Positions 1-64,000 of a stretch of DNA of 64,000 bases are shown here, piece after piece. The translations under genes were made by a program, and so were the position numbers. The notes beneath the pieces were generated by a model that was not told the DNA's origin, made no database searches, and was given only the letters and a program-made list of their open reading frames with translations. Source of the stretch: Bradyrhizobium sp. CCBAU 53340 (GTDB lineage Bacteria; Pseudomonadota; Alphaproteobacteria; Rhizobiales; Xanthobacteraceae); NCBI RefSeq assembly GCF_015291645.1, contig NZ_CP030055.1:6696001-6760000 (forward strand). The letters are read 5' to 3'. How positions within the stretch are numbered: the stretch's first letter is position 1; every line of letters starts with the position of its first letter.

Positions 1-259
1 AGTATGCAGATTGCTGCACGCCATCACGGGGTGCGCGCGGAAGGGGCGCAGTCCCGGGTTGCATCTCGGCCGAGACCAAGCTATTGGATGCGCGCATTTT
101 CATTTTGGAGGCGACCATGTCGACGACTGCACGCTTCCCGGGGTTGCCGCGCGATATTTGACGCGCCTGCCCGGGACCCATGTCCCGGGTGAACCATAAA
201 TCTCCAAATCGACTCTCATCTGCCGCGGCCATCGGTGCCGCGATTGAGAACCTATTGGC
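1..259. other. Leader region without a clear gene
   Basis: No convincing gene. A 14-codon ORF at 117-161 (+) starts with ATG behind a good GGAGGCGACC ribosome binding site and ends at TGA. It could be a short leader peptide or the relic of a longer gene. Nothing else is assigned. Confidence 0.3.
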
Positions 260-1399
260 ATGACACCCCATCTTCTGCCGGCCCCCCGTCAGGTGGCCGG
301 GCGTTCCGACCTGCTCGAACGCAGGCTTCGGCGATATCATCCGCACGTCCAGGGCGCGGTGCGCGCGCTGGCCATGCGACATCCGCGCCTTGCCGACCTC
401 GCGGCGAGCTTTCCTGCGCTTCTGTTCGCGCTGGCCGTTCCGCGAGGAGGGCTCGATCCCGCATGCGCTGTTGCATCCGTGATCGACGGCGCGGCCCTCG
501 CGCAAACCGCCGCTCTTGCCAATATGCCGATGTGGCTGCGCAAGATGCCGCCGGAAGCCTTTGTGAGCCCGATCCCGCACCTGCCTGATGGCGAGCTCTT
601 TCGCCGACAGATCGCGAACCATCTTCCGCGTTCTCCAAAGCTTGCGCCGGCATGGCTTCAGCTCGTCGCCGATGCCGCCGCGCTTGCGCATGAGCCAGTC
701 GCGGCGTGGATCGCGCGCGAATATGTCCGCGCGCCGCAGCAGGTGCCTGCCGCACGGCTGCGACGCATCTCGCTTTGGGCCTGGTTCTCCGCCGAGCCCG
801 CGACATCAGGGCATGACCTGATCGAACGGCCGTGGACGCCGGACATGCGGATCGATGCCGCGTGTTCGGCCGCGAGTGATTGGCAAACGGCAGTGAGCCT
901 GCATGTGAATCTCGGCCGGCGGCCGATCGCCGACATGTGGCTGCGCGGGGGCCGGATCGCGGGGTACGAGTTCCTGCCGCTGGATTCGATCGCCGCGATC
1001 ATCGAGGAGGCTAAGGTGATGCGGAATTGCCTCCGAACCTACGGCACCCACCTCGCGCATGATCAGACGCGGATGTGGAGCGTGAGGAAGGACGGCGAAC
1101 GCGTCGCGACGCTGCAGATCGCCCGCCGCTATCGCGATCCATTGCCGAACATCGTCCAGCTCAAGGGGCCCGGCAACATCGAGGTCTCGCGCGAATTGTG
1201 GTGGGCGGCGCGTCAATGGCTGCACAGGCACGATCTGTCGCAGATCGTGATCAAGCCGCGGAACTGGGGCACAGCGCCGCTCGATCGCGAAAGCTGGATG
1301 TCGCTGTGGCGGCCCTACTGGCTCGCCAAGCGGCGCATCCCCGACTGGCTGCCCTTGGCTCCGTCGCGCGAGGCGCTGGAAGCGCTGCAAGCCCTGTAA
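260..1399 (+). CDS. PcfJ-like domain protein
   Basis: Predicted 379-residue cytoplasmic protein. The C-terminal third (about residues 245-330) has the PcfJ pattern: a Met-Arg-Asn-Cys-Leu segment, a Trp-Ser-Val-Arg strand, then a conserved Glu-Leu-Trp-Trp helix. PcfJ proteins were named from conjugative plasmid pCF10 and have no agreed biochemical role; they are common as lone genes on mobile DNA. The N-terminal half is unassigned. The ATG at 260 has only a weak ribosome binding site, and an internal start cannot be excluded. It converges on the small peptide gene at 1511-1723. Confidence 0.6.
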   Translation: MTPHLLPAPRQVAGRSDLLERRLRRYHPHVQGAVRALAMRHPRLADLAASFPALLFALAVPRGGLDPACAVASVIDGAALAQTAALANMPMWLRKMPPEAFVSPIPHLPDGELFRRQIANHLPRSPKLAPAWLQLVADAAALAHEPVAAWIAREYVRAPQQVPAARLRRISLWAWFSAEPATSGHDLIERPWTPDMRIDAACSAASDWQTAVSLHVNLGRRPIADMWLRGGRIAGYEFLPLDSIAAIIEEAKVMRNCLRTYGTHLAHDQTRMWSVRKDGERVATLQIARRYRDPLPNIVQLKGPGNIEVSRELWWAARQWLHRHDLSQIVIKPRNWGTAPLDRESWMSLWRPYWLAKRRIPDWLPLAPSREALEALQAL

Positions 1400-1462
1400 G
1401 GCCTCAAAATCGCCGGCAACGGCTGACGTCTACCGGACACCACGAGTGTTCACGCAGCAACA

Positions 1463-1488
1463 ACCTCCGGTCCCGAAGGCCCGGAGGT
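1463..1488. terminator. Hairpin between convergent genes
   Basis: A perfect 8-bp inverted repeat (ACCTCCGG and CCGGAGGT, 10-base loop) lies between the convergent genes ending at 1399 and 1511. It has no clear T-run, so it may be a bidirectional or Rho-assisted terminator. Confidence 0.4.
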
Positions 1489-1510
1489 CGCAGGCCGGAC
1501 AAGCACTCGC

Positions 1511-1723
1511 TCAGTTCTGTCTGTGAATGGTGATGTTGATGTGGCTGCCGCCGAAAGCCGAGGCGAAGGCGTTCTCGGCTGCGGCGAATTCCGAGCCGAC
1601 CCACTTTGCGGCCGCGGAGACTTCGTGCTTGATCCAGCCCCAGATGCCGGCTGCAGCCACGCCGTCGAGTTCGCCGATAGAGAGTTCGCGGGTTTCAAAG
1701 CCGGCGTCGTCAAGATTTTTCAT
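1511..1723 (-). CDS. Small peptide with bacteriocin-like leader
   Basis: Predicted 70-residue peptide. The start at 1723 follows a GGGAGACGAAC ribosome binding site. Residues 1-25 (Met-Lys-Asn-Leu ... Glu-Leu-Ser-Ile-Gly-Glu-Leu-Asp-Gly-Val-Ala-Ala-Ala-Gly) resemble leaders of class II bacteriocins and related peptides that are cut after a small-residue pair by PCAT exporters. The remaining 45 residues have no Cys, two Trp, and an Ala/Ser/Phe-rich amphipathic core. No exporter, protease or immunity gene is adjacent, so secretion is unproven. It could instead be an orphan peptide of unknown role. Confidence 0.5.
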   Translation of the reverse strand: MKNLDDAGFETRELSIGELDGVAAAGIWGWIKHEVSAAAKWVGSEFAAAENAFASAFGGSHINITIHRQN

Positions 1724-1824
1724 GTTCGTCTCCCGTTGGTGCGGGCCGTCCCGCAAGCACTGGTAGGATGCACGCGCTCACCGATGACGGCTGTGACGAT
1801 GATCACCCCGATGACGACGACCAG

Positions 1825-2373
1825 TCAGGCCGGCAATCTGCGCTCCGCGACGATCCGCACGGGCGGAAAGACGACGCAATCGACCACGTCGAAAATCACT
1901 TCGATGGCGCGATCGAACGCCAGCGCGAATGCAATGGCATCATCACGTCGTTCGTCGGCGATCGCAGCGCCGAGGGTACAATGCGGCGTCCACGTGCCGG
2001 GCCGGTAATGAGGACGACAATATTCCGGATCGATTGCCGCGCTGATAGCGCGATGGATGCGAACCAACGCTTCATCGACCACCGGCTCTGCCCAGAGGAC
2101 AAGCGGATAACCTTCGAACCAGCGGATTCGTTTGAACTGGATGCACAGTTGCGTTTCGCCGGCCGTGGCGGCCAGTATGGCGTCCCACGCGGTCTTTTCG
2201 TCGATCGCGGGCCCGTCATAGATCGCAAAAGTAAGATGCGGACGGTAGCCGAGCGCGCGCATCGACGCCTTGGTCTCGAACGCGCCGACCTGATCCCACA
2301 GCCGCTCGATCTGATTTGCCGAACCGTTGTCGGCCCGGACGGTGACGGCCAATGCCACGGGCGCGCCACTCAC
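1825..2373 (-). CDS. 2H phosphoesterase (2'-5' RNA ligase superfamily)
   Basis: Predicted 182-residue protein with the two His motifs of 2H phosphoesterases: His-Leu-Thr-Phe near residue 46 and His-Cys-Thr-Leu near residue 130, close to the HxTx consensus. Relatives act on cyclic or 2'-5' phosphodiesters in RNA or nucleotides; the substrate here is unknown. Its ATG overlaps the stop of the upstream regulator gene by four bases, so the two are probably translationally coupled. It could also be called a DUF1045- or LigT-like protein. Confidence 0.6.
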   Translation of the reverse strand: MSGAPVALAVTVRADNGSANQIERLWDQVGAFETKASMRALGYRPHLTFAIYDGPAIDEKTAWDAILAATAGETQLCIQFKRIRWFEGYPLVLWAEPVVDEALVRIHRAISAAIDPEYCRPHYRPGTWTPHCTLGAAIADERRDDAIAFALAFDRAIEVIFDVVDCVVFPPVRIVAERRLPA

Positions 2374-4367
2374 TGCTCGTCATTTCCAAGGGCTGCTCGG
2401 CTTAGGTCGGAGGCATTTGCGGAGGCCGGGTGAGGATGAATGCCATAGCGGCGCAGCTTGGCATAGACGGTGCTCTTGGCGAGACCGAGCGCTGAGGCGG
2501 CGGCTGCCACATTGCCATCGCGCGATCGGAGCGTGCGCGCGATGAGGTCGCGTTCGGACGACTCGGCCAGCGAGAAGTCCTGTTCGCCTCCGGAGCGCAA
2601 ACCGGTCTGCCGGATGAGATCGGGCAGGTCTGAAACGTCGATCACGTCGCCGCCGCTGATCAGCATGACACTCTCGACCAAGTTGCGCAGTTCGCGCACA
2701 TTGCCCGGCCAATCGTGACTCTGCAGACACGCCAGCGCATCTACGGCAAAACGGCGATCGCCGAGGCCGTAGCGCGCCCTGGCCTGGGCAATAAAGTGAT
2801 CGACCAGCATCGGAATATCATCCGGCCGCTCCCGCAGCGGAGGTACGACGACCGGGACGACCGCGAGGCGGTAGTACAGGTCCTTGCGGAAGCGCCGTTC
2901 GTTGACCTCGGTCTGCAAGTCGCGGTTGGTTGCCGCGATGAGGCGGAAGTCCACCTTGCGCGCCATGGTTTCGCCGATGCGGTTGATCTCACCGTTCTCC
3001 AGCGCGCGCAGCAACATGGGCTGAAGGTCGATCGGCAATTCGCCGATCTCGTCGAGGAAGAGAGTCCCGCCTGACGCGGCCTCGATCTTTCCGGCGGAAC
3101 CGCCGCGACGTGCGCCGGTGAAAGCGCCCTCCACATAGCCGAACAATTCGCTGGCGAGCAGTTCGCGCGAGACGCTTCCGCAATTGACGACGACGAAGGG
3201 ACGCTCGTGCCGAGGCGATGCCGCATGCATGCCTTGGGCAAAGACTTCCTTGCCGACGCCTGTTTCGCCCAGCAGAAGGACAGGCGCCGAAGTTGCCGCC
3301 ACGCGACGGCATGTCTCGACCACCGCATGCATCTTTGCACTGCCGTGGACGACGCTCGCGAATGCGTTCGACCCCCCGCGCGCGATCGGCGGGAGGCTCC
3401 TGTTGGCCGCCGCCGGCTTCGGCGCCACCATGATCGTGCCGAGGTGCTCACCCTCATGGATCACCGGCCGCAGCCATTCTTCCTTGATCCAGGCCGGACG
3501 AGAGACGCCGCGATCATCGCTGGTCCCGAGTTGGGGAAAATCAGGCTGGCTCCGCGGCGCGCCGAGATCGCGCATGATCTGCGCCATCTCGCCATTGGCC
3601 TTGAAGGGACGCCCGACGCTATCGAACAACACCGTGTGGTGCCGATCTGTGGCAGGCAGCATCCAGAAGCACTGATCGAGAAGCCGATAGCGGGCGTCCA
3701 TCTCCATCTGGAGCAACTGCGCCTCGATGCGGGCCGCCGCCGAGATCGCCAGCGCGAGGGCTTGTCGCCCGTAGGAATCGGACAGTCCGGAAATGTCGAT
3801 CGCCCCGATCACCGCGCCGTCGATGGGATCGCGGATCACGGAAGCCGAGCAGGTCCAGCGCTGGATGCCCGAGCAGAAATGTTCGGTGGCATGGACCTGG
3901 ATCGCCTGGCCGGTTTGCAGCGCCGTGCCGATCGCGTTGGTGCCGCAGGTCGCCTCGCTCCAATTGCTGCCGGGCAGCAGGTGGGTCTTCTCCACGGCAT
4001 TGCGCAGCGCCAGACGGGTGTCGCCTTCCAGGCGCAGCACGACGCCATCGACATCGGTCAGCACCATCACCGTACCGGTCTCGCGCATATAGTCGCGCGC
4101 CAGCGCCATGGTGGAAGCGCCGGCGTGGACCAGGCGCGTGCGCTTGTCGAGCAGGCGGTGCAGCCGCTCGTCATTCATTGGCCTCGGCGCCTGGCTCAGG
4201 CGATAGTCCACGGCCGATTTCCGGCTCCGCCGCCAGGAATCGTCGATCGCCGGTCGAACGACCTGCCCGCCGACGCCGGTCCCGGACATGAAGCGTTCCC
4301 AACTCGTCAGGATGTCGCGTTCAATGCCTGGATTTGCAAAGGCTTCCTCTGGCGTCTGCCCCAACAC
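2370..4367 (-). CDS. Sigma-54-dependent activator, AcoR type
   Basis: Enhancer-binding protein of about 665 residues. It has a GAF-type sensor region, then an AAA+ domain with Walker A (Gly-Glu-Thr-Gly-Val-Gly-Lys), the GAFTGA loop that contacts sigma-54 (Gly-Ala-Phe-Thr-Gly-Ala) and a Walker B region, and a Fis-type helix-turn-helix at the C terminus. I chose GTG at 4367 because it follows a strong AGGAGG and gives the usual AcoR length; the frame stays open to 4559. It lies downstream of and co-oriented with the esterase and monooxygenase genes. A -24/-12 promoter precedes the monooxygenase (7553-7568), so this protein is the likely activator of that group. The inducer is unknown. Confidence 0.85.
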   Translation of the reverse strand: MLGQTPEEAFANPGIERDILTSWERFMSGTGVGGQVVRPAIDDSWRRSRKSAVDYRLSQAPRPMNDERLHRLLDKRTRLVHAGASTMALARDYMRETGTVMVLTDVDGVVLRLEGDTRLALRNAVEKTHLLPGSNWSEATCGTNAIGTALQTGQAIQVHATEHFCSGIQRWTCSASVIRDPIDGAVIGAIDISGLSDSYGRQALALAISAAARIEAQLLQMEMDARYRLLDQCFWMLPATDRHHTVLFDSVGRPFKANGEMAQIMRDLGAPRSQPDFPQLGTSDDRGVSRPAWIKEEWLRPVIHEGEHLGTIMVAPKPAAANRSLPPIARGGSNAFASVVHGSAKMHAVVETCRRVAATSAPVLLLGETGVGKEVFAQGMHAASPRHERPFVVVNCGSVSRELLASELFGYVEGAFTGARRGGSAGKIEAASGGTLFLDEIGELPIDLQPMLLRALENGEINRIGETMARKVDFRLIAATNRDLQTEVNERRFRKDLYYRLAVVPVVVPPLRERPDDIPMLVDHFIAQARARYGLGDRRFAVDALACLQSHDWPGNVRELRNLVESVMLISGGDVIDVSDLPDLIRQTGLRSGGEQDFSLAESSERDLIARTLRSRDGNVAAAASALGLAKSTVYAKLRRYGIHPHPASANASDLSRAALGNDEQ

Positions 4368-4580
4368 GCTTCCTCCTTTGACGCGCTGAGTGGCCCACGA
4401 GTCGTCTTGTTCTGGTTGTCGTGGCGAGTCTTCTTGTCTTGGCGGACCCGGGGTTTTGTCGGCTGAGTTTGAGACCATTCCGTGCCAACGCGCAACTGAT
4501 AACGGGCTCGCCGTGCAACTTTGGTGCGCCTCCGGCCGCGAAAGCGGAGGCGCACACATTACCTTAGTCCATTGAGGCGC

Positions 4581-5774
4581 TTACGCCGCCTTGCGCCGGT
4601 GCAGGGTGTCGTAGAAGGCGGTCTCGAAGCGCATATAGCCGGTGAACGAAGCCGGATCGCCGAACGGCAGGATCTGGGTCGCCCAATAGCCGCCGAAGCC
4701 ATTCTGTCGGTCGATCCAATAGAACAGGTTCGCAAGGCCCGCCCAGCCGAGTGCACCTGCGGGTCGGCCCGTCGGAGCTTCCTCGTCATTGACCATGAAC
4801 GTGAATGCCCAGGATTTCGATTGCCCCGGGAAGAACTCGGCGTCGTTGGAGAGCGATTTGATCACGCCCGGCAGCGCCGTCACCTTGAGATCGCCGAGCT
4901 GGTTCTTTTCCGCCATCTTGACGGTCTCCGGCTTGAGCACGCGGCCGTGCGGTCCGTTGCCGTCGTTCAGCCACATCCTGATAAAGCGCATGTAGTCGCC
5001 GACGGTGCTGTAGAGGCCATGCCCGCCCATATGGACCTCGGGACTGGCAGGCAATTCGAAGTCCATCGGGGTCAGCGAGCCATCGGCGTTGCGGGCGTGC
5101 ATGCCAGCGAGCTTGCTGCGCACGGCATCATTGATCTCGAACGTCGTGCTCGCCATTCCGAGCGGCTTGAAGATGCGCTCGGCGAAGACCTCGCCGAGCC
5201 GTTTGCCGGTAATGCCCTCGACGACCTGCCCGACCCAATCAATGTTCGTTCCGTACTCCCACTTCGAGCCGGGATCGAACAGAAGCGGCGTCATGATCGA
5301 GGCCTTGGACGACGTGATAACGCTCGGCTGTCCGTGCTCGGTGGCGAGGCGCAGATAGTTCTCGTTGAAGAAGTCGTAACCGAAGCCGCCGACGTGCAGC
5401 AGCAGCATGCGCGTGGTTACGTCGCGCTTCGGCGCGCGCAGCCTGGGCTGGCCCTTGGCGTCGAAGCCGTCGATCACCTGCAGCTTGCCGATATCGGGCG
5501 CATACTTCCTGGCGGGAGCATCGAGGTCGAGCTTGCCCTCTTCGATGAGCTGCAGGGCGGCGGTGCCGGTCATCGCCTTGGTGGTCGAGAAGATGGCGAA
5601 GCTCGAGTCGGTCGTCATCGCCTCAGGTCTGTCGGTGCGGCGCTTGCCTGCGGCGCCCTCGTAGATGTTGCCATTGCGGTCCGTCACCATCGCGACCACG
5701 CCCGGGACACCCGGCCCGCTCGTGACGGTCTCGTTGAGGATTGCGTCGGCGTCTACAGCGAATTCCTTGCACAT
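4581..5774 (-). CDS. Serine hydrolase / esterase of the class C beta-lactamase fold
   Basis: Predicted 397-residue protein. The nucleophile motif Ser-Thr-Thr-Lys (SxxK) falls near residue 66, followed by a Tyr-Gly-Thr-Asn segment that fits the YxN position. There is no obvious signal peptide, unlike true periplasmic beta-lactamases, which points to a cytoplasmic esterase. ATG 5774 follows GGAGGAC. Directly downstream of a Baeyer-Villiger-type monooxygenase gene, it is well placed to hydrolyse the ester that enzyme would form; this is inference from context. Confidence 0.8.
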
Positions 5775-5853
5775 ATATGTCCTCCGTTGAATTTTGGCAG
5801 ATGCGAAAAGGAGGGCCGCGCTCACGGGGAACGCTCGCGCGACCCTGTGTCAT

Positions 5854-7488
5854 TCACTGCTTGGCAAAGCCCGGATAGGCCGAGGAGGCGACTTCATCGC
5901 ACTTCTGGCGATACGTTCCGACGCCGCCGATATAGGACAGCAGACGCCGCGGCTTGCCCTCGACATTCGAACCCATGTACCAGGACTGCGTCTTGGTCAC
6001 GAGGGTCGTGTTCGCGATCTCGTCGTGATGCGCGACCCAGGCGTCCTCCGTCTCCTTCGTGGGTTCAATGACGCTCAGATGGTTCTTCTTGAGATACGCG
6101 ATGCAATCGCTGATCCACTCGACCTGCTGCTGAAGGCATGTCGTCATGTTGCAGAGCGCTGTCGACGGCGCCAGCGGCGCGCCGGTCGTGAAAAGATTCG
6201 GGTAGCCGTGGACCTGAAGCCCCATCGTGGTGCGGATATCGCGGCTCCACTCGTCCTTCAGCGAACGGCCGTCGCGACCGCGGATGTCGATGCGGGTGAG
6301 TGCGCCCGTGCCGGCGTCGAAGCCGGTCGCCAGGATGATGACGTCGAAATTGTACGACGTGCCATCGGTGAGCTCGATGCCCTGCGGCGTAATCCGCTTG
6401 ATCGGGTTGTTCTTGACGCTGACCAGCTCGACATTCGGCTGGTGATAGGCCTCGAGATAGTTGGTCTCGAGCGGAACGCGATGCGTGCCGAAGCCGTAAT
6501 CGGTCGGAATCAGCGTCTCGCAGAGCTTGGGGTCCTTCAGGCGCGCGCGCATCTTGTTGCGGACGAATTCCGAGATCTCCTCGCTGACCTCCTCCTCGAA
6601 GAACATCTCGACAAATGAAGCGAGCCACAGCCGGAGCGAGCCTTCATCCCAGATCTTCTCCAGCACGGCGTGACGCTGCTCGGGCGTGAGATCCTTCCAG
6701 GCACCATTGGTGAAGTCGTATTCGAAGCCCGTGAAGGAATGAGGCAGAACCTTGCGGAATTCCTCGAGCCGCGCCTTGTAGGCCTCGACCTCTTTCGGCC
6801 CGTATTTCGGGTTCTTCATCGGAATGATGTATTGCGGCGTGCGAACGAACACCTTCAGACTGCCGACCTCGCCGGCGATGGTCTGGATGACCTGAATGCC
6901 TGTGGCACCATTGCCGACCACCGCGACGCGCTTGCCGGCGAGGTCGAGCCTCTCCTTCGGATAGCGCCCGGTGTGAACGAGGGTGCCCTTGAACGTCTCC
7001 TGTCCGGGAAACACTGAGGTCAGCGCTGCGGACAGCATACCGGTGCAGGTGATCAGGAATTGCGCGTCGATGACTTCGCCCTTGTCGGTCGTGATCGTCC
7101 AGCGCTGCGTCGCCTCGTTGAAGACGGCACTCGTGACCGTCGTTGAGAAGCGGATGTCCTTGCGCAGGTCGAGCTTGTCGGCGACGTAGTTGAGCCACTT
7201 TTCGATCTCGGGCTGGCCGGGGAAGCGTTCGCTCCAGCTCCAGCCTTTGTAGAGCTCTTCCGAGAACAGATACTGATAGATGTAGGCCTCGGAGTCGAAG
7301 CGCGCGCCGGGATAGCGATTCCAGTACCAGGTGCCGCCGACGCCGGTTGCGGTGTCGACCGCCTTGACCTTGAGGCCCAGCTCGTCGCGCAGCTTATAGA
7401 GCTGGTAGAGACCGGCCACACCGGTGCCGATCACCACCGCATCGAGGCTCTCCCGCCGATGCGCGCCATTGGTCTTGTTCTCACTCAT
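5854..7488 (-). CDS. FAD-dependent monooxygenase, Baeyer-Villiger type
   Basis: Predicted 544-residue flavoprotein. An N-terminal Rossmann motif (Gly-Thr-Gly-Val-Ala-Gly) binds FAD. A second dinucleotide motif (Val-Gly-Asn-Gly-Ala-Thr-Gly) for NADPH comes near residue 195. Between them lies the family fingerprint FxGxxxHxxxYP (Phe-Lys-Gly-Thr-Leu-Val-His-Thr-Gly-Arg-Tyr-Pro), with Tyr where the consensus has Trp. Such enzymes insert oxygen next to a ketone to make an ester or lactone. First gene of a minus-strand group with an esterase and a sigma-54 activator. ATG 7488 follows GGGAGGA. Confidence 0.88.
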   Translation of the reverse strand: MSENKTNGAHRRESLDAVVIGTGVAGLYQLYKLRDELGLKVKAVDTATGVGGTWYWNRYPGARFDSEAYIYQYLFSEELYKGWSWSERFPGQPEIEKWLNYVADKLDLRKDIRFSTTVTSAVFNEATQRWTITTDKGEVIDAQFLITCTGMLSAALTSVFPGQETFKGTLVHTGRYPKERLDLAGKRVAVVGNGATGIQVIQTIAGEVGSLKVFVRTPQYIIPMKNPKYGPKEVEAYKARLEEFRKVLPHSFTGFEYDFTNGAWKDLTPEQRHAVLEKIWDEGSLRLWLASFVEMFFEEEVSEEISEFVRNKMRARLKDPKLCETLIPTDYGFGTHRVPLETNYLEAYHQPNVELVSVKNNPIKRITPQGIELTDGTSYNFDVIILATGFDAGTGALTRIDIRGRDGRSLKDEWSRDIRTTMGLQVHGYPNLFTTGAPLAPSTALCNMTTCLQQQVEWISDCIAYLKKNHLSVIEPTKETEDAWVAHHDEIANTTLVTKTQSWYMGSNVEGKPRRLLSYIGGVGTYRQKCDEVASSAYPGFAKQ

Positions 7489-7552
7489 GCATTCCTCCCA
7501 ATCTCGTTTGTTGTCCTCCTCCCGCCAAAGGCGTGAGATGAGATTGGGAAAC

Positions 7553-7568
7553 GCAGATAGTGTGCCAA
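7553..7568 (-). promoter_or_regulatory. Sigma-54 (-24/-12) promoter for the monooxygenase gene
   Basis: On the minus strand the sequence TTGGCACACTATCTGC has the invariant GG and GC separated by 10 bases, close to the consensus TGGCAC-N5-TTGC. It lies about 65 bases upstream of the ATG at 7488. The AcoR-type activator encoded in the same group supports it. Confidence 0.75.
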
Positions 7569-7879
7569 CTCCGATGCCTGGCTCTAAGCGATTGCGATGA
7601 TTGAGTTATGGTCTGTCGGCCGCGATGCTGCAGGTTCGAAATTCGAACCGGAGGCGACGGGCGAGGCCGAAATTCGATCGAGCCTCGCCAAACGCCGTCA
7701 CACTGCACGTTCGCCTTGTGGCGCTCATGCAGACGAACCGGCAACCGTCTGCTTCAGCCCGAACGGAAAATCGCGAAGGAGCTTGGCCGAGGACCGTTGC
7801 GCTGCATCGAACAAGCGGCTTTGCCGTCATCGCGGCGTAGCGTCGCAAATTGCGGAGACAACAAGGATTCGGCGGAAAA

Positions 7880-7942
7880 TGGCGCGCCACTCAGAACAAA
7901 GCTGTGAACTCTTATGTGATTAAAGTCGCTTTGTAACATAAA
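7880..7942. repeat. Dispersed intergenic repeat, copy 1
   Basis: A stretch of about 60 bases starting TGGCGCGCCACTCAGAACAA recurs with roughly 80% identity (by-eye alignment) at 21858-21920 inside the island. It sits in the 586-base gap between the divergent monooxygenase and oxidoreductase genes. No coding sequence is seen in the rest of that gap. Confidence 0.6.
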
Positions 7943-8074
7943 TCCACGCTGTCAAAACTCGACTTGCGCAGATAGTCTAGTGGCGGCAGCTATCATATCC
8001 TTGGCGCTCGACACGATAAGCTTGGGGCCACACGCAGCCACAAGCCATACGCATTGCCGCGAGGGAGTTTGTGC

Positions 8075-10504
8075 ATGTCAGCAGAGATGCCGAACATACG
8101 TCGGGTGCAAGGGTATTGCAGTCTGTGCATCGCCCGCTGCGGTACGGTCGCCACGGTGACGGATGGCCAATTCACACGTCTGGACCCCGATCCGACCCAC
8201 CCCACCGGCGCGGCTATTTGTGCCAAGGGCCGAGCGGCGCCCGAACTGGTTTATCACAAGGACAGGCTGAAGCGACCGCTGCGTCGAACGCGACCAAAAG
8301 GCGACGCCGATCCGGGATGGGAGGAAATATCGTGGGATGCGGCACTCGACCAGATCGCCGCCGCCATGCGGCGTATCGCCGAGCAGCATGGGCCTGAGGC
8401 GGTCGCGTTCAGTCAATCATCGCCTTCGACGACCGCGATTGCGGATTCGGCTGCCTTCGTTACGAGGCTGATGAATGCATTTGGGACCCCGAACTTCTTG
8501 TCCGGGGTCGAGCTGTGCGGCTGGGGACGCGGCTTTGCGACGCGCTACGTGTTCGGCGTCGGCAGCGTTGCGACCAACACCGGCGGCGCGATGGCCGACA
8601 TTGCCGAGTCCGGCTGCCTGATCCTGTGGGGCTACAATCCATCCTTTACACGCATTACGCATGCGACCGCGACGGTCGCCGGGCTGAAGCGCGGAATGAA
8701 GTTGATCGTGATCGATCCGCGCCACGCCGGGCTTGCCAACAAGGCCGACGTCTGGCTGCGCCTGCGCCCCGGAACCGACGGCGCGCTCGCGCTGGGGCTC
8801 GCCAACATCATGATCGAGCGCGGATGGTACGACGAGTCGTTCGTCCGCGCGTGGAGCAACGGACCGCTTCTGGTTCGCTCCGACACCGGCAGGTTGCTCA
8901 GGACAGAAGATCTAGCCTCCGGCGGACAGGGACAGTTTGTCGCCTGGGACTGCGGATCCAACCAAGCCGTCAACTACGATCCGGCGATTGGCCGCTACGA
9001 GGGACAAACTCAGCAACTTGCCTTGCGAGGCGAATACATTGTCGCAACCAAAGACGACCCGATCTCCTGTCGGCCCGTGTTCGATCGCTACGCGGCACTG
9101 TGCAGCAAATATTCCCCCGAAGTGATCAAGACGACATGCTGGATCCCTCCCGATCAATTGGAGCAAGCGGCTCGGACCATCTGGCACGCCCGGCCTGTTT
9201 CTTATTATGCGTGGAGCGGACACGAGCAACATGCCAACAGCACGGACACGGCGCGCGCGATGGCCATGCTCTATGCCTTGACCGGCAGCTTCGATGCAGC
9301 CGGCGGCAACGTGCTGTTCCCTGCGGTGCCGACGGCTTCGATCACCGGAGAGAACCTGCCTGCGGCAAAACAACGAGCTCCTGCAATCGGGTTTACTGAG
9401 CGTCCGCTCGGGCCTGGGCGCTGGAACCAGGTCTCGCCCCACGATCTTTACCGGGCTGTTCTCGAAGGCACTCCCTATCCCGTTCGGGGACTCATCGGTT
9501 TCGGTTCAAATCTATTGCTCGCTCACGGCGATCCGGTGCGCGGACGGGCTGCGCTCGCCGCTCTCGATTTTTACGCCCATGCCGATCTGTTCATGACGCC
9601 GACGGCAGCGCTTGCGGATATTGTGCTGCCTGTGGCGTCCTGCTTCGAACGCGAAGCGCTCAAGATTGGCTTCGATATCAGCGCGGAGGCGCAATCGCAC
9701 GTCCAGCTTCGGCCGGCCATCGTCGCCCCACCCGGCGAAGCACGGTCCGACACCGATATCGTATTTGGCCTTGCCGCGCGTCTCGGCCTCGGCGAGCATT
9801 TCTGGAACGGCGATGTCGACGCCGCCTACCGGCAGCAACTTGGCCCAAGCGGCATCACGCTGGAGCAGCTTCGCGCGCATCCTGCGGGGGTACGGAAACC
9901 GCTAACGACGCAGCACCGCAAATACGCCGAGCGCGATGACAAGGGAAACCCGCGCGGTTTCCCGACGCCGTCGCGGAAGGTCGAATTCTGGTCAGAAACC
10001 TTCCTTGATCACGGCTATTCGGCCATGCCGGATTTTGTCGAGCCCTCGATCGGTCCGGTCGCGCGCCCCGATCTGGCTACGTCTTTCCCCTTGATCCTGA
10101 CATGTGCGAAACCGAGCCTCTTTTGTCAGACCCAGCATCGTGCGCTGCCGGGGCTGCGCAAGCGCGCATCGAATCCGGAGATCGAGCTCAATCCCGCGAC
10201 GGCCTCGGCACGCGGCATCAGAAACGGCGATTGGGTCGACGTGCGCACCCCGGCCGGCGGAATGCGGGCGCGAGCGCGCTTCAATGACGAGCTCGATCCG
10301 CGCGTCGTCGTCGGCGAGCATGGCTGGTGGCAGGGTTGCGATGAACTGGGAGTTGGCGATCGCGATCCATTCGGTCCTGATGGCACGAACTTCAACCTGA
10401 TGGTCGACGCCAGCGTCCGCGATCCCGTCAGCGGCACGCCATCGCATCGCTCCAACCTTTGCGAAGTCCGGCCGGTGCGGGAAGCTCGTGCAGAAGAGCG
10501 CTAG
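8075..10504 (+). CDS. Molybdopterin-dependent oxidoreductase
   Basis: Predicted 809-residue catalytic subunit. The N terminus has a 4Fe-4S site (Cys-Ser-Leu-Cys-Ile-Ala-Arg-Cys, with a further Cys in Ala-Ile-Cys-Ala-Lys-Gly). A molybdopterin domain and a C-terminal molydopterin dinucleotide-binding domain with a Leu-Asn-Pro-like segment follow. It resembles cytoplasmic DMSO-reductase-family enzymes that lack a Tat signal. ATG 8075 follows GGGAG; an upstream TTG at 8054 is less likely. No partner iron-sulfur or membrane subunit is adjacent. The substrate is not predictable. It ends 78 bases before the left att repeat. Confidence 0.85.
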   Translation: MSAEMPNIRRVQGYCSLCIARCGTVATVTDGQFTRLDPDPTHPTGAAICAKGRAAPELVYHKDRLKRPLRRTRPKGDADPGWEEISWDAALDQIAAAMRRIAEQHGPEAVAFSQSSPSTTAIADSAAFVTRLMNAFGTPNFLSGVELCGWGRGFATRYVFGVGSVATNTGGAMADIAESGCLILWGYNPSFTRITHATATVAGLKRGMKLIVIDPRHAGLANKADVWLRLRPGTDGALALGLANIMIERGWYDESFVRAWSNGPLLVRSDTGRLLRTEDLASGGQGQFVAWDCGSNQAVNYDPAIGRYEGQTQQLALRGEYIVATKDDPISCRPVFDRYAALCSKYSPEVIKTTCWIPPDQLEQAARTIWHARPVSYYAWSGHEQHANSTDTARAMAMLYALTGSFDAAGGNVLFPAVPTASITGENLPAAKQRAPAIGFTERPLGPGRWNQVSPHDLYRAVLEGTPYPVRGLIGFGSNLLLAHGDPVRGRAALAALDFYAHADLFMTPTAALADIVLPVASCFEREALKIGFDISAEAQSHVQLRPAIVAPPGEARSDTDIVFGLAARLGLGEHFWNGDVDAAYRQQLGPSGITLEQLRAHPAGVRKPLTTQHRKYAERDDKGNPRGFPTPSRKVEFWSETFLDHGYSAMPDFVEPSIGPVARPDLATSFPLILTCAKPSLFCQTQHRALPGLRKRASNPEIELNPATASARGIRNGDWVDVRTPAGGMRARARFNDELDPRVVVGEHGWWQGCDELGVGDRDPFGPDGTNFNLMVDASVRDPVSGTPSHRSNLCEVRPVREARAEER

Positions 10505-10582
10505 GCCTACGTCGAACGATCAGTCACGCGACGCTGAGGCCGGGATCGTATGGGATCGTAGAACAGCGCGCAAAATCGCAGC

Positions 10583-10600
10583 ATGGCGCTCCCTAGGGGA
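10583..10600. repeat. attL: 18-bp copy of the tRNA-Glu 3' end
   Basis: ATGGCGCTCCCTAGGGGA matches 43800-43817 exactly. That is the CCA, discriminator, acceptor 3' strand and part of the T arm of tRNA-Glu. Identity stops on both sides (C versus A on each), as expected for an integration core. Confidence 0.85.
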
Positions 10601-10735
10601 CTTTAGGCTCCTAGCGAGATCAAAGACTTAGAGGACGGTGGGACAGAAAACGGTTCTAGGGAATCGTTATCGTTTCTAGCGCGACTGTCTCACCAGCGGC
10701 ACCCCAAAAGGCGCCGCAAAGGGGTGGAATTCGAC

Positions 10736-12322
10736 ATGACTGAGACTGCAAACGGAGGCCTCCCCGAGGCCGCCGCAAAACCCGTTTCCGCTGCCGTGAG
10801 CGGCAAGGGGCAAGACTTCAACGACATGCTGGCGAGCGCCGAGCCGGGTCGGATCGCCGACCTGGTCGATTACGGCGATAACCTCGGCGACGCCGACGAC
10901 CTGGGCGGCTTTGTAGATGGCGCCAGGGAGGTCCAAGACGCGCAATCCGCGTCTCCCCGTTCCTGGGGCTTCGATGTCGCGGAAATCAACCGTAGCTATG
11001 CCCTGGCGATCTGGGGCGGCAAGGCGGTGGTGGTGAACGAACAGCCGTCCGGCCCGGTCAATGACCGGGTGCGGGTGATGATGTTCGAGTCGATGAATTC
11101 TTGGTTCGGAAACCGATTCACGGAAACGGTCGGCTCGGACGGCAAGATTCGGGCTGCGACCTGGGCAAAGGCCTGGCATTCGCATCCGGATCGGCGGTCA
11201 TACGACGGAGTCGAGTTTTGGCCGAACCCGGACGGAGCCAAAGGCACACCAGGCTATCTGAATTTCTGGCGCGGTTTCGACGTGGCGCCTTCGCCGACGG
11301 GATCGTACAAGACCTTTCGCGACCATCTGCTCACGAACGTCTGCGACGGCAACGTCGAGCTATTCAACTACGTCTTTGGCTGGATGGCGCATATCGTGCA
11401 GAAGCCGCGCGAGCGGCTTGGCACCGCGATCGTGCTGCGCGGCCGGCGGGGAACCGGCAAGAGTAAGGTTGGCGAGGTGCTAGGGTCACTGTTTTCGTCG
11501 CACTATTTCCAGGTGGATGACGCCCGATACATCACGGGCCAATTCAATGCGCACATGGCGAGTTGCTTGCTGCTGCAGGCCGATGAAGCGGTGTGGGCTG
11601 GCGACAAGGCGGCTGAGGGACGGCTCAAGGGATTGATCACGAGCGAAATGCAGATGATCGAATCCAAGGGCGTCGATCCGATCCGCTTGCGCAATTTCGT
11701 TCGCGTGATCATGTCGTCGAACGAGGGTTGGGTTGTGCCTGCTGGAATGGATGAGCGCCGGTTCGTCGTTCTCGACGTTAACCCGCGGTGCGCCCAAGAT
11801 CGCGCATACTTCGCTGAAATGGATGAGGAGTTGAAGAACGGCGGGCGCGAGCGGCTGCTTCACGACCTCCTGACATTCGACTTGACTCAGGTCGACTTGT
11901 GGCACCTCCCGCAAACTCAAGCCTTGCTGGATCAAAAGGTTCGATCGCTCGATACGATCGATGACTTTTGGTTCAATCGTCTAGACGACGGCAGCGACTG
12001 GCCCAAGCAGATCACCTGCGCTGATCTTTACGGGGAATATCTCAAGGCAGCGTCACAGATTGGCGTCGGTCGGAAGCGCGGCCAGGCTGAGTTTGGTAAG
12101 CGCCTCGCCAAGCTAGTGCCGGGGCTCCGCAGATACCGGCCTGCAATCGAGGTTGCACCCGGCGTGACAAAGCAGGTCTGGTGCTACGAGATTCCGCCAC
12201 TAAGTGAATGCCGCGCGGCATTTGACGAATTGCTCGGCCAACCCGTCGATTGGCCGGCGCTTCCCCCGGGAGAGGGCGAGCGAGCGCAGCATGTGCCGGA
12301 TGACGACGATATTCCCGTCTAG
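10736..12322 (+). CDS. Phage/plasmid primase-helicase (DUF5906, P4-alpha-like)
   Basis: Predicted 528-residue protein. The central ATPase core has a Walker A (Gly-Arg-Arg-Gly-Thr-Gly-Lys-Ser, about residues 240-247), a Walker B-like Leu-Leu-Gln-Ala-Asp-Glu about 50 residues on, and a sensor segment (Val-Ile-Met-Ser-Ser-Asn-Glu). These are typical of superfamily 3 helicases of satellite and plasmid replicons. Low-complexity Asp/Gly-rich residues occupy the N terminus; no Toprim or AEP primase signature is evident, so it may be helicase only. ATG 10736 follows GGGGTGG. The large inverted repeat immediately downstream is a plausible origin for it. Confidence 0.85.
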   Translation: MTETANGGLPEAAAKPVSAAVSGKGQDFNDMLASAEPGRIADLVDYGDNLGDADDLGGFVDGAREVQDAQSASPRSWGFDVAEINRSYALAIWGGKAVVVNEQPSGPVNDRVRVMMFESMNSWFGNRFTETVGSDGKIRAATWAKAWHSHPDRRSYDGVEFWPNPDGAKGTPGYLNFWRGFDVAPSPTGSYKTFRDHLLTNVCDGNVELFNYVFGWMAHIVQKPRERLGTAIVLRGRRGTGKSKVGEVLGSLFSSHYFQVDDARYITGQFNAHMASCLLLQADEAVWAGDKAAEGRLKGLITSEMQMIESKGVDPIRLRNFVRVIMSSNEGWVVPAGMDERRFVVLDVNPRCAQDRAYFAEMDEELKNGGRERLLHDLLTFDLTQVDLWHLPQTQALLDQKVRSLDTIDDFWFNRLDDGSDWPKQITCADLYGEYLKAASQIGVGRKRGQAEFGKRLAKLVPGLRRYRPAIEVAPGVTKQVWCYEIPPLSECRAAFDELLGQPVDWPALPPGEGERAQHVPDDDDIPV

Positions 12323-12360
12323 GGGATATCCTAGGCCATCCTAGCGCATCCGGGCATGCG

Positions 12361-12579
12361 GAATTCAAGAAATCACTGCAGCACAGGCACAAATCCTAGG
12401 TATCCTAGGAATCCTAGTCGCGCGCGCGTAGGCAAACCAAGCCGGTCTCAGGTCGTCCTGCTCGGCTAGTTTTTTCCTGACTTCCAATAATTCATGGATT
12501 CCTAGGATACCTAGGATTTGTGCCTGTGCCGCAAGGGTTTCTTGAAATCCTAGCGCCGCCCGATGCCTGGATATCCAGG
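12361..12579. repeat. Large CCTAGG-rich inverted repeat, origin candidate
   Basis: Arms at 12361-12414 and 12496-12549 are inverted copies. Their inner 34 bases (12381-12414 and 12496-12529) match perfectly and the rest have about five mismatches; the loop is 81 bases. Each arm carries two CCTAGG palindromes, and CTAG occurs ten times between 12318 and 12555. A perfect palindrome CCTGGATATCCAGG follows at 12566-12579. Placement beside the primase-helicase suggests a replication origin; a transcription attenuator is the alternative. Confidence 0.65.
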
Positions 12580-12676
12580 ATATCAAACATCAAACTCGGA
12601 TCAACCTATCGGTTCTGCCGTCAACGTCGCTTTAGGCGACCTTGGCGGCGGAGCCTTTCTTTTTGAGGAACTACCA

Positions 12677-12943
12677 GTGAGCAAACTAACCGCCGAACAA
12701 ATCGCCTTCGCGAAAACTATGTCGATCAAACAGCGCTCTGTTCTCAGAACGTTGGATAACTTCCCGTTCTATTTGAGCGCGAGCGAGCGGGCCGACCGCG
12801 AAATTGACGACCTGTTCCGAAACAAGCTTGTGCAGTGCTGCCACTATGACAGCCCGGCGGGGAGCCCTCGTGCCCTTCCAGCCTGGGGGGTGACGCAGGC
12901 CGGCAAGGCCGTTGTTGCCAGGCTGGAAAAGGGACAGCTCTAA
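12677..12943 (+). CDS. Small winged-helix-like protein, unknown function
   Basis: Predicted 88-residue protein. The GTG start at 12677 follows GAGGA; the frame is open from 12563, but the earlier part overlaps the repeat region. The pattern of helices (Ser-Ile-Lys-Gln-Arg-Ser-Val-Leu-Arg ... Asp-Leu-Phe-Arg-Asn-Lys) followed by a Trp-Gly-Val-Thr-Gln-Ala-Gly-Lys strand resembles small phage winged-helix proteins. I do not recognise a family. It lies between the origin-like repeat and the tape-measure-like gene. Confidence 0.5.
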   Translation: MSKLTAEQIAFAKTMSIKQRSVLRTLDNFPFYLSASERADREIDDLFRNKLVQCCHYDSPAGSPRALPAWGVTQAGKAVVARLEKGQL

Positions 12944-13085
12944 GCGGCGGGTCCTTCCCAGGCCGGCACCCGCCTACGGCACAAGGGCGCCCCGAAAACG
13001 CTCTAGCTGCAAATTTTTGAAATTGGGTTGACGCGGTTGCATTGACGCGACCGGGGGTTGACCACGCGAACGAAAGGAACACTCG

Positions 13086-15095
13086 ATGTCTACCATCCTT
13101 GAAGCCTTGGCCGTCATTAAAGCCAAAGACCAGACCGGCAACGCGCTCGAGTCCGTGACGCAAAAGGTCAACCGCATGTCGCGCGCCTGGTCGGCGCTAT
13201 CCCGCGACATCGAAAAGCACGTCGCGCTCGGCCAGAAGGCGGAGGTGCAGGCCTCGCGCCTGGCGCGCGCCGGCCAGGCGATCAGCACTGGCGCCAAGAT
13301 GGCGAGCGCGGTCGCCGGCGCCTATGCTGGCTCAAGCGCGGCGCGCCTGGTCGCAACGCACCTGGCAAAATCCGGCGCTGATCGCGGTCATGAGGAGGTG
13401 CGCATGCGCGCCGCCGGCATGACCGACCAAGAGGTCAAAGAAGCCGAGGAGTTGGCGCGCGCGACCAGCGCGAAATACAAGTCGATTTCGACAACTGAGA
13501 TCATGCACTCGGCGCGCAACATTCGATCGGTCGTCGGCACTTTTGAGGAGGCGACCAAGATCATTGACCCGCTGATGAAGTTGCGAGTCGTCGCGCAAGG
13601 TGCTCACCCGGAAAAGGCCGAGGAGCTAGGCGAGGATTTCGACAAGCTGATCAAAGGTATGGAAATCAAGGGCGTGACGCAGGATCACGCCAAGTTCGAG
13701 CACTATATCGACAACATGGCGAAAGCCGTGAACGTGTTCGGCGATACACTGCGGCCGACCGACTTTTACGAAATGTTCAAGTATGGGCGCGCAGCAACGA
13801 ATGCGCTCGGCGATGAGTTCATGCTCAAGACGGCGCCGACGCTGGCGCAGGAGTTGGGCGGATCGTCGGCAGGTAAAGCGCTGTCGAGCTTCCACACTCA
13901 ATTCGTCGGCGGCAAGATGTCGAATAAGGCCGTCGACATGCTCAACAAATACGGCCTGGTTGACCAGTCGAAGGTGATCCGCACCACCACGGGCGCCGTT
14001 AAGGGCGTGCTGCCTGGCGGCATCATCGGCGGCGAATATCTGAAGCCTGGGCAAGAGGACCCTTACGCCTGGACTAACAAGGTGCTGTTGCCGCACCTGG
14101 CGCAAAAGGGCGTCACCGATCCGGCGGAAATCCAGGAGGCAATTAGCGCGATGGCGTCGCAGCAGACGACCGCGCAAATGATGAGCATTTTCGCCACACA
14201 GCAAAAGCGCATTGAGAAGGATTGGGACCTGATCCAGAAGGCGCACGGCATCAGTGCGGCCGACGAATATCTCAAGAGCGATCCGAAGGTCGCGCAAGAG
14301 GCGGTCAAAAAGCAATTCGACAACTACATGGGCGAGACGGCCAAGCCTTTCGTCGGCCCCGCAACGACCAGCATGAATTGGCTGGCGTCGGGCCTCAACT
14401 ACATGTCGGACTACGCCAGGCAGAATCCAGGGCATCATGCCGCGGCCACTGCCTGGGGTACAGCGATGGGCGGCGCGCTTAGCGCTGATACCGCGCAATC
14501 GATGTTCGGGAAGATCTTCGGCAAGGGCGGAGGCAGCTTCCTGTTGAGCAAGGTCGTGGCCACGATGGCGCCGATGCTCGCGATCGCTCAACTCGGCAGC
14601 GATGTCGTCACCGACGACGATATCGCGCGCTTGAAGCGATATGAGGCCGGCCCGCGCTCACGGTTCGACGCCTTGAAAGCAATCGACGACTCGGAAAGGG
14701 CGGCCGACATCTACGGCCACGATGATCCGGTATACGACGCGCAACTCAGGGCGATGAATGCGGCCAAACGCGCCAAGATCGAAAGCGAGTTGACCGATCT
14801 CGGCTTCGCGCCGGCCGGCACGCCTGGGCGCGGCATGATGGCAGGAAGCTATACCATCGACGATTTGCAGCGAGCGCTCGGTATTGGCGGCGACAGGGAG
14901 CCCGCGAAGGCTGAAATTGTCGGGAACGCTACGCTCGAAACGACCGTGAGAGTTGAGCCGTCGCCGGATTTCCTCGCCAAGGTCGATCAGCGCGTCGACA
15001 ACAAGATCAACGCCTTCCGCAGTTCTGGCGCCGGCGCGTCAGGCTCAACCGGCTCGACCGGCCGGAGCATGCCGGAAGCGACGGCCCCGATGTGA
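13086..15095 (+). CDS. Tape-measure-like phage protein
   Basis: Predicted 669-residue, helix-rich protein. The N terminus (Ile-Lys-Ala-Lys-Asp-Gln-Thr-Gly-Asn-Ala-Leu) has the pattern seen at the start of many tail tape-measure proteins. It is followed by Ala/Gly-rich helical stretches, a hydrophobic segment near residues 465-485 (Phe-Leu-Leu-Ser-Lys-Val-Val-Ala-Thr-Met-Ala-Pro), and a C-terminal Thr-Thr-Val-Arg-Val-Glu-Pro-Ser-Pro-Asp segment common in that family. ATG 13086 follows AAAGGAA. It is odd because no other tail gene is present; it may steer a helper phage tail or act as an internal capsid or ejection protein. Confidence 0.6.
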   Translation: MSTILEALAVIKAKDQTGNALESVTQKVNRMSRAWSALSRDIEKHVALGQKAEVQASRLARAGQAISTGAKMASAVAGAYAGSSAARLVATHLAKSGADRGHEEVRMRAAGMTDQEVKEAEELARATSAKYKSISTTEIMHSARNIRSVVGTFEEATKIIDPLMKLRVVAQGAHPEKAEELGEDFDKLIKGMEIKGVTQDHAKFEHYIDNMAKAVNVFGDTLRPTDFYEMFKYGRAATNALGDEFMLKTAPTLAQELGGSSAGKALSSFHTQFVGGKMSNKAVDMLNKYGLVDQSKVIRTTTGAVKGVLPGGIIGGEYLKPGQEDPYAWTNKVLLPHLAQKGVTDPAEIQEAISAMASQQTTAQMMSIFATQQKRIEKDWDLIQKAHGISAADEYLKSDPKVAQEAVKKQFDNYMGETAKPFVGPATTSMNWLASGLNYMSDYARQNPGHHAAATAWGTAMGGALSADTAQSMFGKIFGKGGGSFLLSKVVATMAPMLAIAQLGSDVVTDDDIARLKRYEAGPRSRFDALKAIDDSERAADIYGHDDPVYDAQLRAMNAAKRAKIESELTDLGFAPAGTPGRGMMAGSYTIDDLQRALGIGGDREPAKAEIVGNATLETTVRVEPSPDFLAKVDQRVDNKINAFRSSGAGASGSTGSTGRSMPEATAPM

Positions 15096-15131
15096 TACAA
15101 TCAATTTGGATTCGGAATTGAGGTGATGCTT

Positions 15132-15629
15132 ATGGCTTTGGCGCCAGAGGATATGCGGTTCGCTTTGGATGACGCGCGCCGCCGGCATACGGCGGTCGTT
15201 GACCAGATAGCTGCGAACGATCGCCAAGCGCTTGGTTTCCTCCAATTGTACGTGGCGCTGGCTGGAGGCTCCCTTTCAGGCGGTGCGGCGATCGCGCTTT
15301 CGGGCGCCAACACTTTCCCGAAGGCTCTCGGCTATGGACTTTTTGGCTTTGCCGTCCCGTTGATTCTCGGCGCGATGTTTTGCATGGCCTCCATCTGGCC
15401 CAGCAACATCAGCCTACCTGGACGCAAGCCTGACTTTTGGATATGGGCAAACGAGGTTACGGCGGAGAAGGCATATCTGGCCTATCTCGAAAATCTCGCC
15501 ATCAAGGAAGCGCAGAACACACGCCTCAATATCAAACTCTCGCGGTTGATGCTTATCGCAAAGGCCCTGGGCGTCGCCGCGCCTGTGGTTGCAATCATCG
15601 CAGGCGCGGCTTCCTTTTGGTTTCGTTAA
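15132..15629 (+). CDS. Small three-span membrane protein
   Basis: Predicted 165-residue protein with hydrophobic segments near residues 37-57 and 65-95 (two poorly separated spans) and at the C terminus (Ala-Leu-Gly-Val-Ala-Ala-Pro-Val-Val-Ala-Ile-Ile-Ala-Gly). The N-terminal 35 residues are charged and helical. In-frame starts at 15123 (GTG), 15126 and 15132 are all possible; the last has the best spacing from GAGG. It starts 36 bases after the tape-measure-like gene and is probably co-transcribed. A holin or membrane-anchored regulator is possible; no family was recognised. Confidence 0.6.
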   Translation: MALAPEDMRFALDDARRRHTAVVDQIAANDRQALGFLQLYVALAGGSLSGGAAIALSGANTFPKALGYGLFGFAVPLILGAMFCMASIWPSNISLPGRKPDFWIWANEVTAEKAYLAYLENLAIKEAQNTRLNIKLSRLMLIAKALGVAAPVVAIIAGAASFWFR

Positions 15630-15639
15630 AGAGCGCCGT

Positions 15640-15744
15640 TCACTTAATTCTAAACGGCGGCGTCTGAGTTCTTCTATTGTCCGTGTCCGGCGGTGGCTCT
15701 CTGGGCGGTGGTGGCGGCGGCGGGGGCTTCTTGTCATCAGACAT
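15640..15744 (-). CDS. Proline-rich 34-residue peptide
   Basis: ATG 15744 follows AAGGGA with acceptable spacing. The product begins Met-Ser-Asp-Asp-Lys-Lys and then has a run of eight prolines and further Pro pairs. It is the only minus-strand gene inside the satellite body. Low complexity makes it uncertain whether it is expressed. Confidence 0.35.
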   Translation of the reverse strand: MSDDKKPPPPPPPPREPPPDTDNRRTQTPPFRIK

Positions 15745-15850
15745 CAAACATTCCCTTGTCTCTCTGGCGGCTCCTACGAATCGGGAGGCGGCAACAATTA
15801 TAGACCTGTTTCGCCTGTGATTTCTTGGCTCCTCGAATCTTCCAGCCGGC

Positions 15851-15902
15851 AACTAGCCGATCCCGCTAGTTTATCAAAAGCCCAAACTAGCCGATCCCGC
15901 TA
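15851..15902. promoter_or_regulatory. Repeated operator-like site
   Basis: AACTAGCCGATCCCGCTA occurs twice, at 15851-15868 and 15885-15902, 34 bases apart. The first copy extends to a perfect inverted repeat AACTAGC-N7-GCTAGTT. Spacing near three helical turns suits cooperative binding by a repressor. It lies in the 550-base gap before the next plus-strand gene and may be the control site for the middle operon. Confidence 0.5.
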
Positions 15903-16179
15903 TTGCGCGACCACAGTGAACCTGGAAATTGCTTCCTGGGTGTAGTAGCCCGCGGAATCAGAGAAAGGCGCGCCGATCGGCGCGGCGGTTTGCTCTACGC
16001 AACCGATCGAAAACCGACACAAAGCCGGCCACCGCCGCTTATGTCGGGAGGCGAACGCTATAAAACACCTTCGGGGAAAGCGTTCGAACCTGTCCTCTCT
16101 GACCAGGCTACTACCCTCCCGGCGCCAGGCCGGCACCCTGGCGATGGCTGTCGTAGGCCAAAAGACAGAGAGACTCGCT

Positions 16180-16452
16180 ATGAAGAACCCAACCGCGCCC
16201 GGCGTGCATTATGCCACGTTCATCAATGAGGATACGGGCGAGGTGATCCCGCTCTATCTTCGTTCCCGCGAAGAGATCGACCTGGAAATCGATCATCGGA
16301 TATGCCGCGATCGAGTGATCGGCCTCGATAGCACCGAGCACGAAGTGACTCGCGCCAAGTTTCATGAGGCCTTAAAGGCCCTGGCGCGGTCGCTCGCGCG
16401 CGCCGCCGCAATCGAGGATTATCGGTGCCAGAACTCGACCGTTGCGACATAG
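16180..16452 (+). CDS. Hypothetical 90-residue protein
   Basis: ATG 16180 sits behind a GAGAG box. The product has a Phe-Ile-Asn-Glu-Asp-Thr-Gly-Glu-Val-Ile-Pro-Leu-Tyr strand pair, then a charged helical half rich in Ala and Arg. No recognised domain. It is followed at once by the tandem RNA-like units, so it may share their transcript. Confidence 0.5.
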   Translation: MKNPTAPGVHYATFINEDTGEVIPLYLRSREEIDLEIDHRICRDRVIGLDSTEHEVTRAKFHEALKALARSLARAAAIEDYRCQNSTVAT

Positions 16453-16459
16453 GGCGAAC

Positions 16460-16565
16460 TCGACAATCTTGTCGGGGGACTATGGACGATGACGGGTTGC
16501 TTTACATACACCCGACCATGCGAAAGACCCGCAACGACAAACCCGCCCCTCGCCGGCGGGTTTTT
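16460..16565 (+). ncRNA. Tandem small-RNA candidate, unit 1
   Basis: First of two related units of about 106 bases. It contains a local stem (GGGT with ACCC around TTGCTTTACATAC) and ends with a strong intrinsic terminator: ACCCGCC, a seven-base loop, GGCGGGT, then a T-run (16541-16565). No open frame is shared by the two units. Confidence 0.5.
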
Positions 16566-16583
16566 GTTTTCGTGCGCTCCGGT

Positions 16584-16690
16584 TCGACATTTTTGTCAGG
16601 GGGTCATAGACCGGAACGGGGTGCTTGACATACACCTGATCCTGCAAAGAACCCGCAGCAGCTACACCCGCCCTCGCCGGCGGGTTTTTT
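16584..16690 (+). ncRNA. Tandem small-RNA candidate, unit 2
   Basis: Second unit, aligned along its whole length with 16460-16565: TCGACA at the start, ACATACACC in the middle, and the ACCCGCC/GGCGGGT terminator with a six-T run at the end. The internal stem is changed on both sides (GGTG with CACC instead of GGGT with ACCC), which suggests the structure is kept. Confidence 0.5.
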
Positions 16691-16794
16691 GCTGGCAGCA
16701 TTCACCAGGACTCCGCGCGGCATCCCCGCGCCGGGTCCTTTTTTTTGGCCGTGGCAACGGTCCTACCGCACATGTGCAGATGGAGAAAGAAACG

Positions 16795-17265
16795 ATGATC
16801 AGAGAATTCTCACCGCAAGCGACCGCCTACGCGGTCCGTTGCAAACCCGACGCCATTCGCGACTGGCGCCGCCTGGGCCTCCTCAACGGCCTCAGTGAAC
16901 GCAAGGGGAAAGGGCACCTTTTCACTGTGTCCGACGTTGCGCGAATTGCTGTCGCAGCTTTCATTGCTCGCAACGGCGCGACCCTCCGCCAGGCGTTCGA
17001 AATCGTCGATCGGCGCGGGGCCATCATCGACACCGTCGCCGCGACCGAGCGCAATGCGCCAGGCGCCGGCCAGGATTATGTGCTTACGTTCGTCGTTGAT
17101 CCGGACGTTAGTTTTCCCGCGAGCATCACCAATGCTCCGATCTCGAACATCGAATTCGACGCGGAGCCGATCGGCGCCCTGCAAATCAACGTCTCACGCC
17201 TGGTTCGATCCGCACTGGAACGTCTCGTGACCTATGACAAGTGGGACGCGGGCGCCGCCGCCTAA
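16795..17265 (+). CDS. MerR-like helix-turn-helix regulator
   Basis: Predicted 156-residue protein. ATG 16795 follows GGAGAAAG; the longer open frame from 16489 runs through the RNA-like units and is not used. Residues 1-50 look like a MerR-type winged helix (Ala-Ile-Arg-Asp-Trp-Arg-Arg-Leu-Gly-Leu-Leu ... Phe-Thr-Val-Ser-Asp-Val-Ala-Arg-Ile). The rest is a beta-rich domain of unknown kind. It stands first in the operon with the capsid gene and may control it. Confidence 0.6.
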   Translation: MIREFSPQATAYAVRCKPDAIRDWRRLGLLNGLSERKGKGHLFTVSDVARIAVAAFIARNGATLRQAFEIVDRRGAIIDTVAATERNAPGAGQDYVLTFVVDPDVSFPASITNAPISNIEFDAEPIGALQINVSRLVRSALERLVTYDKWDAGAAA

Positions 17266-17282
17266 CGAGAGCCCAAGCCACT

Positions 17283-17507
17283 ATGTCAACAAAGGAACCT
17301 GGCTTACCTGAACCGCCGGCCGACTTCGAACAGCGCTGCTCCGAGACATACAAGCGGCTCCAAGCCGGCGAGCCAATGACCATCCAGGACATCGCCGATC
17401 AACTCGGCTTGCCCTTTGAATTCCTGGGGGCGTGCCTGGCCGTCTATTCGGCAGCCGTCTACGGCGTTCCTGTCGTGATCGACTCGAGCCGACCAACCAC
17501 CCACTAA
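17283..17507 (+). CDS. Small helix-turn-helix-like protein
   Basis: Predicted 74-residue protein starting 17 bases after the regulator stop. The central part (Thr-Ile-Gln-Asp-Ile-Ala-Asp-Gln-Leu-Gly-Leu-Pro) reads like a helix-turn-helix, followed by a hydrophobic Tyr-Ser-Ala-Ala-Val-Tyr-Gly stretch. It ends 14 bases before the protease-capsid gene. Unrecognised; a small DNA-binding or capsid-assembly accessory protein is possible. Confidence 0.5.
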   Translation: MSTKEPGLPEPPADFEQRCSETYKRLQAGEPMTIQDIADQLGLPFEFLGACLAVYSAAVYGVPVVIDSSRPTTH

Positions 17508-17521
17508 AAGGAAAAATTCCT

Positions 17522-19432
17522 ATGACGAAATCTAGGGCTCGCCGGCCTCAGCCGGCGGCAACGGATTTGCACGTCCGCCGCGCGCCGGTTCGGGCGACCA
17601 CGTTCGACTCCGCGACAGGCGCTTTCTCTGCCGTGATCGCGACCGACACGCCGGTCGCGCGCCGCGATGGCGAATACGGCGATTATTTCGAAGTGTTGTC
17701 GCTCGCGCCGGCTTCCGTCCGGCTCGACCGATTGAAATCTGGTGCATCGCCGATTCTCGACTCGCATCGGTCGGGATCGGCCCGCGATCAGATCGGCGTT
17801 GTTACCGACGCCAGGATCGAGGCCGGTCAACTGGTCGCCGACGCACGTCTATCGCCTCGCGACGACGTAAAGGGCATCGCGACCGACCTCGCGGCGGGCA
17901 CACCGCCGAACGTCAGCGTTGGCTATCGCGTGTACGCCAGCGTCGAGAGCCGAGACCGCGAAGGCCGGCTGATTATCACGCGCACCGATTGGGAACCGTT
18001 CGAGGTCAGCCTCGTGGCCATTCCGGCCGATCCCAAAACTCACGTCCGAAATCAGAAAGGAATCTCTATGCCTAAGAAGCACACCATTCGTCCCACCGAT
18101 TCTCACGAGGGCGATCACGACGCCGACACCGTCGTCGCGCAGCGCGGCGAAACCGGCCAGGACAATCTCTTGTCTCGCGACGCAATCGCTATCCTCGACC
18201 ACGCGGCGGCCCGCGGCATGTCGGTTGAATTTGCTCGGCAGCACATTGCCGAGGGCTCGACCATTCATGAATTTCGGCTTGCGGTGCTCGATGAAATGGC
18301 CGAACGCGCATCCCGCCTTCACATCAATAGCCGCACTGACAGCAGCGCGACGTTCGATAATCCGGACTTCACAGCTCGCATGGTTGGCGATGTGCTGTAT
18401 GCCCGCATGACCGGCACGCGACCCGAGGGCGCAGCAGCGGAATTGGCCGGCAAGTCGCTGCTCGATCTCGGCGCGATGATGTTGGAGCAGCGCGGAGAGC
18501 GCCCGAATTGGCGCAACCGGGATCAATTGGCGAATCAGATTCTGACGCGCGCCGGCGATATGACCACGTCGGACTTCCCGAACCTCCTGACCGCGAGCGG
18601 CCACAGGGTTCTCAACCAGTCTTATCAGGTGGCGCAGACTCCGCTGCTCCAGCTTTGCAAGCGGCGCGATGCCGTCGACTTCCGCGCTTTGACTCAGGTC
18701 AAGCTGAGCGAGGCTCCCCGCCTGCTTGAAGTCAAGGAAAGCGGCGAGGTGAAGCATGGTGCGCGTTCGGAATCGGCCGAGTCGTTCAAGCTCAAGACTT
18801 ATGCGCGCATCTTTTCAATCTCGCGCCAGGCGATCGTGAATGACGATCTTGGCGCCTTCGCGGACAGCGCTAGCGCGTTCGGCCGCGCCGCTGCTCAAAC
18901 CGAGTCCGACTTGCTGGTGAGCCTGCTCACGGCCAACAGCGGGAACGGCGCCAATCTTGCTGACAACGTCGCGCTGTATGATGCGGCGCACGGCAACAAA
19001 GCCGCCGCCGCCGGCGGAATCGGCATTTCGACGTTGTCTGATGGCCGCCAGGCAATGCGAAGCCAAAAGGACATCGACGGCAAGACGTTGATTTCCGTGA
19101 GCCCGAAATACCTGGTTGTCGGCAGCCAGATCGAAACCATTGCCGAGCAGTTCTTGCATACGATCTCCGCTGTCGACTCAACCAAGGTGAACCCCTTCGG
19201 CGGAAAGCTGACGTTGCTGGTCGAGCCGCGTCTTTCCGGGCTGGCTTGGCGCCTGTTCTGCGATCCGGCGGAAGTGGCGTGCCTGATGGTGGCGTATCTC
19301 AACGGTGCCGACGGCCCGATGGTCGAGCAGCGCCTCGGATGGGACGTGCTCGGTTTGGAAATTCGCGCCGTGCTCGACGTGGGCTTCGGCCTGAATGACT
19401 TCCGGGGCACCTACCTGAACCCTGGCGCCTAA
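17522..19432 (+). CDS. Prohead protease fused to major capsid protein
   Basis: Predicted 636-residue protein; ATG 17522 follows AAAGGAAAAA. Residues about 20-180 match HK97-type prohead (S78) proteases: an Asp-Ser-His-Arg-Ser-Gly segment with the likely His and a Trp-Glu-Pro-Phe-Glu-Val-Ser-Leu-Val-Ala-Ile-Pro-Ala-Asp-Pro end. A linker and Ala-rich helices (scaffold/delta-like) follow, then from about residue 330 a capsid domain of HK97 or Mu gpT type (Val-Lys-Glu-Ser-Gly-Glu-Val-Lys-His-Gly; Arg-Gly-Thr-Tyr-Leu-Asn-Pro at the end). Protease-capsid fusions are known in tailed phages. It is intact, so a virion shell can probably be made, but no portal or terminase is nearby. Confidence 0.85.
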   Translation: MTKSRARRPQPAATDLHVRRAPVRATTFDSATGAFSAVIATDTPVARRDGEYGDYFEVLSLAPASVRLDRLKSGASPILDSHRSGSARDQIGVVTDARIEAGQLVADARLSPRDDVKGIATDLAAGTPPNVSVGYRVYASVESRDREGRLIITRTDWEPFEVSLVAIPADPKTHVRNQKGISMPKKHTIRPTDSHEGDHDADTVVAQRGETGQDNLLSRDAIAILDHAAARGMSVEFARQHIAEGSTIHEFRLAVLDEMAERASRLHINSRTDSSATFDNPDFTARMVGDVLYARMTGTRPEGAAAELAGKSLLDLGAMMLEQRGERPNWRNRDQLANQILTRAGDMTTSDFPNLLTASGHRVLNQSYQVAQTPLLQLCKRRDAVDFRALTQVKLSEAPRLLEVKESGEVKHGARSESAESFKLKTYARIFSISRQAIVNDDLGAFADSASAFGRAAAQTESDLLVSLLTANSGNGANLADNVALYDAAHGNKAAAAGGIGISTLSDGRQAMRSQKDIDGKTLISVSPKYLVVGSQIETIAEQFLHTISAVDSTKVNPFGGKLTLLVEPRLSGLAWRLFCDPAEVACLMVAYLNGADGPMVEQRLGWDVLGLEIRAVLDVGFGLNDFRGTYLNPGA

Positions 19433-19438
19433 CAAATA

Positions 19439-19541
19439 CTGCGAGCAAGCAAACCCAAGAGGGTGTCGCGGCCTTCATCCGGTAGCAGAAAGCTATCCTC
19501 CCCGGCTTGCTCGCAGAGTCATGAGCGGGGCCAAGGATAGC
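19439..19541 (+). ncRNA. Pseudoknot candidate after the capsid gene
   Basis: Stem 1 pairs CTGCGAGCAAGC (19439-19450) with GCTTGCTCGCAG (19505-19516), 12 perfect pairs. Stem 2 pairs GCTATCCT-CCCC (19492-19503) with GGGG (19527-19530) plus AGGATAGC (19534-19541). The left arm of stem 2 is inside stem 1 and its right arm is outside, so the two either compete or form a pseudoknot. It begins six bases after the capsid stop. It could be a 3'-end element, an attenuator or a packaging signal. Confidence 0.55.
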
Positions 19542-19576
19542 ACCAAGGCCGCATTTTCCTTTCCAGGCTAGATCAC

Positions 19577-19822
19577 ATGCTCGACGAAAAACCGTCTGCG
19601 CGCCGCAGCAGCACGTTGCCGCTGTCGTTGCCGCCGCGAGGCTTATCGCGTGTTCAAGCCGCTGAGTACATCGGGGTCAGCCCCTCGACGTTTGACAAAA
19701 TGGTCGCCGAGGGCGACATGCCCGCGCCCAAGAAGATCAGGGGGCGGGTGATTTGGGATCGCAAACAGCTTGACTGCGCCTTTGACGCATTCGACGATGG
19801 CGGCGAAAATCCATGGGATTGA
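19577..19822 (+). CDS. AlpA-type excisionase/regulator
   Basis: Predicted 81-residue protein with a MerR/AlpA-like DNA-binding helix pair: Leu-Ser-Arg-Val-Gln-Ala-Ala-Glu-Tyr-Ile-Gly-Val-Ser-Pro-Ser-Thr-Phe-Asp-Lys-Met, then Pro-Ala-Pro-Lys-Lys-Ile-Arg-Gly-Arg-Val-Ile-Trp-Asp. Such proteins in P4-like elements act as excision factors and integrase regulators. Its last codons overlap the annotated start of the integrase gene by ten bases, indicating coupling. Confidence 0.8.
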   Translation: MLDEKPSARRSSTLPLSLPPRGLSRVQAAEYIGVSPSTFDKMVAEGDMPAPKKIRGRVIWDRKQLDCAFDAFDDGGENPWD

Positions 19823-20871
19823 ATTCGGTTTCCAGCATGCGCGTGCCGCTTAAGTACATTTGCGAGGATGTCGATCGGCACGGCAACGTGCGCTGCTACG
19901 TCCGCGCACCAGGGAAACGAAAGGTGCGCATTCGCGCGCTGCCTGGCACGCCCGAATTTATGGACGAATATCAAGCGGCGATCGCAACAGCCGCCGAGGC
20001 ACCTTTGCGCCAGGCCGACGCCGCAAAGAAAGGATCGTTCCGCTATCTCTGCATTCGCTACTACGGGAGTTCGGCCTACAAGGCTTTGGACATCAGCACG
20101 CGCAATTGGCAGCGTCGAGCCCTCGACGAGATCGCCGGCGAGCATGGAGCGAAGCCGATTGCGATGATGCAGCCTCGGCACGTGCGGCGGATGCGCGACG
20201 CAAAGGCTACAACGCCGGCCGCCGCTAATCAGCTCGTGAAGGCATTGCGGGCCTTATTCTCCTGGGCAAACGAGGCGGAGGAAACGACCGTGAATCCGAC
20301 GGTCGGAGTGAAAAAGCTGAAATATCGGTCGGAGGGCCATCACACTTGGACCGATGAAGAGATTCAACAGTATTACGTGCGGCACCCGCTCGGCACGAAA
20401 GCGCGGCTTGCGCTCGATTTGCTGCGCTATACGACGGGGCGGCGCGAGGATGCGCCGCGCCTCGGCCGACAACATACGCGCGACGGCCGAGTCCGCTTCC
20501 GCCAGGCAAAGAATGAGCATCGCAACCCGATCGACATCGATATGCCGCTGCACCCGGCGTTGGCCGAAAGCATCGCGGCGGCCAAGGTTGGCACCAATAT
20601 GACGTTTCTACTCACCGAGTTCGGCAAGCCATTCACGGCGAATGGATTCGGGAACAAGTTCAAGGATTGGTGCCGGCAAGCCGATCTGCCACACTGCTCG
20701 GCGCACGGCATTCGCAAAGCCACTTCGACGGCACTCGCAGAAGCCGGCGCAACGCCACACGAGATCATGGCGATTACCGGCCATCAGACCTTGGAGGAGG
20801 TAGAGCGCTACACGAGGGCGGCGAGCCGAAAGAAGACGGCCGACAAAGCCATGGCGAAACTTGCAGGGTGA
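19813..20871 (+). CDS. int: Tyrosine integrase
   Basis: Predicted 352-residue phage-type integrase. The N-terminal arm-binding part is followed by a SAM-like core-binding domain (about residues 75-160). The catalytic domain has Arg in Thr-Thr-Gly-Arg-Arg-Glu-Asp, the box II motif His-Gly-Ile-Arg, the later His in Thr-Gly-His-Gln-Thr and the nucleophile Tyr in Glu-Arg-Tyr-Thr-Arg-Ala. Start codons at 19813 and 19837 are both possible. Phage integrases of this kind favour tRNA 3' ends with cores of 15-30 bp, which fits the 18-bp tRNA-Glu repeat. It is unusual that the gene is 23 kb from the tRNA. Confidence 0.88.
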   Translation: MGLNSVSSMRVPLKYICEDVDRHGNVRCYVRAPGKRKVRIRALPGTPEFMDEYQAAIATAAEAPLRQADAAKKGSFRYLCIRYYGSSAYKALDISTRNWQRRALDEIAGEHGAKPIAMMQPRHVRRMRDAKATTPAAANQLVKALRALFSWANEAEETTVNPTVGVKKLKYRSEGHHTWTDEEIQQYYVRHPLGTKARLALDLLRYTTGRREDAPRLGRQHTRDGRVRFRQAKNEHRNPIDIDMPLHPALAESIAAAKVGTNMTFLLTEFGKPFTANGFGNKFKDWCRQADLPHCSAHGIRKATSTALAEAGATPHEIMAITGHQTLEEVERYTRAASRKKTADKAMAKLAG

Positions 20872-20878
20872 AGATGAC

Positions 20879-21694
20879 CTAGTATTTGCGAGCTCCTGCA
20901 CCGAGCACCGGCTTCGGCCGGAGGTCCTTCTCGAGGCGATAGACTTCCGCCTCTATTTCTTCCGGTGAAAATTTTTTGGTGTAGGTGTGGTCTCCGTAGG
21001 TGAACACAAACGTTATTCGGCCGAAATCGCGAATGAATTCGGCACTGCTTATCCCCGCGGAGTCGGTAAGTCGTGCTCCAAGATTGAACTGTTGGCCCGC
21101 CGGGATTCCGTATCCCGTAGGCGAGACCAAATCGCCTTTGTCATTAACGACAAGGATCTGGAATTGCTTGCCTGTGATCTCCGAGCGAACGTAGCCATCT
21201 AGCGGCCGGATAAAATCGTTCGATTTATTCTGTCCCACCGCCTGGAACGATTGAATATGAACGCCATTTTCGCCGCCGCTTGCGCCGAAAATATATTGGC
21301 CTCGTAACCAAGTAATTGGACCTCCGTCATCCGGCAGCAAAATGGGCACTGAGTTGTTAGATGTTGCTGCCTTGGCTTCTCGACTTGCTTGGGGGGATCG
21401 TTGAACGTGCATCCAAACGGCGCCAGCGAGCGCGATAGCGAGACCCAGAATGACTACGTGAGAAGGCTCCAACATTTTCACCAACTGAATTGGGCGCCTC
21501 AGTTTCTCTCGAACGGAAGCGCGGTTTGTTTTGTTGTGGAGAGGCCAACAGAGAACGATGAGCGTAGCGAGGGAAAAAATCTCCACTCCGTTTTGGAGCG
21601 GTTTCTGCCATTCCGAACCTGGCGACAGGCTAATCATCGTCAGAGCGCAAGATACGGCGAAGCCCAGAAGGCCCCATACAGAGCTAGACCACAT
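20879..21694 (-). CDS. Membrane protein at the satellite's integrase end
   Basis: Predicted 271-residue protein converging on the integrase with a 7-base gap. Three hydrophobic segments lie in the first 95 residues (near 5-25, 38-52, 74-92). A soluble C-terminal half follows, beta-rich with Gly-Tyr-Val-Arg-Ser-Glu-Ile-Thr-Gly and Phe-Val-Phe-Thr-Tyr-Gly-Asp-His segments. No recognised family. Satellites often place accessory cargo beside the integrase, so this could be such cargo; the function is unknown. Confidence 0.6.
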   Translation of the reverse strand: MWSSSVWGLLGFAVSCALTMISLSPGSEWQKPLQNGVEIFSLATLIVLCWPLHNKTNRASVREKLRRPIQLVKMLEPSHVVILGLAIALAGAVWMHVQRSPQASREAKAATSNNSVPILLPDDGGPITWLRGQYIFGASGGENGVHIQSFQAVGQNKSNDFIRPLDGYVRSEITGKQFQILVVNDKGDLVSPTGYGIPAGQQFNLGARLTDSAGISSAEFIRDFGRITFVFTYGDHTYTKKFSPEEIEAEVYRLEKDLRPKPVLGAGARKY

Positions 21695-21857
21695 TCCAAA
21701 GCCCCCCGGTTGCGCGGGCCGGTAGATTCGTGCGCTAGGGGAAAGTTACCCGATCTATGCGGGCGAACGTATGGGGCACATACGGTGTCCCACTGAAAAC
21801 TGAGGTGGGACAAAAAACGAAAATTATTGAGTGACTACAACGCCATAAAACGCGCGT

Positions 21858-21920
21858 GGCGCGCCATTCAGAACAAAACTGCGAACTCATATATCATTGA
21901 AGTTATTATATAAAATGAAC
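21858..21920. repeat. Dispersed intergenic repeat, copy 2
   Basis: TGGCGCGCCATTCAGAACAA onward aligns with 7880-7942 over about 60 bases. It sits in the 640-base gap 21695-22336, which otherwise holds no convincing gene. That gap also carries a short sequence at 21731-21746 (GCGCTAGGGGAA) that partly recalls the att core. Confidence 0.55.
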
Positions 21921-22336
21921 ACGCCTGACAAGTGGTCGAGTTTAGGAAGCGAGTGCTTCCCGAACAAGTACCGGGGCTTGTGAGCGGGGCGGAGCCCAAT
22001 TTGGGCAGCTGTTGAGTTGCACAATTGTCGGCCGAGGGACCGAAATGTGGACACGGACATTGTGTGGTGTCCAGGGCAGCTTTTCCGAATGCCGCGAGAT
22101 TTCCAGATTGTGGCCCGCGGGGGAAGCCGGTCCATCCTAATTGCGGTCCCCGGCCAAGCCCACCTTAGCGCTACGCGCCTAGATATTTCCGAAATGGGGG
22201 AACGCCGGTCTGGGGGGACTATTGCCTCTGCGGCGGCGGAAATTTTGCGAGGAGCAGGACAGTCACCATCGCGGCCGGAGCGGCGTAATGCCCGCTTAGT
22301 CGCGATCAAGCCATCCCTCCAAGCAAGAGAAATATC

Positions 22337-22510
22337 ATGAACAGGTCGAAGCCAACCCATTTCCGCAACTCGTTGAATTTGAGAGACAAGGTGCAGGTCA
22401 AGATCCTGCGCAAGCGGCTCAAGCTGACGGATGAGCAGTTTAGCAGCGTCCTTCGCAAATCGGGCATTTCAATCTCGGCTATCGCCAAGGAAGCCGCTAC
22501 TTTGAAGTAA
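22337..22510 (+). CDS. DUF3606-like small protein
   Basis: Predicted 57-residue basic protein with a helix-turn-helix-like layout: Lys-Ile-Leu-Arg-Lys-Arg-Leu-Lys-Leu-Thr-Asp-Glu-Gln-Phe then Leu-Arg-Lys-Ser-Gly-Ile-Ser-Ile-Ser-Ala-Ile. The pattern resembles DUF3606 proteins, which are abundant as lone small genes in rhizobia. ATG 22337 follows AAGAGAAA. Function unknown. Confidence 0.5.
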   Translation: MNRSKPTHFRNSLNLRDKVQVKILRKRLKLTDEQFSSVLRKSGISISAIAKEAATLK

Positions 22511-22594
22511 CGAACAGCAGCGACGGGCATGAAGATAGTCTTGTCTCCATTGTCTTGCGACGCGATTGATTGTCTTTTCGATTGTCCCAGTAGC

Positions 22595-23035
22595 TCAATC
22601 GCGACAGATGCTTCCAGATTCGTCGGCGTATCGCCAACGATATAGCGCCCGGGCAACCGGATCACGCGGCGCGAACATGGCTGGGTTACTGACTGCCGGC
22701 CGGTCATCACTCATTGAACACCAGCCGTCCGCCTTAATGCAGATCTCGACTCGAGCGTCCCTTTGCGCTCGATACGGATTATTTGTCCCACCGTTGTGAG
22801 CTTCCGTCCATTTTGCCGCGTCGGAGGCCGTTAACTTGTCTGCATCATTCTCGCACTGCTTTGCGATCTGAATCAGACGGTCGCGGGGAAAAGCATAGTA
22901 TCTCACGGCATGGGGAATCAGCGCGAGCGCAATGGCTGCTGCCAACGTGAGCTTGATCAATCTCAGCAAATGGCGCCCCAACCGACAAACAAAACAGTAG
23001 AAGAATGCTCGACAGGCTTCACCTCGGGGCCGCAC
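22595..23035 (-). CDS. Exported or membrane-anchored protein, unknown
   Basis: Predicted protein of up to 146 residues. A hydrophobic stretch (Leu-Thr-Leu-Ala-Ala-Ala-Ile-Ala-Leu-Ala-Leu-Ile) near residues 28-41 looks like a signal anchor. The following domain has three Cys (Cys-Glu-Asn-Asp; Ile-Cys-Ile-Lys; Trp-Cys-Ser-Met) and ends with another. The true start is uncertain; the first 20 residues look untranslated. No family recognised. Confidence 0.45.
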   Translation of the reverse strand: MRPRGEACRAFFYCFVCRLGRHLLRLIKLTLAAAIALALIPHAVRYYAFPRDRLIQIAKQCENDADKLTASDAAKWTEAHNGGTNNPYRAQRDARVEICIKADGWCSMSDDRPAVSNPAMFAPRDPVARALYRWRYADESGSICRD

Positions 23036-23051
23036 GCTCCGCCAAGGTATT

Positions 23052-23288
23052 TCACCGCTTCACAGGCTCAGTCGGTTTCGCGGTATCCCATGGGCGTTTG
23101 CCGGACGCGTCACGATCCCATGGGCGCGCAACCGATGCTGATTTCTCTTCCAATACATCTTTAGCGCGTGCCGCCTTGATCTGGTCGCGAATTGACATTT
23201 CTGTTGCAGCAGGCGCTTGCTCGGCCGCTCGAACATTAGCACTGGATGACAAGAAGAGGATCGCGCCGACCACCAAGATCTTTTCCAT
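23052..23288 (-). CDS. Small exported protein
   Basis: Predicted 78-residue protein. Residues 1-21 form a signal peptide (Met-Glu-Lys-Ile-Leu-Val-Val-Gly-Ala-Ile-Leu-Phe-Leu ... Ala-Glu) with a likely cut after Val-Arg-Ala-Ala. The mature part is charged, with two Arg-Pro-Trp-Asp repeats. Presumed periplasmic; role unknown. Confidence 0.5.
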   Translation of the reverse strand: MEKILVVGAILFLSSSANVRAAEQAPAATEMSIRDQIKAARAKDVLEEKSASVARPWDRDASGKRPWDTAKPTEPVKR

Positions 23289-23584
23289 CAATGCCGATAG
23301 CACGATCACCCGTTGTTGTCCGATCTATCTTCGACCCCAGCGCGGAGCTAACAACAACGATCGCCTTCCACGCAACGCAGTCGACGCAGTGATAGTCAGC
23401 CGAAGGCTGCCGTGCAGCTTACGCAGGTGTGCCAGGCTAGACAGCGGACTTTGAGATCCTCGTGCGGGCCGCCGGACCAGCAACCATTTTCTGCCACATC
23501 TCTTGTCCTCCATCACCGATCGAGGCTGCACAAGGGGCATCGGTCGCTGGCACATGGAACTCCCGTCTGTCTCCGGAGTGCGTC

Positions 23585-23830
23585 ATGACCCGGTACTATT
23601 TCGATCTCGTCGACGATGACGGCCTGTTCCTTGACGAGGAAGGTCTGGAACTTGCTGACGTTCGGGCGGCGCAGGTTGAGGCGGCAAAGTCATTGGCCGA
23701 CATGGCACGGGATGCGACGTATGAATCTGGTAGTTCTTCAAAGCGCCATATGGCAATTGCGGTACGGGACGACGCCGGTCCCGTGATGCATGTGGGGTTC
23801 GAATTTGGCGACGGAGGGCGGCAACAGTGA
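23585..23830 (+). CDS. DUF6894 protein, copy 1
   Basis: Predicted 81-residue protein with the DUF6894 pattern: Arg-Tyr-Tyr-Phe-Asp-Leu, a Asp-Glu-Glu-Gly-Leu-Glu-Leu turn, an Ala-Glu-Ala-Ala-Lys-Ser-Leu-Ala helix, and a final two-stranded part. Function unknown; the family is abundant in Bradyrhizobium and relatives. The ribosome binding site (GGAGT at 23575-23579) can pair with ACTCC at 23559-23563, a weaker version of the leader hairpin seen at five other loci here. Confidence 0.75.
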   Translation: MTRYYFDLVDDDGLFLDEEGLELADVRAAQVEAAKSLADMARDATYESGSSSKRHMAIAVRDDAGPVMHVGFEFGDGGRQQ

Positions 23831-23944
23831 CAGGGCCTATGGGTGCCGGCGTTGCTCCTCGATCCACCTTCGAGCATCCATGAGGTGGCCCCTCGTCGCG
23901 CCGCAATAGCGGTCAAGCGTCCGCCTCACGCTTGACTGCGCCGC

Positions 23945-24292
23945 CTACCTCTTTTTTGCCGACCCGAAATCCGGCTGCCAGGCGACCTCTTTCCGGCTGG
24001 GCTGTGCTGCGATCACCTTGGCTTTTTCCTTCTTCGGCTTCTTGGCTTCGCGATTGCCGCGTTGCTGTCCCTTGGCCATGACGTCCATCTCCTGTTGGGG
24101 TTCAAGTTCTTTCAGTTCGTCCGACTGCAGGATGCGCCCGCGAGGCGTGCAGACGCGGACATCCATGTAACCGTCGCGCAGCAGCTTTCGCGCGAGCCGC
24201 AGTGCAACGATCGCGCTGCCACGGCCGAGATTGGCGCTGCCATATTCGTTGGTCCCCATGACCAGGTAAGGCACGCGCGTTGCCTTAGCCAT
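23945..24292 (-). CDS. Basic two-part small protein, possibly fused
   Basis: Predicted 115-residue protein. Residues 1-67 are an alpha-beta domain (Tyr-Leu-Val-Met-Gly-Thr-Asn-Glu-Tyr-Gly; Val-Arg-Val-Cys-Thr-Pro-Arg-Gly). The last 44 residues, from an internal ATG at 24079 with AGGAG before it, form a Lys-rich tail resembling a stand-alone rhizobial small protein (Met-Ala-Lys-Gly-Gln-Gln-Arg-Gly-Asn-Arg-Glu). Its ATG overlaps the stop of the 32-residue membrane protein gene, so the two are coupled. Function unknown. Confidence 0.55.
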   Translation of the reverse strand: MAKATRVPYLVMGTNEYGSANLGRGSAIVALRLARKLLRDGYMDVRVCTPRGRILQSDELKELEPQQEMDVMAKGQQRGNREAKKPKKEKAKVIAAQPSRKEVAWQPDFGSAKKR

Positions 24293-24383
24293 TGAGGATG
24301 GCCGCAGCACACACCAGAAGCAAAAGGAACAACGGAACGATCACCGGCGGGACCATCCATTCCGAGGCGCGAAAACGCGACAT
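24285..24383 (-). CDS. 32-residue single-span membrane protein
   Basis: Charged N terminus (Ser-Arg-Phe-Arg-Ala-Ser-Glu), then Trp-Met-Val-Pro-Pro-Val-Ile-Val-Pro-Leu-Phe-Leu and a leucine-rich membrane span, ending Ile-Leu-Asn-Gly. It is clearly related to the protein at 37198-37299 (shared Glu-Trp-x-Val-Pro-Pro-x-x-Val-Pro). Translation starts right after a leader hairpin that covers the ribosome binding site. It overlaps the next gene by eight bases. Confidence 0.65.
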   Translation of the reverse strand: MSRFRASEWMVPPVIVPLFLLLLVCAAAILNG

Positions 24384-24434
24384 CGAGCGCTCCTGCAACT
24401 CTGTCGGCGGGAGCGCACGTGACCCTCAGTCACC
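24384..24434 (-). promoter_or_regulatory. Leader element, copy A
   Basis: Minus strand: GGTGACTGAGGG, then GCGCTCCCGCC, then the start region. GCGCTCC (24410-24416) pairs perfectly with GGAGCGC (24387-24393), which contains the ribosome binding site. GTGAC/GTCAC can form a second small hairpin upstream. Confidence 0.6.
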
Positions 24435-24638
24435 GGTCGATGCCGTTGAGAAGTGCGGTGATGCGACAACCCTACGCCTGCGAGGCGCCAATAGCGAGTG
24501 CTAAAACGCAGTTCGGGCAAGGCTGCACTGCGACGTCAGCGCGCGGCAATGGCGAATGTGCTGGCTATTGCTCAATGACGGGCGCATGGTCGTCGCTGTC
24601 GGTCGGTTAGGGCCCCTCTTGCAAAAAGGCAGGCGTGC

Positions 24639-24899
24639 ATGACCATCCGCTCACGGCGAGAGACCGTCACGTTCAGACATCCGTTCCGAATCCGCGGCAT
24701 CGAGCGGCTGCTGCCCGCCGGCGCCTACGAGGTCATCACTGATGAAGAAACGATCGAGGGTCTCACCTTCTCGGCCTATCGCCGCATCGCCACGATGATT
24801 ATGGTGCCGGCGGAAGGCGTTCGCGACTCAATGGAGATGCTCTCGATCGGCTCAGTCGATCTCGCCAATGCGCAGGCTGCGGATGCGAGCGCCGCATGA
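24639..24899 (+). CDS. Hypothetical 86-residue protein
   Basis: Beta-rich start (Glu-Thr-Val-Thr-Phe-Arg-His-Pro-Phe-Arg-Ile) followed by Leu-Leu-Pro-Ala-Gly-Ala-Tyr-Glu-Val-Ile-Thr-Asp-Glu-Glu and a second half with a Thr-Met-Ile-Met-Val-Pro strand. The pattern is familiar from rhizobial hypothetical proteins, but no function is known. Its stop overlaps the ATG of the next gene (ATGA), so the two are coupled. Confidence 0.6.
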   Translation: MTIRSRRETVTFRHPFRIRGIERLLPAGAYEVITDEETIEGLTFSAYRRIATMIMVPAEGVRDSMEMLSIGSVDLANAQAADASAA

Positions 24900-25192
24900 C
24901 TGACCATCCCGTAGATCTCGACAAGCATCGCGGCATGGCTGCGCAGAAGGCTACCGATCTGCGCCGCGCGCTGGCAGACGTCGAGGCCCATGTCAGGGAA
25001 TTGCGTGAGCGGGAGGCCGAACTTGAACACCGCATGATGACGGTGCCCGCCGCTTCCTGGCCGGAGGCTGCGGTCAAGGCGCGGCACCTGCTCAACCTCT
25101 ATGCCGCGAGCCTGCCCGCCGAGGATACGAGGCACCGGGCGCTGGTCGCGTCGTTGCTCGACGACTTCGTCCGGCTCTCGGGCGAGGACTGA
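24896..25192 (+). CDS. Hypothetical coiled-coil protein
   Basis: Predicted 98-residue protein. Residues 18-48 are a charged heptad-like helix (Leu-Arg-Arg-Ala-Leu-Ala-Asp-Val-Glu-Ala-His-Val-Arg-Glu-Leu) likely to form a coiled coil; the second half is helical and Leu/Ala-rich. Overlaps the previous gene by four bases. Function unknown. Confidence 0.6.
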   Translation: MTDHPVDLDKHRGMAAQKATDLRRALADVEAHVRELREREAELEHRMMTVPAASWPEAAVKARHLLNLYAASLPAEDTRHRALVASLLDDFVRLSGED

Positions 25193-25253
25193 CGGCAGAG
25201 CAACTCTCCGCACGCGCGATCGTGCCAGCAACGGTCACTTAAAGGAGGAAGCC

Positions 25254-25532
25254 ATGACGCTCACGAGCGGTCGCTACATCGGCCACGAATATGACCGGAT
25301 GATCGTGCTGTTCTCGATGCAGGACGGCGGTAAGGAAATTCCCTGCGCGATCTCGACCACCGCGATGGACTATCTTGAGCGCGGCCCGCAGGTCCGCCCC
25401 GAGCAGCGCGAAGCCCAATTCGTCCGCCTACGCGACCGCATCGAGGCCCGCGCGGCCAGCAAGTATCGAGCGACGGAACTTGAAGGAGATCCTCGGGGTA
25501 TCGTGCTGCGCGGCATCGATTTCAGAACCTAA
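25254..25532 (+). CDS. DUF1488-like protein
   Basis: Predicted 92-residue protein; ATG 25254 follows a strong AAAGGAGG. The strand-rich first half (Arg-Met-Ile-Val-Leu-Phe-Ser-Met-Gln-Asp-Gly-Gly-Lys-Glu-Ile-Pro-Cys-Ala-Ile-Ser) and helical second half resemble DUF1488 proteins. Probably the third gene of the 24639-25532 operon. Function unknown. Confidence 0.6.
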   Translation: MTLTSGRYIGHEYDRMIVLFSMQDGGKEIPCAISTTAMDYLERGPQVRPEQREAQFVRLRDRIEARAASKYRATELEGDPRGIVLRGIDFRT

Positions 25533-25692
25533 CAACATGCCATGTCGTGATCTGGGAATCGCTTAGGCGAATTCTTCACAAGTTGGCCCCGGCGCCCGAT
25601 AACTCGCCCAGCAGAGACGGACAGGCCGATGCTCAAGACAACGTCAATGCGTTCTGGACGTCGCAAGGAACCCGTAAGCGACTGAAGGCCAG

Positions 25693-25896
25693 TTAACGAT
25701 CAATAGTTTTTCTTGAACGATCGACGCGGACGGCCCTGAACTCCGATGGTCCCTCGATCAAACGCTGCCTTCGCATCGCTTGATCATCGCCCTTCGCAGA
25801 ATTGTCCGCCCTCTCGTCTATAACTTTGCCAGCCAGGTGAGCGGCACGCGCGCGTTGGGTCAGAATGCGATGATCACTCGTGCCCGTCTTCGTCAT
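25693..25896 (-). CDS. Small protein family A, copy 1
   Basis: Predicted 67-residue protein; ATG 25896 follows AGGAG. The second half (Leu-Ala-Gly-Lys-Val-Ile-Asp-Glu-Arg-Ala-Asp ... Met-Arg-Arg-Gln-Arg-Leu-Ile-Glu-Gly-Pro-Ser-Glu-Phe) is clearly related to the protein at 37919-38131. Function unknown. Confidence 0.5.
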   Translation of the reverse strand: MTKTGTSDHRILTQRARAAHLAGKVIDERADNSAKGDDQAMRRQRLIEGPSEFRAVRVDRSRKTIDR

Positions 25897-26023
25897 CTCG
25901 ATCTCCTGGATTACAGACCGCGACTGAAATCTGGCAGCTACGCACCCCCGCTTTTGCTGCGTCGAACTCGGCGCAACCACCATGGCAATCTATGGCAATA
26001 ACGTTCCTCTACGCGCATTCCCG

Positions 26024-26302
26024 TTACGCGCGCTCCTTGCCGGCGATCTGCGGCAAGGGAGGCTTGCGCTCGGGAAGCTTCTTTTTCGGGGGCGCCGGCA
26101 GCAAACCTTCCCTGATGGCCTGCTTCCGAGCGAGCTTACGGGCCCGGCGAATAGCCTCGGATTTTTCGCGCGTCTTTCTTTCGGAAGGCTTTTCGTATGA
26201 GCGCCGCTGCTTCATTTCGCGAAAGACACCCTCGCGTTGCATCTTCTTCTTCAGAACACGAAGGGCCTGGTCGACATTGTTGTCGCGAACAAGTACCTGC
26301 AA
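26024..26302 (-). CDS. rpsU: Ribosomal protein S21 paralog
   Basis: Predicted 92-residue S21: it begins [20 protein letters not shown] and has the usual Arg/Lys-rich helices, with a longer Pro/Lys tail. The homologous start is a TTG at 26302 behind AGGA; the upstream frame to 26686 is not family-like. Bradyrhizobium genomes carry several S21 copies, and island-borne ones may change initiation preferences. It is divergent from cspA, as cold-response gene pairs often are. Confidence 0.85.
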
Positions 26303-26751
26303 TTGACATTCCTCGCTGGGCTGCGAATGCGCAAGTCCTGCATGCAGCCAATTGCGCAGGAGTCTCGTGGCGATTGCGATGATGGGAGTGACGGCGTCTT
26401 CTTCCGCCGGCCTCGAACAAGCCGGTCTATGCGTCACGGCAATCAAGTTCGGTAGAGCAACGTGACCACTGTCAGCCGCGCTGTCAATGGATAGAGCCGT
26501 TCCCACACGTCGTTTGGAGCCCTCGATCGCAAAGGAACGTTCGCCCACACGCGCTCGTGTAGCAGCGCTCTCGGAAACAATTTTGAGTGTTGCCTTGCAA
26601 AAAGCCGAAAATGATATATATTGAAGAAATTCGATTAGCCGCTGTGCCTTGTTGAACGCGCCCGCGGGCTCCTTTTCCAAAGACATCGACGAAGTTGAAG
26701 TAATCGCGTGCTCGTCACGCGATACGCGCTCGCGCGCTTTGGAGAATGAAA

Positions 26752-26960
26752 ATGACGACAGGTACTGTTAAGTGGTTCAACGGCCAAAAAGGCTTTGGAT
26801 TTATCCAGCCGCCGACGGCAGCAATGATGTGTTCGTTCACATCAGCGCGGTCGAACGGGCTGGCCTTGCGGGTCTCGCCGAGGGCCAAAAGGTTAACTTT
26901 GAGGCCAAGACCGACAAGATGCGCGGCAAAGTGAGTGCCGAAAACCTCTCGCTGGCTTGA
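26752..26960 (+). pseudogene. cspA: Cold-shock protein CspA, frameshifted
   Basis: The first 20 codons ([16 protein letters not shown], RNP1 motif) are in one frame. The rest ([15 protein letters not shown], RNP2) is in another. A one-base loss near 26808-26812 explains the shift. ATG 26752 has GGAG upstream. Either a real pseudogene or a base-calling error. Confidence 0.8.
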
Positions 26961-27003
26961 TTTGTCGACGCCGCTTTCACGGATGTACTGAAACGGCAGG
27001 CTG

Positions 27004-27039
27004 CCCGCTCGATCTTCGGATGGAGCGGGTTTTGTTTTT
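27004..27039 (+). terminator. Intrinsic terminator after cspA
   Basis: CCCGCTC (27004-27010) pairs with GAGCGGG (27023-27029), followed by TTTTGTTTTT. Confidence 0.8.
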
Positions 27040-27056
27040 CATAATGCGGGTTGAGG

Positions 27057-27299
27057 ATGATCGCCAGGAAATCGGCAGAGCCGTCGCCCGAAGGTATCGC
27101 GCGCTCGAACCGCAAGCGATTGGCTGCTGAAGACGGCGCGCGGGCATTGGCTGACGCGGAACGGCAGGCCATCGAGGTGCGAAAGAACATGGCGCGCCTC
27201 CGCGAGCTGCGTGAGGCCAAGGAAGTTGCCGACATCGCGTTTCGGGCATCGCTGCCTGCGCCCGCACCGACGAAGCGCAAAAACAGGTCGGCGCGATAG
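27057..27299 (+). CDS. Hypothetical basic helical protein
   Basis: Predicted 80-residue protein rich in Ala, Arg and Glu, with a long helix (Ala-Leu-Ala-Asp-Ala-Glu-Arg-Gln-Ala-Ile-Glu-Val-Arg-Lys-Asn-Met) and a Lys/Arg tail. An in-frame TTG at 27051 is an alternative start. It resembles small rhizobial proteins of unknown role. Confidence 0.45.
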   Translation: MIARKSAEPSPEGIARSNRKRLAAEDGARALADAERQAIEVRKNMARLRELREAKEVADIAFRASLPAPAPTKRKNRSAR

Positions 27300-27423
27300 T
27301 CGAACTCGCGATCGCACGGCATCATCGTGAAACCGAATTGCACGGGCTGGGTGGATGCCTAGAGTCAAAGCAGACGGCGGGGGAACGATCACTTTCATGC
27401 TTGCGCTTGGCGCAGCACGGCAG

Positions 27424-27570
27424 ATGTGCAGGCTTACAACGACGTTTCAGACCGACAAGCAGGCCTTCAGTTATCTTCACAAATATCGAAAAGAATTCGA
27501 GCATATAGCCCGTGCGCGGCTCGCCTCCGGCGAGCTCGAAAACGGAATCGTCGTGCTCTCGATGCTCTAA
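27424..27570 (+). CDS. Hypothetical 48-residue protein
   Basis: ATG 27424 opens Cys-Arg-Leu-Thr-Thr-Thr-Phe-Gln-Thr-Asp-Lys-Gln-Ala-Phe-Ser-Tyr-Leu; a charged helix follows and the end is Gly-Ile-Val-Val-Leu-Ser-Met-Leu. No recognised family. A longer in-frame start at 27358 exists. Confidence 0.45.
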   Translation: MCRLTTTFQTDKQAFSYLHKYRKEFEHIARARLASGELENGIVVLSML

Positions 27571-27584
27571 ATCGAGAGCGACGA

Positions 27585-27770
27585 TTATGCCCGGGAGTCT
27601 TTCGGCTTGGCTTCACGCGCCAATCGGGCCGCCTTCAGACGCTCGTGATTATCGTGCAGGGATTGCTGATCTTTCGCGTAATCGGTCATTGGTTTTTCTG
27701 TTCGCACCAATTTGAACGCGTTGTTCGCCTCCCGCAGATGCCGGGCAGCCTTCGCTTCGTTTTTCATCAT
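27585..27770 (-). CDS. Small basic protein
   Basis: Predicted 61-residue protein; ATG 27770 follows GGAG. It has a His-Leu-Arg-Glu-Ala-Asn helix and an Asn-His-Glu-Arg-Leu-Lys-Ala-Ala-Arg-Leu-Ala-Arg-Glu-Ala tail of a type common in Bradyrhizobium. Function unknown. Confidence 0.5.
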   Translation of the reverse strand: MMKNEAKAARHLREANNAFKLVRTEKPMTDYAKDQQSLHDNHERLKAARLAREAKPKDSRA

Positions 27771-28071
27771 TTTGATCTCCAGGAATTGGATCAGCGCCGG
27801 TCTGGGGCTCTCGCCATGACAGCCCAAGCGATATTTGCCAGGAGCGGATCAGCGTGAACGCTCCGCTTTGCGCCAGATCTTTCGCGAGGTCTCAGCGCGT
27901 TGTCGAACAACGGCAAGCGGACGCTGCCTACAGTTATCAACGCTTTCGCGGAACGCATGTTCCCGAGGGGCGAGCCGAAGCCCACGCCGCCGCTCGTCTG
28001 CCAGACGTTCAGCTAAAATCGCAACCAGTGTGGCGCCGCTCACGAGCTAAGCGCTTCCACCAGAACTCAGG

Positions 28072-29079
28072 TTAGCACATCATCGGCGTTGTGTGCGCGT
28101 TTCCTTGCCGATTCCTGAAGGCGGTAATCGCCATATGCACCAAGTGCAGTTTGCCCCCGACTGCGGGTGAAATGTCGAACGGGTACGCGTCGGCAAGACC
28201 AAGTGAGCGGTTGAGGCGGTTGATCGTCAGAGCGAGCGGGGTCCACAACTCAAGGAGCGCACCGAAATCGCTTTCCAGATACGGGTCATTCAGCGTGTGC
28301 TTTCCGCGCGCGTCCAACGACAACGGAAGTCCTGCCAGGGAATCCAGGGTCGAGACGATGTGCAGGAAGTGAGCGAAAGTCTCTGCCCAATCCTCCCAGG
28401 GATGATACGTCGCATACATGCTAATGTGACTCGCCGGATCGCAAGACCAATCCTGACGGGCATAATAATAGGCAAGCGCTGCCTGGTAGTTCTCTGTCTC
28501 GTCGCCAAACACCAGCCGAAACGGCGCTCGAAAACCCGCTTCGTGGATCAGGGCATTCCAGTAAAAGTGCCCTATCTCGTGTCGAAAGTGACCAAGCAGG
28601 GTGCGATAGGGTTCGCGAAAGGAAACACGCCTGATCTCGCGTTGTACGTCATCGGCCTCCGCAAGGTTGAGCGTTATCAGGCCGGATTCGTGACCGGTCA
28701 GGACCGGCCCATGCTCGTCCGAGAGAATCTCGAATGCCAGGCGAAATCCACCCGCGAACGCGATCGGCACGCGAAGCCGTCTCAGGTCGTAGATCAGCCT
28801 GCGCTTGGCTTCCTCCACGCGCTTCCAAAGGGCTACGTTACGGGGATTCTGTGTGGCGGGAATGACATGGGTCAGGGAGCAGGACATGCAGTAGGAAGTC
28901 GTGGAAACCGCGCACCAGTTGCAACCGATGATATTCCGATTGACGCATTCAAGGGCACTTTCCGCACCGATCATCGCCATATTCTCGGGATCGAAGATCA
29001 ACGGCTGCATGCAGCCGTTGCATTTGGAGAGCTCGAAGGCCGATAGTTGCCCGCAATGAGGACATTTGAAATCTCTCAT
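28072..29079 (-). CDS. Putative zinc metallopeptidase (Peptidase_Mx-like)
   Basis: Predicted 335-residue protein. The N terminus has a double zinc-ribbon (Cys-Pro-His-Cys ... Cys-Asn-Gly-Cys, and Cys-Asn-Trp-Cys ... Cys-Met-Ser-Cys). The catalytic signature His-Glu-Ile-Gly-His is near residue 166, followed by an Asp-Trp-Ala-Glu-Thr-Phe-Ala-His segment with a likely third ligand. This matches the putative zinc-binding metallopeptidase family often found beside transglutaminase-like genes; the substrate is unknown. Its ATG overlaps the stop of a small upstream gene (ATGA). Confidence 0.82.
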   Translation of the reverse strand: MRDFKCPHCGQLSAFELSKCNGCMQPLIFDPENMAMIGAESALECVNRNIIGCNWCAVSTTSYCMSCSLTHVIPATQNPRNVALWKRVEEAKRRLIYDLRRLRVPIAFAGGFRLAFEILSDEHGPVLTGHESGLITLNLAEADDVQREIRRVSFREPYRTLLGHFRHEIGHFYWNALIHEAGFRAPFRLVFGDETENYQAALAYYYARQDWSCDPASHISMYATYHPWEDWAETFAHFLHIVSTLDSLAGLPLSLDARGKHTLNDPYLESDFGALLELWTPLALTINRLNRSLGLADAYPFDISPAVGGKLHLVHMAITAFRNRQGNAHTTPMMC

Positions 29080-29246
29080 GATGGCGCACGACCATTGAGG
29101 GTGTCGATCAACGCACGTTGCTTCTTCAACGCGCGCTTCCTCAGAATATCAGCATCAACCTCGCTCACGGTTCGACGCGCGCCCTGGTAAGAGGCCTTCT
29201 CAGATACAGGCCGCGCCCCCCAGTCTTGCGTGGGTTGAATGGACAT
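29076..29246 (-). CDS. Small protein coupled to the metallopeptidase
   Basis: Predicted 56-residue protein (Met-Ser-Ile-Gln-Pro-Thr-Gln-Asp-Trp-Gly ... Arg-Lys-Arg-Ala-Leu-Lys-Lys-Gln-Arg). Its stop overlaps the metallopeptidase ATG by four bases. Basic C-terminal helix; no family recognised. Confidence 0.45.
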   Translation of the reverse strand: MSIQPTQDWGARPVSEKASYQGARRTVSEVDADILRKRALKKQRALIDTLNGRAPS

Positions 29247-29468
29247 GGGCGTGACCCCGGATCGCATTTTCATCTTCAACAAAGCCTTCAGTTTGAAACG
29301 GGTTCCGGTCAGGCGCTGGGCGGATGTTCTCCACTCAATCGAGCATACGGCTGGCGGTCGGGACAGCGATGGCATACTGTTCACACCCGAGCGCTCGCAG
29401 CCTTCATCGGTGACGATGCCCAAATGGGGGTTCGTAACGGTCGCAATCATCTCTTTGGAGCTACTTCC

Positions 29469-30278
29469 ATGAAGATCCGCGTCGGCTTCGAGATGATCTA
29501 CGACTTTCCGCAACCGACCCCTCTTATCGCAGTTGTCGGCACTCACTTCACACGGGCATCCGACATTGTCCTGCCCGATCATCTTGTCAGCGAGCCGTCG
29601 GTGCCGATCACGCCCTACCGCGACGGTTTCGGGAATTGGTGCAGTCGTCTTGTCGCGCCAGCCGGCCGCATGCGCCTCTCAGCGGACGGCACAGTCCGAG
29701 ACAGCGGTCTACCTGACGTGATCGTACCATCGGCCCAACAGCACGCAGTGGAAGATCTTCCGTCGGACACCATCGTATATTTGCTCGGCAGTCGGTATGT
29801 CGAGACTGACCGACTTACCGACGTGGCGTGGAAGTTGTTCGAGAAGACCGCGCCCGGTTGGGCACGGGTCAAGGCGATCTGCAACTTCGTGCATAACCAC
29901 ATTGCTTTCGGCTACGAGCACGCCCGCCCGACCAAGACCGCCTGGGAAGTGTTCAACGAAGGCAAAGGCGTTTGCCGGGACTATGCACATCTGGCTATAG
30001 CGTTCTGCCGCTGCATGAACATTCCTGCGCGCTACTGCACCGGCTATCTCGGTGACATCGGCATGGCGCCTCCATATGCCGCCGGCGATTTCGCGGGCTG
30101 GTGCGAAGCCTATATCGGTGGTCGCTGGTACACGTTCGATCCACGTAACAACATTCCGCGGATTGGTCGCGTCCTGATCGCGCAGGGCCGCGATGCCGCC
30201 GACGTTCCGATCACCCAGACATTCGGACCCAACACGTTGCTAAGTTTCAAGGTTTGGGCCGACGAACTCACCGGCTGA
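29469..30278 (+). CDS. Transglutaminase-like cysteine peptidase
   Basis: Predicted 269-residue protein. The catalytic triad is visible: Cys in Gly-Val-Cys-Arg-Asp-Tyr-Ala-His (about residue 168), His in the Trp-Cys-Glu-Ala-Tyr region, probably supplied by the preceding family motif, and Asp in Thr-Phe-Asp-Pro-Arg-Asn-Asn. An N-terminal beta-sandwich precedes it. Bacterial relatives are thought to be peptidases rather than crosslinkers. Divergent from the metallopeptidase; the two families frequently co-occur. ATG 29469 has a weak upstream site. Confidence 0.82.
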   Translation: MKIRVGFEMIYDFPQPTPLIAVVGTHFTRASDIVLPDHLVSEPSVPITPYRDGFGNWCSRLVAPAGRMRLSADGTVRDSGLPDVIVPSAQQHAVEDLPSDTIVYLLGSRYVETDRLTDVAWKLFEKTAPGWARVKAICNFVHNHIAFGYEHARPTKTAWEVFNEGKGVCRDYAHLAIAFCRCMNIPARYCTGYLGDIGMAPPYAAGDFAGWCEAYIGGRWYTFDPRNNIPRIGRVLIAQGRDAADVPITQTFGPNTLLSFKVWADELTG

Positions 30279-30338
30279 TCGCAAAAGGGCTGCAATGCGA
30301 CGGTCCACATCGAATCCCCGGAACCGCGAAAGACAGAA

Positions 30339-30578
30339 CTATTGCCCGGCCTTATTCGCTTCGAAGGTCAACGCGGCTTGAAATACGTGCCCGGCTTCCG
30401 TTCGAACCTCGATAGCAACGTCCGGCCGGTTTTCCTCACCGGCCAAATCGCGGGCCAGTCCCGCCAATGTGTGAGCCGCCTCCATCTCAGCCTCACGTTG
30501 CGTTGAAAACTCTATTCCGTCTTCGTCCGGGTACAGTTCCCGATCGTCTCTGATATCGAAGAAATATCGGATCATCAT
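30339..30578 (-). CDS. DUF6894 protein, copy 2
   Basis: Predicted 79-residue protein with Arg-Tyr-Phe-Phe-Asp-Ile, Asp-Glu-Asp-Gly-Ile-Glu-Phe and a Glu-Ala-Ala-His-Thr-Leu-Ala helix, matching the copies at 23585, 31056 and 32875. Its upstream region has a GCGC-rich potential hairpin but not the full shared leader. Function unknown. Confidence 0.75.
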   Translation of the reverse strand: MMIRYFFDIRDDRELYPDEDGIEFSTQREAEMEAAHTLAGLARDLAGEENRPDVAIEVRTEAGHVFQAALTFEANKAGQ

Positions 30579-30642
30579 GAGCGCCTGTTGGAAAGATGTC
30601 TGCGCCAGCGCGAGAGGTCCGCAAGCCGATCCAGGATTCGAA

Positions 30643-30840
30643 TTACATTGGCGGCTGAAGTCCCGGAGAACTGAGCCACCTGTTCACCTCCAGGGCAACA
30701 TCGATCTGCCGGGCCTTCTGAAGTAGTTCGGCGCGCCGGACGCAAACAGGCATCTCTTGAGCCTGCTGGCGCAAATTGATCGCCTCTTAAGTGAGACGGT
30801 ATTCGAATGTCGAAGATTGAGACTCGCTACGAACCTGCAC
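30643..30840 (-). pseudogene. Relative of the 31552-31752 protein, stopped in frame
   Basis: GTG 30840 behind GGGAG opens a frame interrupted by TAA at 30787-30789. Reading past it, the sequence aligns with the protein at 31552-31752: Ala-Glu-Leu-Leu-Gln-Lys-Ala-Arg-Gln-Ile-Asp-Val-Ala and Leu-Ser-Ser-Pro-Gly-Leu-Gln-Pro-Pro. The stop replaces a residue near the intact copy's Leu-Thr-Leu-Gln-Glu. It keeps an intact leader element. Confidence 0.6.
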
Positions 30841-30888
30841 GGCTTTCTCCCTTGAATGGGCGGGAGCGCGACAGGCGTTCTCATCACC
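30841..30888 (-). promoter_or_regulatory. Leader element, copy B
   Basis: Minus strand: GGTGATGAGAAC, GCGCTCCCGCC, then the GTG start. CTCCC (30862-30866) pairs with GGGAG (30847-30851), the ribosome binding site. Confidence 0.5.
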
Positions 30889-31055
30889 GATGGCTGCCTC
30901 GGGTGGGGCGGTGACGACCTTGATATATGTGCTCCAAGGCGCTCCGACCAGACATGATTGAAGAAATGTTTTTGGACAGCCTTACGGCTAGTCGAGTACT
31001 CCAACTGGAGCCGGAGACCCAGTCGAGATGGAGGCGTCTGTTCTCACAGGCAGCC

Positions 31056-31292
31056 TCAATGTTTCGTGCTCTCACTTCGATGGACGATCGATACGCAGAA
31101 AAGCCGTTCAGTCATCGAGCGCACTTCAACCGCCAAATCTGGACGACTGCCTTTGAACACGGACTCTCTGGCGATCCCCGTCAGCGTTTGCATCGCTTCA
31201 ACTTCAGCAGCCTTCTGATTGGGCAGTCGTAGTCCTTCCTCGTCGGCGAAAAACTCGCGGCCACTCTGGATGTCAAAGAAATAGCGTTCCAT
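31056..31292 (-). CDS. DUF6894 protein, copy 3
   Basis: Predicted 78-residue protein (Arg-Tyr-Phe-Phe-Asp-Ile-Gln; Asp-Glu-Glu-Gly-Leu-Arg-Leu; Val-Glu-Ala-Met-Gln-Thr-Leu). I chose ATG 31292 by homology and because GGAG precedes it within the leader element. Function unknown. Confidence 0.75.
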   Translation of the reverse strand: MERYFFDIQSGREFFADEEGLRLPNQKAAEVEAMQTLTGIARESVFKGSRPDLAVEVRSMTERLFCVSIVHRSESTKH

Positions 31293-31345
31293 AAGAGCAC
31301 TCCACTTCCGTGCAGGCGGGAGCGCTCTCGGTCTCTCAGTCACCG
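31293..31345 (-). promoter_or_regulatory. Leader element, copy C
   Basis: Minus strand: GGTGACTGAGAG, GCGCTCCCGCC, start. GCGCTCC (31319-31325) pairs with GGAGTGC (31297-31303) with one G-U pair; that arm holds the ribosome binding site. TCGGT/ACCGA forms a second small stem upstream. Confidence 0.6.
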
Positions 31346-31551
31346 ACGCCTACGGGACAAGCCTCGGCCGGTGATCGGAAGACAATACGCCAGCTCTAAC
31401 TTGGTTGCCAGAGATTCCGGGGCCAGCCGGGTCTAAGCAGCGGCAACTTGGACAGACTGCCTCCGTAAGCGCCTCAGAATCGAATTCGAGCCATCGGGCA
31501 TCGACCACCATCACCTGACTTGGTCAACGGATTGTTCCGACGACAAGACTA

Positions 31552-31752
31552 TCAGACCGGTAGCTGCAATTCCGGCGAATGCGACCATTCATCCAGGTGG
31601 CAGGCGACATCGGCCTGACGGGCCTTCTTGATCAGCGCATCCCTTTCTGGTCCCGGCGGGAGCTTGGCGGCCTGGTCAAGAACTTCTTTGGACCACGCTG
31701 TTAGTCGCTCCTGCAACGTGAGTTGTTGTTTGAAACGACGTCGCTTCTGCAT
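31552..31752 (-). CDS. Hypothetical helical protein
   Basis: Predicted 66-residue protein starting Met-Gln-Lys-Arg-Arg-Arg; GGAG precedes at suitable spacing. Amphipathic helices end in Leu-Ile-Lys-Lys-Ala-Arg-Gln-Ala-Asp-Val-Ala-Cys-His-Leu-Asp-Glu-Trp. A stop-interrupted relative lies at 30643-30840. No known function. Confidence 0.55.
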   Translation of the reverse strand: MQKRRRFKQQLTLQERLTAWSKEVLDQAAKLPPGPERDALIKKARQADVACHLDEWSHSPELQLPV

Positions 31753-31767
31753 GGCGTTCATCTCCAA

Positions 31768-32510
31768 GTTGATGGCGACAACCGGCGATCTGCTCCGGGC
31801 AAAGCCGCGGGCTCACGGTGAACATAACGCTACAAAACAGACAGGTTCAAACCATAACAAAGATCAATGTGACCGAAAAAATCTGGCGCAGGCCGCACAC
31901 AGCAGCTCTCCGTTCTAATGCATCCAGATTCGGCTGGCCGACAGGCCGATACAGAGAGCTTCTTGGTGTCTTGAGCTACTTACTCAATCTACTCTATCTA
32001 CCCGCAGGAGCGACCTTACCCATAAACCCGGCGACGTGAGGTGACTAAGCAATGTCTGCTTTGCCCCTATAGCGACCGACTTCGGGCGGCAGCGCAATAT
32101 GTCGCGATGGGCCAACTCCGGATCTACGTAACCGGCCCACAACTCCAGCGCACGTGCACACGAAGTCCGAGCAAGGGTCGGGTAGAGAGACCCCGGCTCG
32201 GCGAACTGTGCGCCGCCGCTGGCTCTGGGCCGCAAGCTGGACGTATCTCCGCCAAGTGATTTCGGAACGAAGTGCCTCGGGGCGACTTGGCTCGGTGAAA
32301 CCGTCGCTCGCCGCCAACCAAACGGCGCATGTCGCGGATAGCCAAAGGTCCACCACCGGACCTGCCGTTCTCCGAGCGCTCGCGCAGACAGCCAACAGTG
32401 GCTGTCTCCAGTTCCATAGATTGGGCAGCCGTGCCCGCACACGGAAAGCTGCGGAGGAGCAGGCGCAATTTCTGAATCTCGGCGCCGCATTGGCCGAAGG
32501 AGGCTTCGCT
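31768..32510. other. Gene-poor stretch
   Basis: About 740 bases with overlapping random frames on both strands, none with a family-like product or convincing start. Possibly remnants of older insertions. Confidence 0.4.
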
Positions 32511-32708
32511 ATGCCCCATCCCAAGGACATAGACCGCAGCCACAGTCGAGCAATTATGAAAGTGATTGGCCAGCAACTGCGTGCGTCGCTGAAGCTTGAG
32601 CCGGAACAACCGGAAAGCTTTAGAGGCCAAATCGAACGGCTGCGGGAATTGGAGGAGCGGTCACCAGCAATTGTTCCCGCTGACGAGGATGGGCAACAAC
32701 GCGGCTGA
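32511..32708 (+). CDS. NepR-like small protein
   Basis: Predicted 65-residue protein. The core Ile-Gly-Gln-Gln-Leu-Arg-Ala-Ser followed by Phe-Arg-Gly-Gln-Ile-Glu-Arg-Leu recalls NepR anti-sigma factors (Ile-Gly-x-x-Leu-Arg then Pro-x-x-Phe-x-x-Leu-Leu) that hold the general-stress sigma EcfG. The usual Pro-Val-Pro-x-Arg is poorly kept, and no PhyR or EcfG gene is adjacent. Tentative. Confidence 0.4.
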   Translation: MPHPKDIDRSHSRAIMKVIGQQLRASLKLEPEQPESFRGQIERLRELEERSPAIVPADEDGQQRG

Positions 32709-32874
32709 GGTCGGCTCTGTTTGAGTTGCTGCCGGCGCGACGGACACCGAAATTACGTGTTTCATGAAGCCGGGGTAAGCTGGAAATTTACTTGCGTTAA
32801 TGCAGACCAGCCAAAGCGGTGACAGGATGGCTGTGCTGATTTTGGAGGCCGATCCAATCTGCGACGGAGCCAGC

Positions 32875-33123
32875 ATGCCGCGCTACTTCTTCCATATCTC
32901 TGATTGCTCTTCGCTGGATGATGCCGGCACTGAGCTCCCCGACATTGCAGCCGCACAAGCTGAAGCCGTGCAAATGAGTGGCCAAATCATCAAACAAGGC
33001 TCAATGGGAAATCTGTGGAAGGACATTCCGTGGGAGATGAAGGTAACCGACGGTCCATTACCACACGGCCGGACGCTCTTCGTTCTGCGGTTTGCCGCAC
33101 TTCAATCTGAGCCTCCCTCCTAA
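32875..33123 (+). CDS. DUF6894 protein, copy 4
   Basis: Predicted 82-residue, most divergent copy: Arg-Tyr-Phe-Phe-His-Ile, Asp-Asp-Ala-Gly-Thr-Glu-Leu, Ala-Glu-Ala-Val-Gln, then a C-terminal strand pair Trp-Glu-Met-Lys-Val-Thr and Leu-Phe-Val-Leu-Arg-Phe. Start by homology. Confidence 0.7.
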   Translation: MPRYFFHISDCSSLDDAGTELPDIAAAQAEAVQMSGQIIKQGSMGNLWKDIPWEMKVTDGPLPHGRTLFVLRFAALQSEPPS

Positions 33124-33227
33124 GGGCGTGGTTTGCTGCCGAGAATGCTAACAGCTCCGAGGTCATGTTCCCCCCGGAGTTTTTGTGTTAGCGTATCAGC
33201 ATTGCTGGCGTTAATGCAGGGTAGCTG

Positions 33228-33272
33228 GCAACTGAGAGTGTTGTGCTCCCGCCCCAGAACTCGGGTGCTGCA
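33228..33272 (+). promoter_or_regulatory. Leader element, copy D
   Basis: GGCAACTGAGAG, then GTGCTCCCGCC, then the Crp/Fnr gene. GCTCCCG (33245-33251) pairs with CGGGTGC (33262-33268) with one mismatch, just before ATG 33273. Confidence 0.5.
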
Positions 33273-33989
33273 ATGCCAAGCAAAATATTGATAAAACGGC
33301 TGCAAGCCGTTGTTGGACTCTCCGACGAGGACCGGACCAAGCTCGCGAACATGCCCCATACGGTGAAGGAATTCACTGACGGCGAGTACATCGTTCGTGA
33401 AGGAGACAGAGCGTCCCGGTGCGCCATCGTGATGAGCGGGTTTGTGTTTCGTCAGAAGGTCGTCGGCACCCGAGCCCAGATCCTGTCGATCGACCTGGCT
33501 GGCGATATGCCGGACCTGCACACTTTGCAGCTACCCGTCATGGACCAAAATATTTGCAGTGCGGGTCCATCGACCGTTGGCTTTGTGCCGCACACCTATC
33601 TCAATGATATCCTGATTAGCTCTCCCGGACTGGTTCACGCGCTCTGGCGCGAGACCCTTGTCGATGCCGCGATTTACCGCGAATGGATTGCAGGCCTTGC
33701 CCGCGACGCGCGCTCACGAGTGGGGCACCTCATCTGCGAGCTTGCGGCGCGACTCGAAGTCGTCGGATTGCTGGAGAACGCCAGCTTTTATCTTCCATTC
33801 ACCCAGCAGAACATCGCGGATGCCTGCGGTTTGTCCGTCGTGCACATCAATCGGACTATACAGGAGCTAAGACAACTCCGACTCATTGAGTGGGAGAGGC
33901 GCACGTTGACGCTGCTCCGACGGAAGGAGCTGGAGGAGCTGGCGGACTTCACGCCAGAGTATCTCCATCTCAGGGATGAAAAACTTTGA
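33273..33989 (+). CDS. Crp/Fnr-family transcription regulator
   Basis: Predicted 238-residue protein. A cyclic-nucleotide-binding-fold domain (Asp-Gly-Glu-Tyr-Ile-Val-Arg-Glu-Gly-Asp) is followed by a long dimer helix and a Crp-type winged helix (Gln-Gln-Asn-Ile-Ala-Asp-Ala-Cys-Gly-Leu-Ser-Val-Val-His-Ile-Asn-Arg-Thr). It lacks the N-terminal Cys cluster of oxygen-sensing Fnr, so it resembles the many Crp-like regulators of unknown ligand in rhizobia. Its translation may be controlled by leader copy D. It may regulate the small stress genes around it; this is inference. Confidence 0.85.
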   Translation: MPSKILIKRLQAVVGLSDEDRTKLANMPHTVKEFTDGEYIVREGDRASRCAIVMSGFVFRQKVVGTRAQILSIDLAGDMPDLHTLQLPVMDQNICSAGPSTVGFVPHTYLNDILISSPGLVHALWRETLVDAAIYREWIAGLARDARSRVGHLICELAARLEVVGLLENASFYLPFTQQNIADACGLSVVHINRTIQELRQLRLIEWERRTLTLLRRKELEELADFTPEYLHLRDEKL

Positions 33990-34286
33990 CAGCCCAAACC
34001 TGCGCAATTAGGGGTATTGAACCTTGAACTGAAGCCCTTCCGAGCACATGCGTACTATGCGGCTCGACGCGAGACACGTCTGGACGACACGGCGTTCGGC
34101 CCCTACAGGCCCCCGAACGCTAACAGCATAACGAGTCAGCTCTGGGTCATTTTCGACGCATTTGGCAGGGATTGAGGACTGGTTGATGTCCGCTCCTGTC
34201 CGTAAGCGCCGTACCAAGAGCGGGCCAGGAGAGTTGCGTTTGGCCGGACCGCCGTGATTCAAGGTCCCGAACTGGGGACTCGAATC

Positions 34287-35049
34287 ATGCGCTACGAACT
34301 CGCCGACCATGAATGGACCGCCATCAAGCCGATGCTGCCGAACAAGCCGCGTGGCGTTCCTCGGGTGAACGACAGTCGGGTCCTGAATGGCATTTTCTGG
34401 GTCCTCCGATCAGGAGCACCCTGGCGTGATCTGCCGACGGCGTTTGGCCCATACACCACTTGCTACAACCGTTTCGTTAGGTGGCGGCGGGCCAATGTTT
34501 GGGGCCGCATCATAGAAGCGCTTGCCACTGCCCATGATGCCGCTGTCCAAATGATCGACACCTCCATTGTCCGCGTGCATCAGCATGGAGCCTGCATCAC
34601 AAGGAACCAGCGCCAATCGATGGGAAGGTCCCGCGGCGGCTTGACGAGCAAAATCCATGCGGTGGTCGATGGCAATGGTCTGCCGGTACGGCTGGCGCTG
34701 AGCCCGGGTGAGGCCCATGACGTTCGACTCGCCGGAAAACTGCTGTCTCGTCTGAAATCCGGGTCGATGCTGCTTGCTGACCGTGGGTATGATGCGGACT
34801 GGGATCAGGGAGCTTGCCATGAAGAAGGGCGCGTGGGCCAACATCCCGCCGAAAAGCAATCGCAGCGATCCGATTTGCTTCAGCCCTTATCTCTATCGTG
34901 CTCGCAACCAGGTCGAGCGGTTCTTCAACAGGATCAAACAATGTCGTCGGGTGGCGACGCGCTACGATAGGCTCGCCGCCAACTACCTCGCATTCATTCA
35001 ACTCGCGTCAATCCGGCTATGGCTGCGCCTTAATGAGTCCGCGTCCTAA
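34287..35049 (+). pseudogene. IS5-family transposase, frameshifted
   Basis: The N-terminal half (Tyr-Glu-Leu-Ala-Asp-His-Glu-Trp ... Trp-Arg-Asp-Leu-Pro) and a DDE region (Met-Ile-Asp-Thr-Ser; Leu-Ala-Asp-Arg-Gly-Tyr-Asp-Ala-Asp) run in one frame to about 34800. The last part (Arg-Asn-Gln-Val-Glu-Arg-Phe-Phe-Asn-Arg-Ile-Lys, with the catalytic Glu) is in another frame. One extra G in GGG at 34801-34803 accounts for it. Some IS5 subgroups use programmed frameshifting, so damage is likely but not certain. Terminal repeats were not identified. The stop overlaps the end of the convergent kinase gene. Confidence 0.75.
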
Positions 35050-36305
35050 GTCGTTGCAGGCATGCTGAACTCAAAAATTGTCTCTTTGCCGCTCGAGACG
35101 ACCTTAAGCGTCCCGTCATGGGCTCGCGCAATCTCGGATGCGATGTAGAGGCCGAGACCTAAACCTTGCTGGCTGGGACGGTCGCCGCGGGTGTAAGGCA
35201 GAAACAGGCTTTGCATCGCCTTGTCCGAGATCGGCGTACCGTAATTTGTCACCCTGAGGGTAAATCTTCCATCGCTCGTCCTTGCCGAAACAATGATTGG
35301 CTTGTCGATGTCGCCATAGGTGACCGCATTCCCGAGTAAATTGGAGAACAATTGGCTGATCTTGATGCGATCGCATCGAACCGGCTCGTTTAGGGCAATA
35401 TCGGTCTCGATGTTAAGGCTTGGCCACGCCAGACGCATTTCGTTGATGACGTGTTCGATCACGGGGGTCAGTGGCTCGTTTGCGTCGGGCCTGATCGTCA
35501 ATCCGCCGCCGAGGCGGCCGCGGGCAAAATCCATGATGTTGTCCACCAGACCCGCCATTCGCATCACGGATTTCTGGATTGATGCGACGATGTCGGGCGC
35601 TCGCTCGCTATTCGCATTCTTGAGGAGAACACGCATGCCGCCGGCTATTGACGCCAGCGGATTGCGGAGGTCGTGTCCCAGCACGCCGATAAATTGCTCG
35701 CGCAGCTCCGACGTCTTCCGTTCGTCAAGAAGATCGGCTCGGGTGCTTTTCAGGTCCGCTTCGGCAGACTGCCGCCCCACCTCACTGGCCAGCAGGCTTT
35801 CTGACCTCTTGGCAAGGTCGGCCTGAGATTGCTCGAAGCGCTCGTTGAGATCCAAATGCGCAGCGATCAATTCCCCAAAAAGCCGCAAGCTTTCGACGAT
35901 CTCAGGTCGATTTAACTCACGCGGTCGCGGATCGATCGCGCAGAGCGTGCCCCAGATGTCTCCGTTCGCACGCTTGATCGGAGCTGAGATGTAGCTCCTG
36001 AAGCCATACATGCGTGGCGTCGGGTGATTGCAAAATCTGGAATCCGTCTCGACGTCATCGATGACAACCAGTTCGCCGTGGCCGCGAATTTCATTGCAGA
36101 TCGTCGTTTCGACGTGAAGCTCGCTCCCTTCCACGAGGCCGAAATCTATGCTGTCGCGAACAGCACAGCACAACCAGCGATCGCTGGTCACCCTGGCGAC
36201 CGCTACGAAGCCCATGCCCGTTAAGCGGGTTACGGCATCCAAAATTTTCGGAACAGCATTGATTTGCTGAACGGCGGTGATTTCGCCGCTAAGTTCGGTT
36301 ATCAT
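35046..36305 (-). CDS. GAF-domain sensor histidine kinase
   Basis: Predicted 419-residue soluble kinase. A GAF domain (about residues 20-165, Phe-Cys-Asn-His-Pro-Thr-Pro ... Ala-Pro-Ile-Lys) is followed by a coiled coil, then HisKA with Gly-His-Asp-Leu-Arg-Asn-Pro (His near residue 227) and HATPase_c with N, G1 and G2 boxes (Asn-Leu-Leu-Gly-Asn-Ala; Gly-Leu-Gly-Leu-Gly-Leu-Tyr). ATG 36305 was picked as the family-like start; the open frame reaches 36545. Divergent from a single-domain receiver, probably its partner. It looks complete despite the IS against its stop. Confidence 0.85.
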   Translation of the reverse strand: MITELSGEITAVQQINAVPKILDAVTRLTGMGFVAVARVTSDRWLCCAVRDSIDFGLVEGSELHVETTICNEIRGHGELVVIDDVETDSRFCNHPTPRMYGFRSYISAPIKRANGDIWGTLCAIDPRPRELNRPEIVESLRLFGELIAAHLDLNERFEQSQADLAKRSESLLASEVGRQSAEADLKSTRADLLDERKTSELREQFIGVLGHDLRNPLASIAGGMRVLLKNANSERAPDIVASIQKSVMRMAGLVDNIMDFARGRLGGGLTIRPDANEPLTPVIEHVINEMRLAWPSLNIETDIALNEPVRCDRIKISQLFSNLLGNAVTYGDIDKPIIVSARTSDGRFTLRVTNYGTPISDKAMQSLFLPYTRGDRPSQQGLGLGLYIASEIARAHDGTLKVVSSGKETIFEFSMPATT

Positions 36306-36395
36306 TGAACTATACTCAGGGGAGCATCTGGGTTCCTGACCCAACTCTGGAAGAGATAGAATGTTCTCGGAACAACGCGAGGCGGGAGCCGTTGC

Positions 36396-36791
36396 GTGTT
36401 GACCTCTAGAGTAAAGTACCCCTATTCGGTGGCTCACAAATTTGTTGTTTTGATAGTCGAGGACGAGTTCCTCATTCGTCTGAACGCGGCTGAGATGGTA
36501 CGCGAGCTGGGCTACGAGGTCGTAGAGGCCGCCGATGCGGATCACGCAATCGAGCTCCTGGAGAACACCGCCGATATAGCGATCGTATTTACCGATATCC
36601 AGATGCCCGGCTCGATGGATGGCCTGGGACTTCTAGCCACCGTTCGCGACCGTTGGCCTCCGATCGCACTGCTGGTCACTTCGGGCCAGGTAGAACCTGC
36701 CGTCGAGGATCTTCCCGCCGGAGCCCGCTTCCTGGCCAAGCCCTATGTGCAGAGGCAGCTCGGCCAGCATCTCCATGCTCTCACCGGATGA
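36396..36791 (+). CDS. Single-domain response regulator
   Basis: Predicted 131-residue receiver (CheY-like): Glu-Asp-Glu acidic pocket, phosphoacceptor Asp in Phe-Thr-Asp-Ile-Gln-Met-Pro-Gly, and Lys in Leu-Ala-Lys-Pro-Tyr. GTG 36396 follows GGGAG at seven bases; a later GTG at 36429 lacks a site. No output domain, so it acts by protein contact. Head-to-head with the kinase gene. Confidence 0.82.
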   Translation: MLTSRVKYPYSVAHKFVVLIVEDEFLIRLNAAEMVRELGYEVVEAADADHAIELLENTADIAIVFTDIQMPGSMDGLGLLATVRDRWPPIALLVTSGQVEPAVEDLPAGARFLAKPYVQRQLGQHLHALTG

Positions 36792-36931
36792 TGGCCAGCC
36801 GCCCGTCCCCTGTGTTTTGATTTCGATGCGGGCCTGCGAAGGTTTGGAAAATGGTCAATCACGCAGCGTGCTTAAAGCGTCTATCTGGGTCAGAAGGACA
36901 GCTTACACTCTTGCCTTGGCGGGAGTTCCCA

Positions 36932-37084
36932 ATGCCTGGCGAAATTGGCTTCCGCATAGGCGTGATCGTACTCGGGACTATCCCGGTCGTGTTGGTGATC
37001 GCCGCCGTTTTTGGAAGTGAACCGCCCGATCCGGAGACGCAATCGACTGCCAATCTACTTTCGGCAGCAATGGACCAAGATTGA
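36932..37084 (+). CDS. Small single-span membrane protein
   Basis: Predicted 50-residue protein: a short N terminus, one membrane span (Ile-Gly-Val-Ile-Val-Leu-Gly-Thr-Ile-Pro-Val-Val-Leu-Val-Ile) and an acidic tail. GGGAG lies upstream. Function unknown. Confidence 0.5.
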   Translation: MPGEIGFRIGVIVLGTIPVVLVIAAVFGSEPPDPETQSTANLLSAAMDQD

Positions 37085-37148
37085 TCTGGCTCGGTGGTAA
37101 GAAGACTGCTATAGCATTGGTATCACCGCGCGCTTAGTGGCTGTTATC

Positions 37149-37197
37149 GGTGACTGAGAGCTTTGCGCTCCCGCCTCAACCCAGTGAAGGCGGTAAG
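37149..37197 (+). promoter_or_regulatory. Leader element, copy E
   Basis: GGTGACTGAGAG, CTTT, GCGCTCCCGCC, then the start region. CCGCCT (37171-37176) pairs perfectly with AGGCGG (37188-37193), which is the likely ribosome binding site. Confidence 0.6.
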
Positions 37198-37299
37198 ATG
37201 TCAAAATCCGACAAATTCGAAATCCGTGAGTGGCTTGTGCCGCCGCTATTGGTGCCGGTCTTCCTCACACTGCTGATCGCGGTTGTGGCTATTCTGTAG
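37198..37299 (+). CDS. 33-residue single-span membrane protein
   Basis: Met-Ser-Lys-Ser-Asp-Lys-Phe-Glu-Ile-Arg-Glu-Trp-Leu-Val-Pro-Pro-Leu-Leu-Val-Pro, then a hydrophobic span ending Ala-Ile-Leu. Related to the protein at 24285-24383 by the Glu-Trp-x-Val-Pro-Pro-x-x-Val-Pro core. It lies directly behind leader copy E. Confidence 0.65.
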   Translation: MSKSDKFEIREWLVPPLLVPVFLTLLIAVVAIL

Positions 37300-37377
37300 C
37301 TGCAAGCGGTTCAGCAACCATGCGTTCAAAATGCAAATCGAATGCCTGGAGCAAGTTTGGGCCAATGGGAGCCGATA

Positions 37378-37575
37378 ATGGCAAACACCGCAATCATCAG
37401 GGATGCCTACGGCGTTCCGGCAATTTTCGTTGGCTCGAAAACAGGCCGGGACGATGCGCCTTTTGTTTTCGTGAGCGTCGGGGGTGAGGAGCGCCGGATG
37501 CGCTGCTCTGAGTGGGATGCTCTTCCAATCTGGACCGGCCAGCGTCCTTCTTGGGTCAACAAAGGTGGATCATGA
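37378..37575 (+). CDS. Hypothetical 65-residue protein
   Basis: Begins Met-Ala-Asn-Thr-Ala-Ile-Ile-Arg-Asp-Ala-Tyr-Gly and has a strand-rich middle (Phe-Val-Phe-Val-Ser-Val-Gly-Gly-Glu-Glu-Arg-Arg) and a Trp-containing tail. No family recognised. Confidence 0.45.
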   Translation: MANTAIIRDAYGVPAIFVGSKTGRDDAPFVFVSVGGEERRMRCSEWDALPIWTGQRPSWVNKGGS

Positions 37576-37609
37576 CGGGACCTTCGGTGTGAGCAGAACT
37601 CGATCCGGT

Positions 37610-37861
37610 ATGCGGACGGCGGCGCTCCTGCTCGCGTCGGGATTAAGCACATCTGCGTTAGCCGCTTCCGTAGCGGAACCGAATTGCAGCGCGATCGAGA
37701 GCACCAGTGCCCGGCTCTCCTGTTACGATGCGGCGTTTCCGCCAAAGGCCAAGAAGCCCGCCGAAACCGATAGTGCCCCATCGTCAGGGTACAAGGACCC
37801 ATTCGTTGCGGAAGAGGCTCGAACCGCCGCAAAGCTGAAGAACATTTGCCGCGGTTGCTGA
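37610..37861 (+). CDS. Small exported protein
   Basis: Predicted 83-residue protein. Signal peptide at residues 1-20 (Thr-Ala-Ala-Leu-Leu-Leu-Ala-Ser-Gly-Leu-Ser ... Ala-Leu-Ala-Ala). The mature part has Cys-Ser-Ala-Ile-Glu ... Arg-Leu-Ser-Cys-Tyr-Asp, a pattern of small periplasmic or type VI-associated proteins, and ends Cys-Arg-Gly-Cys. Probably periplasmic. Confidence 0.55.
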   Translation: MRTAALLLASGLSTSALAASVAEPNCSAIESTSARLSCYDAAFPPKAKKPAETDSAPSSGYKDPFVAEEARTAAKLKNICRGC

Positions 37862-37918
37862 GCTTCGCCGACCGAGCGGGCGTATCCGATCATGTACGCT
37901 CCTATTTGAGGGTTCAAT

Positions 37919-38131
37919 TTGATGACGAACGAGGATGCAAGAGGTCGTCGGACGGGCCGCCAACGAAGGCGAGCCCTTCGTTTGGCGGGTGCGGTGTTGG
38001 ATGACAGGGCCGACAGCTCCGCGAGCTCGCAGGAGCACCAGATGCGCAAGCAGCGTCTTCTCGACGGGCCCGCGGAGTTTCGGGAAGTTCGAGTCGATCG
38101 TTCAGAGAAGACTTCAAGCGACGCTGATTGA
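37919..38131 (+). CDS. Small protein family A, copy 2
   Basis: Predicted 70-residue protein. Leu-Ala-Gly-Ala-Val-Leu-Asp-Asp-Arg-Ala-Asp and Met-Arg-Lys-Gln-Arg-Leu-Leu-Asp-Gly-Pro-Ala-Glu-Phe-Arg match the protein at 25693-25896. Function unknown. Confidence 0.5.
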   Translation: MMTNEDARGRRTGRQRRRALRLAGAVLDDRADSSASSQEHQMRKQRLLDGPAEFREVRVDRSEKTSSDAD

Positions 38132-38183
38132 TCAGCGTTTCTCGCTGCCTACGTGTTGTTTCGTCGCGGAGCGATGACGGCGC

Positions 38184-38396
38184 ATGGAACATCAGGGTAT
38201 TGAGTATACGGTGGTTCAAACGATCAATCCACCTGGCTGGAAATGGTCGTTTGAGCGAGCCGGTCGGTCATCGAAAACAGGCATCGGCTTCAATCGAGCA
38301 GAGGCTATCATCGCAGCTCAACGTGCCATCATCCAATGGCTCAGGGAAAAGCAGCTTCGATCAAATACGCTCGGTCTGCGACCTACCGATTCTTGA
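38184..38396 (+). CDS. Hypothetical 70-residue protein
   Basis: Glu-Tyr-Thr-Val-Val-Gln-Thr-Ile-Asn-Pro-Pro-Gly-Trp-Lys-Trp then Gly-Ile-Gly-Phe-Asn-Arg-Ala-Glu-Ala-Ile-Ile-Ala-Ala-Gln-Arg-Ala-Ile: a beta-sheet followed by a helix. The pattern is common among rhizobial hypotheticals. The 430 bases after it hold no convincing gene. Confidence 0.5.
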   Translation: MEHQGIEYTVVQTINPPGWKWSFERAGRSSKTGIGFNRAEAIIAAQRAIIQWLREKQLRSNTLGLRPTDS

Positions 38397-38832
38397 ATTA
38401 TCTTTGACCTCGGGCGTTGCCACTCGATGCCGATGAACCTTAGGGCGACACGTCGGGACTAACCTTTGTCGGGATTTTACCCTCACCCTCCCGGGGCTGG
38501 TGATCCGCCGCCTGCGCTTTATTTAAGCGGGCGGCGTTTTTTGTTCCCTTTGTCCCAAGCGATGACTCTCTGACAGATGTTTGGGTTTGCTATCGGCGCA
38601 TCGCCATATATTGCGCTGCCGGCGCGCCTCCACCGGCACAAGGCTGACGTCGCTCGTATCATCGTCGTTCAAGGTTAGCGACCGATCCGTTTCAAGCCAC
38701 GGGTAAAGCACCTCATGGTGCACAGGTGTGGTCTGGTCTCCGCAAACTTCTGCATTTTTCTGCTCGGCAGGCAACCGGCTTCAGGGCTTTGTAGAAGTGA
38801 TGGGGGCCGAGAGGTCGAGCTGTCTTTCTATT

Positions 38833-40884
38833 CTAAATTCCGAGCCCGCGTTTTCGGCCAAATTGCCAGGAAATGTCATCGCCACGCATGATGCCGACGA
38901 CCTCTCGGCCGATTTCCTTCTCAATAGCCGGGCGCCACGGTACGAGGCTGAAGCCGAGTCCGCCATCGATCATGGCGAAGCGGCCGCTGGCGAGTTGGGT
39001 GGATCCGATCAACTTGCCGCGAATGGTTTGACCATCTTCGATCGCTTGGAAAGCAAGGCCTCGTTCAGCGGCGAGCTTCCGTCCAACTCGCTCGACCTCT
39101 CGACGTTCGAGCGTGGGCAGAAGGTCGGCTCTCGCACGGACGCCACCATCGGGCATGCGCCGGGCGTGGCCCCGCCGGATCAATTCGTCCTTCCGCCGTT
39201 CCAAGGCGTCCCGCACCTCAGCGCCGAAGCCTCCCTCGGCCAGCATACCGCGGTTGGGATTGACTAATTGCCGGTCGAGCCAAGTAGCGCCGTCGCTGGT
39301 CACCTGGCGATCAAGATCGAAGGCCGAGTGGACCCGCAGACTCGTCCGCCGGCCAACGCCGGCCTCATAGGCCTGTGCGCGGGCTTCGAGATCGTCCGGT
39401 ATAATCCAACGGTCGGGACCTGCCCGCTCGACGATGCCGGCCCGGCGCAACGCCTCCAGGCGGCGGATGTGGCTTTCGACATAGGCCTGATAGTCGCCGC
39501 CGGGAACACGCACGTGACCTGCCTCGGCAAGCGCCCGATGCTCGTTCGGGTGGTACTCGCCGGTGCCTCTCGCAAGCTCAGCGATATTGCGGTCGGCGGG
39601 ACGTGGGCCGGCCGGCGCGCGCCCAATCTCGACGATCGCGCCGATCCTCGCCTCGTCGGCAATCGCAGCGTCCCTCAAGGCCACGTGGTGGACGCGTCCG
39701 TCGATGCCATCGACGATGATTCCGACCCTATCGGCGAGCTCATCAGCCAGCTCCTTGCCGATGACCCTGCCGATCACCGGGGCCGATGTCGTATCGCCGT
39801 GGAGGAGGATGTTCTCTGCGCCTCGTGCTTGCCCCTGCGCGGCGAGGGAACGGTTGATGGACTTGATGATATCGCCGCGTTCGCCAAGCTCTCTCAATGC
39901 CGGCTCGAGCCGATCGGACAGGTGCCAGACGCCGGGTTCAATCTCCCTTGCCAATCCGAAGCGCCCCAGCACCTGCAATCGTCCGATCCGGAGCGTCCGA
40001 TCGAAGTCGGCGTGGCGCTGACCGGCGTCCGGCCGCAGGTCGAGGAAGCCATTATCGGCCGCCCCCACCATCGCGCGATCAATGCGGGTGAAGCGCTCGG
40101 CGGCGATCTCCGCCTGAAGCTTCGTCCGCACCTCAATATCCGTCTCAGGTCCTAGCTCTAGGGTCGCCCGGTCCTGGGCGCGGAGCCGCAACCCATCCGT
40201 GATGTAGTCCTGGGCGATAATGAGATCCTTACCGAGATCGTCCTTGCCCCGGATCACGATATGGCTGTGAGGATGGCCGGTGTTGAAGTGGTCGACCGCG
40301 ACCCAATCGAGGCTCGTGCCGAGATCCTCTTCCATTTGCCGCATCACGTCCCTCGTGAAGCCATGGAGATCGGACAGACGATCGCCGTCCTCGGGAACCA
40401 CGATGAAGCGGAATTGGTGGCGGTCCTCGCGCCCCTGCTCGACGAAGGCCCGGCCATCCACCCGTTCGTCATCCGGTCCATAGAGCTGACCTCGCCCGCC
40501 GTCGCGGGTCGTCCCATCGCGCTGGAGGTAGTTGAGATGCGCATGGGCAGCTCTGCTGCCGATCTTCAACCGGACGATCCGTGCCTTGACCACGACACGG
40601 CGCATACGCTGGCTCGCGTCCCGCTGCCCCGCCGCCAACTTCAATCGATCGGCCGCGGCTTGGCCCCGACCGATCCGCGAGCAACGACCTTTTTTGGGAC
40701 GCGTCGACCGCGAAGGACCTCTGTTCTTGCCGCGCGACCGTCCCGGCGTCAGGGGGCCTCCATTGGCCTTCACGGCAGCCTTCATGACCTGCGCGAAGAA
40801 CGACTTCGGCCGCCGCGCGCTGCCTCCTCTGTCACGGATGCGGCCGGGGCGGGGGCGGAAATCTGATTTGTCGTCGCGGCTCAT
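38833..40884 (-). CDS. VirD2-like relaxase (DUF3363)
   Basis: Predicted 683-residue relaxase. A basic N terminus is followed by the three-His motif (Val-Asp-His-Phe-Asn-Thr-Gly-His-Pro-His-Ser-His) typical of MOBP/VirD2 nickases; the likely catalytic Tyr is in the early Leu-Asn-Tyr-Leu-Gln-Arg-Asp-Gly segment. A long C-terminal DUF3363 part follows. ATG 40884 (Met-Ser-Arg-Asp-Asp-Lys) was chosen over 40929 by family. Such relaxases belong to rhizobial integrative conjugative elements with trb/tra genes, none of which are seen here, so it is orphaned or mobilised in trans. Confidence 0.85.
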   Translation of the reverse strand: MSRDDKSDFRPRPGRIRDRGGSARRPKSFFAQVMKAAVKANGGPLTPGRSRGKNRGPSRSTRPKKGRCSRIGRGQAAADRLKLAAGQRDASQRMRRVVVKARIVRLKIGSRAAHAHLNYLQRDGTTRDGGRGQLYGPDDERVDGRAFVEQGREDRHQFRFIVVPEDGDRLSDLHGFTRDVMRQMEEDLGTSLDWVAVDHFNTGHPHSHIVIRGKDDLGKDLIIAQDYITDGLRLRAQDRATLELGPETDIEVRTKLQAEIAAERFTRIDRAMVGAADNGFLDLRPDAGQRHADFDRTLRIGRLQVLGRFGLAREIEPGVWHLSDRLEPALRELGERGDIIKSINRSLAAQGQARGAENILLHGDTTSAPVIGRVIGKELADELADRVGIIVDGIDGRVHHVALRDAAIADEARIGAIVEIGRAPAGPRPADRNIAELARGTGEYHPNEHRALAEAGHVRVPGGDYQAYVESHIRRLEALRRAGIVERAGPDRWIIPDDLEARAQAYEAGVGRRTSLRVHSAFDLDRQVTSDGATWLDRQLVNPNRGMLAEGGFGAEVRDALERRKDELIRRGHARRMPDGGVRARADLLPTLERREVERVGRKLAAERGLAFQAIEDGQTIRGKLIGSTQLASGRFAMIDGGLGFSLVPWRPAIEKEIGREVVGIMRGDDISWQFGRKRGLGI

Positions 40885-41946
40885 GCAAGCGATGTCGCAG
40901 CCTGCGTCCTCGAACGCAATCATCGGCATGCCGCCATCGCATCAACGGCAGCAAAAACAAGGAATTGGCGGATTCAGCGCCCCCGCTCTGGCGACATCGG
41001 CTCTAAAACCAGTGTGCAGACAAGGGCTTCGAGCAAACGCTAGTTTGCTTTAATCTTGCCCTCCACCGTAGCTTCGCCGATCATGCGCCAATCCACGCTA
41101 GATCACGACTGCCATTCGAAAGAAAGTCTCAGCATCTGTGAGATTGATCGCGCAATGCCAAGCAATATCTCGACGTTGAGAGTACGTCTTCGCCAATACG
41201 AGTACATTCCTAGTGATCCGCAACGATCGAGTAATCAACGTAGGTCTCGCGATCTCCAACTGCACACATCCGGTTTTCCTTTCGCAAATTCGTAGCGCCA
41301 ATCCGCGTCTCCGAGCTGCGAGGCAAATGCTCTAGCGGAAGCCAACGTCTGTCAACAAACAGTGTTGCGCCGGCAACATTCTGGCATCAACGACGCAGCG
41401 CAAAAGTCGGCGCGGAGCGTATACGGTTGTTGTCGGATGTCGTATAGCGATTGTTCGCACGGCCTAGACCCTGCCCAGGCCATGCCGCCGCCTCGGATGT
41501 TCACGAATGCTTCGATCGCCGGTAGGAGCACGCATGTGGTCATCGTGGTGGCGGCAAGATCTCCCCGTTGATCGCTTGGCCGCGCGATTTCCGGGCAGCG
41601 GGCGCGGTCAATGACGCGCTCACTTGGGAGCGCGCCGCGAAGCGGTCGAAGATCATTGACCGCGACCGTTGCCCGGAACACGATGGCTCGCTTGCGGTCA
41701 GCAAGTGGTGGTGAACCACTTGCAGCGCTGCGAGCCGGGCAGGCGAAAACCACCCGCTTCGCCGAGCGGACGCCCACCCAAAGTAGCTCAGTCCTACATG
41801 ACAGACGCAAGTGAGACTGTATCCCAGGATCGTCCTGGCGGTGGGACAAACGGAAGCCACTCCGCCGTTCGCTTGTCATCGTGCGCTATGCTGCGAAGGC
41901 CGCCACCATCGATTGCGCCGGCGCTCCCATTGCATTCCCTAGCGGG
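40885..41946. other. Long gap upstream of the relaxase
   Basis: Roughly 1 kb without a convincing gene. As the region in front of a relaxase gene it would be the expected place for an origin of transfer, but I could not define a nick site. Confidence 0.35.
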
Positions 41947-42171
41947 ATGGCTCGCAACGATCCGCATCGAACCAAGCGCAAGCTGCCGACAACAGCGCAA
42001 GGCAGCGCGGCCGCCGGCCCCCTTCCGCCGACCTGCGATGGCGGTGATGACCCAGTCTGCGAAACCATCGCTGTCGTCGACGACTTACCGACAAAGATCG
42101 CCATATCTTCGCGCGAATTGGACGTCATTGACGCGTTCTTGGGACCGCTGCTCGATGACCTGCTCAAATGA
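41947..42171 (+). CDS. Small protein upstream of the serine recombinase
   Basis: Predicted 74-residue protein; an in-frame GTG at 41881 is an alternative. The C-terminal half (Ile-Ala-Val-Val-Asp-Asp-Leu-Pro ... Ala-Phe-Leu-Gly-Pro-Leu-Leu-Asp-Asp-Leu-Leu-Lys) is acidic and helical. It ends 24 bases before the recombinase start, so probably one operon. It may act as a recombination accessory factor; unrecognised. Confidence 0.45.
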   Translation: MARNDPHRTKRKLPTTAQGSAAAGPLPPTCDGGDDPVCETIAVVDDLPTKIAISSRELDVIDAFLGPLLDDLLK

Positions 42172-42195
42172 TTTCGACTCGCGAAGGAGCCGTTC

Positions 42196-43857
42196 GTGAA
42201 TTTGCAAATGTCCATCCCCTCGCGTGCTGCACTCTACCTGCGAGTCTCGACCATGAGGCAGGCCGAAGTCGATCTCTCGATCCCTGACCAACGCTCGCAG
42301 ACAGCCTCCTATTGTGAACGGCAAGGGTGGCAGGTCATCGCGGAGTATGTCGAGCCCGGCGCATCTGCGATGGACGACCAGCGCCCGGAATTCCAGCGCA
42401 TGATTGAGCGCGCGTCCGACGACGATCGGCCCTTCGACGTTATCGTGGTGCACAGCTTTAGCCGTTTCTTCCGCGACGCGTTCGGGCTTGAGATGTACAT
42501 CCGCCGGCTGGCCAAGTACGGGGTTCGGCTAGTGTCGATCACCCAGGAGTTGGGCGATGATCCCTCGCAAGTGATGATGCGGCAGGTGATCGCGCTGTTC
42601 GACGAATATCAGAGCCGCGAGAACGCCAAGCATGTGCTGCGAGCGATGAAGGAGAACGCTCGTCAGGGCTTTTACAACGGCTCTCGCGTGCCACTCGGCT
42701 ACACCGTCGCGGACGTCGAGAAACGTGGACACCGGACAAAAAAGCGCCTCATCATCGACCCTGTCGAAGCAGAGACTGTGCGGTTGATCTTCAAGCTCTA
42801 CCTCAACGGTGAAGCAACGAGTGGGCCTCTTGGCGTCAAGGAGATTGCCAAAACCTTGAACACACGCGGCATGCGAACGCGGCTCGGCGCGCGCTTTGGC
42901 GTGGGGCCGGTGCACAAGATCCTGACCAATCCAATCTATATCGGCGAGTGGCGCTTCAACCGGCGCCATGCAAAAACCGGACGCGAGAAACCGGTCACGG
43001 AAATCATCGCCGTGGAGGTGGCGTCCATCATCGAGCGCGCCGCCTTCGACGAAGTCCAGCGCACGCTCGTCGCGCGCAATCCACGAACGACGCCGCCAAG
43101 GGTGACCACGGGACCGATTCTACTGACGGGGCTCGCGCACTGCGCTAGTTGCGGCAGCGCCATGACGATGCGCAGCGGAACCTCCAAAACCGGGCGAGTT
43201 TATCGATACTACTCCTGCTCAGCTGCTGCACGTATGGGCAAGACCGCGTGTAAGGGGCGGTCGATCCCAATGGACAAGCTAGACCAGTTGGTGACCAGCC
43301 ATATTGCCGATCGTCTGCTGGTTCCAGATCGTATCACCGCTCTCCTTGCGGAAATCGTTCAGAAGCGAGCGGTGGCCGGTGGCGAAGTCCAGGACCGCAT
43401 CGACCAATTGTCACGGCAGGCAAGGGCCGCTGAGGAAAAGCTCCGGCGCCTCTATGCCCTGGTCGAAGATGGCATCACGGATCTGGACGAGGTCCTGAAA
43501 GCTCGTCTTGCCGATATCAAGGCAGATCGAGATCAGGCGCAAAGCGCGCTTGACCGGATCAAAAGCCGAGCGTCAACCGCGTGCATCGACCGGAGCAAAA
43601 TCGAACGCTTCGGCTCCCTGATGCGCGAAAGCATAACCGCGGGCAGCGTTCCGTTCCGCAAATCCTATCTGCGCTCACTGATTGATGCGGTCGAGGTTGA
43701 TGACCGCGTCATCCGTATTCACGGGTCAAAAACGACCCTCGAACAAGCCATTATGGCCAGCGATCAACCGGAAAGGAGGGTTCGCGGTTTTGTACGCAAA
43801 TGGCGCTCCCTAGGGGAATCGAACCCCTGTTTCAGCCTTGAGAGGGCCGCGTCCTAA
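42196..43857 (+). CDS. Large serine recombinase
   Basis: Predicted 553-residue enzyme; GTG 42196 follows AAGGAG. The resolvase domain (Tyr-Leu-Arg-Val-Ser-Thr with the catalytic Ser, Arg in Ser-Arg-Phe-Phe-Arg-Asp) is followed by the recombinase domain, a zinc ribbon (Cys-Ala-Ser-Cys ... Cys-Ser ... Cys-Lys) and a coiled coil. The last 19 codons, from Trp-Arg-Ser-Leu-Gly, are the antisense of tRNA-Glu. In a circle rejoined at the 18-bp core the frame would instead run into the sequence after 10600 and end about 11 codons after the core. Candidate mover of the island. Confidence 0.85.
   Translation: MNLQMSIPSRAALYLRVSTMRQAEVDLSIPDQRSQTASYCERQGWQVIAEYVEPGASAMDDQRPEFQRMIERASDDDRPFDVIVVHSFSRFFRDAFGLEMYIRRLAKYGVRLVSITQELGDDPSQVMMRQVIALFDEYQSRENAKHVLRAMKENARQGFYNGSRVPLGYTVADVEKRGHRTKKRLIIDPVEAETVRLIFKLYLNGEATSGPLGVKEIAKTLNTRGMRTRLGARFGVGPVHKILTNPIYIGEWRFNRRHAKTGREKPVTEIIAVEVASIIERAAFDEVQRTLVARNPRTTPPRVTTGPILLTGLAHCASCGSAMTMRSGTSKTGRVYRYYSCSAAARMGKTACKGRSIPMDKLDQLVTSHIADRLLVPDRITALLAEIVQKRAVAGGEVQDRIDQLSRQARAAEEKLRRLYALVEDGITDLDEVLKARLADIKADRDQAQSALDRIKSRASTACIDRSKIERFGSLMRESITAGSVPFRKSYLRSLIDAVEVDDRVIRIHGSKTTLEQAIMASDQPERRVRGFVRKWRSLGESNPCFSLERAAS
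43800..43817. repeat. attR: 18-bp core at tRNA-Glu
   Basis: Exact match to 10583-10600. It covers the encoded CCA, the acceptor stem's 3' strand and the start of the T arm of tRNA-Glu. Confidence 0.85.
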
Positions 43858-43875
43858 CCGCTAGACGAAGGGAGC
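43801..43875 (-). tRNA. tRNA-Glu (anticodon CTC)
   Basis: Minus strand: acceptor GCTCCCT pairs with AGGGAGC, D arm with AGCGGTTA loop, anticodon loop CTCTCAA (anticodon CTC, reading GAG), T loop TTCGATT, discriminator G, and an encoded CCA at 43803-43801. The gene is intact and is the integration target of the island. Confidence 0.95.
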
Positions 43876-43931
43876 GTGAGGGCTAGCCAATAGCCTCGAA
43901 ATTTGTTCGCCGCAAGGACCGAACGGGCCTT

Positions 43932-44276
43932 TTATGGCTCATTGGCAAATTTCAGCTTGCCGGTCGGCTTGAGCGTGTGGGCGTCGAAGGTGCGGATCTC
44001 GGTGACCCCGCCGATATCCAGGGTCACCACGAGGCGGTCGCCGGCAACGCCGGTGGAGACGATCTTGGCGCCTTTCGGCAGCGTGGCGGTGACGTCGCTC
44101 AACGGATCGGCCGCCCTTCCCTCCGACTTGAAAAGGCGGTAGCCCACCGCGATCAGGACGGCGCAAACAGCCAGCGCCGTGGTCAACCCCGCGATCAGCA
44201 TCATCCGCCGCACCCGCGCGAACAGCGCGGCCTGCTCGGGGGTCGGTTCGGGAACAGCGGTATCAGACGTCGTCAT
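43932..44276 (-). CDS. DUF6476-like membrane-anchored protein
   Basis: Predicted 114-residue protein. One membrane span (Met-Met-Leu-Ile-Ala-Gly-Leu-Thr-Thr-Ala-Leu-Ala-Val-Cys) lies near residues 27-45, followed by a beta-rich periplasmic part (Gly-Asp-Arg-Leu-Val-Val-Thr-Leu-Asp-Ile). Its start codon overlaps the divergent rluD start. The location beside rluD is typical for this alphaproteobacterial family; function unknown. Confidence 0.7.
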   Translation of the reverse strand: MTTSDTAVPEPTPEQAALFARVRRMMLIAGLTTALAVCAVLIAVGYRLFKSEGRAADPLSDVTATLPKGAKIVSTGVAGDRLVVTLDIGGVTEIRTFDAHTLKPTGKLKFANEP

Positions 44277-45282
44277 GGAAAGCTCAGGTTCAGCGCAAAG
44301 GTTGGAAGTCGTGGTCGCAGGCGACGAGGGCTCGGCCCGGCTCGACCGTGTGCTGGCGGCGCGCCTTCCCGACTTGTCGCGATCAAGGCTCAAAGCCCTG
44401 ATTCGGGCGGGCGCGGTGAGCCTCAAGGCAGCCCCGGTCCGCGACCCCGCTTATCATGTCGCCTCGGGCGATACGATCATAATCGACGTGCCGGAAGCGG
44501 CGCCTGCCGAACCCAAGGGCGAGGACATTGCCCTCGATATCGTGTTCGAGGACGACGACATCATCGTCATCAACAAGCCCAAGGGCCTGGTCGTCCATCC
44601 CGCGGCCGGGCATGAGACCGGAACCCTGGTCAACGCGCTGATCGCCCATTGCGGCGCCTCGCTGTCAGGCATCGGCGGGGTCCGCCGGCCCGGCATCGTG
44701 CACCGGCTGGACAAGGATACGACCGGGCTGATGGTGGTCGCCAAGAACGACCTCGCCCACGCCTCGCTCACCGCCCAATTCGCCGATCACGGCCGCACCG
44801 GGCCGATGCGGCGCGGCTACATGGCATTCGCCTGGGGGCTGCCCGGCCGCCATCGCGGCACCATCGACGCGCCGATCGACCGCCATCCGCATGCGCGAGA
44901 AAAGATGGCGGTGCGCCAGGGCGGCCGCGAGGCGGTGACGCATTGGGAGCTGCTGGAAAGTTTCAACGGGCGCGATGGCAAGCCGGTGGCGGCACTGCTG
45001 GCCTGCGAGCTCGAAACCGGCCGCACCCACCAGATCCGCGTCCACCTCGCCCATATCGGCCACCCCCTGATGGGCGATGCGGTCTATGGCCCCCACTTCA
45101 AGACCAAGGCGAACCAGCTCGGTCCTGAGTCGCAGGCAGCTTTAGCGGCGCTGGGGCGGCAGGCTCTGCACGCTTATCTGCTGGTATTGAAGCACCCCAG
45201 GAATGGAGAACTTCTTCACTGGGAGACCGGCCTGCCGGAGGATCTGGTTCTCCTGGAACGCGCCCTGAAAGCGGCGCTATGA
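44275..45282 (+). CDS. rluD: 23S rRNA pseudouridine synthase RluD
   Basis: Predicted 335-residue enzyme. An N-terminal S4 RNA-binding domain (Ala-Arg-Leu-Asp-Arg-Val-Leu-Ala) is followed by the catalytic motif His-Arg-Leu-Asp-Lys-Asp-Thr-Thr-Gly-Leu with the essential Asp, and Gly-Arg-Thr-His-Gln-Ile-Arg-Val-His. It converts U1911, U1915 and U1917 of helix 69 to pseudouridine in model species. Start ATG 44275 or a nearby GTG. Confidence 0.92.
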   Translation: MESSGSAQRLEVVVAGDEGSARLDRVLAARLPDLSRSRLKALIRAGAVSLKAAPVRDPAYHVASGDTIIIDVPEAAPAEPKGEDIALDIVFEDDDIIVINKPKGLVVHPAAGHETGTLVNALIAHCGASLSGIGGVRRPGIVHRLDKDTTGLMVVAKNDLAHASLTAQFADHGRTGPMRRGYMAFAWGLPGRHRGTIDAPIDRHPHAREKMAVRQGGREAVTHWELLESFNGRDGKPVAALLACELETGRTHQIRVHLAHIGHPLMGDAVYGPHFKTKANQLGPESQAALAALGRQALHAYLLVLKHPRNGELLHWETGLPEDLVLLERALKAAL

Positions 45283-45500
45283 CGCAGGCCCCTTAAGAAA
45301 ATCGTTACATTACAAAAAGTTATAGCTGCCACACGGGGACGTGACGTCAGCAATCCTTCCCTTTTTGACCCCCCATAGGGTATATTGCGCCTGCGTTGGA
45401 AATGACCGACGTGGAACATCGCAGCTACGGCCGGCTTTAACCAAGCGGTCGTCTGCCTGGCCCGCCGCTATCGGGGGCCTGAACCTTTGGAGGGCTTACA

Positions 45501-46400
45501 ATGGCCCGTACCGCTGCTTTGCCGGTCCTCAATGGAGAATCCGGCCTCTCTCGCTACCTCGCCGAGATCCGCAAGTTCCCGATGCTGGAACCCCAGCAGG
45601 AATACATGCTCGCCAAGCGTTGGCGCGAGCATGACGATCGCGACGCGGCGCACCAACTCGTCACCAGCCATCTCCGGCTCGTCGCCAAGATCGCCATGGG
45701 CTATCGCGGCTACGGCCTGCCTATCTCCGAAGTCGTCTCGGAAGGCAATGTCGGCCTGATGCAGGCGGTCAAGCGTTTCGAGCCTGAAAAGGGCTTCCGT
45801 CTCGCCACCTACGCGATGTGGTGGATCAAGGCGTCGATTCAAGAGTACATCCTGCGTTCCTGGTCGCTCGTGAAGATGGGCACCACCGCGAACCAGAAGA
45901 AGCTGTTCTTCAACCTGCGCAAGGCGAAGAGCAAGATCAACGCGCTGGACGAAGGCGATCTCCGCCCCGACCAGGTCGCGACCATTGCCAAGCGCCTCGG
46001 CGTGACGGACCAGGACGTGATCGACATGAACCGCCGCCTCGGTGGCGATGCCTCGCTCAACGCGCCGATCCGCGACGACGGCGAAGCCGGCGAATGGCAG
46101 GACTGGCTGGTCGACAATACGCCCAACCAGGAAGCCATGATGGCGGAGCACGAGGAGTATGATCACCGCCGTGACGCGCTGAACGGCGCCATGGGCGTGC
46201 TCAACCCGCGTGAGCGCCGCATCTTCGAGGCCCGCCGCCTCGCCGATGAGCCGATGACGCTGGAAGACCTTGCCGCCGAGTTCGGCGTGTCGCGTGAGCG
46301 CGTCCGCCAGATCGAGGTCCGCGCTTTCGAGAAGGTGCAGTCCGCGGTCAAGGGCACGATTGCACGGGCCGAACAAGCCGCGCTGGAAGCCGCGCACTAA
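45501..46400 (+). CDS. rpoH: Heat-shock sigma factor RpoH
   Basis: Predicted 299-residue sigma-32. The RpoH box (Gln-Lys-Lys-Leu-Phe-Phe-Asn-Leu-Arg) is present, as are region 2 (Asn-Val-Gly-Leu-Met-Gln-Ala-Val-Lys-Arg-Phe) and the region 4 helix-turn-helix (Gly-Val-Ser-Arg-Glu-Arg-Val-Arg-Gln-Ile-Glu). ATG 45501 is behind GGAGGG. The 218 bases upstream include an AT-rich box near 45380, but I did not assign a promoter. Bradyrhizobium has several rpoH genes; which one this is cannot be told. Confidence 0.93.
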   Translation: MARTAALPVLNGESGLSRYLAEIRKFPMLEPQQEYMLAKRWREHDDRDAAHQLVTSHLRLVAKIAMGYRGYGLPISEVVSEGNVGLMQAVKRFEPEKGFRLATYAMWWIKASIQEYILRSWSLVKMGTTANQKKLFFNLRKAKSKINALDEGDLRPDQVATIAKRLGVTDQDVIDMNRRLGGDASLNAPIRDDGEAGEWQDWLVDNTPNQEAMMAEHEEYDHRRDALNGAMGVLNPRERRIFEARRLADEPMTLEDLAAEFGVSRERVRQIEVRAFEKVQSAVKGTIARAEQAALEAAH

Positions 46401-46448
46401 GCGCGCGGCTTTTCGCGCCAGACATTGGCGGATCGAGACGAGACGAAA

Positions 46449-46473
46449 AGCCGGCGGCAACGCCGGCTTTTTT
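46449..46473 (+). terminator. Intrinsic terminator after rpoH
   Basis: AGCCGGCG, GCAA tetraloop, CGCCGGCT, then a T-run. Confidence 0.9.
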
Positions 46474-46586
46474 GTTGTGTGAGCGACGGCATGTTCGCAG
46501 GACGCGCCGGCGGGGCATCTTGAACGGATGCGACGGGTCGGCCGACCAAAGATGATCGGGCCACATCCAGAGAATGGGCACGCGCC

Positions 46587-46928
46587 GTGTCGATCATCCT
46601 GCAATCCACCGTCGGCGGCTTTTCCGCCCAGTTCATGCGCAAGCTGCCGCTGGTCGAACAGGCGATGCGCGACCACGGCCTTGATCCGGCGGAGTTCGTG
46701 ATCTCCAAGGACTACGCCTCGACCTCGACGATCCCGATCATGGGACCGTTCTTCTTCAACTACAGCGTCTATTTCGGCGAGGAGCAGTTCACCGTCACCG
46801 AGCCGAACGACATGGTGTTCCTGGACTACTTCATCAATCGCGTGCTGGCCGCCGACGGCCCGCCGGAATTGCCGCAGCGGCCGGGACTGATCCGACGGTT
46901 GTTCGGCTGGATGGCGCAGCCGGTATAG
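46587..46928 (+). CDS. Hypothetical 113-residue protein
   Basis: Gly-Gly-Phe-Ser-Ala-Gln-Phe-Met-Arg-Lys-Leu-Pro-Leu-Val-Glu-Gln at the start, and a strand-rich centre with Phe-Phe-Phe-Asn-Tyr-Ser-Val-Tyr-Phe. No family recognised. The following 270 bases hold nothing clear. Confidence 0.55.
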   Translation: MSIILQSTVGGFSAQFMRKLPLVEQAMRDHGLDPAEFVISKDYASTSTIPIMGPFFFNYSVYFGEEQFTVTEPNDMVFLDYFINRVLAADGPPELPQRPGLIRRLFGWMAQPV

Positions 46929-47200
46929 CTCGCCATCCCCGCGCGCGACGATCATTCCAATCAATCATGCTTGTCGCAGAACGCCAGTCGGTGTATGTGC
47001 TGCCGCCCGGCGCGAGGTCGCGCCCTTTTGCTTCAGCGCTTTCGAGGGAGGCGGCATGATCAGCAGTTCGATACGTTCTGACCGCCGCCCGCCTCCGATC
47101 GGCCACCGATCATAGGCTGAACGCCGCCGCGCGGCTGCGCTCCATTCATTCCATCTGACTACGAGGGGCGTGACGCAACACGGCGTCGCGCCGTGTCGTC

Positions 47201-47593
47201 ATGTATTTGCGGTTCGTTACACCGCTCATCCACCCGCACAGCCGGGTGGAGAGCGGCTTCTTCCGTGCGTCCTGGTACATCCAGCGCAACAATTGCCCGG
47301 ACTGGATCCGGCACGAACTCGCGGACCAGTTCGACTGGTTCGGCGAGCATCTGCCGATTCCCGGACGTATCGCGCGACACTTCAAGCGGCGCGATACGAT
47401 CTGGGGCATCTGCTGGTTCGATCCGGGGGCACGCGAGGCCGTCAGCCGCGCGCGCTATTGCGCATGGCTGCTCGAAGAGGGCGGCCTGCCGGTGCGCACG
47501 ATCACGACCTCGCGTCAGCGCGAGGTGATCTGGCGCGACGCGCATCAGATCGTCACGAAGCCTGGCGCCGATCTTCCCAGGGCGTTTCCTTGA
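47201..47593 (+). CDS. Hypothetical 130-residue protein
   Basis: Begins Met-Tyr-Leu-Arg-Phe-Val-Thr-Pro and is rich in Trp, His and Arg (Phe-Asp-Trp-Phe-Gly-Glu-His-Leu-Pro). It has Gly-Ile-Cys-Trp-Phe and Ile-Thr-Thr-Ser-Arg-Gln-Arg-Glu-Val-Ile-Trp segments. The pattern recalls proteobacterial hypotheticals of about this length; no function known. Confidence 0.55.
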   Translation: MYLRFVTPLIHPHSRVESGFFRASWYIQRNNCPDWIRHELADQFDWFGEHLPIPGRIARHFKRRDTIWGICWFDPGAREAVSRARYCAWLLEEGGLPVRTITTSRQREVIWRDAHQIVTKPGADLPRAFP

Positions 47594-47673
47594 GCATGGG
47601 AGGTCCGGCTCAGGTGCGATGCCGTCCGGCACCGGGGTCTCGGCCTCCGGTTGCCGGCTCGCCTGCCCGCGCC

Positions 47674-48297
47674 CTACTCCCCCCAGGTCCGCGCCAGCGT
47701 GGCGAGCCAGCAGCCTTCGCAATAGCGGGCGTCCTTGAAGTCGATCCAGTTGTGGGCATAGACGTGGTCGAGGGCGATGCCGTAACGGGCGCGCAGCACC
47801 TGGACCAAAATCCTCCAGGCTGCGACCTGCGCCGCGGTCGGACCGATCGTGACATCAGGGTAGTTGCCGGCGAACTCGACACCGATCGAATTGTCGCGCA
47901 CGACCTGATGGTAGGTCCCGCTGTTGTCGATGTACTTGTTGTCGTTGCGGTTGGCGCCGTCGGTGTGGGTCGGCACCAGATTGTCCGCGACCGACCAGTA
48001 GACCGTGCCGTCGGTCTCGACCCAGACCATCACGCCGCGCCGGGTAGGATTTTTCGACTGTTCGTTTGCGCCGATGCGGGCCGAGCCTGATGGACCTTCG
48101 GTCTGGTGCACGATGATGTTGCGCCAGGGATGGGCATTGGCGACATCCCCCCACGGCGCGAGCCAGACAATCGTTAGCCCGGGGATGTCGGGCGTGCCGG
48201 TGCTGCGCGCGAGCTTTTCCAGTTCAGCATCCGCGGCCAAGGCCGGGGTGAGAAGAAGAGCAGCAAGAATGGCCGCGAGCAGGCGAGCTATCATCAT
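47674..48297 (-). CDS. N-acetylmuramoyl-L-alanine amidase (Amidase_2)
   Basis: Predicted 207-residue exported enzyme. A signal peptide (Ala-Ile-Leu-Ala-Ala-Leu-Leu-Leu-Thr-Pro-Ala-Leu-Ala) is followed by an amidase_2 fold with zinc-ligand candidates His in Ile-Val-His-Gln-Thr-Glu-Gly and in Tyr-Ala-His-Asn-Trp, and a Cys-Glu-Gly-Cys pair at the end. It would cleave the stem peptide from muramic acid in the periplasm. Confidence 0.8.
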   Translation of the reverse strand: MMIARLLAAILAALLLTPALAADAELEKLARSTGTPDIPGLTIVWLAPWGDVANAHPWRNIIVHQTEGPSGSARIGANEQSKNPTRRGVMVWVETDGTVYWSVADNLVPTHTDGANRNDNKYIDNSGTYHQVVRDNSIGVEFAGNYPDVTIGPTAAQVAAWRILVQVLRARYGIALDHVYAHNWIDFKDARYCEGCWLATLARTWGE

Positions 48298-48328
48298 GGG
48301 GGTCCAATGCGGACCTGATTTTAGCACG

Positions 48329-49531
48329 TCAGGCGAATTTGCGCGCGACTTCGACCGGCTCGGGCGACAGCGGCGGGGCCGGATCATAGACCGCAAAATC
48401 GTTCTTGCCGTTCTTCTTGGCGGCATAGAGGGCGTGGTCGGCATGGGCGATCAGCCTGTCAGGGAATTGGCCGATGCCGCGATCCCATTCGGCAACGCCG
48501 ATCGAGATCGCGATCGGGATGTCGTTGCCGGAGCAGCCGGCGGCGTCCTGGCGGCAGACCTCGACGATGCGGCGGGCGATCAGCACGCCTTCACGCAGGG
48601 ACGAGGACGGCAGCACGACGCAGAACTCGTCGCCGCCGGTGCGGGCGAGCATGTCGCCGGGCCGGAGGCGCGTCTGCGCCATCAAGGTGAAGTGCTGGAG
48701 ACAGGCGTCGCCCGCGGCATGGCCGTGGGTGTCGTTGATGGTCTTGAAGCCGTCGAGATCTATCACCAGCAGCGAGAACGGCTCGCCGCTGCGTTCGGAG
48801 CGGGCGCATTCCTCCGACAATCGCTGCAACAGATGGCGGCGGTTGGCGACCCCCGTGAGATCATCGAGCAGCGCGAGATCGGCAACCTCGTTGCGCAAGC
48901 GATCCATCGCCATCAGCAGGAAGCCGAAATTGAGCGTCATCGACAGGAAGAGAAGCGACAGCACCATGACCGCATGGCCCTGACCGCCGGCCACGGCCGA
49001 GAAATCGGCGCCGAGCGAATTGCCGACTGCGCGCACGACGAAGGTCGCGATGATGGTGAGGATGACGATGCCGGACAGTCGCGCCCCCGGGCTGGCCCGG
49101 CCTTCCGGCGGCGACAGCAACAGGCGTAGCGACAGCACCAAGGGCAGGCCCTGACCGACCGTGTAGCTGAGCATGCGCAGCTGCATCTGGTCGTAGCCGA
49201 CCTTGAACAGCACCACGCCGGCGAGGCTCAGGGCCGCCGTCGCGACCATGAGGCGCAAATGCACCGGCCGGTCATAGAAGCGCTGAATGCCCATGGCGGC
49301 GAGGCAACTCGCCGCGATGATACCGGTGGCCCCGAACAGAAGCGGCACGGGAGAATCGACGAGCAGGCGGATCAGCGCCGTCATCGCGCCGGCCGCCCCG
49401 ACGAAGGCCGATGCCATCCAGAACCGCGCGGCCGCGAATTTGGGGTAGGAGCGTGTCACGTAGGCCCAGATCAGGCCGAGCGCCAAGAAGTTGACGACGA
49501 AGACCATCCAAAGCGTCGGTACGTTCAGCAT
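48329..49531 (-). CDS. Membrane GGDEF diguanylate cyclase
   Basis: Predicted 400-residue protein. About six membrane spans fill residues 1-215. The C-terminal GGDEF domain has the intact Gly-Gly-Asp-Glu-Phe signature near residue 300 and an Asp-Leu-Asp-Gly-Phe metal-site motif earlier. It should make cyclic di-GMP. The following gap to 49945 has a lone TGTGGATAA box at 49800-49808. Confidence 0.88.
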   Translation of the reverse strand: MLNVPTLWMVFVVNFLALGLIWAYVTRSYPKFAAARFWMASAFVGAAGAMTALIRLLVDSPVPLLFGATGIIAASCLAAMGIQRFYDRPVHLRLMVATAALSLAGVVLFKVGYDQMQLRMLSYTVGQGLPLVLSLRLLLSPPEGRASPGARLSGIVILTIIATFVVRAVGNSLGADFSAVAGGQGHAVMVLSLLFLSMTLNFGFLLMAMDRLRNEVADLALLDDLTGVANRRHLLQRLSEECARSERSGEPFSLLVIDLDGFKTINDTHGHAAGDACLQHFTLMAQTRLRPGDMLARTGGDEFCVVLPSSSLREGVLIARRIVEVCRQDAAGCSGNDIPIAISIGVAEWDRGIGQFPDRLIAHADHALYAAKKNGKNDFAVYDPAPPLSPEPVEVARKFA

Positions 49532-49944
49532 GGCGTCCGCGATACGCGCAGCGTCCCGCCCCCTCGCCCTAGCAGAAGTTCGTCCATGACCCGCCCCGTG
49601 TTCTTGCGGAGGATCATGGCGGGTTGCACTTAACGGAACCTCACTGCGGTCGTCGAAAGCGCCTGCTTGGTTTTGAATTCATGAACACTGCGTCTCGGTT
49701 ATCAGATCGTTAGGCACGTCGCCGGCGTCGACGGACGCACATCGAGACGCACCGCGGAGCGGATTCGCGGGCCAAAATCACCTGAAAATGCATCTGAGCT
49801 GTGGATAACGGGATGACACAGATGTGACGACACGGGGCAGCGACCCGCGAATCTGCTGAGTTTGTCATTGAGGATGTTGCGAGGCTGGCCCTCCGCCGAG
49901 CGTTCCTCGTGTCGCGTTTCACCATTAACCCTTAAGAGGATCCT

Positions 49945-50013
49945 ATGGCTAAGAAAGCGAAGAAGGCGACGAAGAAGAAGGCGAAAAAGGCCAAGAAGGC
50001 GAAGAAGAAGTAA
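49945..50013 (+). CDS. 22-residue Lys/Ala-rich basic peptide
   Basis: ATG 49945 follows AAGAGGA. The product is almost entirely Lys and Ala with one Thr, like a histone H1 tail. The reading frame is clean to TAA at 50011-50013, and a terminator stands further downstream at 50104. Possibly a nucleoid-binding peptide; unproven. Confidence 0.45.
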   Translation: MAKKAKKATKKKAKKAKKAKKK

Positions 50014-50103
50014 CGCGGCTTCTTTTTCTTTGCCCGGGTGGAGCTCGCTCCGCCCGGGCTTCGGGACGGGCTGAGAGATCGAAGCTTTGAGAGATTGAAG
50101 GTG

Positions 50104-50127
50104 GCGGGCGCTAGGCCCGCTTTTTTT
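50104..50127 (+). terminator. Intrinsic terminator
   Basis: GCGGGC (50104-50109), five-base loop, GCCCGC (50115-50120), then seven T. It would end a transcript from 49945. A second GC-rich hairpin lies at 50033-50060. Confidence 0.75.
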
Positions 50128-50131
50128 ATGG

Positions 50132-50743
50132 CTAGCGTTCGGCGAAGGCGAGCTTGGCGCCGAGCAGGGCGAAGCCGGCCGCAAAGGAGCGGCGCAGCCA
50201 GGCCATCACACCGGGCCTGGAGATGACATGCTCGCGCACGGACGCCGCGCAGAAGCCGTAGAGGACGAACACCGCAAAGGTCATCACCATGAAGGCGCCG
50301 CTCAATTCCAGCATCCGCGCCAGCACATGCGCCTCGTCCACCGCGATGAACTGCGGCAGGAAGGCGAGGAAGAAGATCGAGAGCTTGGGGTTGAGGATGT
50401 TGATCAGAAAGCCGGTGACGATGACCCGGCCGCTCGATCGCTCCTTGATCTGGCCGTCGACGGCAATCGCGCCGCGCTCGCGCAGCGCCTGCCAGGACAT
50501 GTAGAGCAGATAGGCCACGCCGCACCATTTCAGCGCGGCAAAGGCCAGCGCGCTGGTGTGGAGCACGGCGGCAAGCCCCAGCATCGCCGCGGTCATATGC
50601 GGCACGATCCCGAGCGTGCAGCCGAAGGCGGCCGCCACGCTGGCGCGCGAACCGCGCGTGAGTGCGGCGGCCAAGGTGTAGAGAACGCCGGTGCCCGGCG
50701 AAGCGACGACGATCAGCGAGGTGAGCAGAAAGGACCAGGACAT
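50132..50743 (-). CDS. LysE-family amino-acid exporter
   Basis: Predicted 203-residue membrane protein with about six spans. The N-terminal Pro-Gly-Thr-Gly (Val-Ala-Ser-Pro-Gly-Thr-Gly) and the Asn-Pro-Lys motif (Asn-Ile-Leu-Asn-Pro-Lys-Leu) are hallmarks of RhtB/LysE exporters. Substrate unknown. Confidence 0.88.
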   Translation of the reverse strand: MSWSFLLTSLIVVASPGTGVLYTLAAALTRGSRASVAAAFGCTLGIVPHMTAAMLGLAAVLHTSALAFAALKWCGVAYLLYMSWQALRERGAIAVDGQIKERSSGRVIVTGFLINILNPKLSIFFLAFLPQFIAVDEAHVLARMLELSGAFMVMTFAVFVLYGFCAASVREHVISRPGVMAWLRRSFAAGFALLGAKLAFAER

Positions 50744-50834
50744 GCCTCGTCTCTACCACTCCAGACGCCTAGCGAGAAGTCACGACCCGGTCAGCGCGCC
50801 GCCCGATCAAGCACCTGATGACGGCGCCTTCGCA

Positions 50835-51209
50835 TCAGTTGGTCTGGGCGATCTCGGCCTCGCGCAACACATCGAGCGGCGCCCACGGCTTGGCCCAGAA
50901 TTTCGCGCCGTCGGGCAAGGGCTGCATCAAGGGGCGGCCGGAGGTCACGACGACGTCGAGCTTCGGATTGCGGTCCTTGGCGACATGGGCCAGCTCGACG
51001 CCGTTCATGCGGCCGGCGAGCTGGACGTCGGTCAGCATCAACAGGAGCGCACCGGCATTCTTGTCCAGCACGCGCTCGGCCGCTTCCGCGCTTTCGCATT
51101 GGATGACCTGGTAGCCGCTTTCCTCAAGCAGCAGGCAAAGCATCTCCCGCTGCATGAGGTCGTCTTCGACGATGAGGGCGGTCGCAGGAAATGGCTTTGA
51201 TTGTCCCAT
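50835..51209 (-). CDS. Single-domain response regulator
   Basis: Predicted 124-residue receiver: acidic pair Glu-Asp-Asp, Asp in Leu-Thr-Asp-Val-Gln-Leu-Ala-Gly as phosphoacceptor, Ser in Val-Thr-Ser-Gly, Lys in Trp-Ala-Lys-Pro. ATG 51209 follows GGGAG. No kinase adjacent, so an orphan. Confidence 0.85.
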   Translation of the reverse strand: MGQSKPFPATALIVEDDLMQREMLCLLLEESGYQVIQCESAEAAERVLDKNAGALLLMLTDVQLAGRMNGVELAHVAKDRNPKLDVVVTSGRPLMQPLPDGAKFWAKPWAPLDVLREAEIAQTN

Positions 51210-51336
51210 CGGCAGCTCCCAATGCTTGCCTCCGTTCAAGTAACCCATGTTAAAGAGGGAGCGGCGGATCGGTTCGGTTCCAAACTGAAAAAATGTAAAT
51301 TCTTGTTCCCTGGGCGGGGCTTGACGGGAGGGCATC

Positions 51337-52167
51337 ATGACGGTGATTCGCGGCGCGGCCGCCATCACGGGCGCGGCGAGCGGCATCGGCCGTGCGCTGG
51401 CAATCGAGCTCGCGCAACGTGGCGTTGACCTCGCGCTCGCCGATCGCGACGAGGCGGGGCTGAAGAGCCTCGCCGCCGAGATCGGCGCGCAGCGCAAGGT
51501 CAGCCTGCATCGCGTCGATGTCGGCGAGCCAGCCGACATCGCGCAGTTCGCGCGCGATGCGATCGCGGCGCATCCCGCGCTCAACATCCTCGTCAACAAT
51601 GCCGGCGTGGCGCTGATGGGGACGTTCGAGGAGATCGACCAGGCGCAGATGGACTGGCTGTTCGACATCAACTTCTGGGGCGTGGTGCACGGCACCCGCG
51701 CCTTCCTGCCGCATCTGAAGACGCAAGCAGAGGCGCATATCGTCAACCTCTCCTCGATCTTCGGCATCATCGCGCCGCCAGGACAATCGGCCTATGCGGC
51801 GGCGAAATTCGCGGTGCGCGGCTTTTCCGAGAGCGTGCGGCATGAGCTCGCGGTCGCGGGCAGCCCGGTCAGATTGTCGGTCGTGCATCCCGGCGGCGTC
51901 GCCACCTCAATCGCGCGCTCCTCGCGCACCGGCGTTGGCGTCACCGACAATGCACGCCGCGCGCAGGCGATCGACCGGTTCGAGAGTGCGGCGCGAACGA
52001 CGCCGAAACAGGCCGCGCTGCGCATCATCAGGGGCATCGAGCGAAACGAGCCGCGCATCCTGATCGGCAGAGACGCGAGGTTCATGGACATCCTGCAGCG
52101 CTTCCGTCCGGGGACCTATTGGGCGCCGTTGCAGCGGCGGCTGGAGAAGATGGCGAAGGGGGCGTAG
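51337..52167 (+). CDS. Short-chain dehydrogenase/reductase
   Basis: Predicted 276-residue SDR. The cofactor motif Thr-Gly-Ala-Ala-Ser-Gly-Ile-Gly, Asn-Asn-Ala-Gly, the catalytic Ser (Leu-Ser-Ser-Ile-Phe-Gly) and Tyr-Ala-Ala-Ala-Lys are all present. Reversible oxidation of an alcohol; substrate unknown. ATG 51337 follows GGGAGGG. Confidence 0.9.
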   Translation: MTVIRGAAAITGAASGIGRALAIELAQRGVDLALADRDEAGLKSLAAEIGAQRKVSLHRVDVGEPADIAQFARDAIAAHPALNILVNNAGVALMGTFEEIDQAQMDWLFDINFWGVVHGTRAFLPHLKTQAEAHIVNLSSIFGIIAPPGQSAYAAAKFAVRGFSESVRHELAVAGSPVRLSVVHPGGVATSIARSSRTGVGVTDNARRAQAIDRFESAARTTPKQAALRIIRGIERNEPRILIGRDARFMDILQRFRPGTYWAPLQRRLEKMAKGA

Positions 52168-52200
52168 GCGGGTTTCCACTGTCGTCACCGCAAATTCCGC

Positions 52201-52305
52201 TGTCATTCCCCGCGAAGGCGGGGAATCTAGTACGCCGCAGCTCCTCGGTTCTAGCCAAGCCGCCCCTGGAATACTGGATCGCCCGCCTTCGCGGGCGATG
52301 ACAGC
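52201..52305. repeat. Rhizobial mosaic palindromic repeat
   Basis: TGTCATTCCCCGCGAAGGCG with its hairpin partner at 52201-52227, and GCCCGCCTTCGCGGGCGATG in 52281-52300. Two GC-rich hairpins ending in GTCAT/ATGAC are typical of intergenic elements dispersed in Bradyrhizobium. Confidence 0.7.
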
Positions 52306-52315
52306 GAATATGTGG

Positions 52316-53125
52316 TCACTGCCCCACCAGCCGGTCGGCAAAATAGCCGATCGTCTTGCGGTAGATCACCGCCCTGTTCCACTCGCGCATCGCCTCGAAA
52401 TTGGCCGAGCCTTCGTCATAGGGCTGGCCCATCTTGAAGCCGTTGCTGTGGAGCAGGTTCGCGGTGGACGCGAGCACGTCGGCGACGCTGTGGCGGAGGT
52501 CGACATGGCCGTCGCCGTCGAAATCGACGCCGTATTTGACGTAGGACGACGGCAGGAACTGGGTCTGGCCGATCTCGCCGGCATAGGCGCCGATCAGATC
52601 GCGCAAGGGAAGATCACCGCGCTGCACGATCTTGAGCGCGGCGAGCAGCTCGCCCTGGAACAGTTCGGTGCGGCGGCAATCATGCGCGAGCGTCGTCAGC
52701 GTCCGGATCACCGGCAGCTTGCCCATGTCGCCCTTGCCGAAATCGCTCTCCAGGCCCCAGATCGCGACCAGGATCTGCCGGGGCACGCCGAACTGCTGTT
52801 CGATGCGCGACAGCAGCGCGGCATGGCGCTGCAACAGCGCCCGCCCGCCATTGATGCGGCCAGCGCCGACGCGGGTCGAGACATATTGCTCGAAGCTCTT
52901 GTTGAAGGTGTAGCGCTGGCGCCGGTCGAAGGCGAGCACCGCGCCGTCCTGCGTGATGCCGCTGAAGGCGGCGCTGGTCACGCCCGCCGAGACGCCCGCG
53001 GCCTGCGCTTCCGCACTCATGCCGGCGACGAAGCTGTTGAAGTCGCCGCCGCAACGCGCGGCCTCAGCCGACCCGCCGGCGAGGGACACAAGGATGGCGG
53101 CGGCGAAAAGCGGTCTCAACATCAA
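52316..53125 (-). CDS. Lytic murein transglycosylase, MltB type
   Basis: Predicted 269-residue exported protein. Signal peptide (Pro-Leu-Phe-Ala-Ala-Ala-Ile-Leu-Val-Ser-Leu-Ala-Gly), catalytic Glu in Trp-Gly-Leu-Glu-Ser-Asp-Phe-Gly, and Gly-Glu-Ile-Gly-Gln-Thr-Gln-Phe-Leu-Pro-Ser-Ser-Tyr. It cleaves peptidoglycan to 1,6-anhydromuropeptides in the periplasm. Confidence 0.88.
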   Translation of the reverse strand: MMLRPLFAAAILVSLAGGSAEAARCGGDFNSFVAGMSAEAQAAGVSAGVTSAAFSGITQDGAVLAFDRRQRYTFNKSFEQYVSTRVGAGRINGGRALLQRHAALLSRIEQQFGVPRQILVAIWGLESDFGKGDMGKLPVIRTLTTLAHDCRRTELFQGELLAALKIVQRGDLPLRDLIGAYAGEIGQTQFLPSSYVKYGVDFDGDGHVDLRHSVADVLASTANLLHSNGFKMGQPYDEGSANFEAMREWNRAVIYRKTIGYFADRLVGQ

Positions 53126-53503
53126 AAGGAGTCCTCTGCGGGGGCGCGAAGCGGAAGGCGATCATGCCCGGGAACGGGATTGGCGTCAAAGCAACCGCAG
53201 AACCGGTCACGCCAGGTGCCCGTGCCTGACGGCGCCGAAACAAAAACCGCAAAACAACCCCATGCACAGTAGACGCGCAGCGACCGTCGATTTTGTTTTT
53301 CCGAATTTAAGTTGACCCGTCGGGCAAAACAGGAGTATCGTGCCAGCATCGCAGACTCCGGACGTTGGCGCCCGCCCGCGAGGCGCCTGTTGGCAGCGAA
53401 CGCCGCCAAAGCTGCGGGTTTGATCCGCATCAACGTGCCTCATGGCCTCGTTCATAGACTGGGACAAGCAGGAGCCGCCCAGGAACCAGAAGAGAGAGAC
53501 GCG

Positions 53504-54028
53504 ATGACCGGAATTACCCTGACCGCCGATCAGATCCGCAATGCACCCGCACCGGTGCGGCAATGGATCGAGCAGGAGGTGATCAATTCGCTCGGCCTTG
53601 CACCGCGGCCGCCCGCGGCCGCACCAGTTCAGACCGCCCATCTCGTCGCCTGTAGCGTGGACGAAGTGGCTGGCGTGCTCGAGCACATCCGCGGCACCTT
53701 CCCCGCGGTCAACGTCCTGTTCGAATTCGGCCGCCCCGGCATCAATTACGGGCAGCCCGCGGTGATGACCTTCCGCCTCATGGACATCCTGCATCACACG
53801 CGGCTGCAGGAGATCGGACAGGTCATGACGTGCCTCGAGATGATCAATCAGGCGCTGACCGTGGTGAGGAAAGACCCCTCCGCGCGGTTCTGCGGCTTCG
53901 ACAACGAAGGCCATTGTCTGATCGCGCCGCAGACGCAGGCCAGCATCGCGACACTCTGGCAGGACATGATGGAGCGTCAGCAGATGCAGCAGGCCAAGGC
54001 CGGCGACCGGATCGCGCCGGCGGCGTGA
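53504..54028 (+). CDS. Hypothetical 174-residue protein
   Basis: Starts Met-Thr-Gly-Ile-Thr-Leu-Thr-Ala-Asp-Gln-Ile-Arg-Asn-Ala-Pro-Ala-Pro-Val-Arg behind GAGAGACGCG. The N-terminal helix and a later Ala-His-Leu-Val-Ala-Cys-Ser segment are regular and protein-like. It looks like a conserved rhizobial hypothetical; function unknown. Confidence 0.6.
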   Translation: MTGITLTADQIRNAPAPVRQWIEQEVINSLGLAPRPPAAAPVQTAHLVACSVDEVAGVLEHIRGTFPAVNVLFEFGRPGINYGQPAVMTFRLMDILHHTRLQEIGQVMTCLEMINQALTVVRKDPSARFCGFDNEGHCLIAPQTQASIATLWQDMMERQQMQQAKAGDRIAPAA

Positions 54029-54082
54029 ACCGAACGGCGCGGGCCCGACGAGGAGCGGCCAGACCACGTAACGAGGGCAGTC

Positions 54083-54418
54083 GTGCCGAACACACGAGCC
54101 AGGCTGAAGTCCCTCCGCATGCCGCTTCTGCGCCTGCTCGCAATCAACCTTGCGATCGGCGCCTGCGCTGCGACGCTCCTGGTCGGTGGATTGCTCTGGC
54201 TCAACCCCGGACATCTGCGCGATTTGATCTTCGCCGATCGCGCGCCCGGCATCGGCCTTGCGTTGCTGCTGGCCTCGTTCGTCATCACCTTCGGCTCCGC
54301 CGCAATGGGCAGCGCGATCATGGCCCAAGGGCGCAAGCAGGACGATAGCAAAGGCAGCGGCGGCGGCACATCGCGATTGGCCGCGCAAAAGCTGCCGCGA
54401 CGCGCGCCGCCAATGTGA
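54083..54418 (+). CDS. Two-span membrane protein, unknown
   Basis: Predicted 111-residue protein from GTG 54083 (GAGGG upstream). Two hydrophobic spans (residues 17-40 and 56-80) and a Gly/Ser/Lys-rich tail. No family recognised. The next 465 bases hold no clear gene. Confidence 0.55.
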   Translation: MPNTRARLKSLRMPLLRLLAINLAIGACAATLLVGGLLWLNPGHLRDLIFADRAPGIGLALLLASFVITFGSAAMGSAIMAQGRKQDDSKGSGGGTSRLAAQKLPRRAPPM

Positions 54419-54745
54419 TGTGTGCAACGCAAGCGCGTTTGTCTGCCTGCGCTGGATGAGCTTCTCGCGCGTGCAACAATGTCTCGTCGAGCAGCTTCGC
54501 CGGCACATAAGCGCGCTCGCATTGCGTTGCGAGAGCATGCAAGATGAACAAATTACTTCAACTATCCAAGCATCTGCTTTGCGAAAGTGCGGGAACCGGT
54601 CGTCATGGTCTCCGCATATCTGATGCGCCTGCTGCGACATCAACGCCGCGATGATTTATCTTGCCACCGCAGAGCGCAGGCGATAGCCTTCTATCTCAGG
54701 TTGTCGCCCCGCCAGCCCCGGGCGACGCTGAAAGACCAAAATAAG

Positions 54746-54773
54746 CGGCGGGCTCCTCAGCCCGCCGTTTATT
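54746..54773 (+). terminator. Hairpin with T-rich tail
   Basis: CGGCGGGCT, CCTC loop, AGCCCGCCG, then TTTATT. It follows the 54083-54418 gene at a distance and may end its transcript. Confidence 0.6.
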
Positions 54774-54884
54774 GCGGGCCCGCATCGGTCCCCTGACGAA
54801 GCGTCAGCACGCCTGCAAACAGACATCCTCGATCGATTGCGCGAAGCCATTTGACTATGACGCCGTGATCGACGACAAGCCGCC

Positions 54885-55121
54885 ATGGCCAAAAAACCCG
54901 GAACCAACCCGAAAGGCGAATTCGCCTTTTTCAACGTCGTCTACGAAGATGGCTCCCAACGCTCCAACCGACGCGTGCCCACCGAATTGCTCGGGGGCAT
55001 CGACGGCGACGAGCCCGCGCGCAACTTCATCATGGAGCAGGACCGCGAGATCGCCGAAAAATCGGGCCGGCCGGCGCTCGAGATCAAGCGCATCGAACGG
55101 GTCGGGGCGAAGAAGAAGTAA
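54885..55121 (+). CDS. Hypothetical 78-residue protein
   Basis: Begins Met-Ala-Lys-Lys-Pro-Gly-Thr-Asn-Pro-Lys-Gly and has strand-rich Phe-Ala-Phe-Phe-Asn-Val-Val-Tyr-Glu-Asp-Gly. The end Asp-Arg-Glu-Ile-Ala-Glu-Lys-Ser-Gly-Arg-Pro-Ala recurs in a truncated copy at 56228-56313. Function unknown. Confidence 0.6.
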   Translation: MAKKPGTNPKGEFAFFNVVYEDGSQRSNRRVPTELLGGIDGDEPARNFIMEQDREIAEKSGRPALEIKRIERVGAKKK

Positions 55122-55186
55122 CGCCCATTGGCATCGGTCCTTGCGCGCCGGCGACGCTCGCGGGCGAAGCCGCTCGCCCGATCGGA

Positions 55187-56191
55187 CTAGACTGCTTCCA
55201 GCGCGGGCATGGCCGGATTGGTCCGTCGCGGCTGGGGCAGAACCCGCGGCTTGTTGATCAGGCTCACCAGCGTGTAGCTGATGATGAGCAGCAGGAACCA
55301 CGAGCCGAACTTGGCGGGCGAGACCATGGCCCATCCGTGCTGCTGCGATGGATAGAGCCAGGTCTTGGTGAAGGTGCCGATATTCTCGGCGAACCAGATG
55401 AACAGTGTCACTAGGCCAAGACCGAGCAGAAGCGGCATCGACCGGTAATCGTCCCAGACCTTGAAATAGATCGTCGTGCGCGCGAACAGCAGCGCGGCCG
55501 CGGCAAACAGGACGATCCGCAGGTCCGGCACGTAATGATGGGTGAAGAAGTTGGCGTAGATCGCGACGCTCTGCACAACCAGCGCCCGGCGTGGCGGATG
55601 CCGTTCGAAGCGGAAATCGAACAGGCGCCACACGCGGCAGAGATAGCTGCCGATACAGGAATACATGAAGCCGGTGAACAGCGGCACGCCGGCAATCCTG
55701 AACAAGCTCGGCTCCGGGTAGATCCAGGAGCCGACCGAGGTCTTGAAGATCTCCATGACAGTGCCGACGACATGGTAGATGACGATGATCTTCGCCTCGT
55801 CCAGCGTCTCCAGGCGCGTCCCGAGCAGCAAGGCCTGAACGGCGATCATGCAGAGAAACAGAAAGTCGTAGCGCGCCAGCGGCGCGCTTGCGGGATAGAA
55901 GCGGTAAGTCGCGATCATCAGCGCAACCGCGATGCCGCCGAACAGGCAGGCCCAGCCCTGCTTGATGCCGAAGCGAAGAAATTCATAGAGGAATGCCGTC
56001 GATCGGCGCCGTGCCATCAAGCGCCCAAGACGCTGCTCGCGGACGATGAACCGGCGCAGCGGCGGCCAGGTCGCGGCCGCACTCGCGGGCGTTATGCCGG
56101 GGGCGGACTCGTCGGGCTGGGTGGATTGGTCGGAGGGGTGATGCACGATGGGAAGCGTGGTGGGCGATCGCGGACAAAGAATGACGAGCAA
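55187..56191 (-). CDS. DUF817 membrane protein
   Basis: Predicted protein of up to 334 residues; the first 30-40 may not be translated. Eight or so membrane spans (such as Phe-Leu-Phe-Leu-Cys-Met-Ile-Ala-Val-Gln-Ala-Leu-Leu-Leu-Gly and Gly-Leu-Gly-Leu-Val-Thr-Leu-Phe-Ile-Trp-Phe). The Tyr-Ser-Cys-Ile-Gly-Ser-Tyr and His-His-Tyr-Val-Pro-Asp segments match DUF817. Function unknown. Confidence 0.8.
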   Translation of the reverse strand: MLVILCPRSPTTLPIVHHPSDQSTQPDESAPGITPASAAATWPPLRRFIVREQRLGRLMARRRSTAFLYEFLRFGIKQGWACLFGGIAVALMIATYRFYPASAPLARYDFLFLCMIAVQALLLGTRLETLDEAKIIVIYHVVGTVMEIFKTSVGSWIYPEPSLFRIAGVPLFTGFMYSCIGSYLCRVWRLFDFRFERHPPRRALVVQSVAIYANFFTHHYVPDLRIVLFAAAALLFARTTIYFKVWDDYRSMPLLLGLGLVTLFIWFAENIGTFTKTWLYPSQQHGWAMVSPAKFGSWFLLLIISYTLVSLINKPRVLPQPRRTNPAMPALEAV

Positions 56192-56227
56192 GAGGATGAA
56201 GCTTGCACGATCAATGCAAAAACGGTG

Positions 56228-56313
56228 CAGGACCGCGAGATCGCGGAGAAGTCTGGCCGGCCCGCGCGCCGGATCAAGCGGATCGAGGCGAAGAAGAAGC
56301 AGGCCGACGCAGG
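56228..56313 (+). pseudogene. Truncated repeat of the 54885 gene's 3' end
   Basis: Gln-Asp-Arg-Glu-Ile-Ala-Glu-Lys-Ser-Gly-Arg-Pro-Ala ... Arg-Ile-Lys-Arg-Ile-Glu-Ala-Lys-Lys-Lys repeats the C terminus encoded at 55041-55118. No start codon region is kept, so this is a fragment. Confidence 0.65.
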
Positions 56314-56320
56314 CAGGCGC

Positions 56321-56704
56321 TCACCAGCGCCCGCACCACCTATTCCAGGCAAACAGCAGATCGGCAAACCGGTCGTAGCCAAACCGCGTGACCGGCAGCG
56401 CCACAGGGTTGCCGAACAGCGCCGCAAGCCACCCCTCCCCCGGCGTCATCCGCCATAGTGCAATCGCGACATCCGCCCCGACGACGAGCCGGCCGGCCTC
56501 ATCGGTCGCATGCAGGCGACGCCTGACGTCGTCGAGCGAAGCGCCAAACTGCGCCAGCGCATCGGGCTGCTCGTTGATGTCCTTGAAGTCCACGGCACCG
56601 CTGCGCACCAGCGCCAACAGCTTGTTGCGCTGCCAGTCGATGCCGGCGTCGCAGACGGGACAGCGGGTGTTGTAGTAGACGGTGAGGTGGGGGCTAACCA
56701 TCAA
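56321..56704 (-). CDS. DCC-family thiol-disulfide oxidoreductase (DUF393)
   Basis: Predicted 127-residue protein with the family motif Cys-Pro-Val-Cys-Asp (near residue 15) after Tyr-Tyr-Asn-Thr-Arg, as in thioredoxin-fold DCC proteins. No signal peptide, so probably cytoplasmic. Partner unknown. Confidence 0.8.
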   Translation of the reverse strand: MMVSPHLTVYYNTRCPVCDAGIDWQRNKLLALVRSGAVDFKDINEQPDALAQFGASLDDVRRRLHATDEAGRLVVGADVAIALWRMTPGEGWLAALFGNPVALPVTRFGYDRFADLLFAWNRWCGRW

Positions 56705-56738
56705 TGCCTTTAGACCGGCGCCTTCTGATTCCGCATCT

Positions 56739-57278
56739 TTATATTCGATAATGCAAACATTGGCGTACTCTAACGTGAACGATAACGTCTATGCGCTGCA
56801 GTTTCGATAAGCACTGAAATAGGTCAAACGAAAGCGCTCCCAGATTGTGAGGATCCAATAGCGCCAAATGTAGTCCAGAAGAATTCAGCTGGCTGACAAT
56901 TTGCGGAAGCGCTGAGCTCGCTGGTCCTTTCGTTCGGCTGACGGGCGCGCCTAAGCCGTGCAACCGTATTTCTGCTGACGAAAGCAAATCAGGATCAGCA
57001 TCAGATATGTGAACGCTTGAAAATGGATGGCTCGCACGCCCTTGCTTGTAAGCTGCAAGGGGACTTCCATCAATCAACTCACCAGTATCGCGAACTTGAG
57101 AGCGACCTGGGCCGCTAAAAACATCAATGAAGGCGCAATGACGATACTTACGACGAGTCGCACTCGATATCTGGACGTAGTCCGTAATGATCTTTTGCTT
57201 CTCCTTAGCCCATGGACCGACTTTCTCGATCCATAGGCCATCGTCATCCTGGAAGTAGCTCTCTCCTTTGGACGCCAT
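56739..57278 (-). pseudogene. Three-Cys-motif partner protein TcmP, cut short
   Basis: Predicted 179 residues from ATG 57278, with family features: Trp-Ala-Lys-Glu-Lys-Gln-Lys-Ile-Ile, Phe-Ile-Asp-Val-Phe-Ser-Gly-Pro-Gly and Leu-Ala-Leu-Leu-Asp-Pro-His-Asn-Leu. Family members are usually some 80-100 residues longer. The sequence breaks off after Asp-Val-Ile-Val-His-Val with unrelated residues, next to the DUF393 gene. It overlaps the DUF5131 stop by 35 bases, the usual pairing. Probably inactive. Confidence 0.7.
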
Positions 57279-58161
57279 GTTGCGAACTCTTCGCTTTCCT
57301 CTGAGCCTTCGTTCGTGATGCCGCGCTTGGAAACTCGCGCCAAATTTCGCCATCTAGTTTGCCACCGCCCTTCCCATTAACGGGCGGATCGATTTGCATG
57401 GCTTCGTCGGTCGTCAAGCCGTCTTCGAAAACTAGCGGATTATTTGAATAAGCTCCCCATTGCTTAAGGAAGGGCGCAACGTGATGCCGATGACATTCAG
57501 CAATTACGTCGCGCGCCCATTGAGGCTGCGTCGGCCTAGCCAAATCGGAGCGCACTCCGCTTTCACCACCAATGATAATCCAATCCGGAGTTTTCCCCTC
57601 AATCTCGATGGTCCCAAGAGGGCCGAGCGCAGGCTCGTAGCTTACAAACCTCACAACCGCTGGTAAAGCCAGCAGATGACGCACCCTTTGCTGGTAAGAC
57701 TCTTTATCCTCGGCGGTTGTCCCGAGCCATACGTTCGGATATCCCGAGCCCCAATCGCGCGGGAGCATCTTCTTAATGTTCTGCGGCCGCTTGGTCAGAA
57801 GCTGCCAGTCAATCTGGTCGCATTGCCGAATGAGTTCAAATAAGTCCGCGCGCCACTCGGCATGAGCCTGATTGTCGAAAACGTCCGCCAAAGAAGCGCA
57901 AAATACTCGCTGTCGTCGACCGAACCTTCTCTGGAAATCTAGTGCTCGTGAATTCCAACCGAGTGGGCCGCGCCAATAGGATTCTGTCGTTCGTCGGCGA
58001 GCAAAATTGCCCCACCTGACCTGTCCGCTGCGTTTTGCCCATTTTTCTGCATAGCAAAAATCGCACGCTGACGGCCTGTTACCAGGCCGCTTGATCTTCG
58101 TGCATCCGACCCAGGGGTTGAATGTCGAATCGGTCCACTCGATTTTTGAAAAGCCTGCCAT
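57244..58161 (-). CDS. DUF5131 (phage Gp37/Gp68) family protein
   Basis: Predicted 305-residue protein. An N-terminal Cys cluster (Gly-Cys-Thr-Lys-Ile ... Cys-Asp-Phe-Cys-Tyr-Ala-Glu) gives the three-Cys motif, reminiscent of radical-SAM-like sites. The Trp-Gln-Leu-Leu-Thr-Lys-Arg-Pro and Ile-Ile-Gly-Gly-Glu-Ser-Gly segments are hallmarks of the family. ATG 58161 follows GGAGGG. Reaction unknown; the usual TcmP partner is damaged here. The pair sits in an AT-richer patch, suggesting acquired DNA. Confidence 0.8.
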
Positions 58162-58272
58162 TGATGCCCTCCACATCCGAGTGTGTAAGCAAAAGATTAA
58201 CCAACCGTTTGTTCTCTATTTGTTCTCCATAAAATTCCTCTCAGAGCCGAAGCTCCAAGAGGAAAAGTCGTC

Positions 58273-60426
58273 TCAATTATCCAAAAAGCTCCGCAGCTTC
58301 CTCGACCGCGACGGATGCTTCAGCTTGCGCAGCGCCTTTGCCTCGATCTGGCGGATGCGTTCGCGCGTCACGCTGAACTGCTGGCCGACTTCTTCCAGCG
58401 TGTGGTCGGTGTTCATGCCGATGCCGAAGCGCATGCGCAGGACGCGCTCTTCGCGGGGGGTGAGGGAGGCGAGCACGCGCGTGGTGGTCTCGCGCAGGTT
58501 CGACTGGATCGCGGCGTCGATCGGGAGGATCGCGTTCTTGTCCTCGATGAAATCGCCGAGGTGTGAATCCTCTTCGTCACCGACCGGCGTTTCGAGAGAG
58601 AGCGGCTCCTTGGCGATCTTGAGGACTTTTCGCACTTTCTCCAGCGGCATGCCGAGCTTTTCGGCGAGCTCCTCGGGAGTGGGCTCGCGGCCGATTTCGT
58701 TCAGCATCTGGCGAGAGGTGCGCACGATCTTGTTGATCGTCTCGATCATGTGCACGGGGATGCGGATGGTGCGGGCCTGGTCCGCAATCGAGCGGGTGAT
58801 CGCCTGCCGGATCCACCACGTCGCGTAGGTCGAGAACTTGTAGCCGCGGCGGTATTCGAACTTATCGACCGCCTTCATCAGGCCGATATTGCCTTCCTGG
58901 ATCAGGTCGAGGAATTGCAGGCCGCGGTTGGTGTATTTCTTCGCGATCGAGATCACGAGACGGAGATTGGCTTCCACCATCTCCTTCTTGGCCTGGCGTG
59001 CTTCGCGCTCGCCCTTCTGCACGGAGTGCACGATCTTGCGGAACTCGACGATCTCTAGGCCCGTCAGCGCGGCGAGCTGATGCACCTCGTGACGGAGGTC
59101 CTTGATGCGGTCCTTCTCGTGATGGACGAAGTTCTTCCAGCCCTTGGCCGACAGCTTCGAGACACGGTTGAGCCAGCGCGGATCGAGCTCCGAGCCGGTG
59201 TAGTTGCGCAGGAAGTCTTCGCGCGCGACGCCATGGCTGTCGGCGAGACGCATCAGGCGGCCCTCATGCGAGACGAGGCGCTTGTTGATGTCGTAGAGCT
59301 GCTCGACGAGTGAATCGATACGCGCCTGGTTGAGGCGTAGCGACTTCACCTCGACGATGATCTCGTCCTTGAGCTTGCGGTACTTGCGCTCCTGGTGCGG
59401 CGACAGCGAGGGACCGTGCGAAGTGCTCTCGAGCTGGTTCTGGATGTCCTGCTCCTGAAGCTTGCGCAGCTTCTTGTAGCTCTCGGCGATCTTGTCGAAG
59501 ATCTCGACGACCTTGGGCTTGAGCTCGGCCTCGATCGCCGCGAGCGACATCTGGTTCTCGAACTCTTCGTCCTCGTCCATGTCGGCTTCGGCAGCGGCTT
59601 CGCCCGGATCCTTGTCCTCGCCGCCCGGGGCAGCCGCACCGGGCTGCGCGGCGCGGAACGGGGTCGGCGACGGCGGAGCGGCGGGCGGCGCGACATGCGC
59701 GGGCGCACCGGCGGCTGCCGCCTGGCCACCTTCGGCGGAGGCTTCACCGCCCTCACCGTTCGGACCTGCGATCATCGCCGTGTTCATGCCGCCCTTGGCG
59801 TCGGGGCCGGCATAGGTCGCTTCGAGATCGATGATGTCGCGGAGGAAGATCTTGCCTTCGTTGAGCTCGTCGCGCCAGATGATGATGGCCTGGAAGGTCA
59901 GCGGGCTTTCGCAGAGCCCTGCGATCATCGCCTCGCGGCCGGCCTCGATGCGCTTGGCGATGGCGATTTCGCCTTCGCGGGACAAGAGCTCGACCGTGCC
60001 CATCTCGCGCAGATACATGCGCACGGGATCGTCGGTGCGCTCGCCCGGCTCGCTCTTCTTGACCTCGGTGACGGCCTTCTGGGTGACCTCGACGAGCTCG
60101 TTATCGGTCTCGTCGTCGCCCTCGTCCTTCTCGTCCTCGCCTTCAGAATCGTCGGCTTCGGTGACGTTGATGCCCATGTCCGAGAGCATGGACATGATGT
60201 CCTCGATCTGCTCCGGGGAGGTCTGGTCGGACGGCAAGACTTCATTGAGCTGATCGAAGGTCACGAAGCCGCGCTTCTTGGCCTGTTTGATCATCTTCTT
60301 CACTGCCGCATCGGACAGATCGAGCAAGGGAGACGGCGCGTCCTGGGAGTCCTTCTCCGGCGCGTCCGCTGCCTTGTCGTCTTTTTCCTTGTCCTTCGCC
60401 TGCAGCGTCTTTGCCTTGGTGGCCAT
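58273..60426 (-). CDS. rpoD: Primary sigma factor RpoD
   Basis: Predicted 717-residue sigma-70. An acidic region 1.1 and a long Ala/Pro/Gly-rich insertion (about residues 230-300) typical of the alphaproteobacterial nonconserved region are followed by regions 2.1-2.4 ([10 protein letters not shown]), region 3, and the region 4 helix-turn-helix ([10 protein letters not shown]). ATG 60426 follows AGGAG. Downstream of dnaG, as in many bacteria; the 375 bases between hold no other gene. Confidence 0.96.
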
Positions 60427-60801
60427 CCATTGCTCCTAAACGCGCTTCATGCGAGGCGATCGCCGCGCCCGCGTGAATTCACCTGAACCTGTTGCTCGAC
60501 GCTCTCGCTTCGGCAGCTCTCGACACGGAAAGGGCGGCGCACATATCTCTCGCCACCCCCTGCTTTCTCTCGCCGGATTTGCCTAACGCTTCGTGAGCCT
60601 CTTTGTCGCGGCGGATGCAGGTGTAGTGCCAACAGCGATTGCGCGGATTTATTCCTGACGCGTCTGTTCTGCCTGCGGCCGCCTCCGGGCCAAAGTGCTA
60701 CAAGACCGTTAAGCCTCGATTAACCCTGTTTTTGCCGCCAAACCTTGGATTTGGCGAGTCTTTTAGCGGTTGCGGCCGCAGCCGTCCGCATGATTCTTTC
60801 A

Positions 60802-62817
60802 TCACACGCTCTTCTGGAACCGGCCGGACAGCTCGCCAAAACCCTCGATCAGGGCCTCGGTGCCGTCGACTTCGCCTATCCGAGCCTTGACGTCACGCAG
60901 CCACGCCAAATTCGCCTCGCTGGAGTCCTCCCCCAAGGCCAGCTCGGCGTCTTTCAGCTCTCTAAGTAGTGAATGCCACTGCCGATGCAAGGCAACGAGC
61001 TGGTGCCAGGTGGCAAGAACGTCGTCCCGCGCCGCGCCCTCGCGGGCGCCCCACACCGCCGCGGTGGTGATTCCGCCCTCAACCCGTTGAAGGACTTGAG
61101 AAAATCCGCCCCTTTCGAGATCGCTGCGCATCTTCTCGGCCTGCTCCTCCGGGTCCGGGGAGTGGTGATGGTCGTTGGCGAAGGCGGCGATGATGGCGGC
61201 CCGGAGCTTGTGGGCCTCGGGATGGGCGAGCTCGAGGGCCGCCACCTCCTCGAGGTGATCATGCAGCAGCCAGGGGTGGTTGATCAGGCATTGCAGGATC
61301 AGGGCCTCCCGGCGGGAGATGGCGCTGCGCTGTCCGCGCATGATCGGGCTCGCCGCAAGTTGCGGGCTCGCCGCCTGGTAGGGGCCTGATGGCAGCAGGG
61401 TGGGACCGGGCGGACCGCCGCGGCGATTCTGGCCACCGAATCGATTCGCCTGTCCCCCGCCGCGGGGCTGAAACGAGCGGCCGCCGGCCCCTTGCCGGAA
61501 ATTGCCCCTGCCCGCAAAGCCGCCGCGCCCGCCGTCGGGCGAGAAGGTGCGCTGCAGCCGCTCGACGAAATCGTCGCGGTAGTAGCGTCGTACCACCTCG
61601 TCGCGGATGCCGTTGGACAATTCCTTGATGCGCGCCTCCAGCGCGGCGCGGCGTTCGGGCGTGGCGAAGTTGCCGCCTTCGAGCTCACGCGACCAGAGCA
61701 TGTCGGCGAGCGGCCGGGCCGCCGCGATCACCTCCTCGATCGCGCCGCGGCCACTGGTGCGCACGAGATCGTCGGGGTCCTGCCCCTCCGGCAGCAGCGC
61801 GAAGCGAAGACTCTTGCCGGGCGCGAGGAATGGCAAGGCAAGGTCGGCAGCACGATAAGCCGCCTTCTGTCCGGCCCTGTCGCCGTCGAAGCAGAGGATC
61901 GGCTCGTCCGCCATCTTCCAGAGCAGCGCGAGCTGGTTTTCGGTCAGCGCTGTGCCGAGCGGCGCGACAGCACCGGGAAAACCCGCGGTGACCATGGCGA
62001 TGACGTCGACATAGCCTTCGACCACGATCAGCGATGCGCCGTCATGCGTGGCTTTGCGCGCGGTCTGGTGATTGTAGAGATTGTCGCCCTTGTGGAAGAG
62101 CGGCGTCTCCGGCGAGTTCAGGTACTTTGCCGGAACGTCCTTCTCCAACGCGCGCCCGCCGAAGGCGATGACGCGGCCGCGCAGATCCGTGATCGGAAAC
62201 ATCACGCGATCGCGGAAGCGATCGTAAGGAACGGGGATGTCGTTGCCGGCAACCAGAAGTCCGGTCTCGATCATGTCCTCGACGGAGACACCGAGCTTGC
62301 CGAGATGCTCCTTCAGCGCAAAGCGCTCGGGCGGCGGCGGCGCATAGCCGAGGCGGAACTGCACTTGCGTCGCCGGCGAGATGGCGCGGTCAGCAAGATA
62401 GCCGCGCGCTTTCGCACCGACACGCGAGGCCAGCGTCTCCGCAAAGAACTTTGCCGCGAGCTCCATGACGTCATGCAGCGTGCGGCGGCGCTGCTCGTGC
62501 CGGGCCGCATCCGGTGTCACCGCCGGCAGCGGCAGCCCGGCCATGCCGGCGAGCCGCTCGACGGCTTCCGCGAACGGCACGCCGTCGGTCTCCATCACGA
62601 AGCTGATGATGTCGCCGTGCTTGCCGGAGGAGAAGTCGTGGTAAAAGCCCTTCTGGTCGTTGACGTAGAAGGACGGCGTCTTCTCCTGCTGGAACGGCGA
62701 CAGCCCCTTCCACTCCCGCCCGGCCTTCTTCAGCTTGACGCGCTTGCCCACGACTTCGGAGACCGAAAGCCGGGCACGCAGCTCGTCAAGGAATTGGGGC
62801 GTTAAGCGCATAGCCAT
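60802..62817 (-). CDS. dnaG: DNA primase DnaG
   Basis: Predicted 671-residue primase. A CHC2-like N-terminal domain is followed by a core with Toprim motif (Val-Glu-Gly-Tyr-Val-Asp) and a DnaB-binding C-terminal part separated by an Arg/Gly-rich stretch. The usual Zn ligands (Cys-x-x-His ... Cys-x-x-Cys) are replaced: Leu-Ser-Pro-Phe-Gln-Gln-Glu-Lys and Tyr-His-Asp-Phe-Ser-Ser-Gly-Lys. Makes RNA primers at the fork. Upstream of rpoD on the same strand. Confidence 0.95.
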   Translation of the reverse strand: MAMRLTPQFLDELRARLSVSEVVGKRVKLKKAGREWKGLSPFQQEKTPSFYVNDQKGFYHDFSSGKHGDIISFVMETDGVPFAEAVERLAGMAGLPLPAVTPDAARHEQRRRTLHDVMELAAKFFAETLASRVGAKARGYLADRAISPATQVQFRLGYAPPPPERFALKEHLGKLGVSVEDMIETGLLVAGNDIPVPYDRFRDRVMFPITDLRGRVIAFGGRALEKDVPAKYLNSPETPLFHKGDNLYNHQTARKATHDGASLIVVEGYVDVIAMVTAGFPGAVAPLGTALTENQLALLWKMADEPILCFDGDRAGQKAAYRAADLALPFLAPGKSLRFALLPEGQDPDDLVRTSGRGAIEEVIAAARPLADMLWSRELEGGNFATPERRAALEARIKELSNGIRDEVVRRYYRDDFVERLQRTFSPDGGRGGFAGRGNFRQGAGGRSFQPRGGGQANRFGGQNRRGGPPGPTLLPSGPYQAASPQLAASPIMRGQRSAISRREALILQCLINHPWLLHDHLEEVAALELAHPEAHKLRAAIIAAFANDHHHSPDPEEQAEKMRSDLERGGFSQVLQRVEGGITTAAVWGAREGAARDDVLATWHQLVALHRQWHSLLRELKDAELALGEDSSEANLAWLRDVKARIGEVDGTEALIEGFGELSGRFQKSV

Positions 62818-63045
62818 TGTGTAGCGCGAACCGGGGTGAGTCGGGCGGAAGATCAGGGATATAGGTGCGGGGTCGCCAAAAGTCAGGTTTAGGCGGGTTA
62901 TCCTGACTATTCGACCTATGCACAGGGCTTGGTCCCGTCACCCCCGCGCGATAGCGAAGCCATTGTCGCTGTGGCGGCCGCTCCTTCAGCGGCCCTCGAA
63001 GGGCGACGGCCCGCCTCTTTCTGCGAGGCTGCATCCGGGCCGATT

Positions 63046-63094
63046 CATCCTTCGAGGCTCACCGCGCTTTGCGCGGCGAGCGCCTCAGGATGAC
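63046..63094. repeat. Rhizobial palindromic repeat
   Basis: CATCCTTCGAGGCTCACCGC paired with GCGGCGAGCGCCTCAGGATG around a TTTG loop. Common intergenic element in Bradyrhizobium. It occupies much of the 330-base gap between dnaG and the next gene. Confidence 0.7.
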
Positions 63095-63149
63095 GGGATG
63101 GGCAGGCGAGCCCCCTTGAACCCCGCCCGGTTCCACGCTTCCATGGGCC

Positions 63150-63713
63150 ATGTTCAGGACCTTTCGGGGTGGCCAGAGCGGGGGCTGGCGCGTGACCTCG
63201 ATGTCGCCTGTGACGGGCGAGCCCCTGCCCTTCATGCCGGCGCTGTCGGTCAACGACAGCGATGCCGTTGCGCTGCCGCTGGTGCCCTCGCGCAATGCCT
63301 GGCGGCTGGTCGGCGTGCCGAGCAGCTTGCGCTACACGGAACGGGCCGAGAAGCAGCAGCTCGAGAGCGTGCAGGCCGGCCTCGGCCGGCTGGAGGCAAC
63401 CAGCGCGGCGCTGATCCCGATCCGCAAATCGCAGGCCTGGTGGGATCTGACGCAGGAAGAGCGGCGCAAGATCTTTGAAGACAAATCGCACCACATCGCC
63501 AGCAGTCTTCGCTTCCTGCCCGCGATCGCCCGCCAGCTCTATCACAGCCGCGACCTCGGCGAGCCGTTCGATTTCCTGACCTGGTTCGAGTTCGCGCCGG
63601 CCCACGCCTCGCTGTTCGAGGAGCTGGTCGGCATGCTCAGGCAGACCGAGGAGTGGAGCTATGTCGAGCGCGAGGTCGACGTGCGCGTGGTGAAGGAAGT
63701 GCTGTCGGCTTAG
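63150..63713 (+). CDS. Chlorite-dismutase-like heme protein
   Basis: Predicted 187-residue protein (the true start may be ATG 63201). Leu-Thr-Trp-Phe-Glu-Phe-Ala-Pro and the His in Asp-Lys-Ser-His-His-Ile match chlorite-dismutase-fold proteins, many of which are not chlorite dismutases. The role here is unclear; heme binding is likely. Its stop overlaps the end of the convergent next gene. Confidence 0.75.
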   Translation: MFRTFRGGQSGGWRVTSMSPVTGEPLPFMPALSVNDSDAVALPLVPSRNAWRLVGVPSSLRYTERAEKQQLESVQAGLGRLEATSAALIPIRKSQAWWDLTQEERRKIFEDKSHHIASSLRFLPAIARQLYHSRDLGEPFDFLTWFEFAPAHASLFEELVGMLRQTEEWSYVEREVDVRVVKEVLSA

Positions 63714-64000
63714 TGGTCGAGAAAGCGGCCGGACTCGATATGAGGCAGGCCCGTCACCGGCCAGTTGTAGATATAAGTCCATGCCGGTGCCGTCGTGCCA
63801 TCCGCCCCGGTCACCTCGACCAGTTGCCGCAGATATTCGGTCGGCTCCGGAAAGCCCTCGCCGCAGGCTTCGTACATGTCGAGCTCGCGCAACAGCTCGT
63901 CGCCGGCGCGCAAGGCGAAGAGCTCGCCATGCACGACGTCCGATGATGCGTCGGACAGCAGCAATCCCGGATAATGCTTCACCAGCACGAGCCGGCCGCG
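63710..64000 (-). CDS. Gamma-glutamylcyclotransferase-like protein, partial
   Basis: The C-terminal 97 codons, continuing past the window end. Asp-Met-Tyr-Glu-Ala-Cys-Gly-Glu-Gly and Pro-Ala-Trp-Thr-Tyr-Ile-Tyr-Asn-Trp fit the GGCT-like fold. The N-terminal Tyr-Gly-Thr-Leu motif would lie outside. Confidence 0.7.
   Translation of the reverse strand, partial: RGRLVLVKHYPGLLLSDASSDVVHGELFALRAGDELLRELDMYEACGEGFPEPTEYLRQLVEVTGADGTTAPAWTYIYNWPVTGLPHIESGRFLDH

Follow-up and report, generated by a model that had tools for sequence, protein, structure and literature searches.

A putative phage satellite with a probable one-gene shell of its own and a cos-like packaging site in common with related phages

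P4, a phage satellite with a size of about 11.6 kb, and the satellites that resemble it carry a P4-type primase and an AlpA-like gene, and P4 re-sizes the coat of its helper with Sid. As described in the accessible parts of PMC10690885, the P4 cos site is recognised by the helper terminase; cf-PICIs, which are integrated satellites with their own coat and protease that need the tail of a helper, carry coat, protease, portal, head-tail connectors and both terminase subunits; and MulchRoom and MiniFlayer, satellites of Streptomyces phages, encode encapsidation genes, namely terminase, portal and scaffold, and no replication genes. Here, we describe an element in a window of 64,000 nucleotides (the whole stretch of DNA analysed) that resembles P4-like satellites in its primase, its AlpA-like gene and its size, but brings a coat gene of its own. 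It resembles cf-PICIs in being integrated, in its own coat and protease and in its presumed need for a helper tail, whereas of their head genes it holds a protease-coat fusion only, and it is the reverse of MulchRoom and MiniFlayer in gene content, while likewise encoding an encapsidation gene. A Sid-like match was absent among 10 element proteins searched with Pfam and PHROG, profiles that small divergent proteins can escape. No shell-only satellite is described in the titles and abstract openings of the literature matches listed, which are mostly without subscription papers.

The segment at 10.6-20.9 kb encodes a P4-type primase/helicase, a tape-measure protein, a protease-coat fusion, an AlpA-like protein and an integrase, all as open frames on the forward strand, where the att cores, the cos-like site and the smaller genes were also placed. 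The initial annotation had read this set as intact within some 10 kb, and both the profiles and the open frames agree. The left attachment site, an 18-bp core at 10583-10600 found by repeat search, flanks the relatives in genomes G066 and G173 in identical form. Its outer copy at 43800-43817, of which 17 of 18 bases lie inside the 3' end of tRNA-Glu(CTC) (43801-43875), forms the edge of a 33-kb composite island within which the satellite sits. The right edge of the satellite is unmarked in the window and would fall near 22.2 kb if the element is sized like its relatives; the right att is set apart from it by another island. A left-flank search of 41 genomes, in which no adjacent tRNA was identified, showed no empty integration site. 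The P4-alpha-type primase/helicase (10724-12322; DUF5906, E 1e-22; PHROG DNA primase, E 5e-39), recognised in its helicase part, is followed by a likely replication origin (12360-12550) made of short repeats in two facing blocks around a stem-loop, with 55-nt arms that are 91% complementary; by eye, this layout recurs with different repeat sequences in the six elements compared. Beyond it lie orf2 (12563-12943), present in all seven shell-only elements, a cos-like site adjoining it (12949-13052), the tape-measure gene in a variable cargo slot (13086-15095), and a gene for a 168-aa protein with hydrophobic stretches (15123-15629; phrog_25606, a PHROG family without known function). They are followed by orf6 (16144-16452; 102 aa, all Pfam and PHROG matches below cut-off), orf7 (16780-17265) and orf8 (17241-17507). 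Upstream of the coat gene, orf7 has a weak match to MerR regulators and is 64-67% identical in G066 and G025, with no counterpart found in the other four relatives; orf8 encodes a small protein with weak HTH matches that is 55% identical in the viral contig L002. Behind the coat gene (17522-19432) stand an AlpA-like excisionase/regulator (19577-19822) and a tyrosine integrase (19813-20871; 83-93% identical in G066, G173 and G320), both recognised by Pfam and PHROG profiles.

The product of the coat gene matches phrog_4523, 'major head and protease protein', with an E of 3e-163, and its AlphaFold model (mean pLDDT 76.5, pTM 0.50) matches HK97-fold coats, encapsulins included. In 19 aligned sequences His82 is invariant and Ser132 nearly so; we take these to be the catalytic residues of the protease. 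A single gene comprising protease, linker and coat is likely to make the whole shell. Where it can be measured, purifying selection acts on the coat gene: the two pairs whose dS is usable have an omega of 0.18 (dS 0.25) and 0.22 (dS 0.71). The coat part has just 33% identity to the coat of phage L200, whose N-terminus is presumably another, ClpP-like protease; with such low identity and a different N-terminal protease, the satellite coat may not fit a helper portal. The tape-measure product, for which Pfam and PHROG give no match up to an E of 1, is 75% identical over its length to a protein of viral contig L116, whose gene follows a PHROG tail-tube gene in a tail operon; identity to the tape-measure protein that PHROG recognises in L117 is 55%, and to the tape measure of L200 53%.

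Pfam and PHROG profiles found no portal or terminase among the ORFs of the element. Those ORFs that remain without a role are at most 168 aa long, except for a 258-aa frame containing orf7, and a portal hidden among the unassigned ORFs was rejected, as they are too short and without profile match. Across the seven shell-only loci (L002 being cut at both ends), 39 reference proteins gave no portal or TerL match at E<=1e-5, and PHROG profiles run on the 6 whole genomes placed neither gene inside any of the elements. Applied to 31 other loci that have a coat of this family, some of them near-duplicates, the same references detect a portal in 30; in the remaining one, L003, the contig begins 1.3 kb from the coat. 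Among the seven related elements a TerS match occurs in L002 alone. The host genome as a whole has no match to phrog_21 or phrog_15, the portal and TerL families found in the related phages, and therefore appears to hold no resident helper. With the ORF profiles, the reference proteins and these two families all negative, the initial annotation was right that portal and terminase are missing. Its proposal of a shell-only set that would need the portal, terminase and tail of a helper is supported as well, since no portal was found and six close relatives are equally shell-only. Set beside cf-PICIs, the element has its own coat and maturation protease and lacks its own portal, TerS and TerL.

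Primase, orf2 and coat follow one order in all seven loci, six in genomes of the genus (the host included) and one in the cut viral contig L002. AlpA is found in 6 of these loci and a tyrosine integrase in 5. The att-to-att distance is 11,527-11,825 bp in the four elements with paired repeats at tRNA genes; element length is near-constant despite different cargo, and the same reduced gene set occurs at different tRNA genes. Searches of the genus, which scored the best few candidates per genome (up to 4) and whose counts are lower bounds, found at least seven loci of coat-plus-portal satellites without a large terminase nearby and at least two full head sets, in G047 and G217, near the cf-PICI set. 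The viral contig L155/L204 resembles the element in primase (62%), AlpA (78%) and integrase (91%) and carries a small terminase, a portal, a tape measure and a tail gene; coat and large terminase were undetected there with the reference proteins. Two long contigs that look phage-like by eye have a 56% identical primase (L156) and a 64% identical integrase with a 54% identical AlpA (L205). The initial annotation had held that relatives with full tail and terminase genes would make the element a decayed prophage; the six close relatives are not full phages, though L155/L204 qualifies this.

Which terminase could act on such an element? A shared cos-like site goes beyond what the initial annotation foresaw. 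The site has a GGGTCC box upstream of the core and partly degenerate TTGAC repeats of class I on its downstream side; the core itself, TACGGCACAAGGGCGCCCC at 12975-12993, has 2 mismatches in the window. With up to 3 mismatches it is present in all seven shell-only elements, and it is absent from 1.18 Mb of shuffled sequence and from 2.02 Mb of other loci, a background that left out nine loci (six overlapping tested elements, plus L116, L160 and L181). Of 265 genomes in the genus, 16 hold it, in one copy each, and these include the six with shell-only elements; the reversed core gave no match in the 265. Among 11 matches in viral contigs, 8 (6 distinct) have a small-terminase gene immediately downstream. 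The best-read phage with the site, L200, has a contractile tail and carries the cos-like site, TerS, TerL and a tail sheath; blastn of its site region against deposited phages gave short weak matches only (E 0.3 or worse). Contractile-tailed phages of the L200/G164 type have the cos-like site, the TerS family (with L002) and the tape-measure family in common with the element but, unlike it, are complete in head, packaging and tail genes. At up to 4 mismatches the site is absent from phages L124 and L129, terminase regions included, from L116, L117 and L199, and from 10 portal- or terminase-bearing satellite loci. The repeats downstream of the core fall into classes, assigned by eye, and the DNA-binding segment of TerS (9 of 12 distinct) mostly tracks the class. 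Between L002 and L240, TerS identity is 93% outside the HTH segment and 47% within it, and between phages L210 and L214 it is 80% and 57%, the repeat classes differing in both pairs; L002 and L214, which share a class, are 59% identical outside and 72% within. TerS of G011 (L148) is an exception, its HTH segment being 50-52% identical to class III versus 53-56% to class I. A packaging site common to the satellites and related phages is well supported by these comparisons, and the P4-like trait of a cos site in common with a helper is present at the level of sequence only.

We consider it likely that the element is an integrated phage satellite that makes its own one-gene shell and uses the terminase, portal and tail of a helper via the shared cos-like site. 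The element carries an integrase and sits at tRNA-Glu, and its replication gene lies beside origin-like repeats; these features, the shell gene under purifying selection and the cos-like site argue for this. Together with the incomplete virion gene set they match the general features of satellites, and the alpha-type primase/helicase, in its helicase part, is P4-like. For mobilisation in particles by a helper, support comes from the shared packaging site. We infer the use and the size of the shell. Upon infection by a related tailed phage, the satellite would excise and replicate, the product of its single shell gene would assemble a small shell, and the helper portal would occupy one vertex; the helper terminase would then cut at the shared site and load one unit of satellite DNA, about 11.6 kb long, after which the helper tail would be joined to the filled shell. 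The tape-measure protein of the window element and two relatives could enter the helper tail, and so could the tail-fibre-like protein that one of the three encodes. The relatives may be more mobile than the window copy, given the partly degenerate repeats of the latter, its mismatched site and a right att beyond another island. A wider proposal, to which we give even chances, is that chimeric particles combine a satellite shell with helper portal, terminase and tail, the cos repeats tracking TerS, and that satellites within one host genus form a ladder from coat to coat and portal to coat, portal and terminase, at 11.5-12.8 kb set by the shell. The helper tail of such chimeras may carry the tape measure or fibre of the satellite.

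Known satellites act on the assembly of helper capsids (PMC10690885 and PMC10945586, in their accessible parts), and with one conserved structural gene only, the satellite coat might mix into helper procapsids or poison them, shrinking or blocking them without forming a shell of its own. We find this unlikely, as the gene retains protease, linker and coat along with the conserved His82 and Ser132, which is more than a poison needs, and as its coat is so distant from that of L200. Use of the shell by the host as a compartment, in the manner of encapsulins, and not for DNA is hardly credible: encapsulins are indeed among the HK97-fold matches, but the gene lies in a mobile setting with a cos-like site, a fused protease, and integrase and replication genes alongside.

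That these loci are reduced or decayed prophages, which lost portal, terminase and tail and kept the coat gene by chance, strikes us as very improbable. Coat, tape measure and cos are all phage-derived, L155/L204 could represent a step towards a backbone that grades into a full prophage, and one locus, G071, appears decayed or split, with stops interrupting its coat match. A survey of Hyphomicrobiales also reports many 'incomplete' prophages, which in non-animal-associated members are enriched in genes for integrase, tail, transposase and protease, those for terminase and head being depleted (PMC11080155, in its accessible parts). Against decay, however, stand the recurrence of one reduced set between paired att repeats at different tRNA genes, the near-constant length, the purifying selection, the swapped cargo and the similar origins; broken genes, irregular ends and a non-conserved reduced set were not found, the right end in the window being unmarked.

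A satellite with its own shell gene that appears to borrow the loading machine and the tail through a shared packaging signal is a combination not met in the partial texts of the literature examined. Dividing shell building and DNA loading between two genomes directly raises the question of whether a portal and a motor from elsewhere can serve a given coat. The classes of cos repeats, with the TerS segments that match them, may form a code from which the helper phage of a satellite can be predicted, and the regularity in size together with the ladder of coat, portal and terminase allows comparative tests of how capsid-forming satellites arose. If the host belongs to Hyphomicrobiales, as the initial annotation took it to, some of the 'incomplete prophages' there may be intact satellites. 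One related locus, L082, bears the name Chelatococcus, in keeping with that order. A second palindrome, TTTTGTATCGTACGAAACA, absent from the window, is shared by L200 and some of the satellites.

The initial annotation had described a satellite that encodes its own capsid but no portal or terminase, and at the level of sequence this gene set proves to be conserved. Primase, orf2 and the protease-coat fusion lie in one shared order in seven such shell-only elements, those of the window's genome (G000), of five further genomes of the genus (G025, G066, G150, G173 and G320) and of the viral contig L002, which is cut at both ends. A portal or large terminase subunit (TerL) was matched in none of the seven by 39 reference proteins, and in whole-genome PHROG searches of the six satellite genomes portal matches were confined to G173:C126 and G320:C92, and TerL matches to the first of these loci and a G025 fragment 2.6 Mb off its satellite; none of these matches falls within a satellite. 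Read with the same references, 31 control loci that share the coat family gave a portal in 30 cases and TerL in 22; these loci, some of them near-duplicates, were drawn from 80 viral loci (30) and from a second set of 13 (1). In a seventh genome, G071, pieces of the element are spread over three contigs and the coat match is broken. Coat searches matched at least 16 of 149 relatives and then at least 25 of 265 genomes of the genus, own genome included, both lower bounds because few candidates were scored per genome.

In the window, an 18-bp att core (10583-10600) marks the left edge of the satellite, and its tyrosine integrase gene ends at 20871. Between the two lie the genes for the primase/helicase, orf2 and a tape-measure protein, one for a 168-aa product that has hydrophobic stretches, several small ORFs, and the genes for a MerR-like regulator, the protease-coat fusion and an AlpA-like protein. 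Directly upstream of the regulator gene is a direct repeat (16460-16689) of two 106-nt copies, 75% identical. The only second copy of the att core in the genome is at 43802-43817, at the 3' end of tRNA-Glu(CTC). Since 23 kb with a relaxase, a serine recombinase, a histidine kinase and a putative IS-like gene separate the integrase from this tRNA, the satellite lies within a composite island, and the right end of the satellite itself is unmarked. The interval constitutes a second mobile region (20900-43800), with the IS-like gene at 34254-34970, the DUF3363 relaxase at 38833-40929 and the serine recombinase at 42196-43857, the frame of which ends inside the tRNA-Glu gene.

An AlpA-like gene is present in six of the seven elements, G150 being the exception, and a tyrosine integrase in five; G150 has a serine recombinase instead, and L002 ends inside AlpA. 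The regulator orf7 occurs in three (window, G025, G066), with a different protein at that position in the other four. Cargo consists of a tape measure in the window, G320 and L002, type IIG restriction enzymes in G066, G150 and G173, and a sulfatase in G025; G320 additionally carries a tail-fibre-like gene and L002 a small terminase subunit (TerS). Sulfatase cargo was seen in satellite-like elements from two hosts, L118 (G025) and L082 (Chelatococcus).

Integration sites, an origin-like region and purifying selection on the coat are likewise apparent from the sequences. Paired att repeats, spaced 11,690, 11,533, 11,825 and 11,527 bp, flank four of the six genomic elements at tRNA genes (tRNA-Phe, tRNA-Glu(CTC) twice and tRNA-Glu(TTC)); none were found in G150, and in the window 33 kb separate the two copies. 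Satellites bearing portal or terminase (n=7) are 11.8-12.8 kb long. Coat omega is 0.18 for G150/G320 (dS 0.25) and 0.22 for G025/L002 (dS 0.71); the remaining 19 pairs gave 0.18 to 0.41, values made unreliable by dS >1.2. A tree of 23 coats groups the seven together (support 81/81; with G111, 100/99), deeper placements being unsure given several long branches.

The AlphaFold model of the fusion predicts an N-terminal domain rich in beta strands, followed by a helical linker and then an HK97-type coat; phage coats head its list of PDB matches, and encapsulins rank lower. Across 19 aligned sequences His82 never varies and Ser132 hardly does, and both are presumably catalytic; G111 appears to have a protease of another type. 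A single chain of protease, linker and coat would suffice for the shell except the portal.

How might such elements be packaged? A cos-like site (12949-13052 in the window) is shared between satellites and phages. Comparison of the elements with candidate helpers revealed a 22-mer upstream of TerS in L200, a contractile-tailed phage in G164; it recurs with up to three mismatches in all seven elements, always just 3' of orf2, and in L002 directly precedes the element's own TerS gene. The conserved block reads GGGTCCYTCC, about 10 bases, TACGGCMCAAGSGCGCCCC, then spaced repeats. Its core pattern occurs once each in 16 of 265 genus genomes (reversed control, 0 matches), including the six satellites, G071, the G164 phage, G182 (at a contig edge) and the primase-TerS elements of G011, with a tape measure, and G303, with a tape-measure fragment. 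The remaining five carriers are G013, G076, G239, G249 and G259. At five genome loci (L235-L239) the reference proteins recognised no structural genes near the site, and these loci may be satellites that lack a capsid but use those helpers; in L236, AlpA and integrase matches lie 4 kb from the site. On viral contigs, 8 of 11 matches (six distinct sequences) are directly upstream of TerS, and the other three, all inside one coding gene, look like chance. Counting against a shared site, it is absent from L124 and L129, wider-group phages whose terminase regions were covered, and from L116, L117 and L199.

The spaced repeats, classed by eye, covary with TerS in most cases. Class I (TTGACA type) comprises the phages L200, L207, L208, L210, L211, L216 and L217 and, partly degenerate, the window's satellite and those of G320, G150, G173 and G071; class II (CCGAACA) the phage L214 and the satellites G066 and L002; class III (CCTGACAA) the phage L215 and the elements of G011 and G303. 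The G025 repeats look mixed. Among 12 TerS (9 distinct), the HTH segment mostly tracks repeat class. Where classes differ, identity is 93% outside and 47% inside the HTH (L002 vs L240 of G303) or 80% and 57% (phages L210 vs L214); where the class is shared, it is 59% outside and 72% inside (L002 vs L214) or 82% in both (L240 vs L215). L148 (G011) departs from this pattern: its HTH is 50-52% identical to those of class III, its own class, and 53-56% to those of class I. Such HTH swaps would be expected if the repeats were TerS binding sites.

L200, with a tail sheath (E 5e-142), TerL (E 9e-200), the cos-like site and a tape measure 53% identical to that of the window, is a candidate helper type; the tape measure of L116, a tail-gene contig, is 75% identical. 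With the queries used, neither a TerL or portal of this kind nor another coat or tape measure was found in the window's host genome, so any helper would need to come from outside. A palindrome, TTTTGTATCGTACGAAACA, is common to L200 and the satellites L189, L118, L002 and L148 (two mismatches in L148), beside the tape-measure gene or within the cargo region, and is possibly a common operator.

The shell-only elements may belong to a wider series. In seven genus loci (G017, G018, G161, G163, G260, G274, G288) a coat and a portal were found but no TerL in the vicinity, and two (G047, G217) have TerS, TerL, portal and coat. The coat-and-portal satellites (L126, L127, L192, L193, L194, L196, L197) represent an intermediate kind. 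In L155/L204 the satellites' primase and integrase families occur beside genes for TerS, a portal, a tape measure and one tail protein, coat and TerL not being detected there. According to PMC11080155, 'incomplete' prophages of non-animal-associated Hyphomicrobiales are enriched in integrase, tail, transposase and protease genes and have lost terminase and head genes, a pattern that would fit satellites misread as incomplete prophages. Two viral contigs carry isolated relatives, the rest of the backbone being absent from both: a primase 56% identical on L156 (64 kb), and an integrase (64%) and AlpA (54%) on L205 (51 kb).
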